A stretch of 64,000 nt of DNA, taken from Crambe crambe. Its lineage: Eukaryota > Porifera > Demospongiae > Poecilosclerida > Crambeidae. The position numbers and the translations under genes were made by a program. Of the stretch, positions 1-64,000 are shown piece after piece; position 1 is the stretch's first letter; each line of letters begins with the position of its first letter. Below the pieces are notes generated by a model, which saw only the letters and a list, made by a program, of their open reading frames with translations, was not told where the DNA came from and searched no databases. The stretch is from NCBI GenBank assembly GCA_963924555.1, contig OZ004584.1, positions 1,363,001 through 1,427,000 of the forward strand, in the 5' to 3' direction.

Positions 1-926
1 TGCTACTTATCTAGCATCACAAGGCCTGGCTCCTGGGACAGGCAGGGATCTGCCACACCCAGATCACTCTAGGGCTCCCTGAACCTAGAGAATTTTCCTC
101 TCTACCGTGACTGCGGCTGGTGCAAGAAGGCATCAGGAGGACTCACACACAGAGGGCCTCTGGCCCACAGAGAATATGTCTGTCTATTACACCAGCTATT
201 CTAGAAAAGCTAAGGACCCACTGGCAAGCGAACCAGAATTTTGACCATACCATGCTGTGGGCTGCTGCAGCCACATGTTTCATCGGTTTCTCCAGAGTGG
301 GAGAAATAACCATTCCAACAGCAGGGGGCTTTGTCCAAGAGCACCACTGGGCATGGGGAGATGATGTTGCAGCAGATAGTGAAGAGAGGCCATCAATCAT
401 AAGGGTGCATCTCAAGAAATCAAAGATGGACCAGTTAGGCAAAGGAGTGGATGTCTAGTTGGGGAGGACAGGCAGCTCTATTTGTCCAGTGGAGGCAGTG
501 GTGGCATATGTGGCAGTGAGGGGTGACAGCCCAGGTTGCTTCTTCAGGTTTGAGGATCAGACCCCACTCACAAAAGCTAAGTTTGGGGCAAGAGTGAGGC
601 AAGCCCTGCTGGAACTTGGACTGCTATAAGCAGTTTCCGCATCGGGGCAGCGACAGCAGCAGCAGGGGTGGGTATTAAGGATTCCATGATAAATAAACTG
701 GGGCAATGGAGCAGTGCTGCTTTCCTCTCCTATGTACGGACCCCAAGATATGAACTTGTGCAGTACACCAGCAGAATGGGGGACATGAGGTAGAGGGTAG
801 CTACATGTAGGGGGAGTATAGAAATTCACTAGAAGTTATTATCAAAAAAAAAAAAAGGTGGGGGATATACAGTTAGGGTCAGGAAGTGGATGTATTGTTT
901 GGAGGAGAAGAACAGGTTCTTCATTG

Positions 927-1216
927 GACCAATTGGGTCCAGTAGGACAGGGCCCCAATATACCCCCAAACGAAAATCTTATAGGGAAAGAGAGGTGATC
1001 CAGATAACCAGGGATAAAGGTAATAATAAATATTGAGTAATATAAAGCATTGCTTGATAGGCAGCAATTTACAAAAATCTGGATCCGCCAACAACAAATA
1101 GCAAACAAGTCATCTGTAACATTTTGGGGTGCACTGGCCACGACCCTATGCCAAAATGTAACCACATTGGGCTAACCACAATTGCCAAAAAGGGGTGGGC
1201 TAGGACGAACCATTAA
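927..1216 (+). repeat. Split direct repeat, copy B1
   Basis: This 290-bp block starts at gaccaattgggtcc and ends at cgaaccattaa. It is almost identical to 1502-1791. It follows the recombinase region and is read as the first copy of the 3' split repeat of the retroelement. Confidence 0.75.
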
Positions 1217-1501
1217 ATGAAGTTTAATCGTAGATTCAAACGTGGTTAATGGGAGGAGCATTGGGCGGGGCCAGTGTATCAACCAGAGAGCATGCGCAAG
1301 AGAGCGAGTAGGTCAAATAAATAGGCGCGAAAAATAGTACCAGCAGTTTTTGTTGCAAGTAGCAAAGTCAGAGAACAGTCGGCTGAGAGCTTTTCCCCAC
1401 CCAATCACCCCACCCCTTTTGCAGTCTCAAGTCCATGTGTTTGCATTGTTGCCATTATCTTTATTCCGTCATTAGACGTGACTTCGGGTCATGGCCAGTA
1501 A

Positions 1502-1791
1502 GACCAATTGGGTCCAGTAGGACAGGGCCCCAATATACCCCCAAACGAAAATCTTATAGGGAAAGAGAGGTGATCCAGATAACCAGGGATAAAGGTAATA
1601 ATAAATATTGAGTAATATAAAGCATTGCTTGATAGGCAGCAATTTACAAAAATCTGGATCCGCCAACAACAAATAGCAAACAAGTCATCTGTAGCATTTT
1701 GGGGTGCACTGGCCACGACCCTATGCCAAAATGTAACCACATTGAGCTAACCACAATTGCCAAAAAGGGGTGGGCTAGGACGAACCATTAA
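1502..1791 (+). repeat. Split direct repeat, copy B2 (element 3' end)
   Basis: This is the second copy of the 290-bp block at 927-1216, 575 bp downstream. Homology stops at 1791, taken as the 3' end of the element. Three bases later (1795) a hAT-like terminal sequence begins. Confidence 0.75.
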
Positions 1792-1794
1792 CTA

Positions 1795-1900
1795 CAGGAG
1801 CAGATACAGGATTTTGAAAGGGGTAGTTTATATTATCTGCGCGTTTATGCGCGTTTGGCCCATTTTTCTTAACCACACCCTTTTGCGCCCACTTGATGTT
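1795..1900 (+). mobile_element. hAT-like element terminus
   Basis: The stretch starting caggagcagatacaggattt, followed by a g-rich run and aaccacaccc, matches in style and order the inward sequence of the right end of the element at 37711-39880. It is read as one end of a related non-autonomous hAT-like element. The opposite end was not found, so the remaining length is unknown. Confidence 0.45.
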
Positions 1901-2327
1901 TAGACAAGAGCATTATTGCTAATGCAGACAATCTTGTGGCATGCTGTTAGATATACAAACATGCCCCAGCCAGCTAATACAAACCATTGTGGGTGGCATG
2001 CTGTTAAATATACAAACATGCACTAATACTATTGAGTGTGCAACACTACTGGCGGTAGATTAGCATTGTGCCTGAGGGCCAACGCTGCAATATTTACAAA
2101 GTCTAGACAACCAGCTAGTAGGGGTAATTCGTTGGAATACAATGAGTATTCCCTAGATCCAACACTGTTTCTACATATGCACAGGACAATGACATTTTTG
2201 TCTGTGGTATTCCATGGATATCACATTACAACATGTACAGAAAGAAAGTGATAATTATGATTGAGAAGTTATGGTGGGTGTGGCCTATTGCACACCATGA
2301 TTGCATTTAAATATCCTATCTGTATCA

Positions 2328-2330
<3 letters not shown>

Positions 2331-2408
<78 letters not shown>
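2331..2408. repeat. (CT)n microsatellite
   Basis: Uninterrupted CT dinucleotide run of nearly 80 bp. The Ser-Leu and Arg-Glu frames through it are artefacts. Confidence 0.98.
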
Positions 2409-2410
<2 letters not shown>

Positions 2411-2671
2411 CATTTGTCTCTGTCTATCTGTCTGTAAATTTAGAGATCTCATGGGTGGAGGGTGGTATGGCATGTTCATTGAGCTTTCGGTTGCTAGCTA
2501 CATGCTGGTTTTCATTGCAATCAGAAAAAAAAATTAACATATGACAAGATACCATAAAGTACTATTAGGGAAATATACTTAGAACAGTACAATTTATAGC
2601 AGTTGCTACAAATGCTATTATATATAGTTAAACATGTACGTAGTTACATTATAATTCAGAGATATAGTCAT

Positions 2672-3529
2672 TCACTGCACATACAACTGCAGAAAGCTCA
2701 GCCATACATTTTCACCTCCAGCTTCGTCACCACAGATCCTCACTTCAATATCATCAGAGGTGGGGGCAGGGAGGGACACACTGAACCATGGAGGATTGTT
2801 GAAGGTGCAGCAGTTGGTGGTGCAGTCCATAGCATCCCACAATGCACCATTGTAGTCACCATCACAGAAGTAGTTATTGCCGACGAATGAAGGGGGCAGT
2901 TCAGCAAATGAACGATCTTGACTATCACAGGGACAGCGAAAAGTACCACCATGACCAGCAGCAAAAGACCAAACATGTTGTCGAGGGGATCCAAGAGTCA
3001 CACTGACACCATCCACGTATGGTCCATTAATGCTTATAGGACTCCGTAAGTTGTTGAACTCAGCAAAGGCATCTGGTGAGCCAGAAGAATATCCTATTGC
3101 TCGCCCACAAATTCGATTGTAAGTCCATCCAGGAGTAGGAAAAACTGTTCCTGGGCAGTTTCTAGGTGTGGAAGCAAAGCATGACCTTGCAGGTGATGAA
3201 GCCATTGTCCAAGAGGAAGGACATTGCTGGGATGTGTTACTCATATCAAAGTGAACCACTTCAACCCATTTCCCACTTCCACAATCAGGAACTACTTCAC
3301 CTGGCAAAAGTGTCTGCAGAGAAGAACGAATAGACTCACTGAGATTCCTTCTAGCAGACTCAAGAATACCACTTGCAGGACAGGATTGACTACCTTCTCC
3401 TCCACTTATGATGAGAGGAGAAACATGAGTAGGAAGTGGACCATTGAGGGGTTGTTGGGCCAAGACTGCTGTGAGCAGAGAGACACTGATAACCAGCAAA
3501 TAGGTTGTGTGTAGTTTAAGCCCAGACAT
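2672..3529 (-). CDS. Secreted 13-cysteine protein, array member 1 (intact)
   Basis: The single open exon gives 285 residues. Residues 1-24 form a signal peptide ending AVLA before Gln25, so the product is probably secreted. A variable linker (25-80) is followed by a conserved module from about 81 to 285. Landmarks are CGRAIGY (141-147), YVDGVSVT (171-178), GSPRQHVWSFA (180-190), RCPC (198-201), PPSFVGNNYFC (212-222), a Cys-Cys pair (240-241), LPAPTSDDIEVRICG (253-267) and the end LYVQ. Thirteen cysteines follow the signal (50, 83, 103, 117, 125, 141, 199, 201, 222, 236, 240, 241, 266), and Asn62 and Asn98 lie in N-glycosylation sequons. The family is recognisable from uncharacterised sponge and cnidarian proteins, some with an upstream fibrinogen-like segment; the function is unknown. 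A TATA-like box lies about 95 bp upstream of the ATG. Confidence 0.85.
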   Translation of the reverse strand: MSGLKLHTTYLLVISVSLLTAVLAQQPLNGPLPTHVSPLIISGGEGSQSCPASGILESARRNLSESIRSSLQTLLPGEVVPDCGSGKWVEVVHFDMSNTSQQCPSSWTMASSPARSCFASTPRNCPGTVFPTPGWTYNRICGRAIGYSSGSPDAFAEFNNLRSPISINGPYVDGVSVTLGSPRQHVWSFAAGHGGTFRCPCDSQDRSFAELPPSFVGNNYFCDGDYNGALWDAMDCTTNCCTFNNPPWFSVSLPAPTSDDIEVRICGDEAGGENVWLSFLQLYVQ

Positions 3530-3660
3530 TCTTCAAAATAGCTGTAGTTACAGATTAGTAGAGTAAGTATCGCAATTAAGTGGTAATCCTTGCTGGATTA
3601 TGAGATTGTGCATTTTGTAACCCGCTTTTATACCATAGGAGGAACATTCCAACAAAATAT
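3530..3660 (-). promoter_or_regulatory. Conserved upstream cassette with TATA-like box
   Basis: Read on the minus strand, TATAAAAG lies at 3625-3632, about 95 bp before the ATG. It sits next to a conserved stretch containing aatccagcaaggatta. The same arrangement recurs before the genes or relics that start near 10319, 15592 and 32639, and beside the fragment at 11.4 kb. Conservation in non-coding DNA beside each start supports a core promoter or 5' UTR; the function is inferred. Confidence 0.55.
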
Positions 3661-3779
3661 AGATCCCAACCCATAAGTTATTATACGTAGTCATACCAAT
3701 TATGATCATGCCCTCCTCCATATCAATTAGTCTGGAGGTTTTGATAATCGTTATCATGGTAACTATATCGTCACTGCCT

Positions 3780-4735
3780 TATACATACACCAATCCCATT
3801 TTTAAGATCTGTTGTACAGTGATCACAGCACATCTTTGATTCATATATTGTAAATCGGGATCCATTTTTTTATCATGATTAGTTTCAACTTACCTACTAG
3901 TGCAGCTATTTAGCTTTTTATACACATGGAAATTAATTTTCATGCTTGCAATTTTCATGTTTGTGTCATAGTGATAGCTAAGTGAACACTTATTGGTATA
4001 ATTCGTGGAAGAAAAAAATATTGAGTGATACATGATTCAAGATTTCCAGGCTGCAAGGATCTATGATCATAGTACTTTGTAACTACATAATGTTGTTGTA
4101 ATAAAATTGTCATGTACAACATCTGATGATATTTGGAAATAGGAATCTGACCAAATGTATAGGTAAAAGCTTTCAGGATAGGTGAAATAGGCCAGAGAAT
4201 CCCTGTATATTCATGTCAGGCTGTTTGTGCTTTGAGCAAGCCCTGGCTCATGAACCCACTATAACTACACAGTCACCACCAGTCCTGATGTATGTGGAGG
4301 TGAAGGACGTACAATAACATGGACTAATTTGAGAGTGGCACTGAGAAATAATTATGAAGTTTAGAGTACTTTGAATTAAAAAATCCAACCTTTAGCTAGC
4401 AGTCATCTCTAAAACAATGATGTGACACATACAAAGCTGTAGTAATAAATAGACAAAAGTTAAGTAATGTTAATTAATTCCCATTCCTTCCTCTCCTCCA
4501 AAGCAAAAAGTAAATAATGTAAAGAGTTATCCATTATTGCACTGTGATTCAGTTAGGAAGTTTATGTGGCAAGACAATGACAATTCATACATTTTCATTG
4601 AGCTTTTAGTTGCTATTTCATTGCAATAATTATTTATATTGAGAAATATAAAAAGGCACACTATTGTATGGTATAATTAAAGTACTGGGGAAATAATATA
4701 ACTAATTATGAGAACTACCTCTAGAACAGTTGCTA
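3780..4735. other. Intergenic spacer, part of a duplicated gene-plus-spacer unit
   Basis: No gene is seen. Blocks here recur at about 6050-6850 and 7000-7480, for example ggtataattcgtggaagaaa at about 4006 and 6673, and the stretch around the phrase caagccctggctcatgaacc. The array therefore grew by copying genes together with their spacers. Confidence 0.6.
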
Positions 4736-4785
4736 TGAATGTTATTAGAGAACGCATCCTACATATCTAATATGGAAAAAGTCAT

Positions 4786-5673
4786 TTACTGCAGCACATA
4801 TAACTGCAGAAAGCTGAGAAACACATTTTCATTGGCAGTATCCTCATCACCACAGATCCTCACTTCAATATCATCGGTGGTGGGGGCAGGGAGAGATACG
4901 TTGAACCATGGAGGATTATTGAAAGTGCAGCAGTTGGAGGTGCAGTCCATAGCATCCCACAATGCACCATTGTAGTTACCATCACAGAAGTAGTTATTGC
5001 CAACATAAGAAGGTGGATAGGGAGCTTGATTGAGAGTGTGGTCAGGATTATCACAGGGGCAGCGATATATAGTGTAGTGACTAATACCATGACCTACACC
5101 AAAAGTCCAAATGTGCTGCCGAGGGGATCCATGAGTCACACTGATACCGTCCACATAGGGGTCATTAATACTCGGAGAATCTCTGAGATTGAGGAATTCA
5201 GCAAAGGCATCTGGATTGCCAGTACTATATCCTATGGCTCGCCCACAAATACGACTGTAAGTCAATCCAGGGGTAGGAAAAACTGTTCCTGGGCAGGTTG
5301 TAGGTGTGGAAGCAAAGCACGACCTTGCAGGTGATGAAGCCATTGTCCAAGAGGAAGGACATTGCTGGGATGTGTTGGTCATGTTGAAGTGAACCACTTC
5401 AACCCATTCCCCACTACCACAATCAGGAACTACTTCACCTGCAAAAAGTGTCTGCAGAGAAGAACGAATAGACTCACTGAGATTCCTTCTAGCAGACTCA
5501 AGAATACCACTCGCAGGACAGGATTGACTACCTTCTCCTCCACTTATGACGAGAGGAGAAACACGGGTAGGAAGTGGGCCATTGAGGGGTGGTTGGGCTA
5601 AGACTGCTGTGAGCAGGGAGATACTGATAACCAGCAAACAAGCTGTGTGTAGTTTAGCCCAGACATTCTTCAA
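4786..5673 (-). CDS. Secreted 13-cysteine protein, array member 2 (intact)
   Basis: The 295-residue single-exon frame has a hydrophobic signal peptide ending TAVLA before QPPLNGPLP. All 13 cysteines of member 1 are kept. The middle differs: the segment before the CPC motif is longer (about GVGHGISHYTIYRCPC) and is followed by PYPPSYVGNNYFC. Its coding 3' half and 3' flank are the apparent source of the sequence now found in the broken copy at 9480-10319. The upstream region keeps the conserved cassette but lacks the TATA-containing stretch present before other members (compare 5750-5770 with 3615-3640). Expression may therefore differ, which is an inference. Molecular function is unknown. Confidence 0.85.
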   Translation of the reverse strand: MKNVWAKLHTACLLVISISLLTAVLAQPPLNGPLPTRVSPLVISGGEGSQSCPASGILESARRNLSESIRSSLQTLFAGEVVPDCGSGEWVEVVHFNMTNTSQQCPSSWTMASSPARSCFASTPTTCPGTVFPTPGLTYSRICGRAIGYSTGNPDAFAEFLNLRDSPSINDPYVDGISVTHGSPRQHIWTFGVGHGISHYTIYRCPCDNPDHTLNQAPYPPSYVGNNYFCDGNYNGALWDAMDCTSNCCTFNNPPWFNVSLPAPTTDDIEVRICGDEDTANENVFLSFLQLYVLQ

Positions 5674-5789
5674 AATAACTGTAGTTACAGATTAGCAGAG
5701 CAAGTATCACAATTAAGTGGTAATCCTTGCTGGATTATGAGATTGTGTATTTCGTAACCATAGGAGGAACATTCCAATAAAATGTAGAT

Positions 5790-7550
5790 CCCAACCCATA
5801 AATTCTTCATAGTCATGGATTTTAAAAATATAACATACCAGTTGTGATCATGCCCTCCTCCATATCAATTAGTCTGGAGGTTGATAATCATCATCATGGT
5901 AACTATCATCACTGCTTTACACATACACCAATCCCATTTTTTATGGTGGTCTGTTGTACAGTGATTACAGAGCATCCTTGATTCAAATTGGGAATTTACC
6001 TTCAATTCTCACATAATATTTTTATCATTGTTAGTTTCAACTTATATGTAGAACTAATTAGCTTTTTAAACACATGGAAATTAATTTTCATGCTTGTAAT
6101 TAATATTCGTTGCTGAACTTGATGATGAAAATGATTTACCATTCAGGCTGCAAAGATATCTGGTGTGAGAGAAGTATATGAAAATAAGGTGGTAAAACAT
6201 GTAGTCATGTATTTATCAGGAATCTGGTCAGATGAAGCCAAAATTGTGTGGCAAAGGGAAATAGGCTGGAGAATGCCCTGTATTCATGTCAGGCTGTTCA
6301 TACTTTGAGCAACCCCTGGCTCACCCACTATAACTACGTATATTCATGAGTGTTAGTCTTGATGTAGAAAATAGGTTTAGAAGTAAAGCCATGTTATTAA
6401 GCAGACATTCCAGCAATTAAAGATTAGCTGAGCAAGTAGAAAAGGCAATCCTTGCTGGATTATGAAATTGTGTATTTATTAGACTCATATAAGCATGCCA
6501 AAAAAATGTATGCCGACCCTATGGAACTACAAAAATTCATCCATCTAACAGTAAATTGCATTACCTGGAGGTTTTGATAACTATCACCATTAAACCTTGC
6601 TATAGTGACAGCTACTGTCAATACACAATTATTGTGGTGTCTGTCATAGTGATAAGTGAACACTTAGCTAATGGTATAATTCGTGGAAGAAAAAATATTG
6701 AGTGGTACGTGATTCAAGATCTCCAGGCTGCAAGGATAGATATCTGGAGAATGTACTATAATTGTTGTGCTTTCACTGCAAACGAAATTGTTATTTTAAC
6801 AAACCTAGCTACTTATTTAAGGTTAATCATTTGAAATCTGTCAAAATGACACTATATTTTTGATGAATATAACAAACTGTTTGGTTGTTTCAACGATGAT
6901 TAGTCTTGCCTAACAGTTATGTTTATTGAAATAACAATAATTATTCTATTTTTGCAGTGTTGTAACTATGTAATGTAGTAATAACTACGTATCTTTAATT
7001 GTCATGTACTATAATCATAGAACATCTGATGATATTTGGAATCTGAGTAAAAGCTTTTAGGATAGGTGAAATAGGCCAGAGAATCCCTGTATGCATTTCA
7101 GGCTGTTTGTACTTTGAGCAAGCCCTGGCTCATGAACCCACTATAACTACAACTACACAGTGACCACCAGTCCTGATGTATAGGACATGCAATAACATGG
7201 ACTATTTTGAGAGTGGCACTGAGAAATAATTATGACATTTTAGAGTTGATATGTGTACTTCGAATTTAAAAATTCAACCTTTAGCTAGCAGTTATCTCTA
7301 GAGCAATATGATATGATACATACAAAGCTGTAGTAATAACGAGACAAAAATTAAGCAATGTTAATTAATTCCCACTCCTTCCCCTCCTACAAAACAAAAA
7401 GTAAATAATGTAAAGAGTTATCATCACTGTTTACATTATTGCACTGTAATAGGAACTGATTCGGTTAAGGCAAGACAATGACAATTCATAACTGTGTTTT
7501 ATGGTAGCAGGAAAAACATGTGATTAAAGGTTTTTAAAGAAATGGAATAC
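5790..7550. other. Intergenic spacer built of duplicated spacer segments
   Basis: No supported gene is present. Short open frames here lack family similarity. Segments repeat the 3.78-4.74 kb spacer, including the phrase gtataattcgtggaagaaaa and the 3' spacer ahead of the relic at 7.56 kb. Confidence 0.55.
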
Positions 7551-7555
7551 TATAT

Positions 7556-7879
7556 TCAAACATACTGTTTAGGGAATCCATAAGTCACACTGACCTTCCA
7601 CATAAGATGATATCCAAGAGGAAGGACATTGCAGGGATGTGTTACTATAATGTCGCAGTAATCCATCTTGAGAAGAATGAATAGACTCACTGAGACAATT
7701 CCTTCTAGCAGACTCAATACCATCACTAGCTGGACAGGATTGACTACCTTCTCCTCCTCTTTTGACAAGCAGGAAGTGGACCATTGAGGGGTGATTGGGC
7801 TAAGACTGCTGTGAGCAGAGTGACACTGATAACCAACCAACAAACAAGCTGTGTGTAGTTTAAGACCAGACACAAACAA
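7556..7879 (-). pseudogene. Relic of the secreted 13-cysteine family
   Basis: The start region encodes SGLKLHTACLLV, matching the family signal peptide. Pieces corresponding to SQSCPAS, ESARRN, a WISSYVEG-like piece and a SVTYG piece follow in different frames with large internal losses. Nothing of the CPC or Cys-Cys region remains. The conserved upstream block (ttggattatgagat at about 7928) is still present. It is a decayed host gene, not a functional short form. Confidence 0.8.
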
Positions 7880-8730
7880 TATCTATAATTAAGATTAGTA
7901 GATAAAGAAGAGGTAATTAATCCTTATTGGATTATGAGATGATGTATTTCGTAGCCTGCTTATATACGTGGATACTGACCCCATAACTCCATAAATTGTG
8001 GCTGAACAATTCTGATCATGCCCTCCTCCATAGTTGAATATTTACTACGTACCTGGAGGTGACAGCTACCATCTCTTCAGACCTCTACATGTCTATCACT
8101 ACTGTTAATTTTAATTCCCTTTCCTTCTCCTCCTCCAAAGAGAGTTATCATCACTGTTTACATTATTCTAGTGTACGTAATAGGAACTGATTTGGTAGGA
8201 AGAATTTATGTGGTGCCATAAATATTATTTCCAAGACAATGGTACAGTCAATTTTTATGACAATTCATACTGTGTATTTAATAGTAGCAGGAAAGACGTT
8301 AATCTTCTACCATCAAAATGGTACCCAAACATAATATATAGTGTATGTCACACTGATACATGTTCCTTCCGCATAATACTGAAGAAATCCTGAGCAAGTT
8401 ACATCAGTGATCTACAAACTAAAAGTGATGAAGGTATGGACCACAACATTTAGTCCATAGTATAGTAGCCATTCCATGAAAATAACAATATTACATGTAC
8501 ATAAAGGAAGTGATGTGATTAAGAGGAAGTTTTGGTAGATGTGGCCTATTTTAAATTAACAGTATAGTGACAATTATCGACATGAGAGCTGAAGAGTTCT
8601 CTCGGCCCTTCAGACATACAGAAAAGGTGATTGAGGAGAAGGATAAGAACTTTTCTCAACGGAGCTCGGCTAAGGGTTCTGACTCTTCCAGAAAAGGCTC
8701 AACCACATAAGCCTATATGAGAATGATGCT
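7880..8730. other. Spacer with gene-flank remnants
   Basis: No gene is seen. It holds the old promoter flank of the 7.56 kb relic. It also holds blocks shared with 11.49-12.06 kb and 16.76-17.33 kb, such as the stretch with atgacaattcatactgtgt and tagtagcaggaaagacgtta. Confidence 0.5.
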
Positions 8731-8734
8731 ATGA

Positions 8735-9160
8735 TATATTCAAGGTTGTGCACCAAGAGCAGTATAGCATCATTCCAGTGCACCATGAACATGGAGCTTG
8801 ATCAGAGTGATCTATAGTGCTGATCACATATCTTGGGGATCTAATTAGAGTCCAGTTACTGATCATGATGCACAGTCATAGGGTTTCAGTGGTTTTTAAA
8901 GAATGCAATTATTCAAAATAATTGAAGCACATTCTTGAGGTTATCCTATCAACGTGACTAGTGAATTGCTATAAGACAATGAGCTACTCTAATACTATAA
9001 GAGCTGTTATCAGCACAGGCTGGAAGGTCATAGTCGTAGAGGTTCTTCCACTATAGGCTCAGCACCGAAATGCTGAAGTGTGCATTAATCACTTTGTGCA
9101 CACAAGTGTGATTTAAAGAGGATCTGATTGGTCACATGACTCAGCACTAAGATTGTCTGT
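8735..9160. mobile_element. MITE-like repeat
   Basis: This block of about 0.4 kb runs from around tagtgctgatcacatatctt (8816) to cacatgactcagcactaa (near 9135-9155). It resembles the better preserved copy at 40717-41105, which has matching inverted ends. Related copies lie near 14.05-14.49 kb, and partial ones near 12.4-12.73 and 17.69-17.96 kb. No coding capacity is seen. Confidence 0.5.
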
Positions 9161-9479
9161 ATAACTGTCTGTCTCTGTCTATCTGTGTAGAGTGAGTGCA
9201 ATTTTAGAGTCCTTGTATTGATTGGAGGATGTTGTGGGTGGAGGATGGTATGTGTGGAGGATATCATAGGTCGAGGGTGGTACGTATATGGCGTGTTCAT
9301 TGAGTTTTTAGTTGCTATTTCATTGCAATAATTATTTATATCGAGAAATATAACAAGGCACACTATAATAATTATTAAAGTACTGGGAAAATAATATAAC
9401 TAATTATGAGAACTAGAACAGTTGCTACTAGAGAACTATTTACTATACACATCCTACATATCTATATGGAAAAAGTCAT

Positions 9480-10319
9480 TTACTGCACATATAACTGCAG
9501 AAAGCTGAGAAATACATTTTCATTGGCAGTATCCTCATCAGCACAGATCCTCACTTCAATATCATCAGAGGTTGGGGCAGGGAGAGACACGTTGAACCAC
9601 GGAGGATTATTGAAAGTGCAGCAGTTGGAGGTGCAGTCCATAGCATCCCACAATGCACCATTGTAGTTACCATCACAGAAATAGTTATTGCCAACATAAG
9701 AAGGTGGATATGGACCGTCATTAGGACCGTGGTTAGAATTATCACAAGGACAGCGGAATACAAGGCCAGCAGCAAAAGACCAAATATGTTGTCATGGTGA
9801 TCCGTAAGTCACACTGATACCCTCCATGTAATGATCATCAATGCCAAATCTTTGGTGAGCAAAGGCATCAGCTGAACCAGTAGTATATCCTATGGCTCGC
9901 CCACAAATACGACTGTAAGTCAATCCAGGGGTAGGAAAAACTGTTCCTGGGCAGGTAGTAGGTGTGGAAGCAAAGCACGACCTTGCAGGTGATGAAGCCA
10001 TTGTCCAAGAGGAAGGACATTGCTGGGATGTGTTGGTCATATTGAAGTGAACTACTTCAACCCATTTCCCACTACCACAATCAGGAACTACTTCACCTGC
10101 CAAAAGTGTCTGCAGAGAAGAATTGAGATTCCTTCTAGCAGACTCAAGAATACCACTCGCAGGACAGGATTGACTATCTTCTCCTCCACTTATGACGAGA
10201 GGAGAAACACGAGTAGGAAGTGGGCCATTGAGGGGCGGTTGGGCCAAGATTGCTGTGAGCAAAGAGGCAGTGATAAGCAGCAAACAAGCTGCGTATATTT
10301 TAAGCCCGGACACAGACAT
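9480..10319 (-). pseudogene. Secreted 13-cysteine family gene, broken duplicate of 14753-15592
   Basis: The 5' half (signal peptide to the GSP of GSPRQH) is almost identical to the intact gene starting at 15592. In frame, the Arg codon CGA of GSPRQH is TGA here, a CpG-type transition, so the product would stop after about 175 residues. Past that stop the frame still reads family sequence to the end (SFAAGLVFRCPC, then DGPYPPSYVGNNYFC), without other evident damage. The 3' half and 3' flank (about 9300-9780) resemble gene 4786-5673 rather than the sister copy, a sign of gene conversion or unequal exchange. A short replaced stretch around 9840-9865 (FGIDD region) also differs. A truncated secreted product cannot be excluded. 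Confidence 0.85.
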
Positions 10320-10450
10320 TCTTCAAAATAACTGTAGTTATAAATTAGCAGAGCAAGTATCACAATAAAGTGTTAATCCTTGCTGGATTATGACATTGAG
10401 TATTTCATGTCTCTCTTTTATACCATAGGAGGAACATTCCAACAAATGTA
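10320..10450 (-). promoter_or_regulatory. Conserved upstream cassette with TATA-like box
   Basis: TATAAAAG on the minus strand is at 10415-10422. It has the same spacing and neighbouring conserved block as upstream of member 1, and is identical in the sister copy near 15688-15695. Confidence 0.5.
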
Positions 10451-10489
10451 GATCCCATTAATTCATTATAGATTTAAGGGCGTTTTATC

Positions 10490-10840
10490 CATAATGGCCT
10501 ACTGGCTCCAACATGACTACGCGTGCCTGCAACCAAGTATAAGCACTAATAACAGAATCATTATTGTGGAAAACGAGATGAAAAACCACAAGAAGGTTAG
10601 GAATGTAATTTTGTGCAGGTGGTACATGAGCCATACAAGCAGGAAAAGTCATAATAGTAAATGATTCATTCAATTGCATGTAGCTATAATAGCTAGTATA
10701 GGTAGCACTCCTGAAGAAAAATAATATAGGCAATCCTCCAGCGCCAGATTCAGAGCCTATTCCAGAGCCAGTGTCACCGGAAGAGTCTAGCCCGAGTGAG
10801 ACTAACTCCAGAGCTAGTCTGGGCTAGCAGACCTCCCATA
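10490..10840 (-). repeat. Dispersed repeat related to the TTAA element at 48925-50248
   Basis: Read on the minus strand, this segment matches 49909-50240 (for example ggctctggaataggctctga and gctacatgcaattgaatga). The motif catgactacgcg near 10513-10524 lies where the terminal repeat of the 48.9-50.2 kb element would be. A frame of about 80 residues runs through it, but it is not clearly conserved in the 50 kb copy. Confidence 0.55.
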
Positions 10841-11040
10841 CAACCACTACTGTCCTGCAAGACAAGTAAGCAATGTTAGTTAATTCCCTTTCCTTCTCCT
10901 CCTCCAAAGAGAGGTATCACTATTCCAGTGTACGTAATAGGAGCTGATTCGGTTAAGTAGGAAATTTGACAATGATACAATGACAATTCATAACTGTGTT
11001 TTATGGTAGCAGGAAAAACGTGTGACTAAAGGTTGTTTTT

Positions 11041-11143
11041 TTTTTTAATGGAATACTATATTCAAACATATTGTTTAGGGAATCCATAAGTCACACTGAC
11101 CTTCCACATAAGATGAAATCCAAGAGGAAGGACATTGCAGGGT
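11041..11143 (-). pseudogene. Secreted-family fragment, minus-oriented half of an inverted junction
   Basis: This is a short minus-strand fragment like 7556-7640 (the VSVTYG, SPKQY and PSSW regions). It abuts a plus-strand fragment of the same family. Its sister is at 16312-16416. Confidence 0.65.
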
Positions 11144-11385
11144 CTGTTCTTAAACTAGGCAAGCTTTGTTTGCTGCTTATCAGTATCTCTCTGCTCACAG
11201 CAACCACCCCTCAATAGTCTAGTGTTTCTCCTCTTTTCAAAAGAGGAGGAGAAGGCAGTCAATCCTGTTCATCAAGTGATGGCATTGAGTCTGCTAGAAG
11301 GAATACCTCAGTGAGTCTCTCTGCAAGCACTTCTTTCAGTTAAATAGTTCCTGACTGTGGTATTGGAAGATGGATCACTTCTACA
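11144..11385 (+). pseudogene. Secreted-family fragment, plus-oriented half
   Basis: The plus strand encodes a signal-peptide-like LCLLLISISLLTA, then GGEGSQSC, GIESARRN and VPDCGIGRW, all with family spacing but interrupted by stops. The family is otherwise on the minus strand here, so this is an inverted piece joined to the minus fragment at 11041-11143. It was duplicated intact to 16418-16655. Confidence 0.7.
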
Positions 11386-11399
11386 TGAGTAGCTAACAC

Positions 11400-12860
11400 A
11401 TCTCAGAAAATTAAAGAAAAGAAGAAGTAATCCTTGCTGGATTATGAGATTGTGTATTTTATATAGCTTGCTTTTATATCATAAGAACATGCCGACTAAA
11501 AGTGGATACCGACCCCATAACTCCAAAATGTGGCTAAACAGTTCTGATCATGCCCTTCTCCATGGTTGATTATTTACCTGGAGATTTTAACTAAACCTCA
11601 CTATTATAGTGTCTCTCCAGACCTCTACATGCCTAAGTCATAGCAACAAGTACTGTCCTGCAGGACTGTGTAAGCAATGTTAATTACTTAATCCCTTTCC
11701 TTCTCCTCCTCCAAAGAGAGTTATCATCACTATTTACATTATTCCAATATAAAATATGAATGGAGGAATTTATGTGGTGCCATCAAGTATTATTTCCAAG
11801 GCAATGGTACAATCAATATTGGTGACAATTCATACTGTGTGTTTAATAGTAGCAGGAAAGACGTTAATCTTCAACCAGCGAAATGGAGTACTACATACCC
11901 AAACATACAGTACATCACACTGATACATGTTCCTTCCACATAATTATTAGCCCTGAGCAAGTTACATCAATGAACTACAAACTAAAAGTGATGAAGGTAT
12001 GGACCACAACACTTAGTCCATGGTATAGTAGCTAGCTATTCCATGAAAATCATATACATAAAGGAAGTGATGTGAAAACAACTACCTTTTTTCTGGGGAA
12101 GACCCTGCAATTTATAAAGCTAATTAAAAGTGAGATGTGAATTATGTTTATACAATGAAATTTTTGTAAATGCAGCGACCACCTCTGAGCCACAAAAAGT
12201 GGTCTTTATGTCTCTGTATGAGGTCAAAATGACACTTTTTGGGACAAAATCAAGTGGTCTTTATAGAACTGTAGTCTCTGGATAGTGGCCTTGAATTTCA
12301 GGTGCTGTGACTTGTACATGACCACAATGTGTTAGTCCATGGTACTCACATTAGCTGTACCACAATGTTATACCAGAAGAAGTGGTATGATTGAGAGGAA
12401 GTGGGATATCTTCATGTCTTAGAATAACCTCAAGAATGTGCCTCATTTATTTATTGAATATCATTCATAATTGTATTTTTAACCACTGAAACCCAAATGT
12501 GCATGTGTAGCTAACTCAGTGCTTGCTTGGGATGCACATTAAAAATGCTCAGGGCCATGTTCACCAGAACTTCCTCTTAATCATACAATTATTAGGCTCA
12601 GCACAGAATGTATGCACTAATCACTCACTTAGTGTGCATGCTTTAAGATATTTAAAGCCCACTTTTTAGAAGATCTGATTGGTCACAAAAGTCATGTGAG
12701 CAACACTAAGATTATTAACAGCCTGTCTCTGTCTGATCTAGTGAGTAATTTTTTTTTTCATGTAAGACAATACAATGTAGGAGATAAAACAGTGTAGAAG
12801 ATGGATAAAACAGTGTAGAGGATAAAAATTTTAGAGTCCGCACGGGTAGAGAGTGGGATG
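11400..12860. other. Spacer without a recognisable gene
   Basis: It contains a minus-strand copy of the conserved upstream cassette (TATA-like box at 11471-11478) left from a lost family gene, and a repeat-rich stretch. At 12.17-12.31 kb the motif gtggtcttta recurs within a block copied at 17.45-17.58 kb. No coding sequence is supported. Confidence 0.5.
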
Positions 12861-14752
12861 GCATGTTTTACTTGCAGGCCTTCATTGTAAAAAAAAAACA
12901 AAGTAAAATATAAAAAAACAACAATTTAATATTGAGAAGTACTGTGACAAGACATGCACAACACTGGGAAGATATGCATTCTGCATTATCCGGCCTCTCA
13001 TGGGGTGAGGAAGTAGGGATTAGCTTAAGTTGGGTGATATGGGTGTGGTTATTGAAATTAGGAGGACTAGGAGTGATAGGAATAGTGACAATGCAGCTAA
13101 ATTTATGGCTATTCCTACCATAAATATGTACAGGAACAAGCAATAATCATTGCACATTCATCATTGAATTGTCTTGATTCATATTAAGTTCATGGTTTAG
13201 CTAGCTAGTAGTGGAAAGTGACTCAAGGAACCAGAAAAATTGAAGTACCTGGAAGAAAAGAGAGAAAGAGAAGATTTGAAATTTTGCCTCACTTTTCAAC
13301 TAAGTTACAAGTGTTTAATAAGCAAAATTGATATAATCACTGGAGAATTATATTACAAGAAAAAGAACCTAACAAACAGTAAGATTGGCTACCCCAGAAA
13401 AGTTAAGAGCTGGATTCACAGAGGAGTAGCTACCATTATGGCAACTGGCACTTGCCCCAGTAAAATTTCATGGAAACAATGCTGTTTAGTATGACTTAAA
13501 ATGGGTGTGGTCAGCAAAAAATGTATGGTAGGTCATTTGCCTCACCAAATTTAATCATAAATCCCAGCTACTCCCCTGTGGAATAATTAATTTTTGGCAG
13601 CCTTTTCTGGTGGAAGAGCTGCTATGCAGTTGGACTGGCCTGGTGTAGCAGTTCGAACACTTTCCAGTTAACTTGTAGCTAGGCAAGCTATCTAGATAGC
13701 TCATGGGAATAGTGTACGTGCCTACACTCCACCATTATCTAGCTAGTAGCCTCAAACCCAGCCTTACTGTATGTACATGCACCAATTTCTAAGAGTGAAG
13801 TAGGGATAGTAGTTTTGTAATAATATGATTGCTGTGATTCTTGAGTTTGGTGATGGGTACGGGTAAGGGGTTACTTGACTCACTTATTGCTGAAGGAGGA
13901 GTGAAGAGTAGGGATTTAAGTTGGGTGATATATATATGGGCGTGGTTATTGAAATTAGGAGGGTGTATAGGAGTGATAGGAATGCAGCTAAATTTTATGG
14001 CTATCCCTACTTCACTTTTTATTTAGAAGAAATTTTTGTGCTCATGATAATATATTCAAGGTTGTGCACCAAGAGCAGTATAGCATCATTCAAGTGCACC
14101 ATGAACATAGAGCTAGATCAGAGTGATCTATAGTGCTGATCACATATCTTGGGGATCTAATTAGATGGTGTATACCAAGTACTGATCATGATATACACAG
14201 TCTTAGGGTTTCAGTGGTTTTTAAAGAATGCGATATTCAAAAAAATAATTGAAGCACATTCTTGAGGTTATCCTATCAACATGACTAGTGAATTGCTATA
14301 TAAAAAGACAATGAGCTCCTCTAACACTATAAGAGCTGTTATCAACACGGGCTGGAAGGTCATAGTCGTAGAGGTTCTTCCACTATAGGCTCAGCACCAA
14401 AATGCTGAAGTGTGCATTAATCACTTTGTGCACACAAGTGTGATTTAAAGACGATCTGACTGGTCACAAGTCATGTGATCAGCACTAAGATTAGCTGTCT
14501 GTCTCTGTCTATATCCATTTTAGAGTCCTTGTATCGATAGGAGGATGTCATGAGTGGAGGGTACGTACTATGGCATGTTCATTAAGTTTTTGGTTGCTAT
14601 TTCATTGCAATCAACTTATATTGAGAAATATTAACAAGATACACTATTATATGGGAACTATACCTCTAGAGCAGTTGCTACGAATGGTTATTAGAGAACT
14701 ATTTGAATGCTATTTGACTACACATCCTACATATCTATATGGAAAAAGTCAT

Positions 14753-15592
14753 TTACTGCAAATACAACTTCAGAAAGCTGAGAAACACATTTTCATTACC
14801 AGGATTCTGATCACCACAGATCCTCACTTCAATATTTTCAGAGGTGGGGGCAGGGAGAGACACACTGAACCACGGAGGATCGTTGAAGGTGCAGCAGTTG
14901 GTGGTGCAGTCCATAGCATCCCACAATGCACCATTGTAGTTACCATCACAAAAGTAGTTATTGCCAACAAATGAAGGGGGCAGTTCAGCAAATGAACGAT
15001 CTTGATTATCACAGGGACAGCGAAAAATACCACCATGACCAACAGCAAAAGACCAAATATGTTGTCGTGGTGATCCGTAAGTCACACTGATACCCTCCAT
15101 GTAAGGGTCATCAATGTTAAACATATGGCCAGCAAAGGCATCAGCTGAACCAGTAGTATATCCTATGGCTCGCCCACAAATACGACTGTAAGTCAATCCA
15201 GGGGTAGGAAAAACTGTTCCTGGGCAGGTAGTAGGTGTGGAAGCAAAGCACGACCTTGCAGGTGATGAAGCCATTGTCCAAGAGGAAGGACATTGCTGGG
15301 ATGTGTTGGTCATATTGAAGTGAACTACTTCAACCCATTTCCCACTACCACAATCAGGAACTACTTCACCTGCCAAAAGTGTCTGCAGAGAAGAATTGAG
15401 ATTCCTTCTAGCAGACTCAAGAATACCACTCGCAGGACAGGATTGACTATCTTCTCCTCCACTTATGACGAGAGGAGAAACACGAGTAGGAAGTGGGCCA
15501 TTGAGGGGCGGTTGGGCCAAGATTGCTGTGAGCAAAGAGGCAGTGATAAGCAGCAAACAAGCTGCGTATATTTTAAGCCCGGACACAGACAT
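14753..15592 (-). CDS. Secreted 13-cysteine protein, array member in copy 2 (intact)
   Basis: The 279-residue single-exon frame starts MSVSGLKIYAACLLLITASL, a signal peptide ending TAILA before QPPLNGPLP. It then has the linker and the conserved module. The central landmarks are CGRAIGYTTG, YMEGISVTYGSPRQHIWSFA, RCPCDNQDRSFAELPPSFVG, a Cys-Cys pair and ENIEVRICGDQ. All 13 cysteines are kept. It is the intact sister of the broken copy at 9480-10319. Its 3' half resembles member 1 (2672-3529), whereas the sister's 3' half resembles member 2. A TATA-like box is at 15688-15695. Function is unknown beyond likely secretion. Confidence 0.85.
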   Translation of the reverse strand: MSVSGLKIYAACLLLITASLLTAILAQPPLNGPLPTRVSPLVISGGEDSQSCPASGILESARRNLNSSLQTLLAGEVVPDCGSGKWVEVVHFNMTNTSQQCPSSWTMASSPARSCFASTPTTCPGTVFPTPGLTYSRICGRAIGYTTGSADAFAGHMFNIDDPYMEGISVTYGSPRQHIWSFAVGHGGIFRCPCDNQDRSFAELPPSFVGNNYFCDGNYNGALWDAMDCTTNCCTFNDPPWFSVSLPAPTSENIEVRICGDQNPGNENVFLSFLKLYLQ

Positions 15593-15720
15593 TCTTCAAA
15601 ATAACTGTAGTTATAAATTAGCAGAGCAAGTATCACAATAAAGTGTTAATCCTTGCTGGATTATGACATTGAGTATTTCATGTCTCTCTTTTATACCATA
15701 GGAGGAACATTCCAACAAAT
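15593..15720 (-). promoter_or_regulatory. Conserved upstream cassette with TATA-like box
   Basis: TATAAAAG on the minus strand is at 15688-15695, about 96 bp from the ATG. The sequence is identical to the copy-1 promoter region at 10320-10450. Confidence 0.5.
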
Positions 15721-15763
15721 GTAGATCCCATTAATTCATTATAGATTTAAGGGCGTTTTATCC

Positions 15764-16113
15764 ATAATGGCCTACTGGCTCCAACATGACTACGCGTGCC
15801 TGCAACCAAGTATAAGCACTAATAACAGAATCATTATTGTGGAAAACGAGATGAAAAACCACAAGAAGGTCAGGAATGTAATTTTGTGCAGGTGGTACAT
15901 GAGCCATACAAGCAGGAAAAGTCATAATAGTAAATAATTCATTCAATTGCATGTAGCTATAATAGCTAGTATAGGTAGCACTCCTGAAGAAAAATAATAT
16001 AGGCAATCCTCCAGCGCCAGATTCAGAGCCTATTCCAGAGCCAGTGTCACCGGAAGAGTCTAGCCCGAGTGAGACTAACTCCAGAGCTAGTCTGGGCTAG
16101 CAGACCTCCCATA
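15764..16113 (-). repeat. Dispersed repeat, sister of 10490-10840
   Basis: This is a near-identical duplicate of the 10.5-10.8 kb repeat carried by the tandem duplication. It is related to 49909-50240. Confidence 0.55.
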
Positions 16114-16311
16114 CAACCACTACTGTCCTGCAAGACAAGTAAGCAATGTTAGTTAATTCCCTTTCCTTCTCCTCCTCCAAAGAGAGGTATCACTATTCCA
16201 GTGTACGTAATAGGAGCTGATTCGGTTAAGTAGGAAATTTGACAATGATACAATGACAATTCATAACTGTGTTTTATGGTAGCAGGAAAAACGTGTGACT
16301 AAAGGTTGTTT

Positions 16312-16655
16312 TTTTTTAATGGAATACTATATTCAAACATATTGTTTAGGGAATCCATAAGTCACACTGACCTTCCACGTAAGATGAAATCCAAGAGGAA
16401 GGACATTGCAGGGTCTGTTCTTAAACTAGGAAAGCTTTGTTTGCTGCTTATCAGTATCTCTCTGCTCACAGCAACCACCCCTCAATAGTCTAGTGTTTCT
16501 CCTCTTTTCAAAAGAGGAGGAGAAGGCAGTCAATCCTGTTCATCAAGTGATGGCATTGAGTCTGCTAGAAGGAATACCTCAGTGAGTCTCTCTGCAAGCA
16601 CTTCTTTCAGTTAAATAGTTCCTGACTGTGGTATTGGAAGATGGATCACTTCTAC
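16312..16655. pseudogene. Inverted-junction secreted-family fragments, duplicate copy
   Basis: This is the copy-2 counterpart of 11041-11385: a minus-strand fragment (16312-16416) joined to a plus-strand fragment (16418-16655) encoding LCLLLISISLLTA and GGEGSQSC. The join predates the tandem duplication because both copies share it. Confidence 0.7.
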
Positions 16656-18607
16656 ATGAGTAGCTAACACATCTCAGAAAATTAAAGAAAAGAAGAAGTA
16701 ATCCTTGCTGGATTATGAGATTGTGTATTTTATATAGCTTGCTTTTATATCATAAGAACATGCCGACTAAAAGTGGATACCGACCCCATAACTCCAAAAT
16801 GTGGCTAAACAGTTCTGATCATGCCCTTCTCCATGGTTGATTATTTACCTGGAGATTTTAACTAAACCTCACTATTATAGTGTCTCTCCAGACCTCTACA
16901 TGCCTAAGTCATAGCAACAAGTACTGTCCTGCAGGACTGTGTAAGCAATGTTAATTACTTAATCCCTTTCCTTCTCCTCCTCCAAAGAGAGTTATCATCA
17001 CTATTTACATTATTCCAATATAAAATATGAATGGAGGAATTTATGTGGTGCCATCAAGTATTATTTCCAAGGCAATGGTACAATCAATATTGGTGACAAT
17101 TCATACTGTGTGTTTAATAGTAGCAGGAAAGACGTTAATCTTCAACCAGCGAAATGGAGTACTACATACCCAAACATACAGTACATCACACTGATACATG
17201 TTCCTTCCACATAATTATTAGCCCTGAGCAAGTTACATCAATGAACTACAAACTAAAAGTGATGAAGGTATGGACCACAACACTTAGTCCATGGTATAGT
17301 AGCTAGCTATTCCATGAAAATCATATACATAAAGGAAGTGATGTGAAAACAACTACGTACCTTTTTTCTGGGGAAGACCCTGCAATTTATAAAGCTAATT
17401 AAAAGTGAGATGTGAATTATGTTTATACAATGAAATTTTTGTAAATGCAGCGACCACCTCTGAGCCACAAAAAGTGGTCTTTATGTCTCTGTATGAGGTC
17501 AAAATGACACTTTTTGGGACAAAATCAAGTGGTCTTTATAGAACTGTAGTCTCTGGATAGTGGCCTTGAATTTCAGGTGCTGTGACTTGTACATGACCAC
17601 AATGTGTTAGTCCATAGTACTCACATTAGCTGTACCACAATGTTATACCAGAAGAAGTGGTATGATTGAGAGGAAGTGGGATATCTTCATGTCTTAGAAT
17701 AACCTCAAGAATGTGCCTCATTTATTTATTGAATATCATTCATAATTGTATTTTTAACCACTGAAACCCAAATGTGCATGTGTAACTCAGTGCTTGCTTG
17801 GGATGCACATTAAAAATGCTCAGGGCCATGTTCACCAGAACTTCCTCTTAATCATACAATTATTAGGCTCAGCACAGAATGTATGCATAAGATATTTAAA
17901 GCCCACTTTTTAGAAGATCTGATTGGTCACAAAAGTCATGTGAGCAACACTAAGATTATTAACAGCCTGTCTCTGTCTGATCTAGTGAGTAATTTTTTTT
18001 TCATGTAAGACAATACAATGTACGTAGGAGATAAAACAGTGTAGAGGATAAAAATTTTAGAGTCCGCACGGGTAGAGAGTGGGATGGCATGTTTTACTTG
18101 CAGGCCTTCATTGTAAAAAAAAAACAACAAAAAACAACAACAATTTAATATTGAGAAGTACTGTGACAAGACATGCACAACACTGGGAAGATATGCATTC
18201 TGCATTATCCGGCCTCTCATGGGGTGAGGAAGTAGGGATTAGCTTAAGTTGGGTGATATGGGTGTGGTTATTGAAATTAGGAGGACTAGGAGTGATAGGA
18301 ATAGTGATAATGCAGCTAAATTATGGCTATTCCTACCATAAATATGTACAGGAACAAGCAATCATCATTGAATTGTCTTGATTCATATTAAGTTCATGGT
18401 TTAGCTAGCTAGTAGTGGAAAGTGACTCCAGGAACCAGAAAAATTGAAGTACCTGGAAGAAAAGAGAGAAAGAGAAGATTTGAAATTTTGCCTCACTTTT
18501 CAACTAAGTTACAAGTGTTTAACAATTTGCACTTGGGACTAGCTACCATTTACCTATGTTAAGCTTCCACATGTATGTGGAATAAAGGTTTGGTAATGCT
18601 GCAGGGG

Positions 18608-18745
18608 CCACTCCCCCCAACTTGTAATCTTGGGGGCCCAGCGAGGGCATACCCCTACATCGAACATAGAGCTAGGGGGCCCCAGCAGGGTCGCCCCCAC
18701 ATAGAACATAGAGCTGGGGGGCCCCAGTGGGGTCGCCCCCCGTGT
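18608..18745. repeat. GC-rich tandem repeat in the DIRS 3' region
   Basis: Roughly three units of about 54 bp are built on gggggccccag and catagagct motifs. Their GC content is far above the surroundings. They lie between the recombinase frame and the element's 3' end, so may act in the RNA 3' region; this is inference. Confidence 0.65.
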
Positions 18746-19030
18746 AATGATAACTCGCCCTCCTTGCGTCGATGGCTGGCAGTGGGTCAGCCACCGATAA
18801 CTGCCGCCACTATACTTCATGTTGGGGAGTGTTATGTCCGAGACATGTCCCAAAGTGTAACTACACTCTCCAAACCATGAATGTAATGTATAAGTTATGT
18901 CTAGTGATCCTGTTGTTCTTCTCTATCCTATGAATATCATTATCATTGTTCAAGTTTTGTACCAATCATTATCGTTATTTATTCGTGTAACTATATCTCT
19001 GACCAATAATACAAATGTGAATGCATTGTG

Positions 19031-19984
19031 TCAGTGTCTGGCGAGCTCCTTTGCTACTGCTATCACCTCCTCTGGCGGGGTTCTGATGTAGGCTACGAAA
19101 GCAGATGACTTCCACCTACCAAGAGTTTTAATGAATGAATCGCTAAAGCCAGCCTGTGCTGCAGCTGTTGCTGCACCAATTCGGAAACTATGACCGGCAT
19201 AGTGTGCGGTATCGACACCAGCTTGGGAGAGAGCATCTCGCAGATGATGAACTAAGTGCACTCGAGACAATGGTGTACCATTCTGAAAACAGAACAGTGG
19301 CCCCGGAACTGGGGGGCGAATGGCCAAATAACTCAGCACTGCTGCAACTGGGCAAAGAGTCTGATCACCTGTACGTCCCAGATATAGATGGGTACCAATG
19401 CCAAATGGGTCTGTCTTGCTGTGCCGTAGGTGCACAATTAGTACCTGCGGGCTATCCTTTGAATCAATGGTGACATCCGACACTGACAATATATTCTCAC
19501 CAGGGGATGTGCAAGTAAACTCCCCTGCCCGCATAAAACCGAAAAAACCAAGACAGCAAGCTGCCCAAAGCATGGCCTTGTCAAATAACGATGGGTCTTT
19601 TGACCATATGGCATGTATTTGTCGAAGAAGGGATGGTGTGATAGGCAACTTTTTGCCCCGCACGCAATCTGGTTTGTTCCTATGGATTCCTTTAAGTACG
19701 TATGACAGCCTTGGGAAAGATGTGTATGCTGGGTCTGAGAGACCTACGCTGATTTGCTGAAACCGCAGTGCACTCAAGTAAGATTGGATAGTCCCCACAC
19801 TCACTGACTGTGAGAGGACGGCGGCAAACTGGCAGAGGGTGTGTTCTGTAAGAGGAAGTGGGGACAAGGTGTATTGTGTGCAGAAGTGGATGTACTGGCG
19901 CCAGCCTGATTGGTACACAGCTCTGGTTGATCTTGAGATTCCCTGATTAAAGCTAACAACACTGTCCACTCCTGTGAACCCCAA
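19031..19984 (-). CDS. DIRS-like element: tyrosine recombinase region (fossil)
   Basis: The 317-residue frame shows a phage-integrase-like recombinase. It has an N-terminal helical domain (SRSTRAVYQSGWRQYIHFC), the first catalytic Arg in GFMRAGEFT, the box HSFRIGAA (H-x-x-R), and a C-terminal LGRWKSSAFVAYIRT with the likely nucleophile Tyr. In DIRS elements this enzyme joins the circular DNA intermediate into the genome. The frame overlaps the RT frame start-to-end at 19801-19984. Confidence 0.85.
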   Translation of the reverse strand: MGFTGVDSVVSFNQGISRSTRAVYQSGWRQYIHFCTQYTLSPLPLTEHTLCQFAAVLSQSVSVGTIQSYLSALRFQQISVGLSDPAYTSFPRLSYVLKGIHRNKPDCVRGKKLPITPSLLRQIHAIWSKDPSLFDKAMLWAACCLGFFGFMRAGEFTCTSPGENILSVSDVTIDSKDSPQVLIVHLRHSKTDPFGIGTHLYLGRTGDQTLCPVAAVLSYLAIRPPVPGPLFCFQNGTPLSRVHLVHHLRDALSQAGVDTAHYAGHSFRIGAATAAAQAGFSDSFIKTLGRWKSSAFVAYIRTPPEEVIAVAKELARH

Positions 19985-21569
19985 TTGGGCATCCTGGTGA
20001 CCAGTAGATCCAGCACTGCTTTTGGTACAGTCACATGAGACAGCTGTGGAACAAGAGAGTGGAACAATGGTATATTATTGCGGGAAATAGCATCAGCTGC
20101 AGTATTATCCACCCCTGGCACATGCTCTGCTATGAACTCAAACCCACAGGATGCAGCATAGAACACAAGACAACGCACTAAGTGCATGAGGAGGGGGTCC
20201 TTGGCTGTGCGGCTCCTGATTATCCCCACCACTGCCATGTTATCAGAATTGAAGCATACACAACTATGCTTCCAATGGTGGCCCCATAGGGCTGCTGCAA
20301 TAACAATGGGTACTAACTCCTTGGCTGCAATGTTAAGAGAATGCCAGTTATCAGGCCATTGGATCTGAAACCAGCCATGGGAGAGGGAGAATGCACCACA
20401 GCCAAAGGACCCAGATGCATCAGATGTCACCTCTGTAGAGGGGGTGGAAATTGGGAAGAAGGATGTGCCATTCCAGCCCTGCAGGAATGTGCTCCACCAC
20501 AGCAAATCAGCTTTGGAGCCTGCATTGAGGCGGATCCAGTGGTGAGGGGCCCTGTTAAGGGATAATAGGGGAAACAGTTGCCTAAGAAAGGTTCTACCCT
20601 GTCTGACAACTGTTGCGGCGTGTGATAAGTGTCCAAGCAATGACTCCAGCTCTCTCCTGGTGCATGATCTCTTTTTTTTCCAGTGCTGTAAAGCTGTCTG
20701 AAGGCGTGTAAATTTTTCCAGGGGAAGACGTAGCTCAAATCTGTGGGTGTCAATAAGGATACCTAGAAAAACCAAGGCAGTGTTTGGACCTTCGGTCTTT
20801 TGGGTTGCAATTGGGATGCCTAAACCCTGAAAGATTCTTAGCACCTGCTCCAGTGTCCCTGTTGATTCCTGAGGGGTAGCTGCGTCGAGGAATAAAAAAT
20901 CATCTAGGTAGTGGAGCTGGTGCTTGATTCCTTGCTGGTGTAGTACCCAGGCCACCAGGTCTGCTACTGCACTAAATATCTTTGGTGCTGACCTAAGCCC
21001 AAAAGGGAGGGCTCGATCGATATATGTTGCACCTCTCCACGAGATCCCTAACAGGTGGTAGTCATCGGGGTGAACAGGAATAATGCGATATGCATCTTTA
21101 ATGTCCAGTTTAGTCAGTTGCGCATCTCGGCCTAGACGTCTGATCACATTGACTGCCTCATCCACTGATGCATAGCACAGCGAACAGAGGTCTGGTGAAA
21201 TGCCATCATTAACACTGGCACCAATTGGGTGAGACAGGTCCACTATGAGGCGGAACTTGTTCAATTGATGTAGTTTTGGCACCAGGCCCATGGGACTGGT
21301 GTGGGCCAGTGGTTTAAGGTGTAGTGGGAGTGGGCCATGAAGCCTACCGGCAGCAACCTCGCTATCCGGTCATCAACCACCCTCTCATTTGCCAAGGTGG
21401 ATGGGTGATTAGAGCCTCGACTACGGAGACTGGTGTTGCTATAGTTGAAACCGATCCGGAACCCCTTGGTCAGGCCTTCACGGATGTATGCTGCATAGGT
21501 TGCATCTGGGTGGCTGTTTAAAAGGGGGATAGATTCTCCATCCGAATGGGTGAGTGGTATCGTGGCCAT
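19801..21569 (-). CDS. DIRS-like element: reverse transcriptase and RNase H region (fossil)
   Basis: The RT region shows LTKLDIKDAYRIIPVHPDD, the finger-palm segment ALPFGLRSAPKIF and the catalytic box HYLDDFLFLD. An RNase H-like region with TSDASGSFGCGAF, AAKELVPIVIA and VDNTAADAISR follows. A short upstream part reaches about 21569. The order RT-RNase H ahead of a tyrosine recombinase assigns it to DIRS elements rather than to LTR elements with a DDE integrase. Confidence 0.85.
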
Positions 21570-22148
21570 AAGGGGCTAGGCTGTGATGACACAAATGCTG
21601 CCAATTGGACAAGGTCCTGGGTGTAGCGGTAAGAGCCATTGACAATATTAGCACAATCAAGAGAGATTGCTTTTACCGATGGACCTGGGAAGAAGAAATT
21701 GTGACCAGTGATTTCTAGCATCCGGTGCAGGTATACACCCATACCAGTATACACACAGAATTATCCACTAATAATAACCTATACAACCCTATAAAGCACA
21801 TGCACATACAACCTCTACATGCCATAGTCCCCTATATAGTTATATCTACATGATACATGTACAAAATACATGTATCAATACAACATACATACACCTGCAC
21901 ATAACATGCACATATAATTAATTATTATCTGCATACACACATAATGTACAAGCGCAGATGTGCTCCCTTTCCCACATATGTATGCTCATATTAACATGAT
22001 TCATCCGTGCTATGTATATGTGTGCCACTGATGGCATCAAGAAAATCAATGATCCAATGAATCAACAATTGGGTCAGGGAACGAAGTGATTGAAACAAAT
22101 ACACTAGACTAATAGTTGAGGAAGTATTTCAAGGGGGGGCACTTCCCC

Positions 22149-23222
22149 TCAGTGATGGGGAGCAGATGTCATCGCAGGCTGCTGTCGAACCCGAGGGCGT
22201 GACTTGTATGCGGATGATTCGGGCACCCTGGCACAATCCTTAGCCTTATGATCCGCAGATCGGCAAACAGGGCACTCGTGCCTATAGATGCACTCCCCAA
22301 CTGGAAAATAACAAGCACCTTTATTCCACGAGACACAGAAGTTGCTTCGGTTTCTACGCCGGGGAATTGGGGGCTGAGAGGTAGCCACTGGGTTGGAGAC
22401 TGGTGGCTCGAGACATGCCAACGCACACTGCGCTCTGGTATGGTCCACCTGTTTGCAGAGGGTGCAAAAGACTCCTGGACCGGCCTGCCATTGGCCTAGG
22501 ATGGTGGAAGCTTGGAGGCCTGGGAGCAGTGTGTTCCATCGCATGGTGGGATCAGCTGCAGCCTGTTGCCGGAAGGCGCGATCATAATCCAACCATCCCA
22601 AACCACCATGATGCTGGGCCTCCTTTATCAGCAAACGGGCATAGGCTAACTGATCCCTAGTGATTGGATCTGATGTCCTCAGTGCCACGTAGCCGAGGAA
22701 GCAGTGACACCAGGATGGCAAGGAAGTGACCTCTCGCAAACGAGGTCTTGCTGCTCTGAGCATATGAGTAGCCGAGAGACCAGGAACGGCATCCAACTGA
22801 CTGAGCAACGAGATATTATCTGCTAATAACTCCTTCATCTCCGTAAACTGACCACTTCGTACCTTGTCCACCAAGCGTCTAGGGAATGTCTCTGACGCCG
22901 GAGACAGAGTCGCACCATCGTGTGAAGGAGCTGCTGGGGGCAGGCTGAGTGGCCAAGGGTTGGTAGTAGCAGTCAACGGGTTGGTGGTACTTGACCAGGA
23001 AGTGTTGGTATTCATGGACCCAGCCCAGGACACGAAAGGTGACTGCACCGATAAGGAAGACACCGGGACTGAAACCAAGGATCCTGCTGGTGGGAGCAAG
23101 CCCAGAGCTGCCACCAATGGACACAAATGAAATGAACAGACAAACAGTATATATACACCCATGATAAAGTGCATAGATTACTCAGCAGCTGACAGTGCAT
23201 ATTAGCTCTGTGGTCACTCAAG

Positions 23223-23295
<73 letters not shown>

Positions 23296-23647
23296 CAATC
23301 AGCACTACAATAAATGTGGCCAACCTGCCAAAGCTGATAACTAATACTTGATGAAGTGTTAACCACCAAGGCAAGAAGCTATAGTCATAATTCTATAGTC
23401 AAATACCTGATGATGAAGTATTTGAGGAATGACCAATGTGACCTGGAGCAGCTGAGGATGTCTCACCATTAGCCGTCAGTTGGTGAGCAGCAGATGATTC
23501 GGTCGCCGCTAGCTGGCCTTGGCGTGACTGCATCTCCTCGCACACTTCAGCGCGCACCAGCTCCAGAAACTGGCCCAACTGCAGGGATGAAAGTGTGGTA
23601 TCATCTGCAATGGTAGGCTGGCTGTCCGCCACCGGTTGATCGTCCAC
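22149..23647 (-). CDS. DIRS-like element: gag-like region (fossil)
   Basis: The gag-like region includes FPRRLVDKVRSGQFTEMKEL followed by LLADNISLL. A C-terminal cysteine-rich part has CPVCRSADHKAKDC (CCHC-type knuckle) and CYFPVGECIYRH (C3H-like). An upstream acidic/Gln-rich part lies toward 23.65 kb, and a CA microsatellite lies between. It presumably binds RNA. The region is not one continuous frame. Confidence 0.7.
23224..23294. repeat. (CA)n microsatellite
   Basis: About 70 bp of CA repeats lie inside the DIRS-like element. Confidence 0.97.
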
Positions 23648-24499
23648 TGAGGCCTGAGTTGATGTACGGCCGCGTGTCGCTCTGGTTGCGCGACCAACAC
23701 AGGTACCTCTGCCTCCACGGCCCCGTCTTCTTTATTTGGGCATCAGGGGGGAAGTACGCTTGTAAGTCTGAGAAATAAGTCTGGAAAATCAGCAGGAATC
23801 AGCAGCAGTCAAGTAAGTTGATGCCTTGCTCCTGCTCCTTCAGCGTGACTGACGCATGATCATGTACCCCGCATATGCACATTAAACTCGCGAGGGAGTG
23901 GCCAATAGTGCAATTGTTAACTTCATTTAAAGAGCCCATCCTTTCAAATTATATTTAATAAGCAAAATTGATATAATCACTGGAGAATTATAATTATTAT
24001 TACAAGAAAAAGAACCTAACAAACAGTAAGATTGGCTACCCCAGAAAAGTTAAGAGCTGGATTCACAGAGGAGTAGCTACCATTATGGCAACTGGCACTT
24101 GCCCCAGTAAAATTTCATGGAAACAATGCTGTTTAGTGTGACTTAAAATGGGTGTGGTCAGCAAAAAATGTATGGTAGGTCATTTGCCTCACCAAATTTA
24201 ATCATAAACCCTAGCTACTCCCCTGTGGAATAATTAATTTTTGGCAGCCTTCTCTGGTGGAAGAGCTCCTATGGCAGTTGGACTGGCCTGGTGTAGCAGT
24301 TCAAATACTTTCCAGTTAACTTGTAGCTAGGCAAGCTATCTAGATAGCTCATGGGAATAGTGTACGTGCCTACACTCCACCATTATCTAGTTAGTAGCCT
24401 CAAACCCATCCTTACTGTTTGCACATGCACCAATTTTTTGAATTATATAATAATTAATAAACATGCATGTGATAACAAGTTTTGACGAGAACTGTGCTA

Positions 24500-24690
24500 T
24501 GCAGTGTAGCAACGCTTCATCAGCATCATCATGAAGGGGGAGAGTCTGGTAACAGATCTTTCTAGCTATAACCAGTTGGTAGACAAATAAAACCATCCTT
24601 CCCATCATAGACTGCCTTGATAGCTGTGCGTTGTTCCTTCTTCGGGAATGCCAAGTTTCTCCAAGGAGAAATGAAGAGCAGCAGCAAAGG
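24500..24690 (-). pseudogene. RecQ-like helicase fragment
   Basis: The minus strand reads LAFPKKEQRTAIKAVYDGKD, then FICLPTGYS, a stop, and in the next frame RKICYQTLP. This resembles the RecQ/DEAH motif 0 to Walker A region (usually LPTGYGKSICYQ). The GK-S/T of Walker A is lost and the frame breaks there. Only this short exon-like piece is seen. It may derive from a RecQ-like gene copied by a mobile element. Confidence 0.55.
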
Positions 24691-25039
24691 AGAAACGAGG
24701 AGCAGGAGCAAAACTATCGCTAGCAACATAGCTGTACTAGTACTGGTTATGAAAACCACACCCATTAATTATGACGATTGTGTAGCAGAAATATTCGAGT
24801 AAATATAAATTTCTGGGAAAAATTGGTGCATGCGCAAACAATGGATACCAGGCTCTCTTTTTCCCCTGCCCCCAGCCCCCAAAAAGGAAAAAAGGAGGCT
24901 GGGTTCGAGGCTAGCCAGCTACATAACTACTATACCAAACAGTCATACAGAAATCTTATAAGCTAATTACCTAATTGTTACCAGTCAACTACCTTGGTTT
25001 AGAAGAACAATAATAGGAATTGGCCAATCCCCTAAGACC

Positions 25040-25097
25040 CTAAGTCTTCTGTATTGTGATTTACTTATTAAGTAGATCACAATACAGAAGACTTAAA

Positions 25098-25150
<53 letters not shown>
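25040..25150. repeat. Hairpin followed by (GA)n microsatellite
   Basis: Inverted arms (taagtcttctgtattgtgat and its complement) lie at about 25041-25098 with a loop of about 14 bp. A GA run to 25150 follows. Confidence 0.85.
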
Positions 25151-25152
<2 letters not shown>

Positions 25153-25890
25153 ACACCAGCTACAATTATATGATGGCATGAATAACTACATGACCGTTAT
25201 TCCACTTTTCTGCTGAGATGAGATGTGACAAAGAAATTGTGTGGTATTCATCCACCCACTGGTTCCTGTATGAGTACATATGAAGTAGAGTCTCACTAAT
25301 AACCAGCCAAAGGTCTGAGCATAATATCAGTGATTAGTAAAGGCCAGGACTGTCCATGATCTATAGACAAATATTGTAAACACGTACTAATGTACGTGAA
25401 ACAGTGATGACAGCTGTTACTGTAGGTGTCAACAAGATGAAAAAAAAATCTACACTTTCGACATGTGAAGGAAATGTATTGTAGGATCTCTGATCTCTAC
25501 ATGGTATCATAATAATACTAGGGCATGTGCAACATTCGACTGCTAGCAAGCAAGCAAGTGTTCTCATGCCTTTTACATAGCTAGAGCTGATAGGCTCCTA
25601 ATGGCTCCAAATGGGCAGCTGCATGCTGTAATGCTTACCATCTAGTGCCTACAATTCACTTAGATAAGCCAGCCTACTATCTATCACACTATAGCATATA
25701 ATTATGTTGTAGAAATCGTTCTGCTTGTTTTGCTCTGCTGAAGAGAAGACTCTACGAAGTCCTAACAATGACATATGTACTTATAATAATCACACATTTT
25801 TTACTGATTATAATCACGATTCAGTATCAACAAGATATGCAGTAGTAATCTCTAATCATATAGTTTAGTTTATCAGTGGAATTGTGATTG
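25151..25890. other. Spacer with a dispersed repeat piece
   Basis: No gene is seen. About 25610-25680 carries tgcttacc and gtgcctacaattcacttag, part of the repeat family also seen at 30.03-30.29 and 56.53-57.33 kb. Confidence 0.45.
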
Positions 25891-25899
25891 GAAGGTCAA

Positions 25900-26787
25900 T
25901 CACTGCACATACAACTGCAGATAGCTGAGCCGTGTATACTCAATACCTTCATCCTGGTCACCACAGATCCTCACTTCAATATCATCTGAGGTGGGGGCAG
26001 GGAGGGACACACTGAACCAAGGATTACTGTTGCTAGAGCAGCAAATATGTCTACATCCTATAGCATCCCATAAAGCGCCATTATATTCCACATCACAAAA
26101 GTAGTCTCTGCCAACGAATGATGGAGGAAGGGGTGCATAATCTATATTGCGATACCGGTTAACACAAGGACAGTGAGTTCGATCACCTCCGTGGACACTG
26201 CTCCTACTAGCAGCAAAAGTCCATATGTGTTTTCGAGGTGATCCGTGAGTCATACTGACACCATCCACATAAGGTCCATCAATGGTTAGATTCCTTGGGG
26301 AGTTGCTATTTGTAACACCAAAGGCATTAGTTTCTCCGATGGTATGTCCTGTGACTCGCCCACAAACACGACTGTAAGTCAGTCCAGATGTAGAGAAAAA
26401 TGTTCCTGGACAGGTTGTAGGTGCAGAAGTAAAGCACGACCTTAAAGGCATTGAAGACTCCATCCAAGGAGGAGGGCAAAAATGGGATGCATTGGACATG
26501 TCAAGGAGTGCCACTTGAATCCATTTCCCAATGCCACAATTAGGAAGCACTTCACCTGCCTCAAATGCTTGTGAAGACAAACGAGCAGACTCATCAAGAT
26601 TCCTTCTAGCAGACTCGATAACATCACTTAAAGGACAAGACCCACGACTATTAGCTCCTCCACTTACTGTGGCAGCATCGATGCGAATAGGAAGTGAACC
26701 ATTGAAGGATGTTTGGGCCAAGACTGCTGTGAGCAGGGGAACACTGATAAGTACCAAACAGACTAGTACCTTTAGCCCAGACATCAT
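25900..26787 (-). CDS. Secreted 13-cysteine protein, divergent subgroup (intact)
   Basis: The 295-residue single-exon frame has signal peptide MMSGLKVLVCLVLISVPLL followed by TAVLA. It is a distinct subgroup: QTSFNGSLPIRIDAATVSGG replaces the QPPLNGPLP linker, and FEAGEVLPNCGIGKWIQVAL and HFCPPPWME replace the usual forms. The core keeps the Cys-Gly pair with GRVTGHTIG, YVDGVSMTHGSPRKHIWTFA, CPCVNRYR, PPSFVGRDYFC and TSDDIEVRICGDQDEG, with the family's 13 cysteines. The extra Met at residue 2 could be the real start. It pairs with the broken copy at 28815-29708. Function is unknown. Confidence 0.85.
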   Translation of the reverse strand: MMSGLKVLVCLVLISVPLLTAVLAQTSFNGSLPIRIDAATVSGGANSRGSCPLSDVIESARRNLDESARLSSQAFEAGEVLPNCGIGKWIQVALLDMSNASHFCPPPWMESSMPLRSCFTSAPTTCPGTFFSTSGLTYSRVCGRVTGHTIGETNAFGVTNSNSPRNLTIDGPYVDGVSMTHGSPRKHIWTFAASRSSVHGGDRTHCPCVNRYRNIDYAPLPPSFVGRDYFCDVEYNGALWDAIGCRHICCSSNSNPWFSVSLPAPTSDDIEVRICGDQDEGIEYTRLSYLQLYVQ

Positions 26788-26829
26788 GGCAATTGTAGTT
26801 GGAGTTCAAAACTAATAACCAGAATGATT

Positions 26830-28810
26830 TAACTGACTAGAAATTAGCCTGAGTGAGACCCACACTAAATTGTATAGAAATTTCTGCTACATAGTTATGT
26901 GGTAGATAATAGCTAGCTTTGTAGATATAGCACTTCCTACTGTGTTAACATTTTTGACATCACTTAGAGGATGTGGTACATGGCAGTGCACATGGTGTTG
27001 TACATAATAATTAATAAAGCCAAAGATCAAAGGAAAATGTTGTTGCATAGCCTCATCCTCAAGCAATTCCATACATGTGTAGCTACAAGCAAGTACATGG
27101 ATTTTAATAGATTTTAGCTGACCTAGTAGTGCATCCAGAAAAATAAACCACACTCCAGGGCCATGGCCCATAGCCACTGGTATGGCCATGCATACCATGT
27201 TAGCTAACTAACTTACCTCATACTTTGTTTGACGATATTTATTTGACCTATATCTAATTCACGCACATTAGCCACACCCCGTATCAAGATCTGGATACTT
27301 AATACTATCATGTACATGTTAGATGATCTACTTTTAGAAAACCATGGAAGCTGGCCGTACCACCTCGAAATAGGTGGCTACGGCCCTTCTCTCACTGGTC
27401 TTTGAACACAGGACCACTGCAAATCTGTCTCTCCCACTTCAGTGAATTGTGACTTGTTGTAGTTGTGCCTGGTAAGGTGGCCCAAGCGCAGTCAACAGAA
27501 TGAGTAGACTACTTATATGCGAGAAGATTATAATGTAAATCAAAACTGTACAAGCAGAGAACTAAAATAAATGTGGAAGCACGAATCATTTATACACTGT
27601 CTGGGTGTGTCCAAGTAAATGTATCCATTAAGTTCCACATCCAGTCACTGTCATAGGATTGTCTGTAGTGGGTGTGGCTGTAGGTGTGGTTAGGAGTTTC
27701 CTAACAGACTGTTATATAGAGTAATAAATTAAGCATCAAATCTTAAACTATACTCATGAAAGTTATGTAGAAAGCATGAAGGAGAGTGGTGGGGAACTAG
27801 AATCAGATCCCACATGGTGTTAGGGCTACATAGTTTTCAGGTTTGGAGTGTATTAATGTGCACTCAACAAGCCAGCATGTATAAAAATTATCTCCTATAC
27901 CCAATGATTTCCTATCAAAAGTTCTTTGCTGTTTTATACGACAGGCACGTGCAGCGAGTAAATCATGACCAAGATTAACAGCTGAGGTGTCCAACTCAGT
28001 GGGAAGCTCAACAGACTTTTTTCTCTACCCTCTGCCTCTGAAGTTCCTGCAGGCCTTCATCCTGAGTAGCCTACTGCATAACCCTCAGAGATCCCAGTGC
28101 CCTTGGGCCTATACCTCCAGAACAGCCTACACAGAATAACCCTCAAAGAACTCTGTGTAGGTATTCTGAGGGTTACAAACTTTGTAACTTTATAGTATGC
28201 ATGTAGACATTCTGACACTCCATTAATAAAGGGTAATTTGAGCTATGATGCTCATTGTAAACTTTATAGTATGTATGTAGACATTCTGATGCTCCATTAA
28301 TAAAGGGTAATTTGAGCTACGTATGATGTTATTTGCCACACAATTCTTAATTGTCACACCTCATTGCTGTCACATATTTAGCTGTATAGCTAATGATTGA
28401 GTAGGAAAAGACACCAAGAATCATGCCCTTCATGCCAATGATGCTCACAAGAAGAAATAAATATGCGTCCAGACATACTATTAACTTAAAAATAGCTGCA
28501 GGATAAGATCCATGTACGTATCTTTCCTTTACTTAGCTATACAACAAGAAGAGAAAGACAAGTGGTTTTGAGGGGTATTAGGATGAAACAGTATAAGACA
28601 CGAGCTATAATAATTATATTATGTAATTCAGCCCCAGACATTTTCGAAATTCTATAATTACAATTATACTGCATCATAATAATCATGTTAAAATTGCCAT
28701 AATAATTATTACACACTTTAGTATCAATTCTTAATGTCTAATCATACAATTTAATATCTTTAATTTACAGCTAGTTTATCAAAGGTTAAAGTACAATTGT
28801 GACTGGAAAG
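26830..28810. other. Spacer with short repeats and hairpins
   Basis: No gene is supported. There is a GC-rich hairpin at about 27353-27386 (ggccgtaccacct pairing with aggtggctacggcc). A block at about 27.81-27.90 kb is repeated at 29.91-30.00 kb (catggtgttagggctacata). A two-unit tandem repeat of about 73 bp lies at 28186-28330. Confidence 0.5.
28186..28330. repeat. Two-unit tandem repeat (about 73 bp)
   Basis: The unit begins aactttatagtatg and ends near aatttgagctatgatg. The two copies differ at a few bases. Confidence 0.8.
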
Positions 28811-28814
28811 TATA

Positions 28815-29708
28815 TCACTGCACATAAAACTGCAGATAGCTGAGTCGTGTATACTCAATGCCTTCATCCTGGTCACCACAGATCCTCACTTCAATATCAT
28901 CAGAGGTGGGGGCAGGGAGGGACACACTGAACCACGGATTACTGTTGTTGCAACAGTGATCTGTAGGATGTCTACATCCTGTAGCATCCCATAAAGCACC
29001 ATTAAATTCCACATCACAGAAGTAGTCTCTGCCAACGAATGATGGAGGAAGGGCACCAAGTTCAATACGGCGATCCCGGTTAACACAAGGACACTGAGTT
29101 CGATCAGCTCCTTGGACATGGCTCCTACTAGCAGCAAAGGTCCATATGTGTCTTCGAGGTGATCCGTGAGTCATACTGACACCATCCACATAAGGTCCAT
29201 CAATGGTTAGATTCCTTGGGAAATGTCTGCTTGTAGCTAACACCAAAGGCATTAGTTTCTCCGATGCTATATCCTGTGGCTCGCCCACAAACATGACTGT
29301 AAGTCAGTCCAGACGTAGAGAAAAATGTTCCTGGACAGGTTGTAGGTGCAGAAGTAAAGCACGACCTTAAAGACACTGGAGTCTCCATCCAAGGAGGAGG
29401 GCAAAAATGGGATGCATTGGACATGTCAAGGAGTGCCACTTGAATCCATTTCCCTATGCCACAATTAGGAAGCACTTCACCTGCCTCAAATGCTTGTGAA
29501 GACAAACGAGCAGACTCATCGAGATTCCTTCTAGCAGACTCGATAACATCACTTAAAGGACAAGACCCACAGCTATTAGCTCCTCCACTTACTGTGGCAG
29601 CGTCAATGTGAATAGGAAGTGAACCATTGAAGGATGTTTGGGCCAAGACTGCTGTAAGCAGGGGAGCACTGATAGCCGGGCAAACAAACTACTAACCCAG
29701 ACATCATG
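28815..29708 (-). pseudogene. Secreted 13-cysteine family, divergent subgroup, broken copy
   Basis: This is closely related to 25900-26787. There is a frame change in the signal-peptide region just after MMSGL. A net one-base (+4) shift lies near 29220-29245, where FGVSYKQTF replaces FGVTNSNSP. The second half then reads family sequence to the end (YVDGVSMTHGSPRRHIWTFA, CPCVNRDRR, PPSFVGRDYFC, IEVRICGDQ). With two frameshifts it is a likely pseudogene, though recent, since the rest is well kept. Confidence 0.8.
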
Positions 29709-29719
29709 GCAATAGCAAT

Positions 29720-31000
29720 TACTGGAGGTCAAAACTAAAATGTTGAATCAAGTTAAGCCCTGTAAATAGCTAGCTAGTGTGGCTATAATTTACATTCTTG
29801 GAATTATAATGGGTATTGATTACATATATCCCACCTACGTAGTACATTTACTCCTATAGGAGGGCTGGACATTAACTGTAATACTGGCCTCCCCTGGGCC
29901 AAGTGAAATGCATCCCACATGGTGTTAGGGCTACATAGTTTTCAGGTTTAGGAGTGCTAGCAAGTTAACGTGCACTCATAAGCCTGCATGTATAAATGAT
30001 TGGAGCCCACTGATCTCCTACTATAATATTACTAGGGTAACATATCCAATTGGCAAGTGAAGCAGTTGGTGAAAGTCATTTGTACTTCAACTTCTTAGGC
30101 TAAGTGGTGATGGCAGCTGCATACACAGAATGCTTACCACAAGTACTTAGAAAGCCAAGCGCCTACAATCCACTTAGATAAGCCTAGTGCCTCTATGAAA
30201 AAATTCTGTAGGAAGTAATAAGCTCTAGCTAGCTGTTTGTTGCTAAGTTGTGGGGAGTTTTATTTGTGGGGTCAAAGGTGAAGTGAACATTATGTGCATT
30301 GAAATCTCAATCTGCATGAATAGGGGCTTTGCTCGCCAATAAAGCAAATCACAATGCAATTTTCTAGTGCTTAAGCACCCTTAAAATTTGTCATAGCTTA
30401 ATTAAAAATTGCTTTTTGGGGGGAACATGCCAAGACTCTGCTTGTGGCTAATTACATTCTTGGAATTATAATGGGTATTGATTACATGTAGGCACACTCC
30501 CACTAGCCCTATAGACCACATGTATCACGTATACATGTATTGTAGTAATTATATTCATAAGGCCTTAGTTTCCCTCCCCTGCTTTTCATATAGATACCTT
30601 TTTCCATTGGACGAATGTGCATGCATACTCAGTTTACTCATGCATGGTTATCATGAAAAGATATGGTAGTGTCTTGTGATCAAACTTCTACTTAAAAAAC
30701 AACACAGTTGTAATTATGGTTGGCTGCATAGCTCTCTATTGTGTTTGGCACAGTTTACATACTTACGACTGAAGCTAAGGACAACCAACTTTGCAAGCAC
30801 TGTAGCTAATAGAAGATGCCACCCACCCACGTGCAGTTGCTGGACTTCACCAGGACAAGAAAATAAATTGCTATTTGGAATGGACTGATAGTAAGTGTGA
30901 ATTACACTTCACAGTACAGCCTAAGTCCAACAAATAAAGGGGGAATGGGGAGCAGTTAAACGATCTCAAACCTCCTACCACCAGCAAAGTCTAAACATGT
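29720..31000. other. Spacer with dispersed repeats
   Basis: No gene is supported. About 30.03-30.29 kb matches 56.55-56.83 kb (atgcttaccacaag; tttgtggggtcaaagg). About 30.81-30.92 kb matches 43.80-43.90 kb (ccacccaccca; gtaagtgtgaatt). Confidence 0.5.
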
Positions 31001-31004
31001 CACC

Positions 31005-31310
31005 TGTAAGGTCGTGCAACCCAGGAACAGTTTCTTCACAACATCTGGTGATTTGTGGGCAAGCCATAGGATATTGCTCTGGCTGTCCAGATGCCTCTGC
31101 TGAAATGTTTAATCGAGGTGGTGCAGTTGCATTGATTAATGGACCGGACCATACATGATGGTGTCAGTGTGACTCATGGATCCTCTCGACAACGAAGTCA
31201 TTGTCCAAGAGGAAAGACACTGCTAGGATACCATAATCTGGAACCACAGAAATTAAAGAGACACGAATAGACTCACTTAAGATTCCTTCTAGCAGACTCA
31301 CTTGTTCTTC
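31005..31310. pseudogene. Secreted-family fragments joined head to head
   Basis: At about 31010-31195 the plus strand carries family pieces (a GQAIGY-like piece, PDA, then DGVSVTHGSSRQ). Right after, about 31190-31305 carries minus-strand pieces of the same family (SSW to ESARRN region). It is a second, independent case of opposite-strand fragments fused at one point. Confidence 0.65.
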
Positions 31311-31369
31311 TCAAACTCATCTACCAGAGTATCATCAAAACAATACATCAAGTCTCCAATCCAGACCTT

Positions 31370-31800
31370 ACAAAGAAGCTGGGATCACATTTCTTTCAAG
31401 AGAAAGGACCATGTTCTCCATTGATCATGTGATTCACATGCAATGTAGAGGAGCCTTGTAACTACATACTTGGAATAAATTCATTCAAGATGTATAAAGG
31501 GGTAAGAAGCATACTTCTTAGCTGTATGTCTTTAATTCTTCATGCAAGGTCAGCAGGAACCAAGTGTTTTGATCAAGCAAGCAGAAAATTTTCCTCCAGA
31601 CAACTCTGTGAACTGCCAGCCATGTGATCAACTAGCATTTTCGCTCTTGAATGCAATTGCTGTCGCTAATCACCCATTAATTTACAGTTTGGACTGTAGA
31701 GTAGCAGTAGTATTTCCTTGAAATCAATGATGCAATCATGCAATTCAGACAAGCAAAACCAGCACTAATTTTTTACAGTGAATTCTTTATCATGCTAAGA
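31370..31800. repeat. Duplicated spacer, counterpart at 46310-46650
   Basis: Shared stretches include gtgattcacatgcaatgta, ttcttcatgcaaggtcag and gatcaagcaa in the same order. Each copy lies next to a secreted-family relic. Confidence 0.55.
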
Positions 31801-31824
31801 GTATCTACAATAAGTATAAGAGAA

Positions 31825-32639
31825 TTATTTACTGCACATATAACTGCAAAAGAAACATGTTTTCATTTCATTGCCACACATCCTCACTTCGATATCATCA
31901 GAGGTGGGGGCAGGGAGAGACACACTGAACCATGGAGGATTGTTAAAAGTGCAGCAGTTGGTGGTGCAGTCCATAGCATCCCACAATGCACCATTGTAGT
32001 TACCATCACAGAAGTAGTTATTGGCAAGGAAAAGGAGCTCCATCAAGAGCATGATCAGGATTATCACAAGGACGGCAATATAGATTGTACTGACCAATAC
32101 CATGACCTACACCAAAAGTCCAAATGTGCTGCCGAGGGGATCCATGAGGCACACTGATGCCATCCACGTATGATTCATCAATGGTTGGAGACATTCTGAA
32201 GTGCTCAGTGAAGGCATCTGGTGAGCCAGAAGCATATCCTATTACTCGCCCACAAATCCAATCGTAACAGGAGCAGTTCCTGGACAGTTCCTAGGCATGG
32301 AAGCAAAGCACAATCTTGCAGGTATGAAGCCATTGTCCAAGAGGAAGGACATTGCTCACTCATGTTAAAGTGTGCCACTTCAATCCAATTTTCACTACCA
32401 CAATCAGGAACCACAACTGCCATAAGTGCTTACAGAGAAGAACGAATAGACTCACTGAGATTCCTTCTAGCGGACTCAAGAATACCACTCGCAGGACAGG
32501 ATTGACTACCTTCTCCTCCACTTATGACGAGAGGAGAAACACGAGTAGGAAGTGGACCATTGAGTGGTGGTTGGGCTGCCAAGATTGCTGTGAGCATGTT
32601 TACCAGCAAACAAGCTACAATTTACTTAGGTCTATGCAT
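31825..32639 (-). pseudogene. Secreted 13-cysteine family, broken copy
   Basis: The family signal region has an early stop, then QPPLNGPLPTRVSPLVISGG and ESARRNLSESIRSSL before another stop. Family pieces in shifted frames follow (VVPDCGSENWIEV, PCDNPDHALDG), then NNYFCDGNYNGALWDAMDC. The C-terminal end is altered (MCGNEMKTC instead of ICGDE...). At least three inactivating changes make it non-functional. A TATA-like box remains at 32709-32716. Confidence 0.8.
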
Positions 32640-32719
32640 CCCAGCAACTATAAGAATTAGCAGATCAGCAAGATATTAGAAAGCAGATATATTATCTTTC
32701 CTAGCCTGCTTTTATATCT

Positions 32720-33790
32720 GATGGTAAGGGGGGGAAACAGGTTATGTGGTGTGGGAGAAAGTCATTTTTCTCTGCCACAGTAACTTGCTTAACCATGAAG
32801 ATGAGTGCATGATCAATCATTGATAGTGCATGGCTACTGGTCATTCCCACCCAACTATACATCCTTGAGTTATACACCAAGGTATGTATGTGGCCAAAAA
32901 AAATCTTCTAGCTTTTCCCTGGGTAAACTGAGTCTCCCATGTGAATTCCACTTCACAGTCACACTACACATATTAGCTAACTAAAATACAGTATATTATT
33001 ATATATTGTGTGAACCACTTCAATCCATTTCCCTGCTACTATAAAAATTAATAATCATGTATCGAAATTGAAGTGCATTGTAGCCTGCTTTTATATGGCA
33101 AAAGCAATTCAGGGGTGTATCCATGAAGTTTCATGTTTTCTCTGCCACAGCCACTAGCCATGCATTCTTCCTAGAAAAGATGCATGGTTACTGGTTAAAA
33201 TTTTGTAGAAGCTTGTCTATACTGCATGCTCCACCTAACCTTAAGGGAGACAGATAATAGGGAACACTTTCTTGGAATCAATCACTTACGTTGTACAAGT
33301 ACATAATTATAGCTAACTTGGTGGGAAAGTGGATTCCAGGAAAATACCCATATCAACTTAAATCAACCAGAGTGGTGAATACATCCATTTCGTACTGGGC
33401 GACATCAAAGACAACACCTGTAGTATATACACTGTAACCACACAGCAAGAAGTTAGAAGCATCATCTAACTTCCTGATCTAGCAGTTAGCCAAAGGTTGA
33501 GCTTGTATCCATGGATACTACTAAGTCTGACAGATCCCACCCCCCTATATAGTGTGAATAGTACAAGCCAGATAAACCACAGATGCCTTGGCTCCATTGG
33601 CCTCTATTGTTATAACCGAGGCATGTACGTATATCCTGTTGAAGTGCTAAGAGGTTTATCTATAAGAAAGACACTAGAAAAGCTGAATTCTGAAGGAAGA
33701 AAAAACAATAAACAAAACTACTAAAGTGGATTATCTCTGGAGCATCACACTGTATAACTCTGTAAAATAGCTGCTATGGCTGTTGTTAAT
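32720..33790. other. Spacer without a recognisable gene
   Basis: It contains pieces of the family upstream region (tagcctgcttttata at about 33083) but no family coding sequence. Other short open frames are unsupported. Confidence 0.45.
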
Positions 33791-33800
33791 ATTCACATCA

Positions 33801-34652
33801 TTATTGCACATAAAGCTGCAGGAAACTTAGTAGCACGATTTCATTAGAAGTGGGCTGATCGCCACAGATTCTCACTTCAATATCATCAGAGGTGGGGGCA
33901 GAGAGAGACACATTGAACCACGGAAGATTGTTGAAAGTGCAACAGTTGGTGGTGCAGTCCATAGCATCCCACAATGCACCATTGTAGTCACCATCACAGA
34001 AGTAGTCATTGCCGACAAATGAAGGTGGTAAGGGAGCAAATGAACGATCCTGATTATCACAGGGGCAGCGAAAAGTCCCACCATGGCCAGCAGCAAAAGA
34101 CCAAACATGTTGTCGAGGGGATCCATGGGTCACACTGACACCATCCACGTATGGTCCATTAATGTTTGGAGAACTCCTTAAATTATTCAATTCTGCGAAA
34201 GCATCGACTGAATTGGAACTATATCCTATGGCTCGCCCACAAATGCGACTGTAAGTCACACCAGAGGAAGGAAAAACTGTTCCTGGGCAGGATTGAGGTG
34301 TGGCAGCAAAGCATGACCTTGCTGGTGATAAAGCCATTGTCCAAGAGGAAGGACATTGCTGGGACATATTCATCATATTAAAGTGAACCACTTCAATCCA
34401 TTCCCCACTACCACAATCAGGAACCACTGATTTTAAAGAGATACGAATAGATTCACTGATATTCCTTCTAGCAGACTCAAGATTATCACTTGAAGGACAG
34501 GATCCATGACTATCTCGGGTTCCATTTATAATAACAGGATCAACACGAATAGGAAGTGGACCATTGAGGGGTGGTTGGGCCAAGACTGCTGTGAGCAGAG
34601 AGACACTGATAACCAGCAAACTACTAGCTACAAGTAACTTAGGTTCAGGCAT
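33801..34652 (-). CDS. Secreted 13-cysteine protein, array member (intact)
   Basis: The 283-residue single-exon frame has signal peptide MPEPKLLVASSLLVISVSLL followed by TAVLA. The linker (QPPLNGPLPIRVDPVIINGT) is intermediate between the two subgroups. The core keeps CGRAIGYSSNS, YVDGVSVTHGSPRQHVWSFA, RCPCDNQDRSFAPLPPSFVG, the Cys-Cys pair and TSDDIEVRICGDQ, with the 13 cysteines. It is the last member of the minus-strand array; a spliced plus-strand gene follows. Likely secreted; function unknown. Confidence 0.85.
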   Translation of the reverse strand: MPEPKLLVASSLLVISVSLLTAVLAQPPLNGPLPIRVDPVIINGTRDSHGSCPSSDNLESARRNISESIRISLKSVVPDCGSGEWIEVVHFNMMNMSQQCPSSWTMALSPARSCFAATPQSCPGTVFPSSGVTYSRICGRAIGYSSNSVDAFAELNNLRSSPNINGPYVDGVSVTHGSPRQHVWSFAAGHGGTFRCPCDNQDRSFAPLPPSFVGNDYFCDGDYNGALWDAMDCTTNCCTFNNLPWFNVSLSAPTSDDIEVRICGDQPTSNEIVLLSFLQLYVQ

Positions 34653-34659
34653 CCTAGCA

Positions 34660-35350
34660 ACTATAAATATTAGCAGAGCAGCAAAAGTACATGTATCAGT
34701 GTGTTACTGTACTAGCCTGCTACAGAGGACAACAAGAATTCAGGGGTGTATTGCTGTAAAAAGCAAATGTGTAAAACTCATTTTTAGGTTACTAGAGCAA
34801 CTAAGATAACCCAAAAATGGACACATTGATTTGTATCCAGGAAGTTTTGTGTGGCATACACAGATGGCTGGCTAACCTCTACCTGGTATACAACTGTCAT
34901 TGGCCACATAATTATTATTATCATTTGGAGAGAAATTGCACAATGTTCTTAGAAACCCAAAGGCTGTGAACCTAGGGCACTACTATTAGTGCCTGAGAGT
35001 TTCATGATACACTTATTAGAACATAGCAACCACTACTATCCTGTAGGACAGCAAGACAACAGGACAACTGTATTGGAATAGAATGCTCATCTCCACATTA
35101 AATTCATCTTCACTCTCTGTCTATATACCCTAGAAATTTTGTTATAAAATTAATTTTAATTACCATTCAAGTGAATTAATTACCAGTGCAAAAAATTACA
35201 AGTGAGTTTTAATTATGAAGCCTTATTGAATTGTTATTACTTCCTAATTATACAGTAGCTATAATCATGAATTTTTGGTGCTGCAACTTACACACATTTT
35301 TTGTTAGTGGTATTCCATAAATACCACATAGTACTTCCCACAAAGTCTAT
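34660..35350. other. Spacer, nothing recognised
   Basis: AT-rich non-coding sequence with no gene or repeat that I can support. Confidence 0.4.
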
Positions 35351-35352
35351 TA

Positions 35353-35858
35353 CAGGGGCGTAAGAAGATTTTTTCTGGTGGGGGGGCTGATGTATATGTG
35401 CGCGCTTGCGCGCAGAAAAATTTTCAGCTGACCACGCCCACTTTCCTTAACAACGCCCATTTTTGTATACCAGTATACCATCAACTAGCTCAGTGGCGTA
35501 TGATTGAGGTCTATTGTATGCTTTGGTGAGGTGAGAGAGGAAGCCTGGGAACGAGGCTATGCAATCTTACATCGATAGTTAATACCTGTATCAATTTGAG
35601 AACTGAACTCTGTGCCATAGTAGAGTCCAGGAAGACTTAATAGCAGATACTTTCTAGCAGAGCCAAGCTAATTGCTGAGCTAGTACTTGATAACCAATGA
35701 CATCTCATTCTGTGATGTTAATACTTAGCTAGTAGGTGTTACTAACACTTACACCATCAGTGATGTTGGATTTGCTAATGCCTATGTGCAGGTACTATCC
35801 ATTTTGAGTGGGGGGGGGGGGCTGAAGCCCCCCCAGCCCCCCTGCTTCTTACGCCCAT
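35353..35858. mobile_element. Non-autonomous element with inverted ends
   Basis: The left end caggggcgtaagaag and the right end cttcttacgcccatg are inverted matches. A possible short target duplication (tatta) lies outside. The interior has accacgcccac and G-rich and C-rich tracts, as in hAT-like non-autonomous elements. No coding sequence. Confidence 0.65.
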
Positions 35859-36196
35859 GTATTATCAGTTTTATGATGGCAGACAATAATTATAGTTAAA
35901 AAAGGCGATCATAACTAAGTATGTGAATTGTCAATTGTAATAATAGATAGCTACAACCAATTTTCTGTCTGTCTCTCTTGAGTAAGAAGTGAGTGCAACT
36001 TCTAATTGGAAGCAAGGGTGTAGACAACTTTTTCGGGTTTTTCGGTGAACTTGAACTGTGTAGCTATGAAGTTGAACTTTATACACAGCCATCCCTACTT
36101 GCTTTTTTTTAAGAATAAAAATATTTTTCCTTTACTTGTTACTCCAGTATATCCCTGTATATGTACTTACCTGTAAATCTTCTATTTCATGCACAG

Positions 36197-39100
36197 GCCT
36201 ACTCCCAACCAGCTGCTGTCACTAGGCAAGCAAGTGATTGTACTTGGAACGAGCCGGATTGTGAATGACAGTGTTTTCCTTGATATTTCAATTCCACCCT
36301 GGGACAAAGACTCGATGAAGTATTTCACCCCTTACCCAAAGTGTGGGGGGTATGGACCGGGACAGTGGTATACCATGGGAGGAGAAAGCCAAGTCGTTGG
36401 ACAAATCTGTGAGTAGGTACTGGTAACATAATTGTTTGTGGTGTTATTATCAGGTTCATGGTTATTTTTAGTCCTGCATGAGCATGCTTTTTTTGTTCCA
36501 CCCATAAAGACTTTTGATTGCTATAACTCTTTTCCAAAAGCACGATACTAATGGAGCTGTTTATCCCTTGCATCCATGGCAGCTCATGTCATGTGTTATT
36601 GACTAATGTGTCCACATTTACTGCACACAGACAACGGACCAGCAGAGGAGGGGCTGATAGTGACGGAAAACTTCCCCTATGTGATGCAATGCCCTGTCAG
36701 CATTTCCAAGTTGGACCTTGTGTCCCCTGCACTCCTCAATGCATCCATATGGAGCTGGTTGGATGGATATTCCAGTGAGTTCGATACACATAATGGCACA
36801 TTTTATAATGACACAGCTACTCTTAATGGCAACAGGTCCAATTGTATGGAGTCACAGAACATTAAGCCTTGACTTGTTATGTGTACATGTTGGTCCCTTG
36901 TTTCTGGGAAATGATCGATGTAATTTATTTTCCTGGTGTTCCAAGTAACAAAAATTAGCTAATCACTTGAAAATTAATTGCCATGTAGCTATAAAAGCTA
37001 ATTATATGATAGCCATAACAATGAAAATAAATCCACGAAGACCTGAATAGCTATAGCTAACATGACATTTAACGGAATATTTACAGTAAGAGTTTGACCA
37101 GAGATCGTCCAGACATTTTGAATATTGGAGTAATAAGGGGGATTCCCTTTTGATTCTCCACTATTTGTATGTATACCTGCAATGGTCAACCACAACCAAC
37201 TTAGTGGTTTAAGGATGGTAATGTGTGTTTTTATCTGTGATGACCTTTTACCTTTATCTTAACCAAAAATTAGAAATCACGGAATTTATATCTTTATTAG
37301 TTGCAAATTTGACGAATGAACAGTGTGCAGTGATGAGGGCGGGGCTGAAGGGAAGATGGACTACAGCTTCTTGTAACTCAACACTCTGCTACCATGCCTG
37401 CAGGAGTTCCTCTAACTCCTTTCAAGTTGCCCTCAGCGATTCTCCAAAACAGTTTAATGTCATCAATGTGAGGAGAATTTACAGTAGTTATTATTCTAGC
37501 TAGCTAGCCTACTGTATTGTAGCTAATATGTATTTGGATGTGGCTATACTAAATTTTTGATAACATTATGGGGAAATGGGGTTAATAAACTGTGATCAAC
37601 TACAGCATTTTGCTATAAATTATGGCTTATAATAATTGTAGAATGATTCATCATGTCATGTGACAGTCCCAGCTAAGGTAGAAACATCCATTTTTCATAG
37701 CTCTCTCTAGCAGGGGCGGATTTAGAGAATGTTCGACTATATTCATTCGAACCCCCCTTTTCAGAAGACTTCAAGTGCTCAAGTCATCGATCATCGAGTC
37801 GACGACGAGACTCTCACTGTGACAGCAGCGCAGCCATCGCGCAGCGAATTCATTAATAATATTCATTAGCACTATCTAATTAACGCACATTCACGCACGT
37901 GTACTGATTGATGGTCGATATTTTTGCTTGCTATGTCTCGTCAGAGGAAACTCGACTCCTTTTTTGTTCAGCCTTGGTAAGTACTGACCATGATCCTAGT
38001 GTGGAAGGATTACCTAGTGTAGCTAGCTAGTCTAGTAGGTCTATTCTAACCAACCTAGTCTAGGCAGCAGCTAACCTAGCTACTAACCTAGCTATGAACC
38101 TAGTACTGTAGTCTAGGCAGCAGCTAACCTAACTACTAACCTAGCTATGAACCTAGTACTGTAGTCTAGGCAGCAGCTAACCTAACTACTAACCTAGCTA
38201 TGAACCTAGTACTGTAGTCTAGGCAGCAGCTAACCTAGCTACTAACCTAGCTATGAACCTAGTACTGTAGTCTAGGCAGCAGCTAACCTAACTACTAACC
38301 TAGCTATGAACCTAGTACTGTAGTCTAGGCAGCAGCTAACCTAGCTACTAACCTAGCTATGAACCTAGTACTGTAGTCTAGGCAGCAGCTAACCTAGCTA
38401 CTAACCTAGCTATGAACCTAGTACTGTAGTCTAGGCAGCAGCTAACCTAGCTACTAACCTAGCTATGAACCTAGTACTGTAGTCTAGGCAGCAGCTAACC
38501 TAGCTACTAACCTAGCTATGAACCTAGTACTGTAGTCTAGGCAGCAGCTGACCTAACTACTAACCTAGCTATGAACCTAGTACTGTAGTCTAGGCAGCAG
38601 CTAACCTAGCTACTAACCTAGCTATGAACCTAGTACTGTAGTCTAGGCAGCAGCTAACCTAGCTACTAACCTAGCTATGAACCTAGTACTGTAGTCTAGG
38701 CAGCAGCTAACCTAACTACTAACCTAGCTATAAACCTAGTACTGTAGTCTAGGCAGCAGCTAACCTAGCTACTAACCTAGCTATGAACCTAGTACTGTAG
38801 TCTAGGCAGCAGCTAACCTAACTACTAACCTAGCTATGAACCTAGTACTGTAGTCTAGGCAGCAGCTAACCTAGCTACTAACCTAGCTATGAACCTAGTA
38901 CTGTAGTCTAGGCAGCAGCTAACCTAACTACTAACCTAGCTATAAACCTAGTACTGTAGTCTAGGCAGCAGCTAACCTAGCTACTAACCTAGCTATGAAC
39001 CTAGTACTGTAGTCTAGGCAGCAGCTAACCTAGCTATGAACCTAGTACTGTAGTCTAGGCAGCAGCTAACCTAACTACTAACCTAGCTATGAACCTAGTA

Positions 39101-40285
39101 CTGTAGTCTAGGCAGCAGCTAACCTAGCTACTAACCTAGCTATGAACCTAGTACTGTAGTCTAGGCAGCAGCTAACCTAGCTACTAACCTAGCTATGAAC
39201 CTAGTACTGTAGTCTAGGCAGCAGCTAACCTAACTACTAACCTAGCTATGAACCTAGTACTGTAGTCTAGGCAGCAGCTAACCTAGCTACTAACCTAGCT
39301 ATGAACCTAGTACTGTAGTTTAGGCAGCAGCTAACCTAGCTACTAACCTAACTACTAACCTACGTAGCTATGAACCTAGTACTGTAGTCTAGGCAGCAGC
39401 TAACCTAGCTACTAACCTAGCTACTAACCTAACTACTAACCTACGTAGCTATGAACCTAGTACTGTAGTCTAGGCAGCAGCTGAGCTGCTATTTAGCTGA
39501 AAATTATACTTTGTACTTGTAGCAAGCGTAGGAAGTCTGATTGTGATGCTGCTGAGGCTACTACATCTAGCCCTGACCCATCACTCTCCACTGAGATGAT
39601 TACATCTTGTGCTAGCGAATGTAGTAAATAGATTCAAATTAAAGTGTAATAGAAGAATAAATCATACCATTGAATCATTTGTTCTCATGTCATTTTTACC
39701 TACCATTCATTTCATCTATACTTATTCCATCTATGATCATCTATGATTGAGCTTTTTAACTACACATCAGCTTTGCCAAAATGGGCGTGGTTATAAAAAA
39801 GTGGGCGTGGTCCTGCAAAATTTTTCACACGCACACATAATGATAAGAACCCCCTTTTCCAATTTCTAGATCCACCCCTGCTCTAGCATTACTCATGATT
39901 GCTGGAGTTGAAATTTATTAGAGATAGTCCAATTACAATAGAAGCACTTGTTTGACCAAGAACAGATTATTCCATTTCTACCAGGGACTTTATTTGGTTC
40001 TGATAAAAGACACCCCGAAAGAGGACAAACCTCTAGGTCATACCACTGTATTACCAATCTCTCTCACTCCCTCCCTCCCTCCCTCCCTCCCTCCCTCCCT
40101 CCCTCCCTCTCTCTCTCCAGTGCCCAGTTGGATTTGATTTTACTCTTCCAATTAATGGCTACCAGAACTGGCAACTGTACTCAGCTATGATGAAGCTGAA
40201 TTCTTCCTCTAACAGTGCTTACTGCACCTGGCTGAATACTGATCAAGTGATCGCAGCTTTTGGAGGAACTCCCATGATTTTATAA
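36197..40285 (+). CDS. Spliced gene with a C-type-lectin-like domain (3' exons)
   Basis: Four exons fit in phase: 36197-36408, 36631-36774, 37301-37467 and 40121-40285. Introns have donors gtgagt, gtgagt and gtgagg, and acceptors cacag, ttag and ccag. Across the second junction the product reads SIWSWLDGYS-IANLTNEQC, then GLKGRWTTASC and CYHAC: the WxDG, GxW, Cys and Cys pattern of the end of a C-type lectin fold. The first exon (VLGTSRIVNDSVFLDIS, GPGQWYTMGGESQVVG) is not recognised. The last exon (CPVGFDFTLPINGYQNW to FGGTPMIL) is copied near 50.44 kb. Upstream exons and start were not found. The third intron (2.65 kb) holds a hAT-type element and a CCCT run by its acceptor. Confidence 0.65.
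37933..39631 (+). CDS. Residual two-exon transposase N-terminus (50 residues)
   Basis: Exon 1 at 37933-37976 encodes MSRQRKLDSFFVQP and ends at a gtaagt donor. Exon 2 starts at 39523 after a ttgtag acceptor and encodes CKRRKSDCDAAEATTSS and onward to a stop at 39629-39631. The phases fit. RKLDSFF followed by a KRRK basic cluster is typical of the start of hAT transposases carrying TTF/MYM-type fingers. A polyadenylation-like aataaa follows near 39656. Only the N-terminus remains; whether it is expressed is unknown. Confidence 0.5.
38057..39480 (+). repeat. 53-bp tandem array (about 26 units) within a transposon intron
   Basis: The unit starts gtctaggcagcagctaacct and contains tactaacctagctatgaacc. 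The spacing is 53 bp, with A/G variants of a few bases. Nearly every unit carries TACTAAC, identical to the strong branch-point consensus. The array lies wholly between the donor at 37977 and the acceptor at 39522 of the element's small gene. One unit near 39.02 kb is shortened, and the last units are rearranged with ctacgtag insertions. Confidence 0.95.
40069..40118. repeat. (CCCT)n polypyrimidine tract at a splice acceptor
   Basis: A CCCT run followed by CTCTCTCTCCAG leads directly into the last exon of the lectin-like gene. It probably serves as, or has expanded from, the polypyrimidine tract. Confidence 0.85.
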
Positions 40286-40716
40286 CAGCTAATAGCTATA
40301 GTCATAGCATTATTATCAGCCATGATTAGCTAGCTAAATAACAATTAGTGTGACCTCTATTTTTTATTATGTAGATATAGCTCAGTATAAATAATTAATT
40401 TTTTCTAGTGCTCTGTAGCTCACTATTACTTTCATCATAAGCTTTTTCATTATTAATCTTTATAGAGTAGCTAATATTGATAAGATCCCAAAGTGAATAC
40501 ATGTAGCTATAGATAATTTCATGTTGAGAGTACATGTGAAGGAATTTTTAACAAGCAGAATATTGGTTTGATCCTAGAGCCATTATTCTTCAGTGCAATT
40601 AAAGTGTCACCCTTCAGTGCATTATGTAATATTTAGTTCACTCTTTTCTAGCTCTAAGTGTTTTAATGCACCATGCATTAAAACACATGGAGCTAGAAAG
40701 AGTGATCTAAATATTT
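40286..40716. other. 3' flank of the lectin-like gene
   Basis: It matches about 50.54-50.85 kb closely. An inverted pair near 40650-40700 (ctagctctaagtgttttaat and its complement) abuts the MITE that follows. Confidence 0.55.
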
Positions 40717-41105
40717 TAGTGCTGATCACATGACTTGTGACCATCAGATTCCAGTTGGTCCTTACAGAACCCTAGCCCTAGCCCTAGTACCTAGCAAGCT
40801 CTGACACACTTTGGTTCAGTAAGAATGCTCTAATTTAATGATATTCAAAAAAATAAATGAGGTAAATTCCTGAGGTTTTCCTGTTTGAAACCCAATGTAT
40901 GAAATGCTAAAGTCTATAAAAGAAGACATTTATATACTTGCTTACTGCAAGCACTAGAGACTGAGGCTGGAAGGTCATAGTCCTAGTGGCTCCTATGTAC
41001 CTTCCTCGAGTGTGCACTAAACATTTAGTGCACATAAAAGTGTGTGCTTTATGAGCACACTTTTCAGAGGATCTGATTGGTCACAAGTCATGTGACCAGC
41101 ACTAA
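40717..41105. mobile_element. MITE with about 37-bp terminal inverted repeats
   Basis: The left end tagtgctgatcacatgactt and the right end, read in reverse as ttagtgctggtcacatgact, match for about 37 bp with few differences. There is no coding frame. The paralogous segment at 50.4-51.1 kb lacks this block, so it looks like an insertion. Related copies lie at 8.73-9.16 and 14.05-14.49 kb. Confidence 0.75.
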
Positions 41106-41368
41106 TAATTATCTAACTAGTCAGGGGGTAGGAAGATAAATTTGGATAGGGGATGCACTGATTATGGATTGTGATCATACTGCATGCTAAGCACACCATC
41201 TGGGGGGCAAGAATTTACATCCACTGCACTTTACTTTGTACTCATAATCAGCTATATAGGGAGGTAACCCTGAGTAGTGAGATGAATAACTAGTTAACTA
41301 CGTACTTCATTACGAGCTTGTCTTTAAAAAGACTTGATGCCTTGGCACATAGTAGACTTGGCTATAGA

Positions 41369-41626
41369 TAATGCATTATCATTAATATTTGGTAGTCACT
41401 GATTTCTTTTTGCAGGTATATAATTATACTGAAGACTAACAGTGTTTATTTTAAAGTTATCAGTTTAAGTTTGTTTTACTTAGTAAAACTTAGTAAAACC
41501 TTTTTACTTACATGTAGTAAAACAAACTTAAACTGATAACTTTAAAATAAACACTGTTAGTCTTCAGTATAATTATATACTTGCAAAAAGAAATCAGTGA
41601 CTACCAAATAATTAACGATAATGCAT
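41369..41626. repeat. Large near-perfect palindrome (arms of about 112 bp)
   Basis: The left arm (from taatgcattatcattaata to ttagtttgtttta-type sequence near 41482) is repeated in reverse complement at about 41515-41626, with a loop of roughly 35 bp. Only a handful of bases differ. RNA from either strand would fold into a long hairpin. The paralogous segment at about 50.91 kb has only one arm. Confidence 0.9.
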
Positions 41627-41818
41627 TAGATAATTATCTTAAAGTATCACTGTAAAACAGAAGCAATAGTTATGTGATGCACACTACAATGTCCCAATAC
41701 ACACACTATAAATGTGCAGTGTGCACTTTCATTTGTACAGTACACGTATACACTTATATAGAGGTAGCTACAAATGATACTATCTAGCTAACAGCCAAAA
41801 AAAAATTCTACTAACTAG

Positions 41819-43117
41819 CTAGCTCTCACAATTTTCTTCTTCCTCATATTCTAACCTGTTTAGGGTGACTATCCTTTCCTCCATGCACTTCATGACCGTA
41901 TGGTCCAGTTCCATAAAGTACTTATTGTGAAAGAGAGAGTTGGGCTGCTGCACATGTACTTTCACCACCTTTGGCAGGTCGACTGCTGTGATGATGCATA
42001 TGTTGTGTACCACTGTCCCAAGGCAAGTAATTGAATTTTTTCTCTCAGGTTTGAACCAAAACGCTTTTGCGATGTAAAAATAGTGATCGATGTGTTTGTC
42101 GTATCCTCCTGGTACATGAGGAAGCATATATACAGTTGCATAAAAATGCTCTTCTGAGTATCTGCACATTTTGAAGAACTCACGAAACTTCCTCATGGTT
42201 CTATTAAACACGAGAAATCTTGCAAATTTAACTGATATTGCATTGTATGATGAACTCTTGTAAAATGCACTGTCATTAAATGAAGGTGGTGCTAACTGTA
42301 AGAGTTTGAGGGAATAGTTCTTAACACTCTTCTTCATTCGATATTCAAACTCTCGTGCTGTGAGTTTGTGTGCCATTATGGATGAAGATCCATTTAGGTT
42401 TATGAGTCTCTTCACCATCTCCCTGTTGGTCATCAGGGGAAGCTCTTTCCCACACAAGTTGATCACATACTTCCATTTGTACTTCTCTTTGGCTCTGAAC
42501 TTGACAAGATCAGTCATACAGCTCATTTGAGCTTCCATAATGGTCTCCTTTCCCCACACCACGTTGATCAACTTTGAAGGAATAATGATGTTCTCAAAAC
42601 AGCTAGCAATTTTTCGAAAGAAAGCTTTGTGTGGAGATTTGGCATCACAGTGGATACAGTAGGAGTTTTGAGGTCTGTAGAGGAGACGCAGCAATCTGAG
42701 TACCTGTTGGGGATTATCGTACACTACAAAGGTGAATGCTATTGGGAAAGACCTCTCTAATTTAGAGTTATACAAGTTGTTGCTGAAAGAATCTCTAAGC
42801 CAGGAACAGTTCTGCATCTTTCTCATTAATGCTTCATCTGTTAGGGCATTTCTCCATCCTGACACCAGCGACATTGTTCTATTTATCTCTCTCTCATCTC
42901 CAGATATTACTCTACTACAATTCACTGCTACTTCAGGTTCAACAGAGGTCACGTAGCCTCTATCCCAAGCCCTGAACCTTCCAGGGGATACTCTACACAT
43001 AGCTCTAGTTTCTCCATACTGAAATACTGTCCGATAATAATTAGTGTCAAACATTGTCAGAAATAGCACAACTAGTGGCAGCATACAAAGTAGGAACAAT
43101 GACTTTGTTATACTCAT
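41819..43117 (-). CDS. Core-2/I-branching-type beta-1,6-N-acetylglucosaminyltransferase (GT14), copy A
   Basis: The intronless 432-residue frame encodes a type II Golgi enzyme that adds beta-1,6-GlcNAc branches to O-glycans or polylactosamine. A short cytosolic tail and membrane helix (about 6-22) are followed by a stem with N-glycosylation sites. The GT14 domain runs from about 124: FPIAFTFVV, LLYRPQNSYCIHCDAKS, IASCFENIIIPSKL, VVWGKETIMEAQMSCMTDL, WKYVINLCGKELPL. The motif YSEEHFYATV (Glu323) matches the SPDE-type site holding the catalytic Glu of C2GnT. The C-terminal CLGTVVHNICIITAVDLPKV and HNKYFMELD also fit the family. The acceptor cannot be told from sequence. A similar copy lies 2.5 kb away. 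Confidence 0.9.
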   Translation of the reverse strand: MSITKSLFLLCMLPLVVLFLTMFDTNYYRTVFQYGETRAMCRVSPGRFRAWDRGYVTSVEPEVAVNCSRVISGDEREINRTMSLVSGWRNALTDEALMRKMQNCSWLRDSFSNNLYNSKLERSFPIAFTFVVYDNPQQVLRLLRLLYRPQNSYCIHCDAKSPHKAFFRKIASCFENIIIPSKLINVVWGKETIMEAQMSCMTDLVKFRAKEKYKWKYVINLCGKELPLMTNREMVKRLINLNGSSSIMAHKLTAREFEYRMKKSVKNYSLKLLQLAPPSFNDSAFYKSSSYNAISVKFARFLVFNRTMRKFREFFKMCRYSEEHFYATVYMLPHVPGGYDKHIDHYFYIAKAFWFKPERKNSITCLGTVVHNICIITAVDLPKVVKVHVQQPNSLFHNKYFMELDHTVMKCMEERIVTLNRLEYEEEENCES

Positions 43118-44185
43118 CCTCGTCTACTCTAACTCTATAATCGTTAGCTATTGCTAGCCATAACTAGTTCTATGCAGAAAGACACCATGATGTATGTAGC
43201 TATATTATCATTAAAAAAGACACTCTAGTATGACATATAGCTAGCTAGTAGTTAAGCTATCAATCACTGGAAGTCAAAACTATAGCTAGAGATAGTTGTA
43301 AGTAGTGTGACTTGGAGTATTGATATTATTATGATACATCTTTATTTCTTACTATCAGCTCCTCGATCAGTCTTGCTTTTATACTTTTTTTGTTAGCTAG
43401 CTATTTCGAATCTTTTTTCACATTGCCCACAAATTTGATATAGCTAGCTATACCATTTAAATGTCACAATTAGATAAACTATATCCACTTATTAAAATAC
43501 ACAATTCAATATAGCTAAGACACAGACTATCAGTATATGTAAACATCTCATTGAAAGCATTTTTCCGATTTATTTTTGTAGCTATATGTATCACACATGG
43601 TGTGTATAACAGACTGTTTGTGAAAGCACAATGCGGACAATTTGGCATCTAGCTATTCTCAGAAGGGAAACGTCTTATTATATAAGGCTATATATACTGC
43701 TATTCATTATACTCGCATGTCTTTCCATTATGCACATTACAAGATTGTAGGGCTATAAATAATGTGCATGCTTGCAGTTCCATCATAAAGAAAACTCAAC
43801 ATTTAATACCACCCACCCACATTCTCCTGGACAGGGAACTAAATTACTATTTGGAGTTGGTAAGTGTGAATTCCACTTCATAATTCACAGTACAGCTGCA
43901 GTCACATCAACAATGTCAATTGCAATGCTTTTGATATCATAGCTTGCCTGAAAATTCAATGACTTTGTATAGCTTACTTAAAAGACTGGAGTAACATTGC
44001 TACTAGCACTGGATCTGCCAGGAGCTATAGCTTCAGGCTCAGGTTCAACTTCTTAAATGCTGCATGAAAATGCTGCTCACAATAATGCTCAAAATGCTTC
44101 AGCACACCTAAAATGCTCAAGAAAAATGCCAGCATAATTAATTATTGAGCACCAGCTAATAGCGATTGTATGTAGCTGTGAAAAT
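43118..44185. other. Spacer between glycosyltransferase copies A and B
   Basis: No gene is seen. About 43.80-43.90 kb resembles 30.81-30.92 kb (dispersed repeat). Confidence 0.45.
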
Positions 44186-44280
44186 GAAAGTGTGTACTGC
44201 ACACTAAATTGTCCCAATACACACACTAAAAACAAAACAGTGTGTGTATTGGGACAAAATGGTGTGCAGTAAATACTTCC
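44186..44280. repeat. Hairpin element (42-bp arms)
   Basis: The arms gtcccaatacacacact and agtgtgtgtattgggac, plus flanking complementary sequence, enclose a loop of about 12 bp. One arm-like sequence also occurs at about 41.68-41.73 and 51.04-51.06 kb, so this is a repeated motif. Confidence 0.85.
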
Positions 44281-44367
44281 ATTTTTACAGAGTATGGTGG
44301 CATGGTGGCAGACACTTGTCCAGAATGATTATTATTGAAATCTTTTTTTTTTAAAAACAAAAAAAAA

Positions 44368-45666
44368 CTAGCTCTCACAATTTTCTTCTTCCTCATATTC
44401 TAACCTGTTTTGGGAAACTATCCTTTCCTCCATGCACTTCATGACCGTATGGTCCAGTTCCATAAAGTACTTATTGTGAAAGAGATAGTTGGGCTGCTGC
44501 GCATGTGCTTTCACCACCTTTGGCAGGTCGACTACTGTGATGATGCATATGTCGTGTACCACTGTCCCAAGGCAACAAATCGGATTTTTCACCTCGGGTT
44601 TGATCCAAAATGACTTTTCTACAAAAAAGTAGCGATATTTAGGGATGTGTTTGTTATATCCGCCTGGTACATGAGGAAGCATGTATACAGTGGCATAAAA
44701 ATGCTCTTCTGAGTATCTGCATAGTTTGAAGAACTCACGAAATTTCCTCATGGTCCTACTGAACACAAGAAATCTTGCAAATTTAACTGATATTGCATTG
44801 TATGATGGACTCTTATAAAATGCACTGTCATTAAATGAAGAGGGTGCTAACTGTGAGAGTTTGAGAGTATAGTTCTTCATACTCTCCTTCATTCGAATAT
44901 TAAACTCTCGTGCTGTGACTTTCTGCGCCTTTACGGATGAAGATCCTTTTAGGTTTATGAGTCTCTTCACCATCTCCCTGTTGGTCATCAGGGGAAGCTC
45001 TTTCCCACACAAGTTGATCACATACTTCCATTTGTACTTCTCTTTGGCTCTGAACTTGACAAGATCAGTCATACAGCTCATTTGAGCTTCCATAATGGTC
45101 TCCTTTCCCCACACCACGTTGATCAACTTTGAAGGAATAATGATGTTCTCAAAACAGCTAGCAATTTTTCGAAAGAAAGCTTTGTGTGGAGATTTGGCAT
45201 CACAGTGGATGCAGTAGGAGTTTTGAGGTCTGTAGAGGAGACGCAGCAATCTGAGTACCTGTTGGGGATTATCGTACACTACAAAGGTGAATGCTATTGG
45301 GAAAGACCTCTCTAATTTAGAGTTATACAAGTTGTTGCTGAAAGAATCTCTAAGCCAGGTACAGTTCTGCATCTTCCTCATTAATACTTCATCTGTTAGG
45401 GCATTTCTCCATTCAGACACCAGCAACATTGTTCTATTTATCTCTCTCTCGTCTCCAGATATCATTCTGCTACAATTCACTGCTACTTCAGGTTCAACAG
45501 AGGTCACGTAGCCTCTATCCCAAGCCCTGAACCTTTCAGGGGGTACTCTACACATAGCTCTAGTTCCTCCATACTGAAGCACTGTCCAATAGGCATCAAA
45601 CATTGTCAGAAATAGCATAACTAGTGGCAGCATACAAAGTAGGAACAATGACTTTGCTATACTCAT
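44368..45666 (-). CDS. Core-2/I-branching-type beta-1,6-N-acetylglucosaminyltransferase (GT14), copy B
   Basis: The intronless 432-residue frame has the same architecture as copy A: a membrane helix near 6-22, a stem, then the GT14 domain with CIHCDAKS, WKYVINLCGKELPL and YSEEHFYATV. Residues from FPIAFTFVV to MVKRLINL are identical to copy A, while copy B differs from both A and C just downstream (KGSSSVKAQKVTAREF versus NGSSSIMAHKLTAREF). That pattern suggests a conversion tract shared with A. It has its own flanks and complete motifs, so it should be active; its acceptor is unknown. Confidence 0.9.
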   Translation of the reverse strand: MSIAKSLFLLCMLPLVMLFLTMFDAYWTVLQYGGTRAMCRVPPERFRAWDRGYVTSVEPEVAVNCSRMISGDEREINRTMLLVSEWRNALTDEVLMRKMQNCTWLRDSFSNNLYNSKLERSFPIAFTFVVYDNPQQVLRLLRLLYRPQNSYCIHCDAKSPHKAFFRKIASCFENIIIPSKLINVVWGKETIMEAQMSCMTDLVKFRAKEKYKWKYVINLCGKELPLMTNREMVKRLINLKGSSSVKAQKVTAREFNIRMKESMKNYTLKLSQLAPSSFNDSAFYKSPSYNAISVKFARFLVFSRTMRKFREFFKLCRYSEEHFYATVYMLPHVPGGYNKHIPKYRYFFVEKSFWIKPEVKNPICCLGTVVHDICIITVVDLPKVVKAHAQQPNYLFHNKYFMELDHTVMKCMEERIVSQNRLEYEEEENCES

Positions 45667-46980
45667 CTTTATCTACCCTATTAAAATTTATAGTAAGCTA
45701 TTATATTGCTAGTCATAGCCAACTGATCAATGTTTCACTAGCTATATGCATGTAGCTATTGGCAAATAAAAAAAAGCACTTGTATAGCTAACTGTATCGG
45801 GATAGGTTTTATTTAGAGGCTATGGCTAGGGCTATGGGCTATCATAACTACAGAGGCATGCAGGTTGGTTACACAGGTATGTATGCACACAGAAACCGTA
45901 TCATGACTCATGTCAACTGCAATTGCTAAGTGCTGTTGAGTCAGACATTAAGGTGTAATTATTGTGTTAATTAAAAGCTGGGGGACCTATGGCTATCAGA
46001 AAACAGGTAGCTATAACTACATAACTATTAATAAAAATTTTACAGGTTTCTGTTTACAATTAGCCATTGACATTAATTTTGGTGAGTGGATGTTGATAGC
46101 TAGTGTCTATTAGCTAAGTTGCATTTATATTAGCTAAATCCACAAACAATTGTGCACAAACATAGTCTTGTAATATTCTTTGTGTGTCATATTAATTTGG
46201 TCAAACTCACTTCTCAGTGTTTGTGTGTGCTATTTCTTCCCTCTGTATTGCGTGCTTTATATGTATCCATGTCACTTGCCGGTCCATTAATGCTGGTGTT
46301 AACCATGCAAGAATATACAGATTGATCAAGTGATTCACATGCAATGTATAGCTAGGAGCCTTGTACTGTAGAAATAAGTGCCAGTGAACTTACTATAAAT
46401 TCATTATAGTAAGAAAGAAGAATACTTCTTACTTAGCTAGCTGTTAATTCTTCATGCAAGGTCAGTAGGCCGGAGCCAATTATTTTGATCAAGCAAACAG
46501 AAAACTGTAACACAACTCTAGCTATACCCCTGCAAACTGTCCCAAATTAGTAACTATAAAGCAATTTTGCTCTTCCAATGATGCAAATTCAGACAAACAA
46601 AACCAGTTAAAAGAATTTTTGCGGGAATTGTAACAATAAATATAATCATGTATATTATGAAAGTCGGATTTGAAGAAATTGACACCATCTATAGCTAGCT
46701 AGCTATAATCCATCTTGCACTGTTTTTTTTTTGTTTGTTTGTTTTTTTGTCTGTTTTTTTATTATTATTATTTTTTGGCTTGTAACTACCTTCAAGATCA
46801 TAACATATGTAACACAGTGTAACTGCTAACTGTGATTATCTTTAGTTATCGAACCTGTGACCATGTATATAGCTGTATGTAAAAAAATTTCAAAACAGAC
46901 TGTCAGACTCTAGTTTGAAAAACATTCAAATCTCAAATTTCATCAAGGCTCATTACTTCTAAACTGACATCTTCCACTGC
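45667..46980. other. Spacer with duplicated block
   Basis: 46310-46650 repeats 31370-31800. A T-rich and ATT-rich run lies at about 46720-46775. No gene was found. Confidence 0.5.
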
Positions 46981-46982
46981 CA

Positions 46983-48044
46983 ATGAAAATGAGTAAGAAA
47001 GTGGATGCTGGCGATAATACAAGATACAACATTCATGAAAATGAATGCTATGCAACTACGATGTGTGTCTCAGTTGTAAATGAAGAAAAAAAGAAAATCT
47101 TCTCAAAGAAGAAATGCTTCTGCATTTTAATGATTGCAGTTGTAGTCATTTTACTTATCATTGCAGTCTTTATCTGCATTCATTGAGATCTCAGATTTGA
47201 AGAATACTTCTGTCATGTTGAAGTCAAAGATTCAAAATGTATCATCATCTATTCCAAAATTATTAGCAAATAGATTGGAGAGCTTAGGTTTGTATCCAAG
47301 TCATCCTGCACCTTCGTGTGCTGCTATTCTCCAGTTTGCTCCCTCCTCTCCCTCAGGTCACTACTGGATCAGGTCCTCCAATGGCTCTGCTGTGTGTGTG
47401 TACTGTGACATGACCAGGACTAGAGTGGTTGAGCTGGATATGAGTAACACATCCCAGCAATGTCCTTCTTCTTGGAATAATTATGACTTCATCACCTGCA
47501 AAATCATGCTTTGCTTCCACACCTAGAACCTGCCCAGGAACAGTTTTCCCCACCTCTGGTGTGATTTACAGTCACGTTTGTGGACGAGCCATAGGGTACA
47601 GTTCCGACTCACCAGATGCCTTTGCTGAATTTTGGGATTTAAGAAATTCTTCTACCACCATTGATGATCCATATGTGGACGGTATCAGTGTGACTCATGG
47701 ATCACCACGACAGCACATTTGGACTTTTGCTGCTGGCCATGGTAATGACAGTTACTATGGATTTCGCTGTCCCTGCAATTTCTGTACACATTCATTTTCT
47801 CCCTTTCCCCCTTTTCCCCCTTCATATGTCGGCAATAATTACTTCTGTGATGGCGACTACAATGGAATGATGGACTGCACCACCAACTGCTGCACTTTCA
47901 ACAATCCTCCATGGTTCAGTGTGTCTCTCCCTGCCCCCACCTCAGATGATATTGAAGTGAGAATCTGTGGTGATGCATAATATCTCTAATGAGAATGTCC
48001 TGCTAAGCTTTCTGCAGTTGTATGTTTATTCCAACTTGAATTAG
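46983..48044 (+). pseudogene. Membrane-anchored relative of the secreted 13-cysteine family, broken
   Basis: The first frame gives a short basic N-terminal tail and a membrane helix ILMIAVVVILLIIAVFICIH. In the next frame a coiled-coil-like stretch (SDLKNTSVMLKSKIQNVSS) is followed by a fibrinogen-like motif, SGHYWIRSSNGSAVCVYCDM, then VVELDMSNTSQQCPSSW. A third frame carries CGRAIGYSSDS, YVDGISVTHGSPRQHIWTFA, NNYFCDGDYNG, the Cys-Cys pair and IEVRICGD. The last piece (NISNENVLLSFLQLYV) is in yet another frame, and a few residues of ALWDAMDC are missing. At least three frame changes make it a pseudogene in this assembly. It is the one long plus-strand copy and shows a fuller domain layout. 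Confidence 0.8.
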
Positions 48045-48470
48045 CTAATGAACTTTTATAATAGTTATTATAATTATCATTGTTATTAATTTTTGTGTGG
48101 AGCTGCATTAAGGAAACTTTCTTACTGTACATAGCTATGTGTGACCATCAGATCTGTAGGCCAGGGATAAGTATTATAGCCTTGAGATGATCTCTTTTGA
48201 GAGATCAAATTATAGCTGGAATGAATGTTGTTGGGACATGGTGGAGTGACCCTTAATTGTAGAATGGTGGTCTCATTACAGGGCAGGTTCACTGCATGTG
48301 TTGAACTTTGAATCGGATACATGTACATCACAGCATTAGGATAATAATGATTGATCTATACAAACCCACCACTTGCTTATTCAGTACTCATGTTAATGAA
48401 TTGCTAATCCATCCTTCTTATTTCCTTATTTTTTTGAGCAGTGGTCATCCCTACATCTTTTTTCATTTCA
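48045..48470. other. Spacer, nothing recognised
   Basis: Non-coding, AT-rich. The end (about 48.44 kb) resembles 36.09-36.15 kb weakly. Confidence 0.35.
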
Positions 48471-48471
48471 G

Positions 48472-48549
48472 GAAATGATTTTCCCCTTACTTGTAATAAT
48501 AGAGAAGAAGAATCCAGCGATTTACCTGCTTGCCGTATTTCTGAAACGG
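48472..48549 (+). CDS. Possible orphan exon of a lectin-like gene relative
   Basis: A 78-bp stretch lies between the acceptor tttcatttcag and the donor gtaagc. It reads NDFPLTCNNREEESSDLPAC and then RISET. It lies upstream of a duplicated last exon (50.44 kb), so it may be an early exon of a decayed paralogue of the gene at 36.2-40.3 kb. Evidence is limited to splice-site fit and position. Confidence 0.3.
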
Positions 48550-48924
48550 TAAGCTCCCTGGTCCTGAAACTTGGTCTGCACATTGCAGTAGGCTCTAGTA
48601 GGCTGGATAATCATTCACAGTAGCTTTTGTTAGGTCTGAGTGGGGGAACTAGAATTTCACTTTTGTATTAGTCTATAGGCGGCATACATGCTATCATACG
48701 ACCGCACCAACACAATATTTTCGATATCTTGATTTTGACAAATCTCTCAGTCATATAGTCAGAGAGAACCTGCTTCAGCCAGAACAAGCCAGCTTTTGTT
48801 GCAGATGCAATCATTGTTTCTCCTGCAACTTTCTCCTCTTTTTCTGGGCTACTCTTGGCTGTGGCATCTGGCAGACAGCTATCATTGCTTCCCATGCACC
48901 CACCCTCCCTGGTAAATACATTAA

Positions 48925-50248
48925 GGGGGCTCCGACATCCCGCCCACGCGCTTGTTTTGCAGGTTGCTAGGGACTGATATCGAGACTACTGACACTTGCA
49001 GAGATAAGCTACAAAGACCACAGTGGAGGACTTATCTACGGTCGCTGATCTCCCAAGAACTAGGAAAAACGGGGCAGTTACCGAGAGGCTAGCACCGCTT
49101 GAAGCTAAAAGGACTAAAATTAATACTTCTTTTTTTGTGCTAAACTTACAATGTTGAAAATAGTTTCACATCCTTCCTTTGCATGCTTATAAGACAACTA
49201 CGGATCGAATTGTCTATATATAGATCTAACCTAGCTTCCTAGATACACGAATTCCTAGCTTTAGAATGAAGTGCTGAAAGCGCTGATCACTTCAGTTTTT
49301 GAAGATTTCCTAATCCCATCCGTAGCTGTCTACCCCAGACCATGAGGAAACAACATGCCAAGTACGGACACTTCTGGATTTACTGGGGCTGTGTATCGGT
49401 ATACTTGCAGACGCCACCCCAGCCCCACCCACTGGCAGGATGCCAATTCTTTCTACCGTTGGTAGCAAAATAAAAGCTTTTGCTATAGGGACCAGTCAGT
49501 GATATGGGGCTCCCTCAATTTTCCAAGCTTCCTAGCAAAATAAAAGCTTTTGCTATAGGGACCAGTCTGTGATATGGGGCCCCCTCAATTTTCCAAGCTT
49601 CCTAGCAAAATAAAAGATTTTGCTATAGGGACCAGTCAGTGATATGGGGCCCCCTCAATTTTCCAAGCTTCCTAGCAAAATAAAAGCTTTTGCTATAGGG
49701 ACCAGTCAGTGATATGGGGCTCCCTCAATTTTCCAAGCTTACTAGCAAAATAAAAGCTATAGGGACCAGTCAGTGATATGTGGGCCCCATTTCACTGCGG
49801 GAGCCCCAAAATACTAGCGCTTTAAGACCCCCCTGGGGGCCCCCATTTCACTAGTGATATACGGCCGGGGGGCCCCATATCACGGGGGGCCCCATATTGC
49901 TCCTACACCGGAGGTCTGCTAGCCCAGACTAGCTCTGGAGTTAGTCTCGCTCGGGACAGACTCTTCCGGTGACACTGGCTCTGGAATAGGCTCTGAATCT
50001 GGCACTGGAAATAGCCTACATTATTTTTCTTCAGGGAGTGCTACCTATATTAGCTATTATAGCTACATGCAATTGAATGAATTATTTACTATTATTACTT
50101 TTCCTGCTTGTATGGCTCATGTACTACCTGCACACCCTACATTCCTAACCTTCTTGTGGTTTTTCAGCTAGTTTTCCACAATGATGATTCTCTTATTAGG
50201 GCTTATCAGTATTTAGTTGTGCACGCGCGTAGTCATGTCGGAGCCCCC
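48925..50248. mobile_element. Non-autonomous TTAA-flanked element
   Basis: The left end gggggctccgacat and right end atgtcggagccccc are exact inverted repeats. Both are flanked by TTAA (48921-48924 and 50249-50252), the target of piggyBac- and Kolobok-type elements. The interior has a 70-bp tandem repeat and G/C-rich blocks. The right third matches the dispersed repeats at 10490-10840 and 15764-16113. No transposase is seen. Confidence 0.8.
49460..49785. repeat. 70-bp tandem repeat, about 4.7 units
   Basis: The unit starts agcaaaataaaagcttttgc and includes gatatggggc and ccaagctt. It recurs at 49463, 49533, 49603, 49673 and 49743, with few differences until a shortened last unit. Confidence 0.95.
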
Positions 50249-50329
50249 TTAATGTTCTATTTTAGGTTCTGTGTTAATTGTACTGTTATGTCTGTCATTG
50301 TGTTATTTGTATCATCTGAATGTCCTGTT

Positions 50330-50542
50330 CGTAACCCACACATTAGCTACCACTCCTTTTTGGAGTGTGAGCATTTCAGAGGCAGGACACCCTTCCTCTG
50401 GGGAGGGTTGTTCCAACTACACTCCCCTAGCCCACATGCAGCTATGATGAAGCTGAATTCTTCCTCTAACAGTGCTTACTGCACCTGGGTTAATACTGAT
50501 AAAGTGATCGCAGCTTTTGGAGGAACTCCTATGATTTTATAA
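50330..50542 (+). pseudogene. Duplicated last exon of the lectin-like gene
   Basis: The plus strand reads AAMMKLNSSSNSAYCTWVNT and then DKVIAAFGGTPMIL before a stop, nearly the same as the 40121-40285 exon end. The upstream part (CPVRNPHISYHSF) starts like CPVGFDF but then diverges. The lectin-domain exons (WLDG, GRW) are not found nearby, so it is probably a decayed partial copy. Confidence 0.6.
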
Positions 50543-51086
50543 TAGCTAATAGCTAGCTAGTCATAGCATTATGATTAGCTAAATAACAATTAGTGTGACC
50601 TCCATTTTTTACTATGTAGATATAGCTCAGTATAAATAATTAATTTTTTCTAGTGGTCTCTGTAGCTCACTATTACTTTCATCATAAGCTTTTTCATTAT
50701 TAATCTTTATAGAGTAGCTGGTAGAGATAAGATCCCAAAGTGGATAGCTATAGATAATTTCATGTTGAGAGTACATGTGAAGGAATTTTTAACAAGCAGA
50801 ATATTGGTTCGATCCTAGAGCCATTCTTTAGTGCAATTAAAGTGTCACCCTTCAGGGCAATATAGCTATAATTATTATATTATTATATGCTAATGCAATA
50901 ATTATTTTGGTAGTCACTGATTTCTTTTTGCACGCAGGTATATAGCTACTGTGAAAGTTTAAAGTTATCAGCTACTTAATTTAAAGTGTCACCGTAAAAC
51001 AGAAGCAATAATATTATAGTTAGTTATAATCACTACAATGTCCCAATACACACACTCTAGCTAAAATTAATGTGCAGTGTGCACTT

Positions 51087-52600
51087 TTATTTGTACGTAC
51101 ATGTATAGAGGTAGCTATTCTCTTCTTCCCGCTGTTCTTTCTTGTCACCATTCTGGTCTTCGTCTTCATTTTCTGGTATGGTTTGTGGATTCAGATGCAA
51201 GTCGGTACACCCTCTGCATTCGTAGCTAGCTGCACATGGTCTTCTTGTTTTCTGGCAGCTGCATCTCCTGCTGTTGCAGCTTGACTTATACTGGCATCCC
51301 TTCTCCAAAAAATCGAGTGTGGACTTTATTTTCTTCTGCACATCATCAGCTTCCCAATCTATGGAATATCCTGTGTCACTCACATGCCAGCCTTGTGTTT
51401 CAGGTGGAGCCAGTCCCTCGTACTGATCAGCTGAGGAGGCAGAGTTGTTCCACATTTTGGATACCCAGCAGGATCTTGCCCAATGTCACCACAATGAGGT
51501 GATTGTTGGTGGCCTCTGGTCTTCACTTGTTACACGAGTCACTCTTGTATTATACTCCCCAGCCTAGCTGAGGAAGTAGGCCAAGTCTGGATCATGCAGA
51601 AATGCTGATATGAGCTTGTGGATATTAACATATTATCAAAGTGGGTTGTGTGGCAAATTTATTTGTACCCCAATGTTGTACACGTCAGTGTCAGGGGCAT
51701 AAATGAGGATGTATTTATGTTTTGTTTGCATTGCATGCCTCCAAAACCTGCATGTCTACTTCCAGAGCATTAGACCTGAATTGAGATGTACATTGAGGTA
51801 AAGATTCACATGAGATTGACCATGAATCGTCTTGATTCTTGCCAGAAAAGCAACCAGCTAATATCAGTACTTGGTTTTCACACAGTAGATTTTTTTTTGC
51901 TGTGCACAAGTAGACAGAGCCTAATGTTCCTATTAGAAATCATTTACACTGCCTACATTCCAGGTATTCTCTCCATGGTCTTGGAATTTATGATTGTGAG
52001 GTCAACACAGATATGTGTGTAGCTATATGTTCTCCTTGTATCTTTGAGCATGTTTGCAAATGTTAGGGTTGAAGGGAAGCCAATCGGGGTGGTCAAATAC
52101 CAAAATTTAATGAACTTCGTTAGTTCCACTTCTATAGCTAATGTGGGACTGAAAAGCTACTAACCCGCTACAATGTGCCCATGTCAACACCATTCTCATC
52201 ATCTCTTCCCTGGGTTCCTCAAGTGACAATTATTGATGCAATGTTTGCCACACACATTAATCCTTTACAGCAACATAAGACAGTTGAGCAGTATGCTCAT
52301 TTTTTGTTCCGACAGTTCATACTACAGTTGCATTGTGTGGACTACACCCACTTCTGCTAATGCCCTAGGTAGTAGGGAATACTGTTCTTCACTTTCATCA
52401 CACTGTAGTCCAGTCTGATTGCACCAAGCTAATCTTCTCAGGTATTTGTCATATTCCTTTCTTCCTTTTCCTTCTGTGATAACTGTCTTTTTTGGTGGTG
52501 CCATGGTTAGCAACCTCTTGTGTCTTACGGCTGCTTTGTCAACAGACACAATGGGGACCTGGAGAATATGGTGAGTGATATATAATTGGTGTAGACTCAT
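51087..52600. pseudogene. Scrambled relic of a CXC-protein transposon
   Basis: Three pieces match the protein of the 52.87-56.25 kb element. A minus-strand C-terminus (51087-51455) has the cysteine run GCQYKSSCNSRRCSC and PCAASYECRGC. A minus-strand piece at about 51620-51715 has LIYAPDTDVYNIGV. A plus-strand piece at about 52175-52340 has WVPQVTIIDAMFATHINPL and VEQYAHFLF. The mixed strands show internal inversion. Another minus-strand frame (52322-52600) is unassigned. Confidence 0.65.
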
Positions 52601-52865
52601 TGGCCAATGACTCTGGCATTGACTAGATCATCTGTAGTGGCCTTGGTCCATGTAAATACATTAACCAGCCCTCTGTTGTGTTCTATGATGGGAGTGAAGA
52701 GCTGATGCTCACTTATTAGTGAGCACATTTATTCAACATTCTCTTCCCAGTGCTTGGTGACAGTCCAAAATTTTATTATTCTGGATGGTAGAGGTGCTTG
52801 GAAATAATTGTGATGTTAAGTGCTTTTATGCGGTAGGAAAAAAAGTGAGTGGTTTTCTTCAGATA

Positions 52866-55800
52866 CAGTCCGACGTCCGCAGGCTAGGCCAGCGTACCGG
52901 AAGTGCTATTACCTAATACAATTTTACTTGCACGGGATTCGTCACTATTCGACCTTTGACCCCACATTGTTGCTTGGATACTTCCTCTTTCCAGTTCATT
53001 ATTTCGATACAGATGGGCGGAGTTGACTCAGCCGTAGCAACTACGGGTTAAGAGTGCATTGACATTCATTTCTGCGATAAATTGAACCCTGCAGACAATA
53101 ACCGTTTGTTTTATAGTGCATTTACTGTTTTTCTACTCCGAGTTCTTTTCAGTGGGGCCGTGTTTTTTTTTGCACAGTACACTGGAAATTTGAAGGTAAA
53201 TATGAATGATTGTACCAATAATTAACATATAGAACAGCATAAAAATTGTGTCCACCCACTTCTTTATAATGAAAGCACACAATTGTTTAAAATACATCAC
53301 TAGTGCATGTGCATTGATCAGCTAATCGAATGGTAACATTGCAGCTGTGTGTACAATCAATCTATAGTGTAGACTTTCCAAGTAGACACTTCATAATCCT
53401 GTCAAAAAGAACACAACAAAAAATTAATATTACTACTGCAATAATATTCACAGGATGACAAGTTCAAGTGAGTCAGAGGTGAAGGTGGGGACTAGTTCAA
53501 AGGGACCATGTATTTTGTGTGGAAATGCTTCCATGAAATGCAAATATTTCAGAAATCTAAGCCAACATTGATTTTTCAACATTCACCTGAGGGGACAGCA
53601 TGATGACTTCGTATGTTATAAATGTGTGAAACAATCGGAGCGTAACACCCACAAAACTGAATTTCATAACTGGAAAAGAGAAAACAGAGGACACTAACAT
53701 CAAAGCTATGCTGGACGGAATACTTCAGCATGGGATGTTTCATGAGTGTGATGAAAACCAAGGGCTTTGGAATATTTTCACTGATTATAAAGCTACAGCA
53801 GAGCAGTCACATGACATGCTAAACTACAGAGAAATTGGCCAGGTAGGGTTTGAGACATACGTTTCTGGCAAGATCCTCAAGCAAGTCAGCACAAAGGCTC
53901 CTTTAAGGGAAAAAAAGTTGTGTACATTCACTGTTTCAAAAAAGGAGAAACAGAGGGTGAAACAGATTGACAGGGAGAGGAAACTCACTCAGTGTTTCCT
54001 GAAATGTCACCTTTCAAGGCTTGTTAACCCAGGACAGGAACAGATAGACCCAGAATTACTCTGTGGACCAATATCAGCGATCCCAAGAGCATTTACAGAT
54101 TCAAATAGGCTTCCCTACAAATCAGCCAAACACACTGCTACAGCCTACCTAGAGAGGCGCTACAGTAGCATACCAGTGGTCCTCCACACTCTGCCATCTA
54201 ACTGGATTCCTGACTCAGTCATACTAGAGGGCATGTTCATGATACAAACCTATCCTCCTCTTTCCCACATGGAGACCATGGACTCATATGCAAAGCTGCT
54301 ACTACAGAAATATGTATGTCCTCATTTATTTGCAGGGGCAACAGAAGTCCATATCGTATTTGACAATCCTAGCTCACAAACTGAGTCTCCAAAAGAGATA
54401 GAGCAGTTTAGAAGAGACCAAACAGCTACTACAGAAACCATGATTGTGCAGTGTTTCAAAGTTCTTCCAAAACACCTCGAGACTGGAAATCAACCCTTGG
54501 CTGCAGACAGTGCAAGAACAATCTTATCGTCTATGTTGCATCTGAGATGATCCGTCTATCTCCACCCTACCTCAAAGGTACACAAGCAGTCATAACTAAC
54601 ATTGGGACACATGCACTCAGAGTGTCTGCTAATTCTACGACCCCAACACAGAATCACACACTCAGTTCGAATGCCAATGAAGCTGATTTAAGGGTGTGGC
54701 TTCACTGTCAATGCTCTTATGGGACAAAAAAGCTCATTTTCAGTCCAGATACTGATGTCTACCACATTGGACTCACAATTCCTCGGGTTATCCCATCATG
54801 TGACATCATGATACAATTGAACAAGAGTACAATGGAGGATCAAAAATATATTCACCTCAATGGATTACTCCAAGCTCTCGATACTGATCCAGACCTAGCA
54901 ACTACCAATTGTGCTACACGTCCACAAATACTGACAGGATGTGACTACATATCATACTTCCAGGGCATAGGAAAAATAAGTTTTTTGGCTACCTTTTTTC
55001 AACATGTCAACTTTATTGCTGGGGACCCCAATCTTCCTGGGTCTATAGGCACTGTAACTCTACTTCCTTCCAACCCAGAGTTATACTCATTCCTTCACCT
55101 TGTTGGATGTGCATATTTCAAAGCCAATGTCTCCGGCTTTAGGCATCATACACCTGAAGCTATGTTTTATTCCATTCAAGGAGCTATCACACCACTAGAC
55201 CAACACTCAAAATGGCTAGCTGAAATCAGACAGGTTGTATGGGAACGTGCTGAGAGTGAAAACAAAATGTTACCTTCTACAGAGGCATTGATATTACATT
55301 GGACAAGATGTCTATGGGTAATTGAAATGTGGCACCAGTCATTACAGAATGTATTGGATTTACCGAGTAAGTTGGATTAATAATTTCAGTATTGGTACCT
55401 ACATTGACAGGTATAATTGCATGTACAGGTCTTGAAAAATTTGGCTGGAAAAGGAGTGATGGCAAGCTTGAAGTGATCTGGGAAGTGCCAGAAAACATAG
55501 CAAAGGTCCAACAAAGAATCCAATATACATTCTCTGGCTGCAAGTGTAAAAAGGGGTGTGGAACAAGAAGATGCAAATGCATCAAAGAAGGGAAAAAGTG
55601 TGGACCAGGATGCAGATGCCTCTTATGCACTAATGTGAATCGAGTGAAGGTACCTGAATTGCCACAAGAGCTGAGAGCATTAGAAGCCGAGATGACGATG
55701 ACAGACAATGAAAATGAACTTGTTGAAGATAGCGATGATGACTTGAGTGAGATAGACGTGGACTCTGAAACAGAACAAATAATCCAATCAGTATTTGGTA

Positions 55801-56252
55801 GTGACTCAGAAGCAGAGGACAGCTACCTAGTAGACTTTGTGATGGGGCCATTTTTTTTTGCAAGAACTACAGTTAAAATACTACCACTAACATGAATGAA
55901 TTATAGTAATATACATTCTACCACAAACTTAACTGTGTCCGGTCAATCATCATGGAGAAGATCGCAGTAGAGAACCCGGGGTTAGGGCGCCATTAATCCT
56001 TCAAAAGCACCTTCTACGCACTTTTCCTGATTTCTAGTCTTACTTTTACCTCTAACCACTCCATCAGTAGGTAGTAAGACTATCGTTAGCTAGAATCAGC
56101 GCGAAGATCATCCCAGCAGAGTCTTCTGGAACAGGCAGCGGTCCAAAAAGATCAGCACGCTTTACAAACAGGAAGCTCACCTGACACGGCTATGACGTCA
56201 TTCTACGGATGCAAGTAAATTTGAGTGGGCGGGGACGCTGGCCTGCGGACTG
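52866..56252 (+). mobile_element. Transposon with inverted ends, 4-bp target duplication and a CXC-domain protein
   Basis: The left end (from cagtccgacgtccgcaggct) and the right end read in reverse (cagtccgcaggccagcgtcc) are imperfect inverted repeats extending about 80 bp, each with tttacttgca inside. Both are flanked by GATA (52862-52865 and 56253-56256), read as a 4-bp target duplication. The 3.4 kb element carries one plus-strand protein-coding region (about 53455-55895). A 3-4 bp duplication occurs in Academ-type elements among others, but I cannot assign a superfamily from sequence alone. Confidence 0.75.
53455..55895 (+). CDS. CXC-motif transposon protein (at least two breaks)
   Basis: The N-terminus has a CILCGN zinc-finger-like start near 53505. 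The long frame from 53708 holds LLCGPISAIPRAFTDSNRLP, WIPDSVILEGMF and VHIVFDNP. The next (to 55380) holds CRQCKNNL, SPDTDVYHIGL and TGCDYISYFQGIG, and the last (from 55429) a CXC (tesmin/TSO1-like) cluster, CKCKKGCGTRRCKC and CGPGCRC, then an acidic tail. A 62-bp intron (55367-55428, gtaagt to tacag) fits in phase. One frame change lies near 54.47 kb, and stops lie in the N-terminal part (about 53.57-53.70 kb). I recall the same order in many-copy sponge, cnidarian and mollusc proteins. The Asp-rich SPDTD and GCDY motifs suggest a PIN/FEN-like nuclease fold; this is inference. Confidence 0.7.
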
Positions 56253-56529
56253 GATATGGCTGTGTTGACCGTAACACAGCCATTTTCATGTCATGATTGA
56301 CGCACATTTCGTGTGCCTCACCGAGTGCAACTGTATGACCCACTCCATCCTGTATCTTTACAGTGAACCCACCAGCTCTGAAGCAAGTTAGCTAAGATAA
56401 TTTATGTTTGTCCCTTGTACTGTTGTAGCTCTACAATTATGAACCTTTTGGAAATATGCAAGTTGACTACTATACACATAATTGCAGCGAGCGAGCGAAG
56501 CGAGTGAGCTGACTCTCTTTGAAATTTTA

Positions 56530-57330
56530 ACTAGGGTATGTTCGTGTAACATATTCAATCGGCGAGCGAAACAGTTGGTGAAAGTCAGACTTATTGGACT
56601 AAGCCTAAGATATTGCAGTGGTTGTGGCAGTGTGGCAGCTGCATACACACTGACAGGAGGCTGTATAATGCTTACCACAAGCACTTAGAAAGCCATGTGC
56701 CTACAATCCACTTAGCGCCTCTATGACAAAATGCTGTAGAAAGCAATAAGCTCTAGCTATTTGTTCTAAGTGCTATGGGCACGTTTCATTTGTGGGGTCA
56801 AAGGTCAAACAAACGTGCGCATGCGTATTATAAGCTATGCCCGCTAGCTATGACGTACGTATATATATATATATATATATATCTCAAGCTCCCGTTGACA
56901 TGACCAGAGAGTGGCTCGCTTCGCTCGCCAAGTATATGTCTACACTCCAAAATGCCCCAGGCGTACGTACGTACGTACACGTGTCGTGCAATAGTAGCGC
57001 CCCTGCGCGTGCATTTATGCGCATGCTCCAGTTGTAATTGCTTGATTGATTTCTACATTGCTTTGTATATAGCATGGTGGATAGTAGGGTTAGGCTTATC
57101 TAAGTGGATTGTAGGCACTAGACATATCTAAGTGCTTTGTGGTAAGTACTTAGCTTTCTATGCATGCAGCTGCCTGCCACTTAGCTACATAACACAACAG
57201 CAAAGCACAAATGAACTATCAGCTCAACATTTCTACAGCCTTTTGGGCAGCAGGTACAAGAGGCTTATCTAAACGGCTTGTAGGCACTAGGCTTATCTAA
57301 GTGCTTTGAGGTAAGCATGTATGCAGCTGC
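56530..57330. repeat. Dispersed repeat with inverted halves
   Basis: The left half (gctgcatacac, atgcttaccacaagcactta, gtgcctacaatccacttag) recurs inverted at about 57.08-57.18 kb and again near 57.26-57.34 kb. Related copies lie at 30.03-30.29 and 25.61-25.68 kb. An AT run lies at 56861-56881 between the halves. No coding sequence is supported. Confidence 0.6.
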
Positions 57331-57417
57331 CTGCCACCACTTACATGACTCTTAGCAATATCAAGCACTGAAGCCTATCAGCTACTTTAATTGCTCACTG
57401 TCAAATGCTGCACATTG

Positions 57418-58170
57418 CTACAGATACTCAACAGCAAATGAAAATCGTTGAAGAATACTTGCTTGCTCGCTTGCTGTCAACTGAATGTTGAACATTGCCC
57501 TAGTTATAGCTAATGTATAAACTTTTCTACATATGGAGCATTTAAATAAACTTTTATCGTATGACCTAATCAAAATGCTGGGATAGGACTGCATGTCAGC
57601 TATGTGGTCTGGGATCAACTTCTGGTAACATGGGCAATCATATGCAGAAAAAAGGATTTTAAACTAAACATCCGCAGATCCCAGTTTGACATTCTGATGG
57701 ACAAGAAGAAGTGGACGTAGCACAGGCAGTCGTTTAGCACAAAGTTGGACCACAGGTGCCAAGTATCATCGGCTGCTGCTTGGTCCTGTATGTACTGTCT
57801 AAAGGATTGCATATAGCAAGCATCTCATCAGCTTTACTCTGTACAGTTAGCAACAGATCATGTGCTGTGGTGGTGTTATTCTCTATGTCTTCATCCATCG
57901 TCTTCGGACTGACATCAGTAAGTAAGTCAGTAGCTGTAAAAGACCTGACCATTTCAATGAACATTGCTTCCCACGATTGAATGAGGAAGGTGGTTATAAG
58001 TTTTGCCATCACCAACCAAAACTATACCCATGGCTGCAAAGCTGCAGATGCTACCTTCTCTTGTACTAATTCTGATACCATGGTCATAGTTTCTTCCGAG
58101 TCAGCATTTTCATCTAACAGTTCCAACACACTCCCTTGGTCTATAGAAACTTTCTGGAGGAAATAGCTAT
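57418..58170 (-). pseudogene. Degenerate mobile-element protein fragment
   Basis: On the minus strand pieces read SVLELLDENADSEETM, FIEMVRSFTATDLL, then DTWHLWSNFVLNDCLCYVHF and NWDLRMFSLKSFFLHM, then IPDHIADMQSYP. The order W..FV..D...Y...F...R..NWDLR..SLK and IP.HIAD matches a multi-copy invertebrate protein family that I associate with mobile elements; I cannot name it. Frame changes split the pieces. Function is unknown. Confidence 0.5.
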
Positions 58171-60300
58171 GTAAATACCTGTTTCTTCAGATGCAATTTG
58201 CTTGCTGTTTCAGTGTCGAGCTCCTGGAACTGTTCCAATTTCAAGTGTTTTCAGACTGGGAATAAGGGGCAGTTCATTTGCTTGATGGCCAATAGTTGAT
58301 GATGTGTACAGGTGCAAGGTTTTCTTCTCTTGAAGAAGTACTGTTGCATTCTGGATACATGCACTGTATATTAGAATGTGACTCTCCCCTCTCTTTTTTC
58401 CACATACGTAGGGACATAGAGTGATTCAGAATGATATTTGCTGGCCTCTATCTTGTGAGCCCCCACACATACAACTCTTAAAATTTCCCCACTAAAATGA
58501 TGTATAAATTTCTTCTCTTCAACATTGAGGTTGCAGTAATGAGCATATTTACCACAGAGAAAACATGGAGGACAATCCTTGGAGGGATGGCAGCTTGAGA
58601 GGTCACACTAGGCCAGTCATTACTGGAACTTGCCATTGTTTTGTGCACTAGAATGGTGATATTCATTATCATTTGTTATTGTACAGTTACCTTGTGGTCA
58701 ACCTTGATCTTACTGATGAGCAGCTGCACATAGTCTCATGCATGCAAAAACAGACCGTTTTGGTAACCCACAGCAATGGAAGCTCAAGAAGCTTAGCGAG
58801 GAATCTATATTTCAAAGAATGGTTTTTCTGGTAAAGTAGTGCATTGCCTAGAACATACTGCAGTTTAAATGAAGGAAACATTGTATGAGAGGAGATAAGG
58901 CCAGAAGTTTGTAGGAGGTGAAGGCTAGCTTTTGTGGTGTGCATTATTTGGATATGCAATTAAACTACCTGTTTTTTAGGGTTTCACGGATGCCTGCAGC
59001 TCGCCTGCTTCATTACAATTTATGTAACGGAGTGAATCCCTTTAATCTTTAATTGAAGGGCTAGAGCGCATGTGCATGCAATGGTTGGAGGCCCTTCGTT
59101 TTTCCACTGCCCCGTGAAAAAAGCGGGCCTGTGTATGACCCGCAAAAAAGCAGGCCTTGGTACGAGGCTAGCATGCTCACCTACGATTGTAGCAATTGCT
59201 TTCCCCTGATGCTAAGTGGTCCCTGGATTATAAGGCTACCCCTTGGGAAAGTGGTCTTACATTGTAGGTTGTCTCTAAAAGGATAAATAAAGGACCAATG
59301 CATTAGAAAGTGGTAGGGGGCATGCTAAGTGCTCAGATGAATTGCTACAACTTTCCAGGAATCCTTGAGTATGACTCAATGATTCCTGGAAAGTTGAATC
59401 AACATAACATAATAATTATAGCAAATACATCACTAGCACTCCCAAGCCGCCTGTTGGCTACACAGTCACCTGTGTAGAGTAACACATACCAGTGTCAGAT
59501 ACCAGTGTCATAGACAGTCAGGCTCTCCCCCATAATAACTGTAACCTGAGTATAAAGAATTTGGAATGCACCCGTATAATCAAATTAATTAGCTATCAAA
59601 ATTAATTATTACCAGTCTAAACCTCATTACTGGACGTAGATGTGTTGGCTTATATTGATCAGGCAAATGCCTGACCTGCCTGGGTCTGACCCTGCGCTAC
59701 CTATGTCTAGGTACTGATGGGGAACCCATCCCAAATGCATCCACAAAATCTACATAGCTAGACATCAGTAATAGTTAAATCCATGTTAGAACTTGGCCTT
59801 TAGGATGGCTGCATCATCAGCTACCAAGCAACTTTAGGGATTTCCAAAAGCACTGAACAATCATGCTCTCTGATATAAAAGCTGCAAGGGCTGGGGGTCT
59901 CTATTATCTATGCGGGAAATGCCTAAAGACCAATGGCTATATACATGTACTTGACCCTAGCAAAGGGGGCAAGAAAAGTCATAAACAGCGAGAACAGAGA
60001 GTACAAAATAATGATGAATTTCATATAGCTTCTGTATCTAGCTACCTGCAAAAAAATTTCCATCAGTAAAACTTAAAAATAAATGCATGGTGTATATCAA
60101 GTCTATGTGTCTGAGGCATCAAGTCTTTTTAAAGACGAACTTGTTCAACACCTGGAGCACTATCAATAAATTTCCAGGGTAGCCCCCCCACACACACACA
60201 CACAAATAGGCCTGGGTACTGGGTACCTGATTTCATGGCTGTCTAGACATGCATGTAAATTTTGGTTTTGGATTTCTATCAAGTAGGCACTTCATACAGT
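58171..60300. other. Repeat-poor spacer with one hairpin
   Basis: No gene is supported. A perfect hairpin (caactttccaggaatc and gattcctggaaagttg) lies at 59349-59396. Possible short frames at 58687-58959 (minus) and 59863-60069 (plus) show no known motif. Confidence 0.4.
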
Positions 60301-60318
60301 TACATAGCTTCCTTTTAA

Positions 60319-60569
60319 GCAGCCCAACTCTAAAGCCACATCCTTTGAAAGGAGGCTATGTAAATTTTGGTTTGGTGTTCTGAATTTCATGTTGCAAGAT
60401 TACTGCAATCCACTGTATAACTATTGTACAATTGGTTATATAAGACATGATCATGTTGATTACCTGTTACAGCAGATTGCAGTGATCTTGCAACATGAAA
60501 TCCAGAACAGCAAAACCAAAATTTACATAGCTAACCTCCTTTCAAATGGCTCTGGAATTGGGTTATTTT
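60319..60569. mobile_element. MITE-like long hairpin
   Basis: Arms of about 100 bp (tttgaaaggaggctatgtaa and its complement, ctttcaaa-ending) surround a short centre near 60430-60465. A third partial arm follows directly (60569-60625) and is interrupted by a second inverted pair. Confidence 0.75.
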
Positions 60570-60632
60570 GAAAGGAGGCTATGTAAATTTTGGTTTTTGC
60601 TGTTCTGGATTTGTATTGCAATCTGCTGTACT

Positions 60633-60964
60633 ATATCTACATATCACTTGAAGGTAGCTAGTAGGCCCAATCCATGGGAACAGTGGAATACTGGACTAGA
60701 ATACTACCATCTAGCTAGTAGCTAGCTAGATCTTAGGCCCATACTAATAATTATTTATTGCTCCTCAAATCATGTATGATAGCTTGAGTATTGTATCCAT
60801 CATATGCTGAATCCCACATCCACATTCCATATTACCATCTGGTCAGACTGATACTGTAGCTATAAACTATAATTCTCAATGCTTCTAGATATATACGTAC
60901 TCAAAAAAAATGATGCCGCATTATTTATCCGGGCCTACTATCTACCTTCAAGTGATATGTAGAT
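60633..60964. mobile_element. Element with 34-bp inverted ends
   Basis: The left end tatctacatatcacttgaag and right end cttcaagtgatatgtagata are inverted matches for about 34 bp including taggccc and gggccta. It sits inside the partial third arm of the neighbouring hairpin element. No coding sequence. Confidence 0.7.
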
Positions 60965-60979
60965 AATTATGTATTTTCA

Positions 60980-61225
60980 TTACTCAGCAAACATCCTCAG
61001 GGAACTATAGTGATCAACATGATCACGTCTCCTCTTGTGTTGTGCACTCCAACCCTCTGCAAAAAGCAATTTTTTCATGGTTATGTTTAACACAAAGCTG
61101 CTACATCCACCTTTAACTGCATCACACTGATGCATGTTATAGATTCCTGCATCTGAATTGGTACAATTGTTGCTAATACCCATGCAATACAGAACATGGA
61201 AGCCCACTGTCAGGAGAGTCAGCAT
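60980..61225 (-). CDS. Short open frame with a hydrophobic N-terminus (doubtful)
   Basis: The 81-residue frame begins MLTLLTVGFHVLYCMG, which could be a signal peptide. Scattered cysteines and a basic segment (KRRRDHV) follow. No known domain, no paralogue in the window and no splice evidence. It may be chance. Confidence 0.15.
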   Translation of the reverse strand: MLTLLTVGFHVLYCMGISNNCTNSDAGIYNMHQCDAVKGGCSSFVLNITMKKLLFAEGWSAQHKRRRDHVDHYSSLRMFAE

Positions 61226-61229
61226 TACC

Positions 61230-62660
61230 AGTTAGAACTATGATCAGCCCATAGATACTCCATGATTAGCCTAACTGTTATAAAAAAATGCCAAAATTCA
61301 CACAACCAAATGCCATGTTCTTAAATTTTCTTCTTCTTCTTCTCTTCCTCCCACGCGTGGTATTTTACCTTTTTCGATCCGCCTGCAAAGTGCATGCATG
61401 TACGTGCCAGGGAATGGGGCTATGCATGCAGTCAGCACATGCAAATCGACCAAAGCATTGAAGTCTATCACTGTTAGTGTACATCCAAAGTTGAACATGC
61501 TGGACGATCATGATGAGTTTTAGAGCATTCCACCATTCCAGTATTCCGTCCATTCCACCGAATCAAGATACCCAGTTATATTTCCAGATGGTTGCAAGGA
61601 ATGAGAAATAGGTAGTGGCTTACAAGGACCTGAGAACACCAAACCAAAATTATATAGCTTCCCGCCACAATTATGTCAGTTGAAAGGAGGCTATGTAAAT
61701 TTTGACTTGGTGTTTCCTGCGGCCCAGAAAATCTAAGGGCATCACAATACTGTTAATAGGGAACGTTCCTTTGGTATATTCCGCAACCCAAACTTTCCGA
61801 GTTGGTTTCTTCTGTCAGAGCCAATTCATCTATCCAAACTTATAATAATCCCTGCATCACTGCCTAAACCTAGCAGAACACTTTTACACTGACATGAACG
61901 ATTAAAGCAGCTTGGTGGGAGGCAGTGATGTATAGGGATTATTATTGAAGGCAGCATAATTTTGATGTTTGTTCACAGAAATTGCTGTAGATAAAAGTAC
62001 AGACTAACCCCACATGGCCTTAGCATAATTTTTCCCCCTTCACTTTAAACATAAGCTTGCATTATGAAAATCCACAGATCAGGTGTAGCATAGCTAATGT
62101 AAACACTACAGAAATCAAGGTAAATAGTCTCGATTAGAGCTAGAGGTGAAGTGACAGGTGGTCAGGCATTATTGTGACTATACAGTGGGTCTGGGGGGCA
62201 TGCTATCCAGCAAATGTCTTAGCTTTATGGTGCATTCCAGGGGGTCACACCTTACATTAGCAAAATTATATTAGCAAAATTAACATTCAGAGTGAAAAAA
62301 GTTATCAGGTTGAAACCTGACTAACCTGACCAGTCGGTTCACCAATATAAATGTAAAGTGCCAGGGGAAAATGTCATTCTTGTATCTGAGTATGCACTAC
62401 ACTGAAACATCAAAAATACACCACCAGGCTCCTAAGTAAGCAGGAAAACCAAAACTACAAGTTACAAGGTCATCTGGCTACATCAATCAAATGTGGTAAC
62501 CTGGGAGTATAGGATGCTTAAAAAATTAAATCACTTCATCCTATGAAGCTTTATCTTTAATATTGTAACTATTGATATAAAGCCAGCATGATGTTGCTAT
62601 CCACTATTAGTCATAACGGCCAAAAAAAATATTATCTATATAGCTATAGCTGTCACATTT
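61230..62660. other. Spacer with a small hairpin
   Basis: A hairpin of the ggctatgtaaatttt family lies at about 61631-61711 (aacaccaaaccaaaatta and its complement-like arm). Otherwise nothing is recognised. Confidence 0.5.
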
Positions 62661-62663
62661 GTC

Positions 62664-63986
62664 TTATTCCTCACACTCTGACCTGTTTTGATAGCTGTCA
62701 CAATTTTCTTCTTCCTCGTATTCTAACCTGTTTTGGGCAACTATCCTTTCCTCCATGCACCTCATGACTGTATGGTCCAGTTCCATAAAGTACTTATTGT
62801 GAAAGAGAGAGTTGGGATGCTGCATATGTACTTTCATCACCTTTGGGAGGTCCAATGCTGTGATGATGCATATATCATGTACCACTTCCCCAAGGCAAAA
62901 AATGGGATTTCCCCATCCAGGTTTGATCCAAAATGCCTTTTCGACGTAAAAATAGTGATCAATGTGTTTGTTGTATCCTCCTGGTACGTGAGGAAGCATA
63001 TATACAGTTGCATAAAAATGCTCTTCTGAGTATCTGCACAGTTTGAAGAACTCACGTAACTTCATCATGGTTCTATTAAACACGAGAAATCTTGCAAATT
63101 GAATTGATATTGCATTGTATGATGAACTCTTATAAAATGCACTGTCATTAAATGAAGGGGGTGCTAACTGTGAGAGTATGAGGGAATAGTTCTTCATACT
63201 CTCCTTCATTCGATACTCGAACTCTCGCGCTGTGAGTTTGTGTGCCATTATAGATGAAGATCCATTTAGCTTTATGAGTCTTTCCACCATCTCCCTGTTG
63301 GTCATCAGGGGAAGCTCTTTCCCACACAAGTTGATCACATACTTCCATTTGTACTTCTCTTTGGCTCTCAACTTGACAAGATCAGTCATACAGCTCATTT
63401 GAGCTTCCATAATGGTCTCCTTTCCCCACACCACGTCAATCAACTTTGAAGGAATGATGATATTCTCAAAACAGCTAGCAATTTTTTGAAAAAAAGCATT
63501 GTGTGGAGATTTGGCATCACAGTGGATACAGTAGGAGTTTTGAGGTCTGTAGAGGAGACGTAGCAATCTGAGTACCTGTTGGGGACTATCGTTCACTACA
63601 AAGGTAAATGCTATTGGAAAGGACTTCTCTAATTTAGAGTTATACAAGTTGTTGCTGAAAGAATCTCTAAGCCAAAAACAGTTTTGCATCTTCTTCATTA
63701 ATGCTTCATCTGTTAGGGCATTTCTCCATCCTGACACCAGCGACATTATTTTAATTCTCTCCCTCGTATCTCCAGACATCACTCTGCTACAATTCACTTC
63801 TACTTCAGGTTCAACAGAGGTCACGTAGCCTCTATCCCAAGCCCTGAACTTTGAAGTACGTACCTTTGACATAGCTTTAGTCTCTCCATGCTGAAGCACA
63901 GCCCAATAAGTGTCGTACATTGTCAGAAATAGCATAACTAGAGGCAGCATAGTAAGTAGGAGCAATGACACTAAAGTAATATTCAT
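62664..63986 (-). CDS. Core-2/I-branching-type beta-1,6-N-acetylglucosaminyltransferase (GT14), copy C
   Basis: The intronless 440-residue frame has a membrane helix near 7-23 (LLLLTMLPLVMLFLTMY), a stem and the GT14 domain with FPIAFTFVV, CIHCDAKS, VVWGKETIMEAQMSC, WKYVINLCGKELPL and the catalytic-site motif YSEEHFYATV. It differs from copies A and B at more places (NDSPQQ, NAFFQK, LIDVVWG) and has an extended tail (NCDSYQNRSECEE), made by a duplicated end sequence. It is about 17 kb from copy B. Its promoter would lie just beyond the window edge. Expected Golgi enzyme; acceptor unknown. Confidence 0.9.
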   Translation of the reverse strand: MNITLVSLLLLTMLPLVMLFLTMYDTYWAVLQHGETKAMSKVRTSKFRAWDRGYVTSVEPEVEVNCSRVMSGDTRERIKIMSLVSGWRNALTDEALMKKMQNCFWLRDSFSNNLYNSKLEKSFPIAFTFVVNDSPQQVLRLLRLLYRPQNSYCIHCDAKSPHNAFFQKIASCFENIIIPSKLIDVVWGKETIMEAQMSCMTDLVKLRAKEKYKWKYVINLCGKELPLMTNREMVERLIKLNGSSSIMAHKLTAREFEYRMKESMKNYSLILSQLAPPSFNDSAFYKSSSYNAISIQFARFLVFNRTMMKLREFFKLCRYSEEHFYATVYMLPHVPGGYNKHIDHYFYVEKAFWIKPGWGNPIFCLGEVVHDICIITALDLPKVMKVHMQHPNSLFHNKYFMELDHTVMRCMEERIVAQNRLEYEEEENCDSYQNRSECEE

Positions 63987-64000
63987 TTTTGTCTCCCGGT

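Follow-up and report, generated by a model that had tools for sequence, protein, structure and literature searches.

A broken CXC/GCDY gene between paired inverted ends and a GATA duplication in Crambe crambe

In a 64,000-nucleotide stretch of the Crambe crambe genome, which was analysed as a whole and is called the window here, a 3,387-bp unit at positions 52866-56252 is bounded by paired inverted ends and flanked on both sides by an exact 4-bp duplication, GATA. The unit encloses one broken gene for a CXC/GCDY protein, and a decayed relative lies nearby. This protein belongs to what we take to be a large, multi-copy family of uncharacterised invertebrate proteins, and the element ends together with the insertion scar suggest that it travels with a cut-and-paste transposon. 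The reading that we favour, with a probability of about one half, is that the unit is the relic of an AcademX-like class II cut-and-paste element that is transposase-less, was mobilised in trans by a DDE transposase and carries an accessory nuclease. The boundaries of the element are as follows.

52862-52865: GATA target duplication, left copy
52866-52895, plus strand: left inverted end, 30 bp (18-bp core plus insertions of 7 bp and 5 bp)
52919-52932, plus strand: left subterminal inverted repeat, pairing with 56210-56223 at 93%
56210-56223, minus strand: right subterminal inverted repeat
56235-56252, minus strand: right inverted end, 18 bp
56253-56256: GATA target duplication, right copy

The inverted ends described in the first-pass annotation were found again at the same coordinates, 52866 and 56252, and the 4-bp GATA duplication that it had claimed is present beside them. 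The left end reads CAGTCCGACGTCCGCAGGCTAGGCCAGCGT and the right end, in its reverse-strand reading, CAGTCCGCAGGCCAGCGT. With the 7-bp and 5-bp left-end insertions excluded, a choice made post hoc, the 18-bp core CAGTCCGCAGGCCAGCGT matches between left and right at 18 of 18 bases, and the two insertions resemble imperfect short direct repeats. Similarity continues inward from the ends as a 14-nt subterminal inverted pair. The G+C content of the element (0.416) was like that of the 2 kb on either side (0.415). The unit therefore has the terminal inverted repeats expected of a class II TIR transposon, for which the blind window-wide control was the weaker one, and the expected target duplication, GATA/GATA, at a single site. 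Scanning the window for the 18-bp core with up to four substitutions allowed gave zero further stretches. The right-end 18-mer had one match in viral contigs, which we took as chance because the 301 surrounding bases were GC-rich and apparently unrelated.

The ends were compared with chance expectation in two ways. In an anchored test, 7-mer-anchored inverted ends were sought in the two 1-kb flanks of the gene (52451-53450 and 55896-56895) and in Markov shuffles of them. The best real pair with a 4-bp duplication was the element's own ends, with a score of 19, which none of the 1,000 shuffles reached when the duplication was required (best 18), with 252 of the 1,000 holding some such pair; with that requirement dropped, a score of 19 was reached in 8 of 200 shuffles. 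In a blind test, the entire window was searched for ends 2.5-4.5 kb apart and compared with 40 Markov-shuffled windows. The element's pair ranked third of 90, two real pairs scoring higher, and six of the 40 shuffled windows yielded a pair with a duplication scoring at least 19. Thus, the ends are convincing because the gene is bracketed by them, not when taken alone. Elsewhere in the window, two CTAG-flanked inverted pairs, 7709-11293 and 11298-15407, have the middle CTAG in common and had blind scores of 51 and 37.5, above that of the element.

The gene between the ends lies on the plus strand and was read in the following pieces.

53455-53694, plus strand: N-terminal coding piece with Cys/His pairs, ATG at 53455, TGA at 53569
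53630-54550, plus strand: frame-shifted open stretch P0001, with VILEGMF at 54218-54238 and VFDNP at 54356-54370
54412-55366, plus strand: P0002 up to the splice donor, in the first frame, with NEADLR at 54676-54693, SPDTDVY at 54742-54762 and TGCDYISYFQGIGK at 54934-54975
55367-55428, plus strand: likely intron of 62 bp (44 and 107 bp equally phase-fitting)
55429-55895, plus strand: last coding piece, with a tesmin-like CXC cluster at 55536-55628

The N-terminal piece, with its Cys/His pairs, is broken by the in-frame TGA. Since P0001 (53630-54550) is frame-shifted and P0002 (54412-55380) returns to the first frame, two frame changes are needed, one between about 53640 and 53700 and one near 54440-54490. 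The element's copy of the gene is not functional as read. The first-pass annotation had called the transposon apparently complete; because of the stop and the two frame changes, this description holds for the ends only and fails for the coding part. The motifs that it had reported, SPDTDVY and GCDYISYF, are both in the coding region. Its 62-bp intron was borne out as to the donor at 55367 but is one option of three, because acceptors at 55410 (44 bp), 55428 (62 bp) and 55473 (107 bp) all keep the phase with this donor. No DDE-like gene was found inside the element, and the 9 further ORFs of at least 60 amino acids in or reaching into it had no Pfam match under E 0.03.

The order of acidic motifs in the protein, VILEG, VFDNP, EAD, SPDTD and GCDY..GIG, recalls FEN/XPG nucleases at the level of motifs. 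In this order it is like the FEN-1/XPG/GEN1 (PIN-like) nucleases; unlike them, P0002 and its pieces had no match in Pfam or the PDB, nor in NCBIfam or PHROGs, at the limits used. P0001 and P0003 gave matches below the cut-off only, for example to Glyco_transf_88 (E 0.11), TCR and Myticin-prepro (E 0.0081). A PIN/FEN relationship had been suggested for profile checking, and this check was run with hhalign against four FEN-1 sequences, which we take to be archaeal. The joined pieces scored 20.3, with 5 of 100 shuffles higher, and so were no better than shuffles. In the best local alignment, which had no significance against shuffles, GCDY...GIG fell on GTDY...GIG of FEN-1. The proposed relationship therefore stays at motif level. 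A single-sequence AlphaFold prediction of P0002 alone had a mean pLDDT of 33.4 and a pTM of 0.21, and the model was unusable. Two bacterial genomes searched for an XPG family yielded none, P0002 matched nothing in phage or plasmid records with the E limit set at 0.1, and neither protein searches of IMG/VR (with P0002, a 100-residue piece and P0001) nor a motif-pattern search there detected relatives of the protein. Two viral loci picked out by the motif pattern, L016 and L017, were set aside as apparently unrelated; their PDTDVY regions matched with E values of 0.002 and 0.59, and other matches had E values of at least 4.5.

The tesmin-like CXC cluster named in the first-pass annotation is present as a cluster of cysteines, but its assignment is weakly supported: the cut-out cluster scored 21.2 bits against Pfam TCR (E 3.6e-4), below the curated cut-off of 23.5 bits, and the entire P0003 scored 17.9 bits (E 0.0039). 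The cysteine spacing is like that of the Tesmin/TSO1/LIN54 CXC domain (Pfam TCR), and the element's protein has one such cluster, at a sub-cut-off score. A weak PDB match to the CXC region of EZH2 (E 0.6) was also obtained. CXC proteins have TTYGAA as their target site; no clear enrichment of such sites was seen near the ends, with one in each non-coding end.

A new observation was that a second, decayed relative of the CXC/GCDY protein adjoins the element, as judged from translated matches; we call it copy 2.

51159-52755, minus strand: copy 2, a decayed family member by translated similarity, GCDY block missing; adjoins the element, whose gene lies on the other strand

The three pieces P0001, P0002 and P0003 were compared with the window by tblastn, and 200 shuffles of each query were run with equal settings. 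With low-complexity masking, residues 18-92 of P0001 matched at 52755-52549 (E 6e-5), residues 13-99 and 94-163 of P0002 at 52011-51579 (joint E 3e-9) and residues 279-310 of P0002 at 51536-51441 (E 0.003), and the CXC piece was not found by tblastn; with masking off, residues 22-96 of P0003 matched at 51401-51171 (E 4e-9). Under the settings shared with the shuffles, the E values were 6.9e-5 for P0001, 7e-9 for the two linked pieces of P0002, 0.001 for P0002 279-310 and 5e-11 for P0003. The best shuffles reached 0.013 (P0001), 0.005 (P0002) and 0.022 (P0003), so that none of the 600 was as good; taken alone, P0002 279-310 exceeded the best shuffle only slightly. These matches run colinear with the element's gene. 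Identity was 122 of 351 aligned positions (35%), nine positions being counted twice in overlapping matches. Acidic residues were identical at 14 of 37 aligned positions, including E90, D92, D113 and D115 of P0002 (EAD and SPDTD, a post hoc choice); E200 of VILEG stands opposite D, and VFDHP was found by eye at 52100-52086. The GCDY block is missing, P0002 residues 164-278 corresponding to a gap of 42 bp, and the CXC piece of copy 2 had no TCR match of its own. At the site of the likely intron copy 2 is uninterrupted, the pieces 51536-51441 and 51401-51159 being in the same frame and 39 bp apart. One further match, of P0001 192-229 (IIDAMF) at 52211-52321 on the plus strand, had an E value of 0.013, equal to the best shuffle; if real, it may be an inverted piece of copy 2. 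A neighbouring relative of this kind fits a multi-copy family.

The nuclease of AcademX elements is of the XPG type. An excerpt of one paper distinguishes two Academ lineages by an encoded helicase versus a nuclease, links AcademX to the nuclease and gives its target duplications as 3 or 4 bp (PMC10045372); excerpts of others place Academ among the superfamilies with a DDD/E transposase (PMC9587614), mention a RecQ helicase in Academ (PMC3627910) and put the mean length of curated bivalve Academ elements, described as DDE elements, at 5,565 bp (PMC10294476). As far as these excerpts go, our element is like AcademX in its inverted ends, which a DDD/E element should have, and in a 4-bp duplication, seen at one site, that falls within the 3 or 4 bp given; its gene, a putative nuclease by motifs, may be a further likeness. 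It differs from Academ in that no DDE transposase was found and in measuring 3.4 kb against the bivalve mean of 5,565 bp. Judged by Pfam matches and ORF content, the element yielded no Academ-type DDE transposase, and for this reason we do not assign it to Academ. The link between this protein family and a cut-and-paste transposon, as first proposed, is supported at one locus by the inverted ends and the 4-bp duplication, and its novelty is weakened by the AcademX passage excerpted (PMC10045372). In keyword searches of open-licence papers, none of the matches listed clearly dealt with a CXC protein carried by an element of this kind, and we do not claim that the association is unpublished.

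In the mechanism that we propose, a DDE-type transposase from longer relatives elsewhere in the genome would recognise the CAGTCCGCAGGCCAGCGT ends, excise the element and then join it with a 4-bp stagger, and gap filling after the staggered joining would produce the GATA repeats. The enclosed protein would be an accessory, metal-dependent DNA nuclease of FEN/XPG-like type, with VILEG, VFDNP, EAD, SPDTD and GCDY as its acidic motifs and the C-terminal CXC cluster as a DNA-binding tail, and may aid the processing of cut or flapped ends. The transposase gene would have been lost from the AcademX-like element or would never have been in it. Should the ends recur around further copies, the family would be transposon-borne and could be removed from host gene counts; the defined ends and duplication would then open to study the role of a nuclease in a DDE element and its capacity, if any, to move DNA alone.

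That no DDE gene was found between the ends could be read differently. The CXC/GCDY protein might represent a new type of transposase: a FEN/PIN-like nuclease able to cut and join the ends alone, with no DDE partner. Its standing as the sole recognisable coding region between the ends would agree with this, as would the same acidic motifs retained in the neighbouring relic. We nevertheless hold this to be unlikely, because we know of no strand joining by FEN/PIN nucleases and a transposase-less derivative is simpler. The Academ papers, as excerpted, likewise speak against a nuclease acting alone, Academ having a DDD/E transposase (PMC9587614) and the AcademX lineage going with a nuclease (PMC10045372). 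A host origin was weighed as well, in which the gene would be a decayed host gene or a retrocopy with chance inverted sequence on both sides. It draws on the six of 40 blind shuffled windows that give an equal pair and on the single copy of the ends known from the window searched; set against these are the 0 of 1,000 gene-anchored shuffles and cores that match at every base once the two short insertions are excluded, and the likely intron argues against a retrocopy. On balance we find a host origin improbable.

Compatible with the reading as a transposase-less AcademX-like relic, and tentatively entertained as a possibility, is an autonomous form with two genes, one for a DDE transposase and one for the nuclease/CXC protein, copy 2 being such an element split by the 3.4-kb insertion. 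Copy 2 comes within about 110 bp of the insertion point, and beyond the other end of the element VGDGKTYNHL (58016-57987) and IQSWEAMF (57982-57959) can be read in decayed frames of the same strand as copy 2. These may be strings of a DDE-like family in which they stand some 80 residues apart; if so, the insertion would have split a two-gene element, copy 2. The frames had no Pfam match. The strings are nearly adjacent here rather than some 80 residues apart, over 1 kb of other sequence intervenes, and no convincing ends of copy 2 were found in the window, where a 12-nt inverted pair at 50591/58599 uses a string that recurs at 40346.

Other features were recorded in the window, in which Rfam gave no match at gathering thresholds. 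On the same strand as copy 2, the decayed frames at 57959-58568 (minus) contain PCFLCG, VGDGKTYNHL and IQSWEAMF. A retroelement with a DIRS-like layout at 19031-23177 (minus) has a reverse transcriptase (RVT_1, E 6e-11) and an ORF that resembles tyrosine recombinases, its Phage_integrase match (E 9e-6) falling just short of the cut-off. Repeated ORFs of a cysteine-bearing family, about 300 residues where longest, are alike by eye, and the one tested had no Pfam match.

2672-3532, 4786-5691, 9792-10322, 14753-15595, 25900-26805, 28815-29688 and 33801-34703, minus strand: cysteine-bearing family ORFs
47444-47980, plus strand: cysteine-bearing family ORF

The ORFs at 41819-43123 and 44368-45672 (minus) are likewise alike by eye, the first being a Core-2/I-branching enzyme (Pfam Branch, E 1.2e-27). 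Tandem arrays occupy 38056-39362 (53-bp unit, 24.9 copies) and 49463-49788 (70-bp unit, 4.7 copies), and a dispersed repeat occurs at 56546-56752, just to the right of the element, and at 30037-30224, the two copies being 69% identical.
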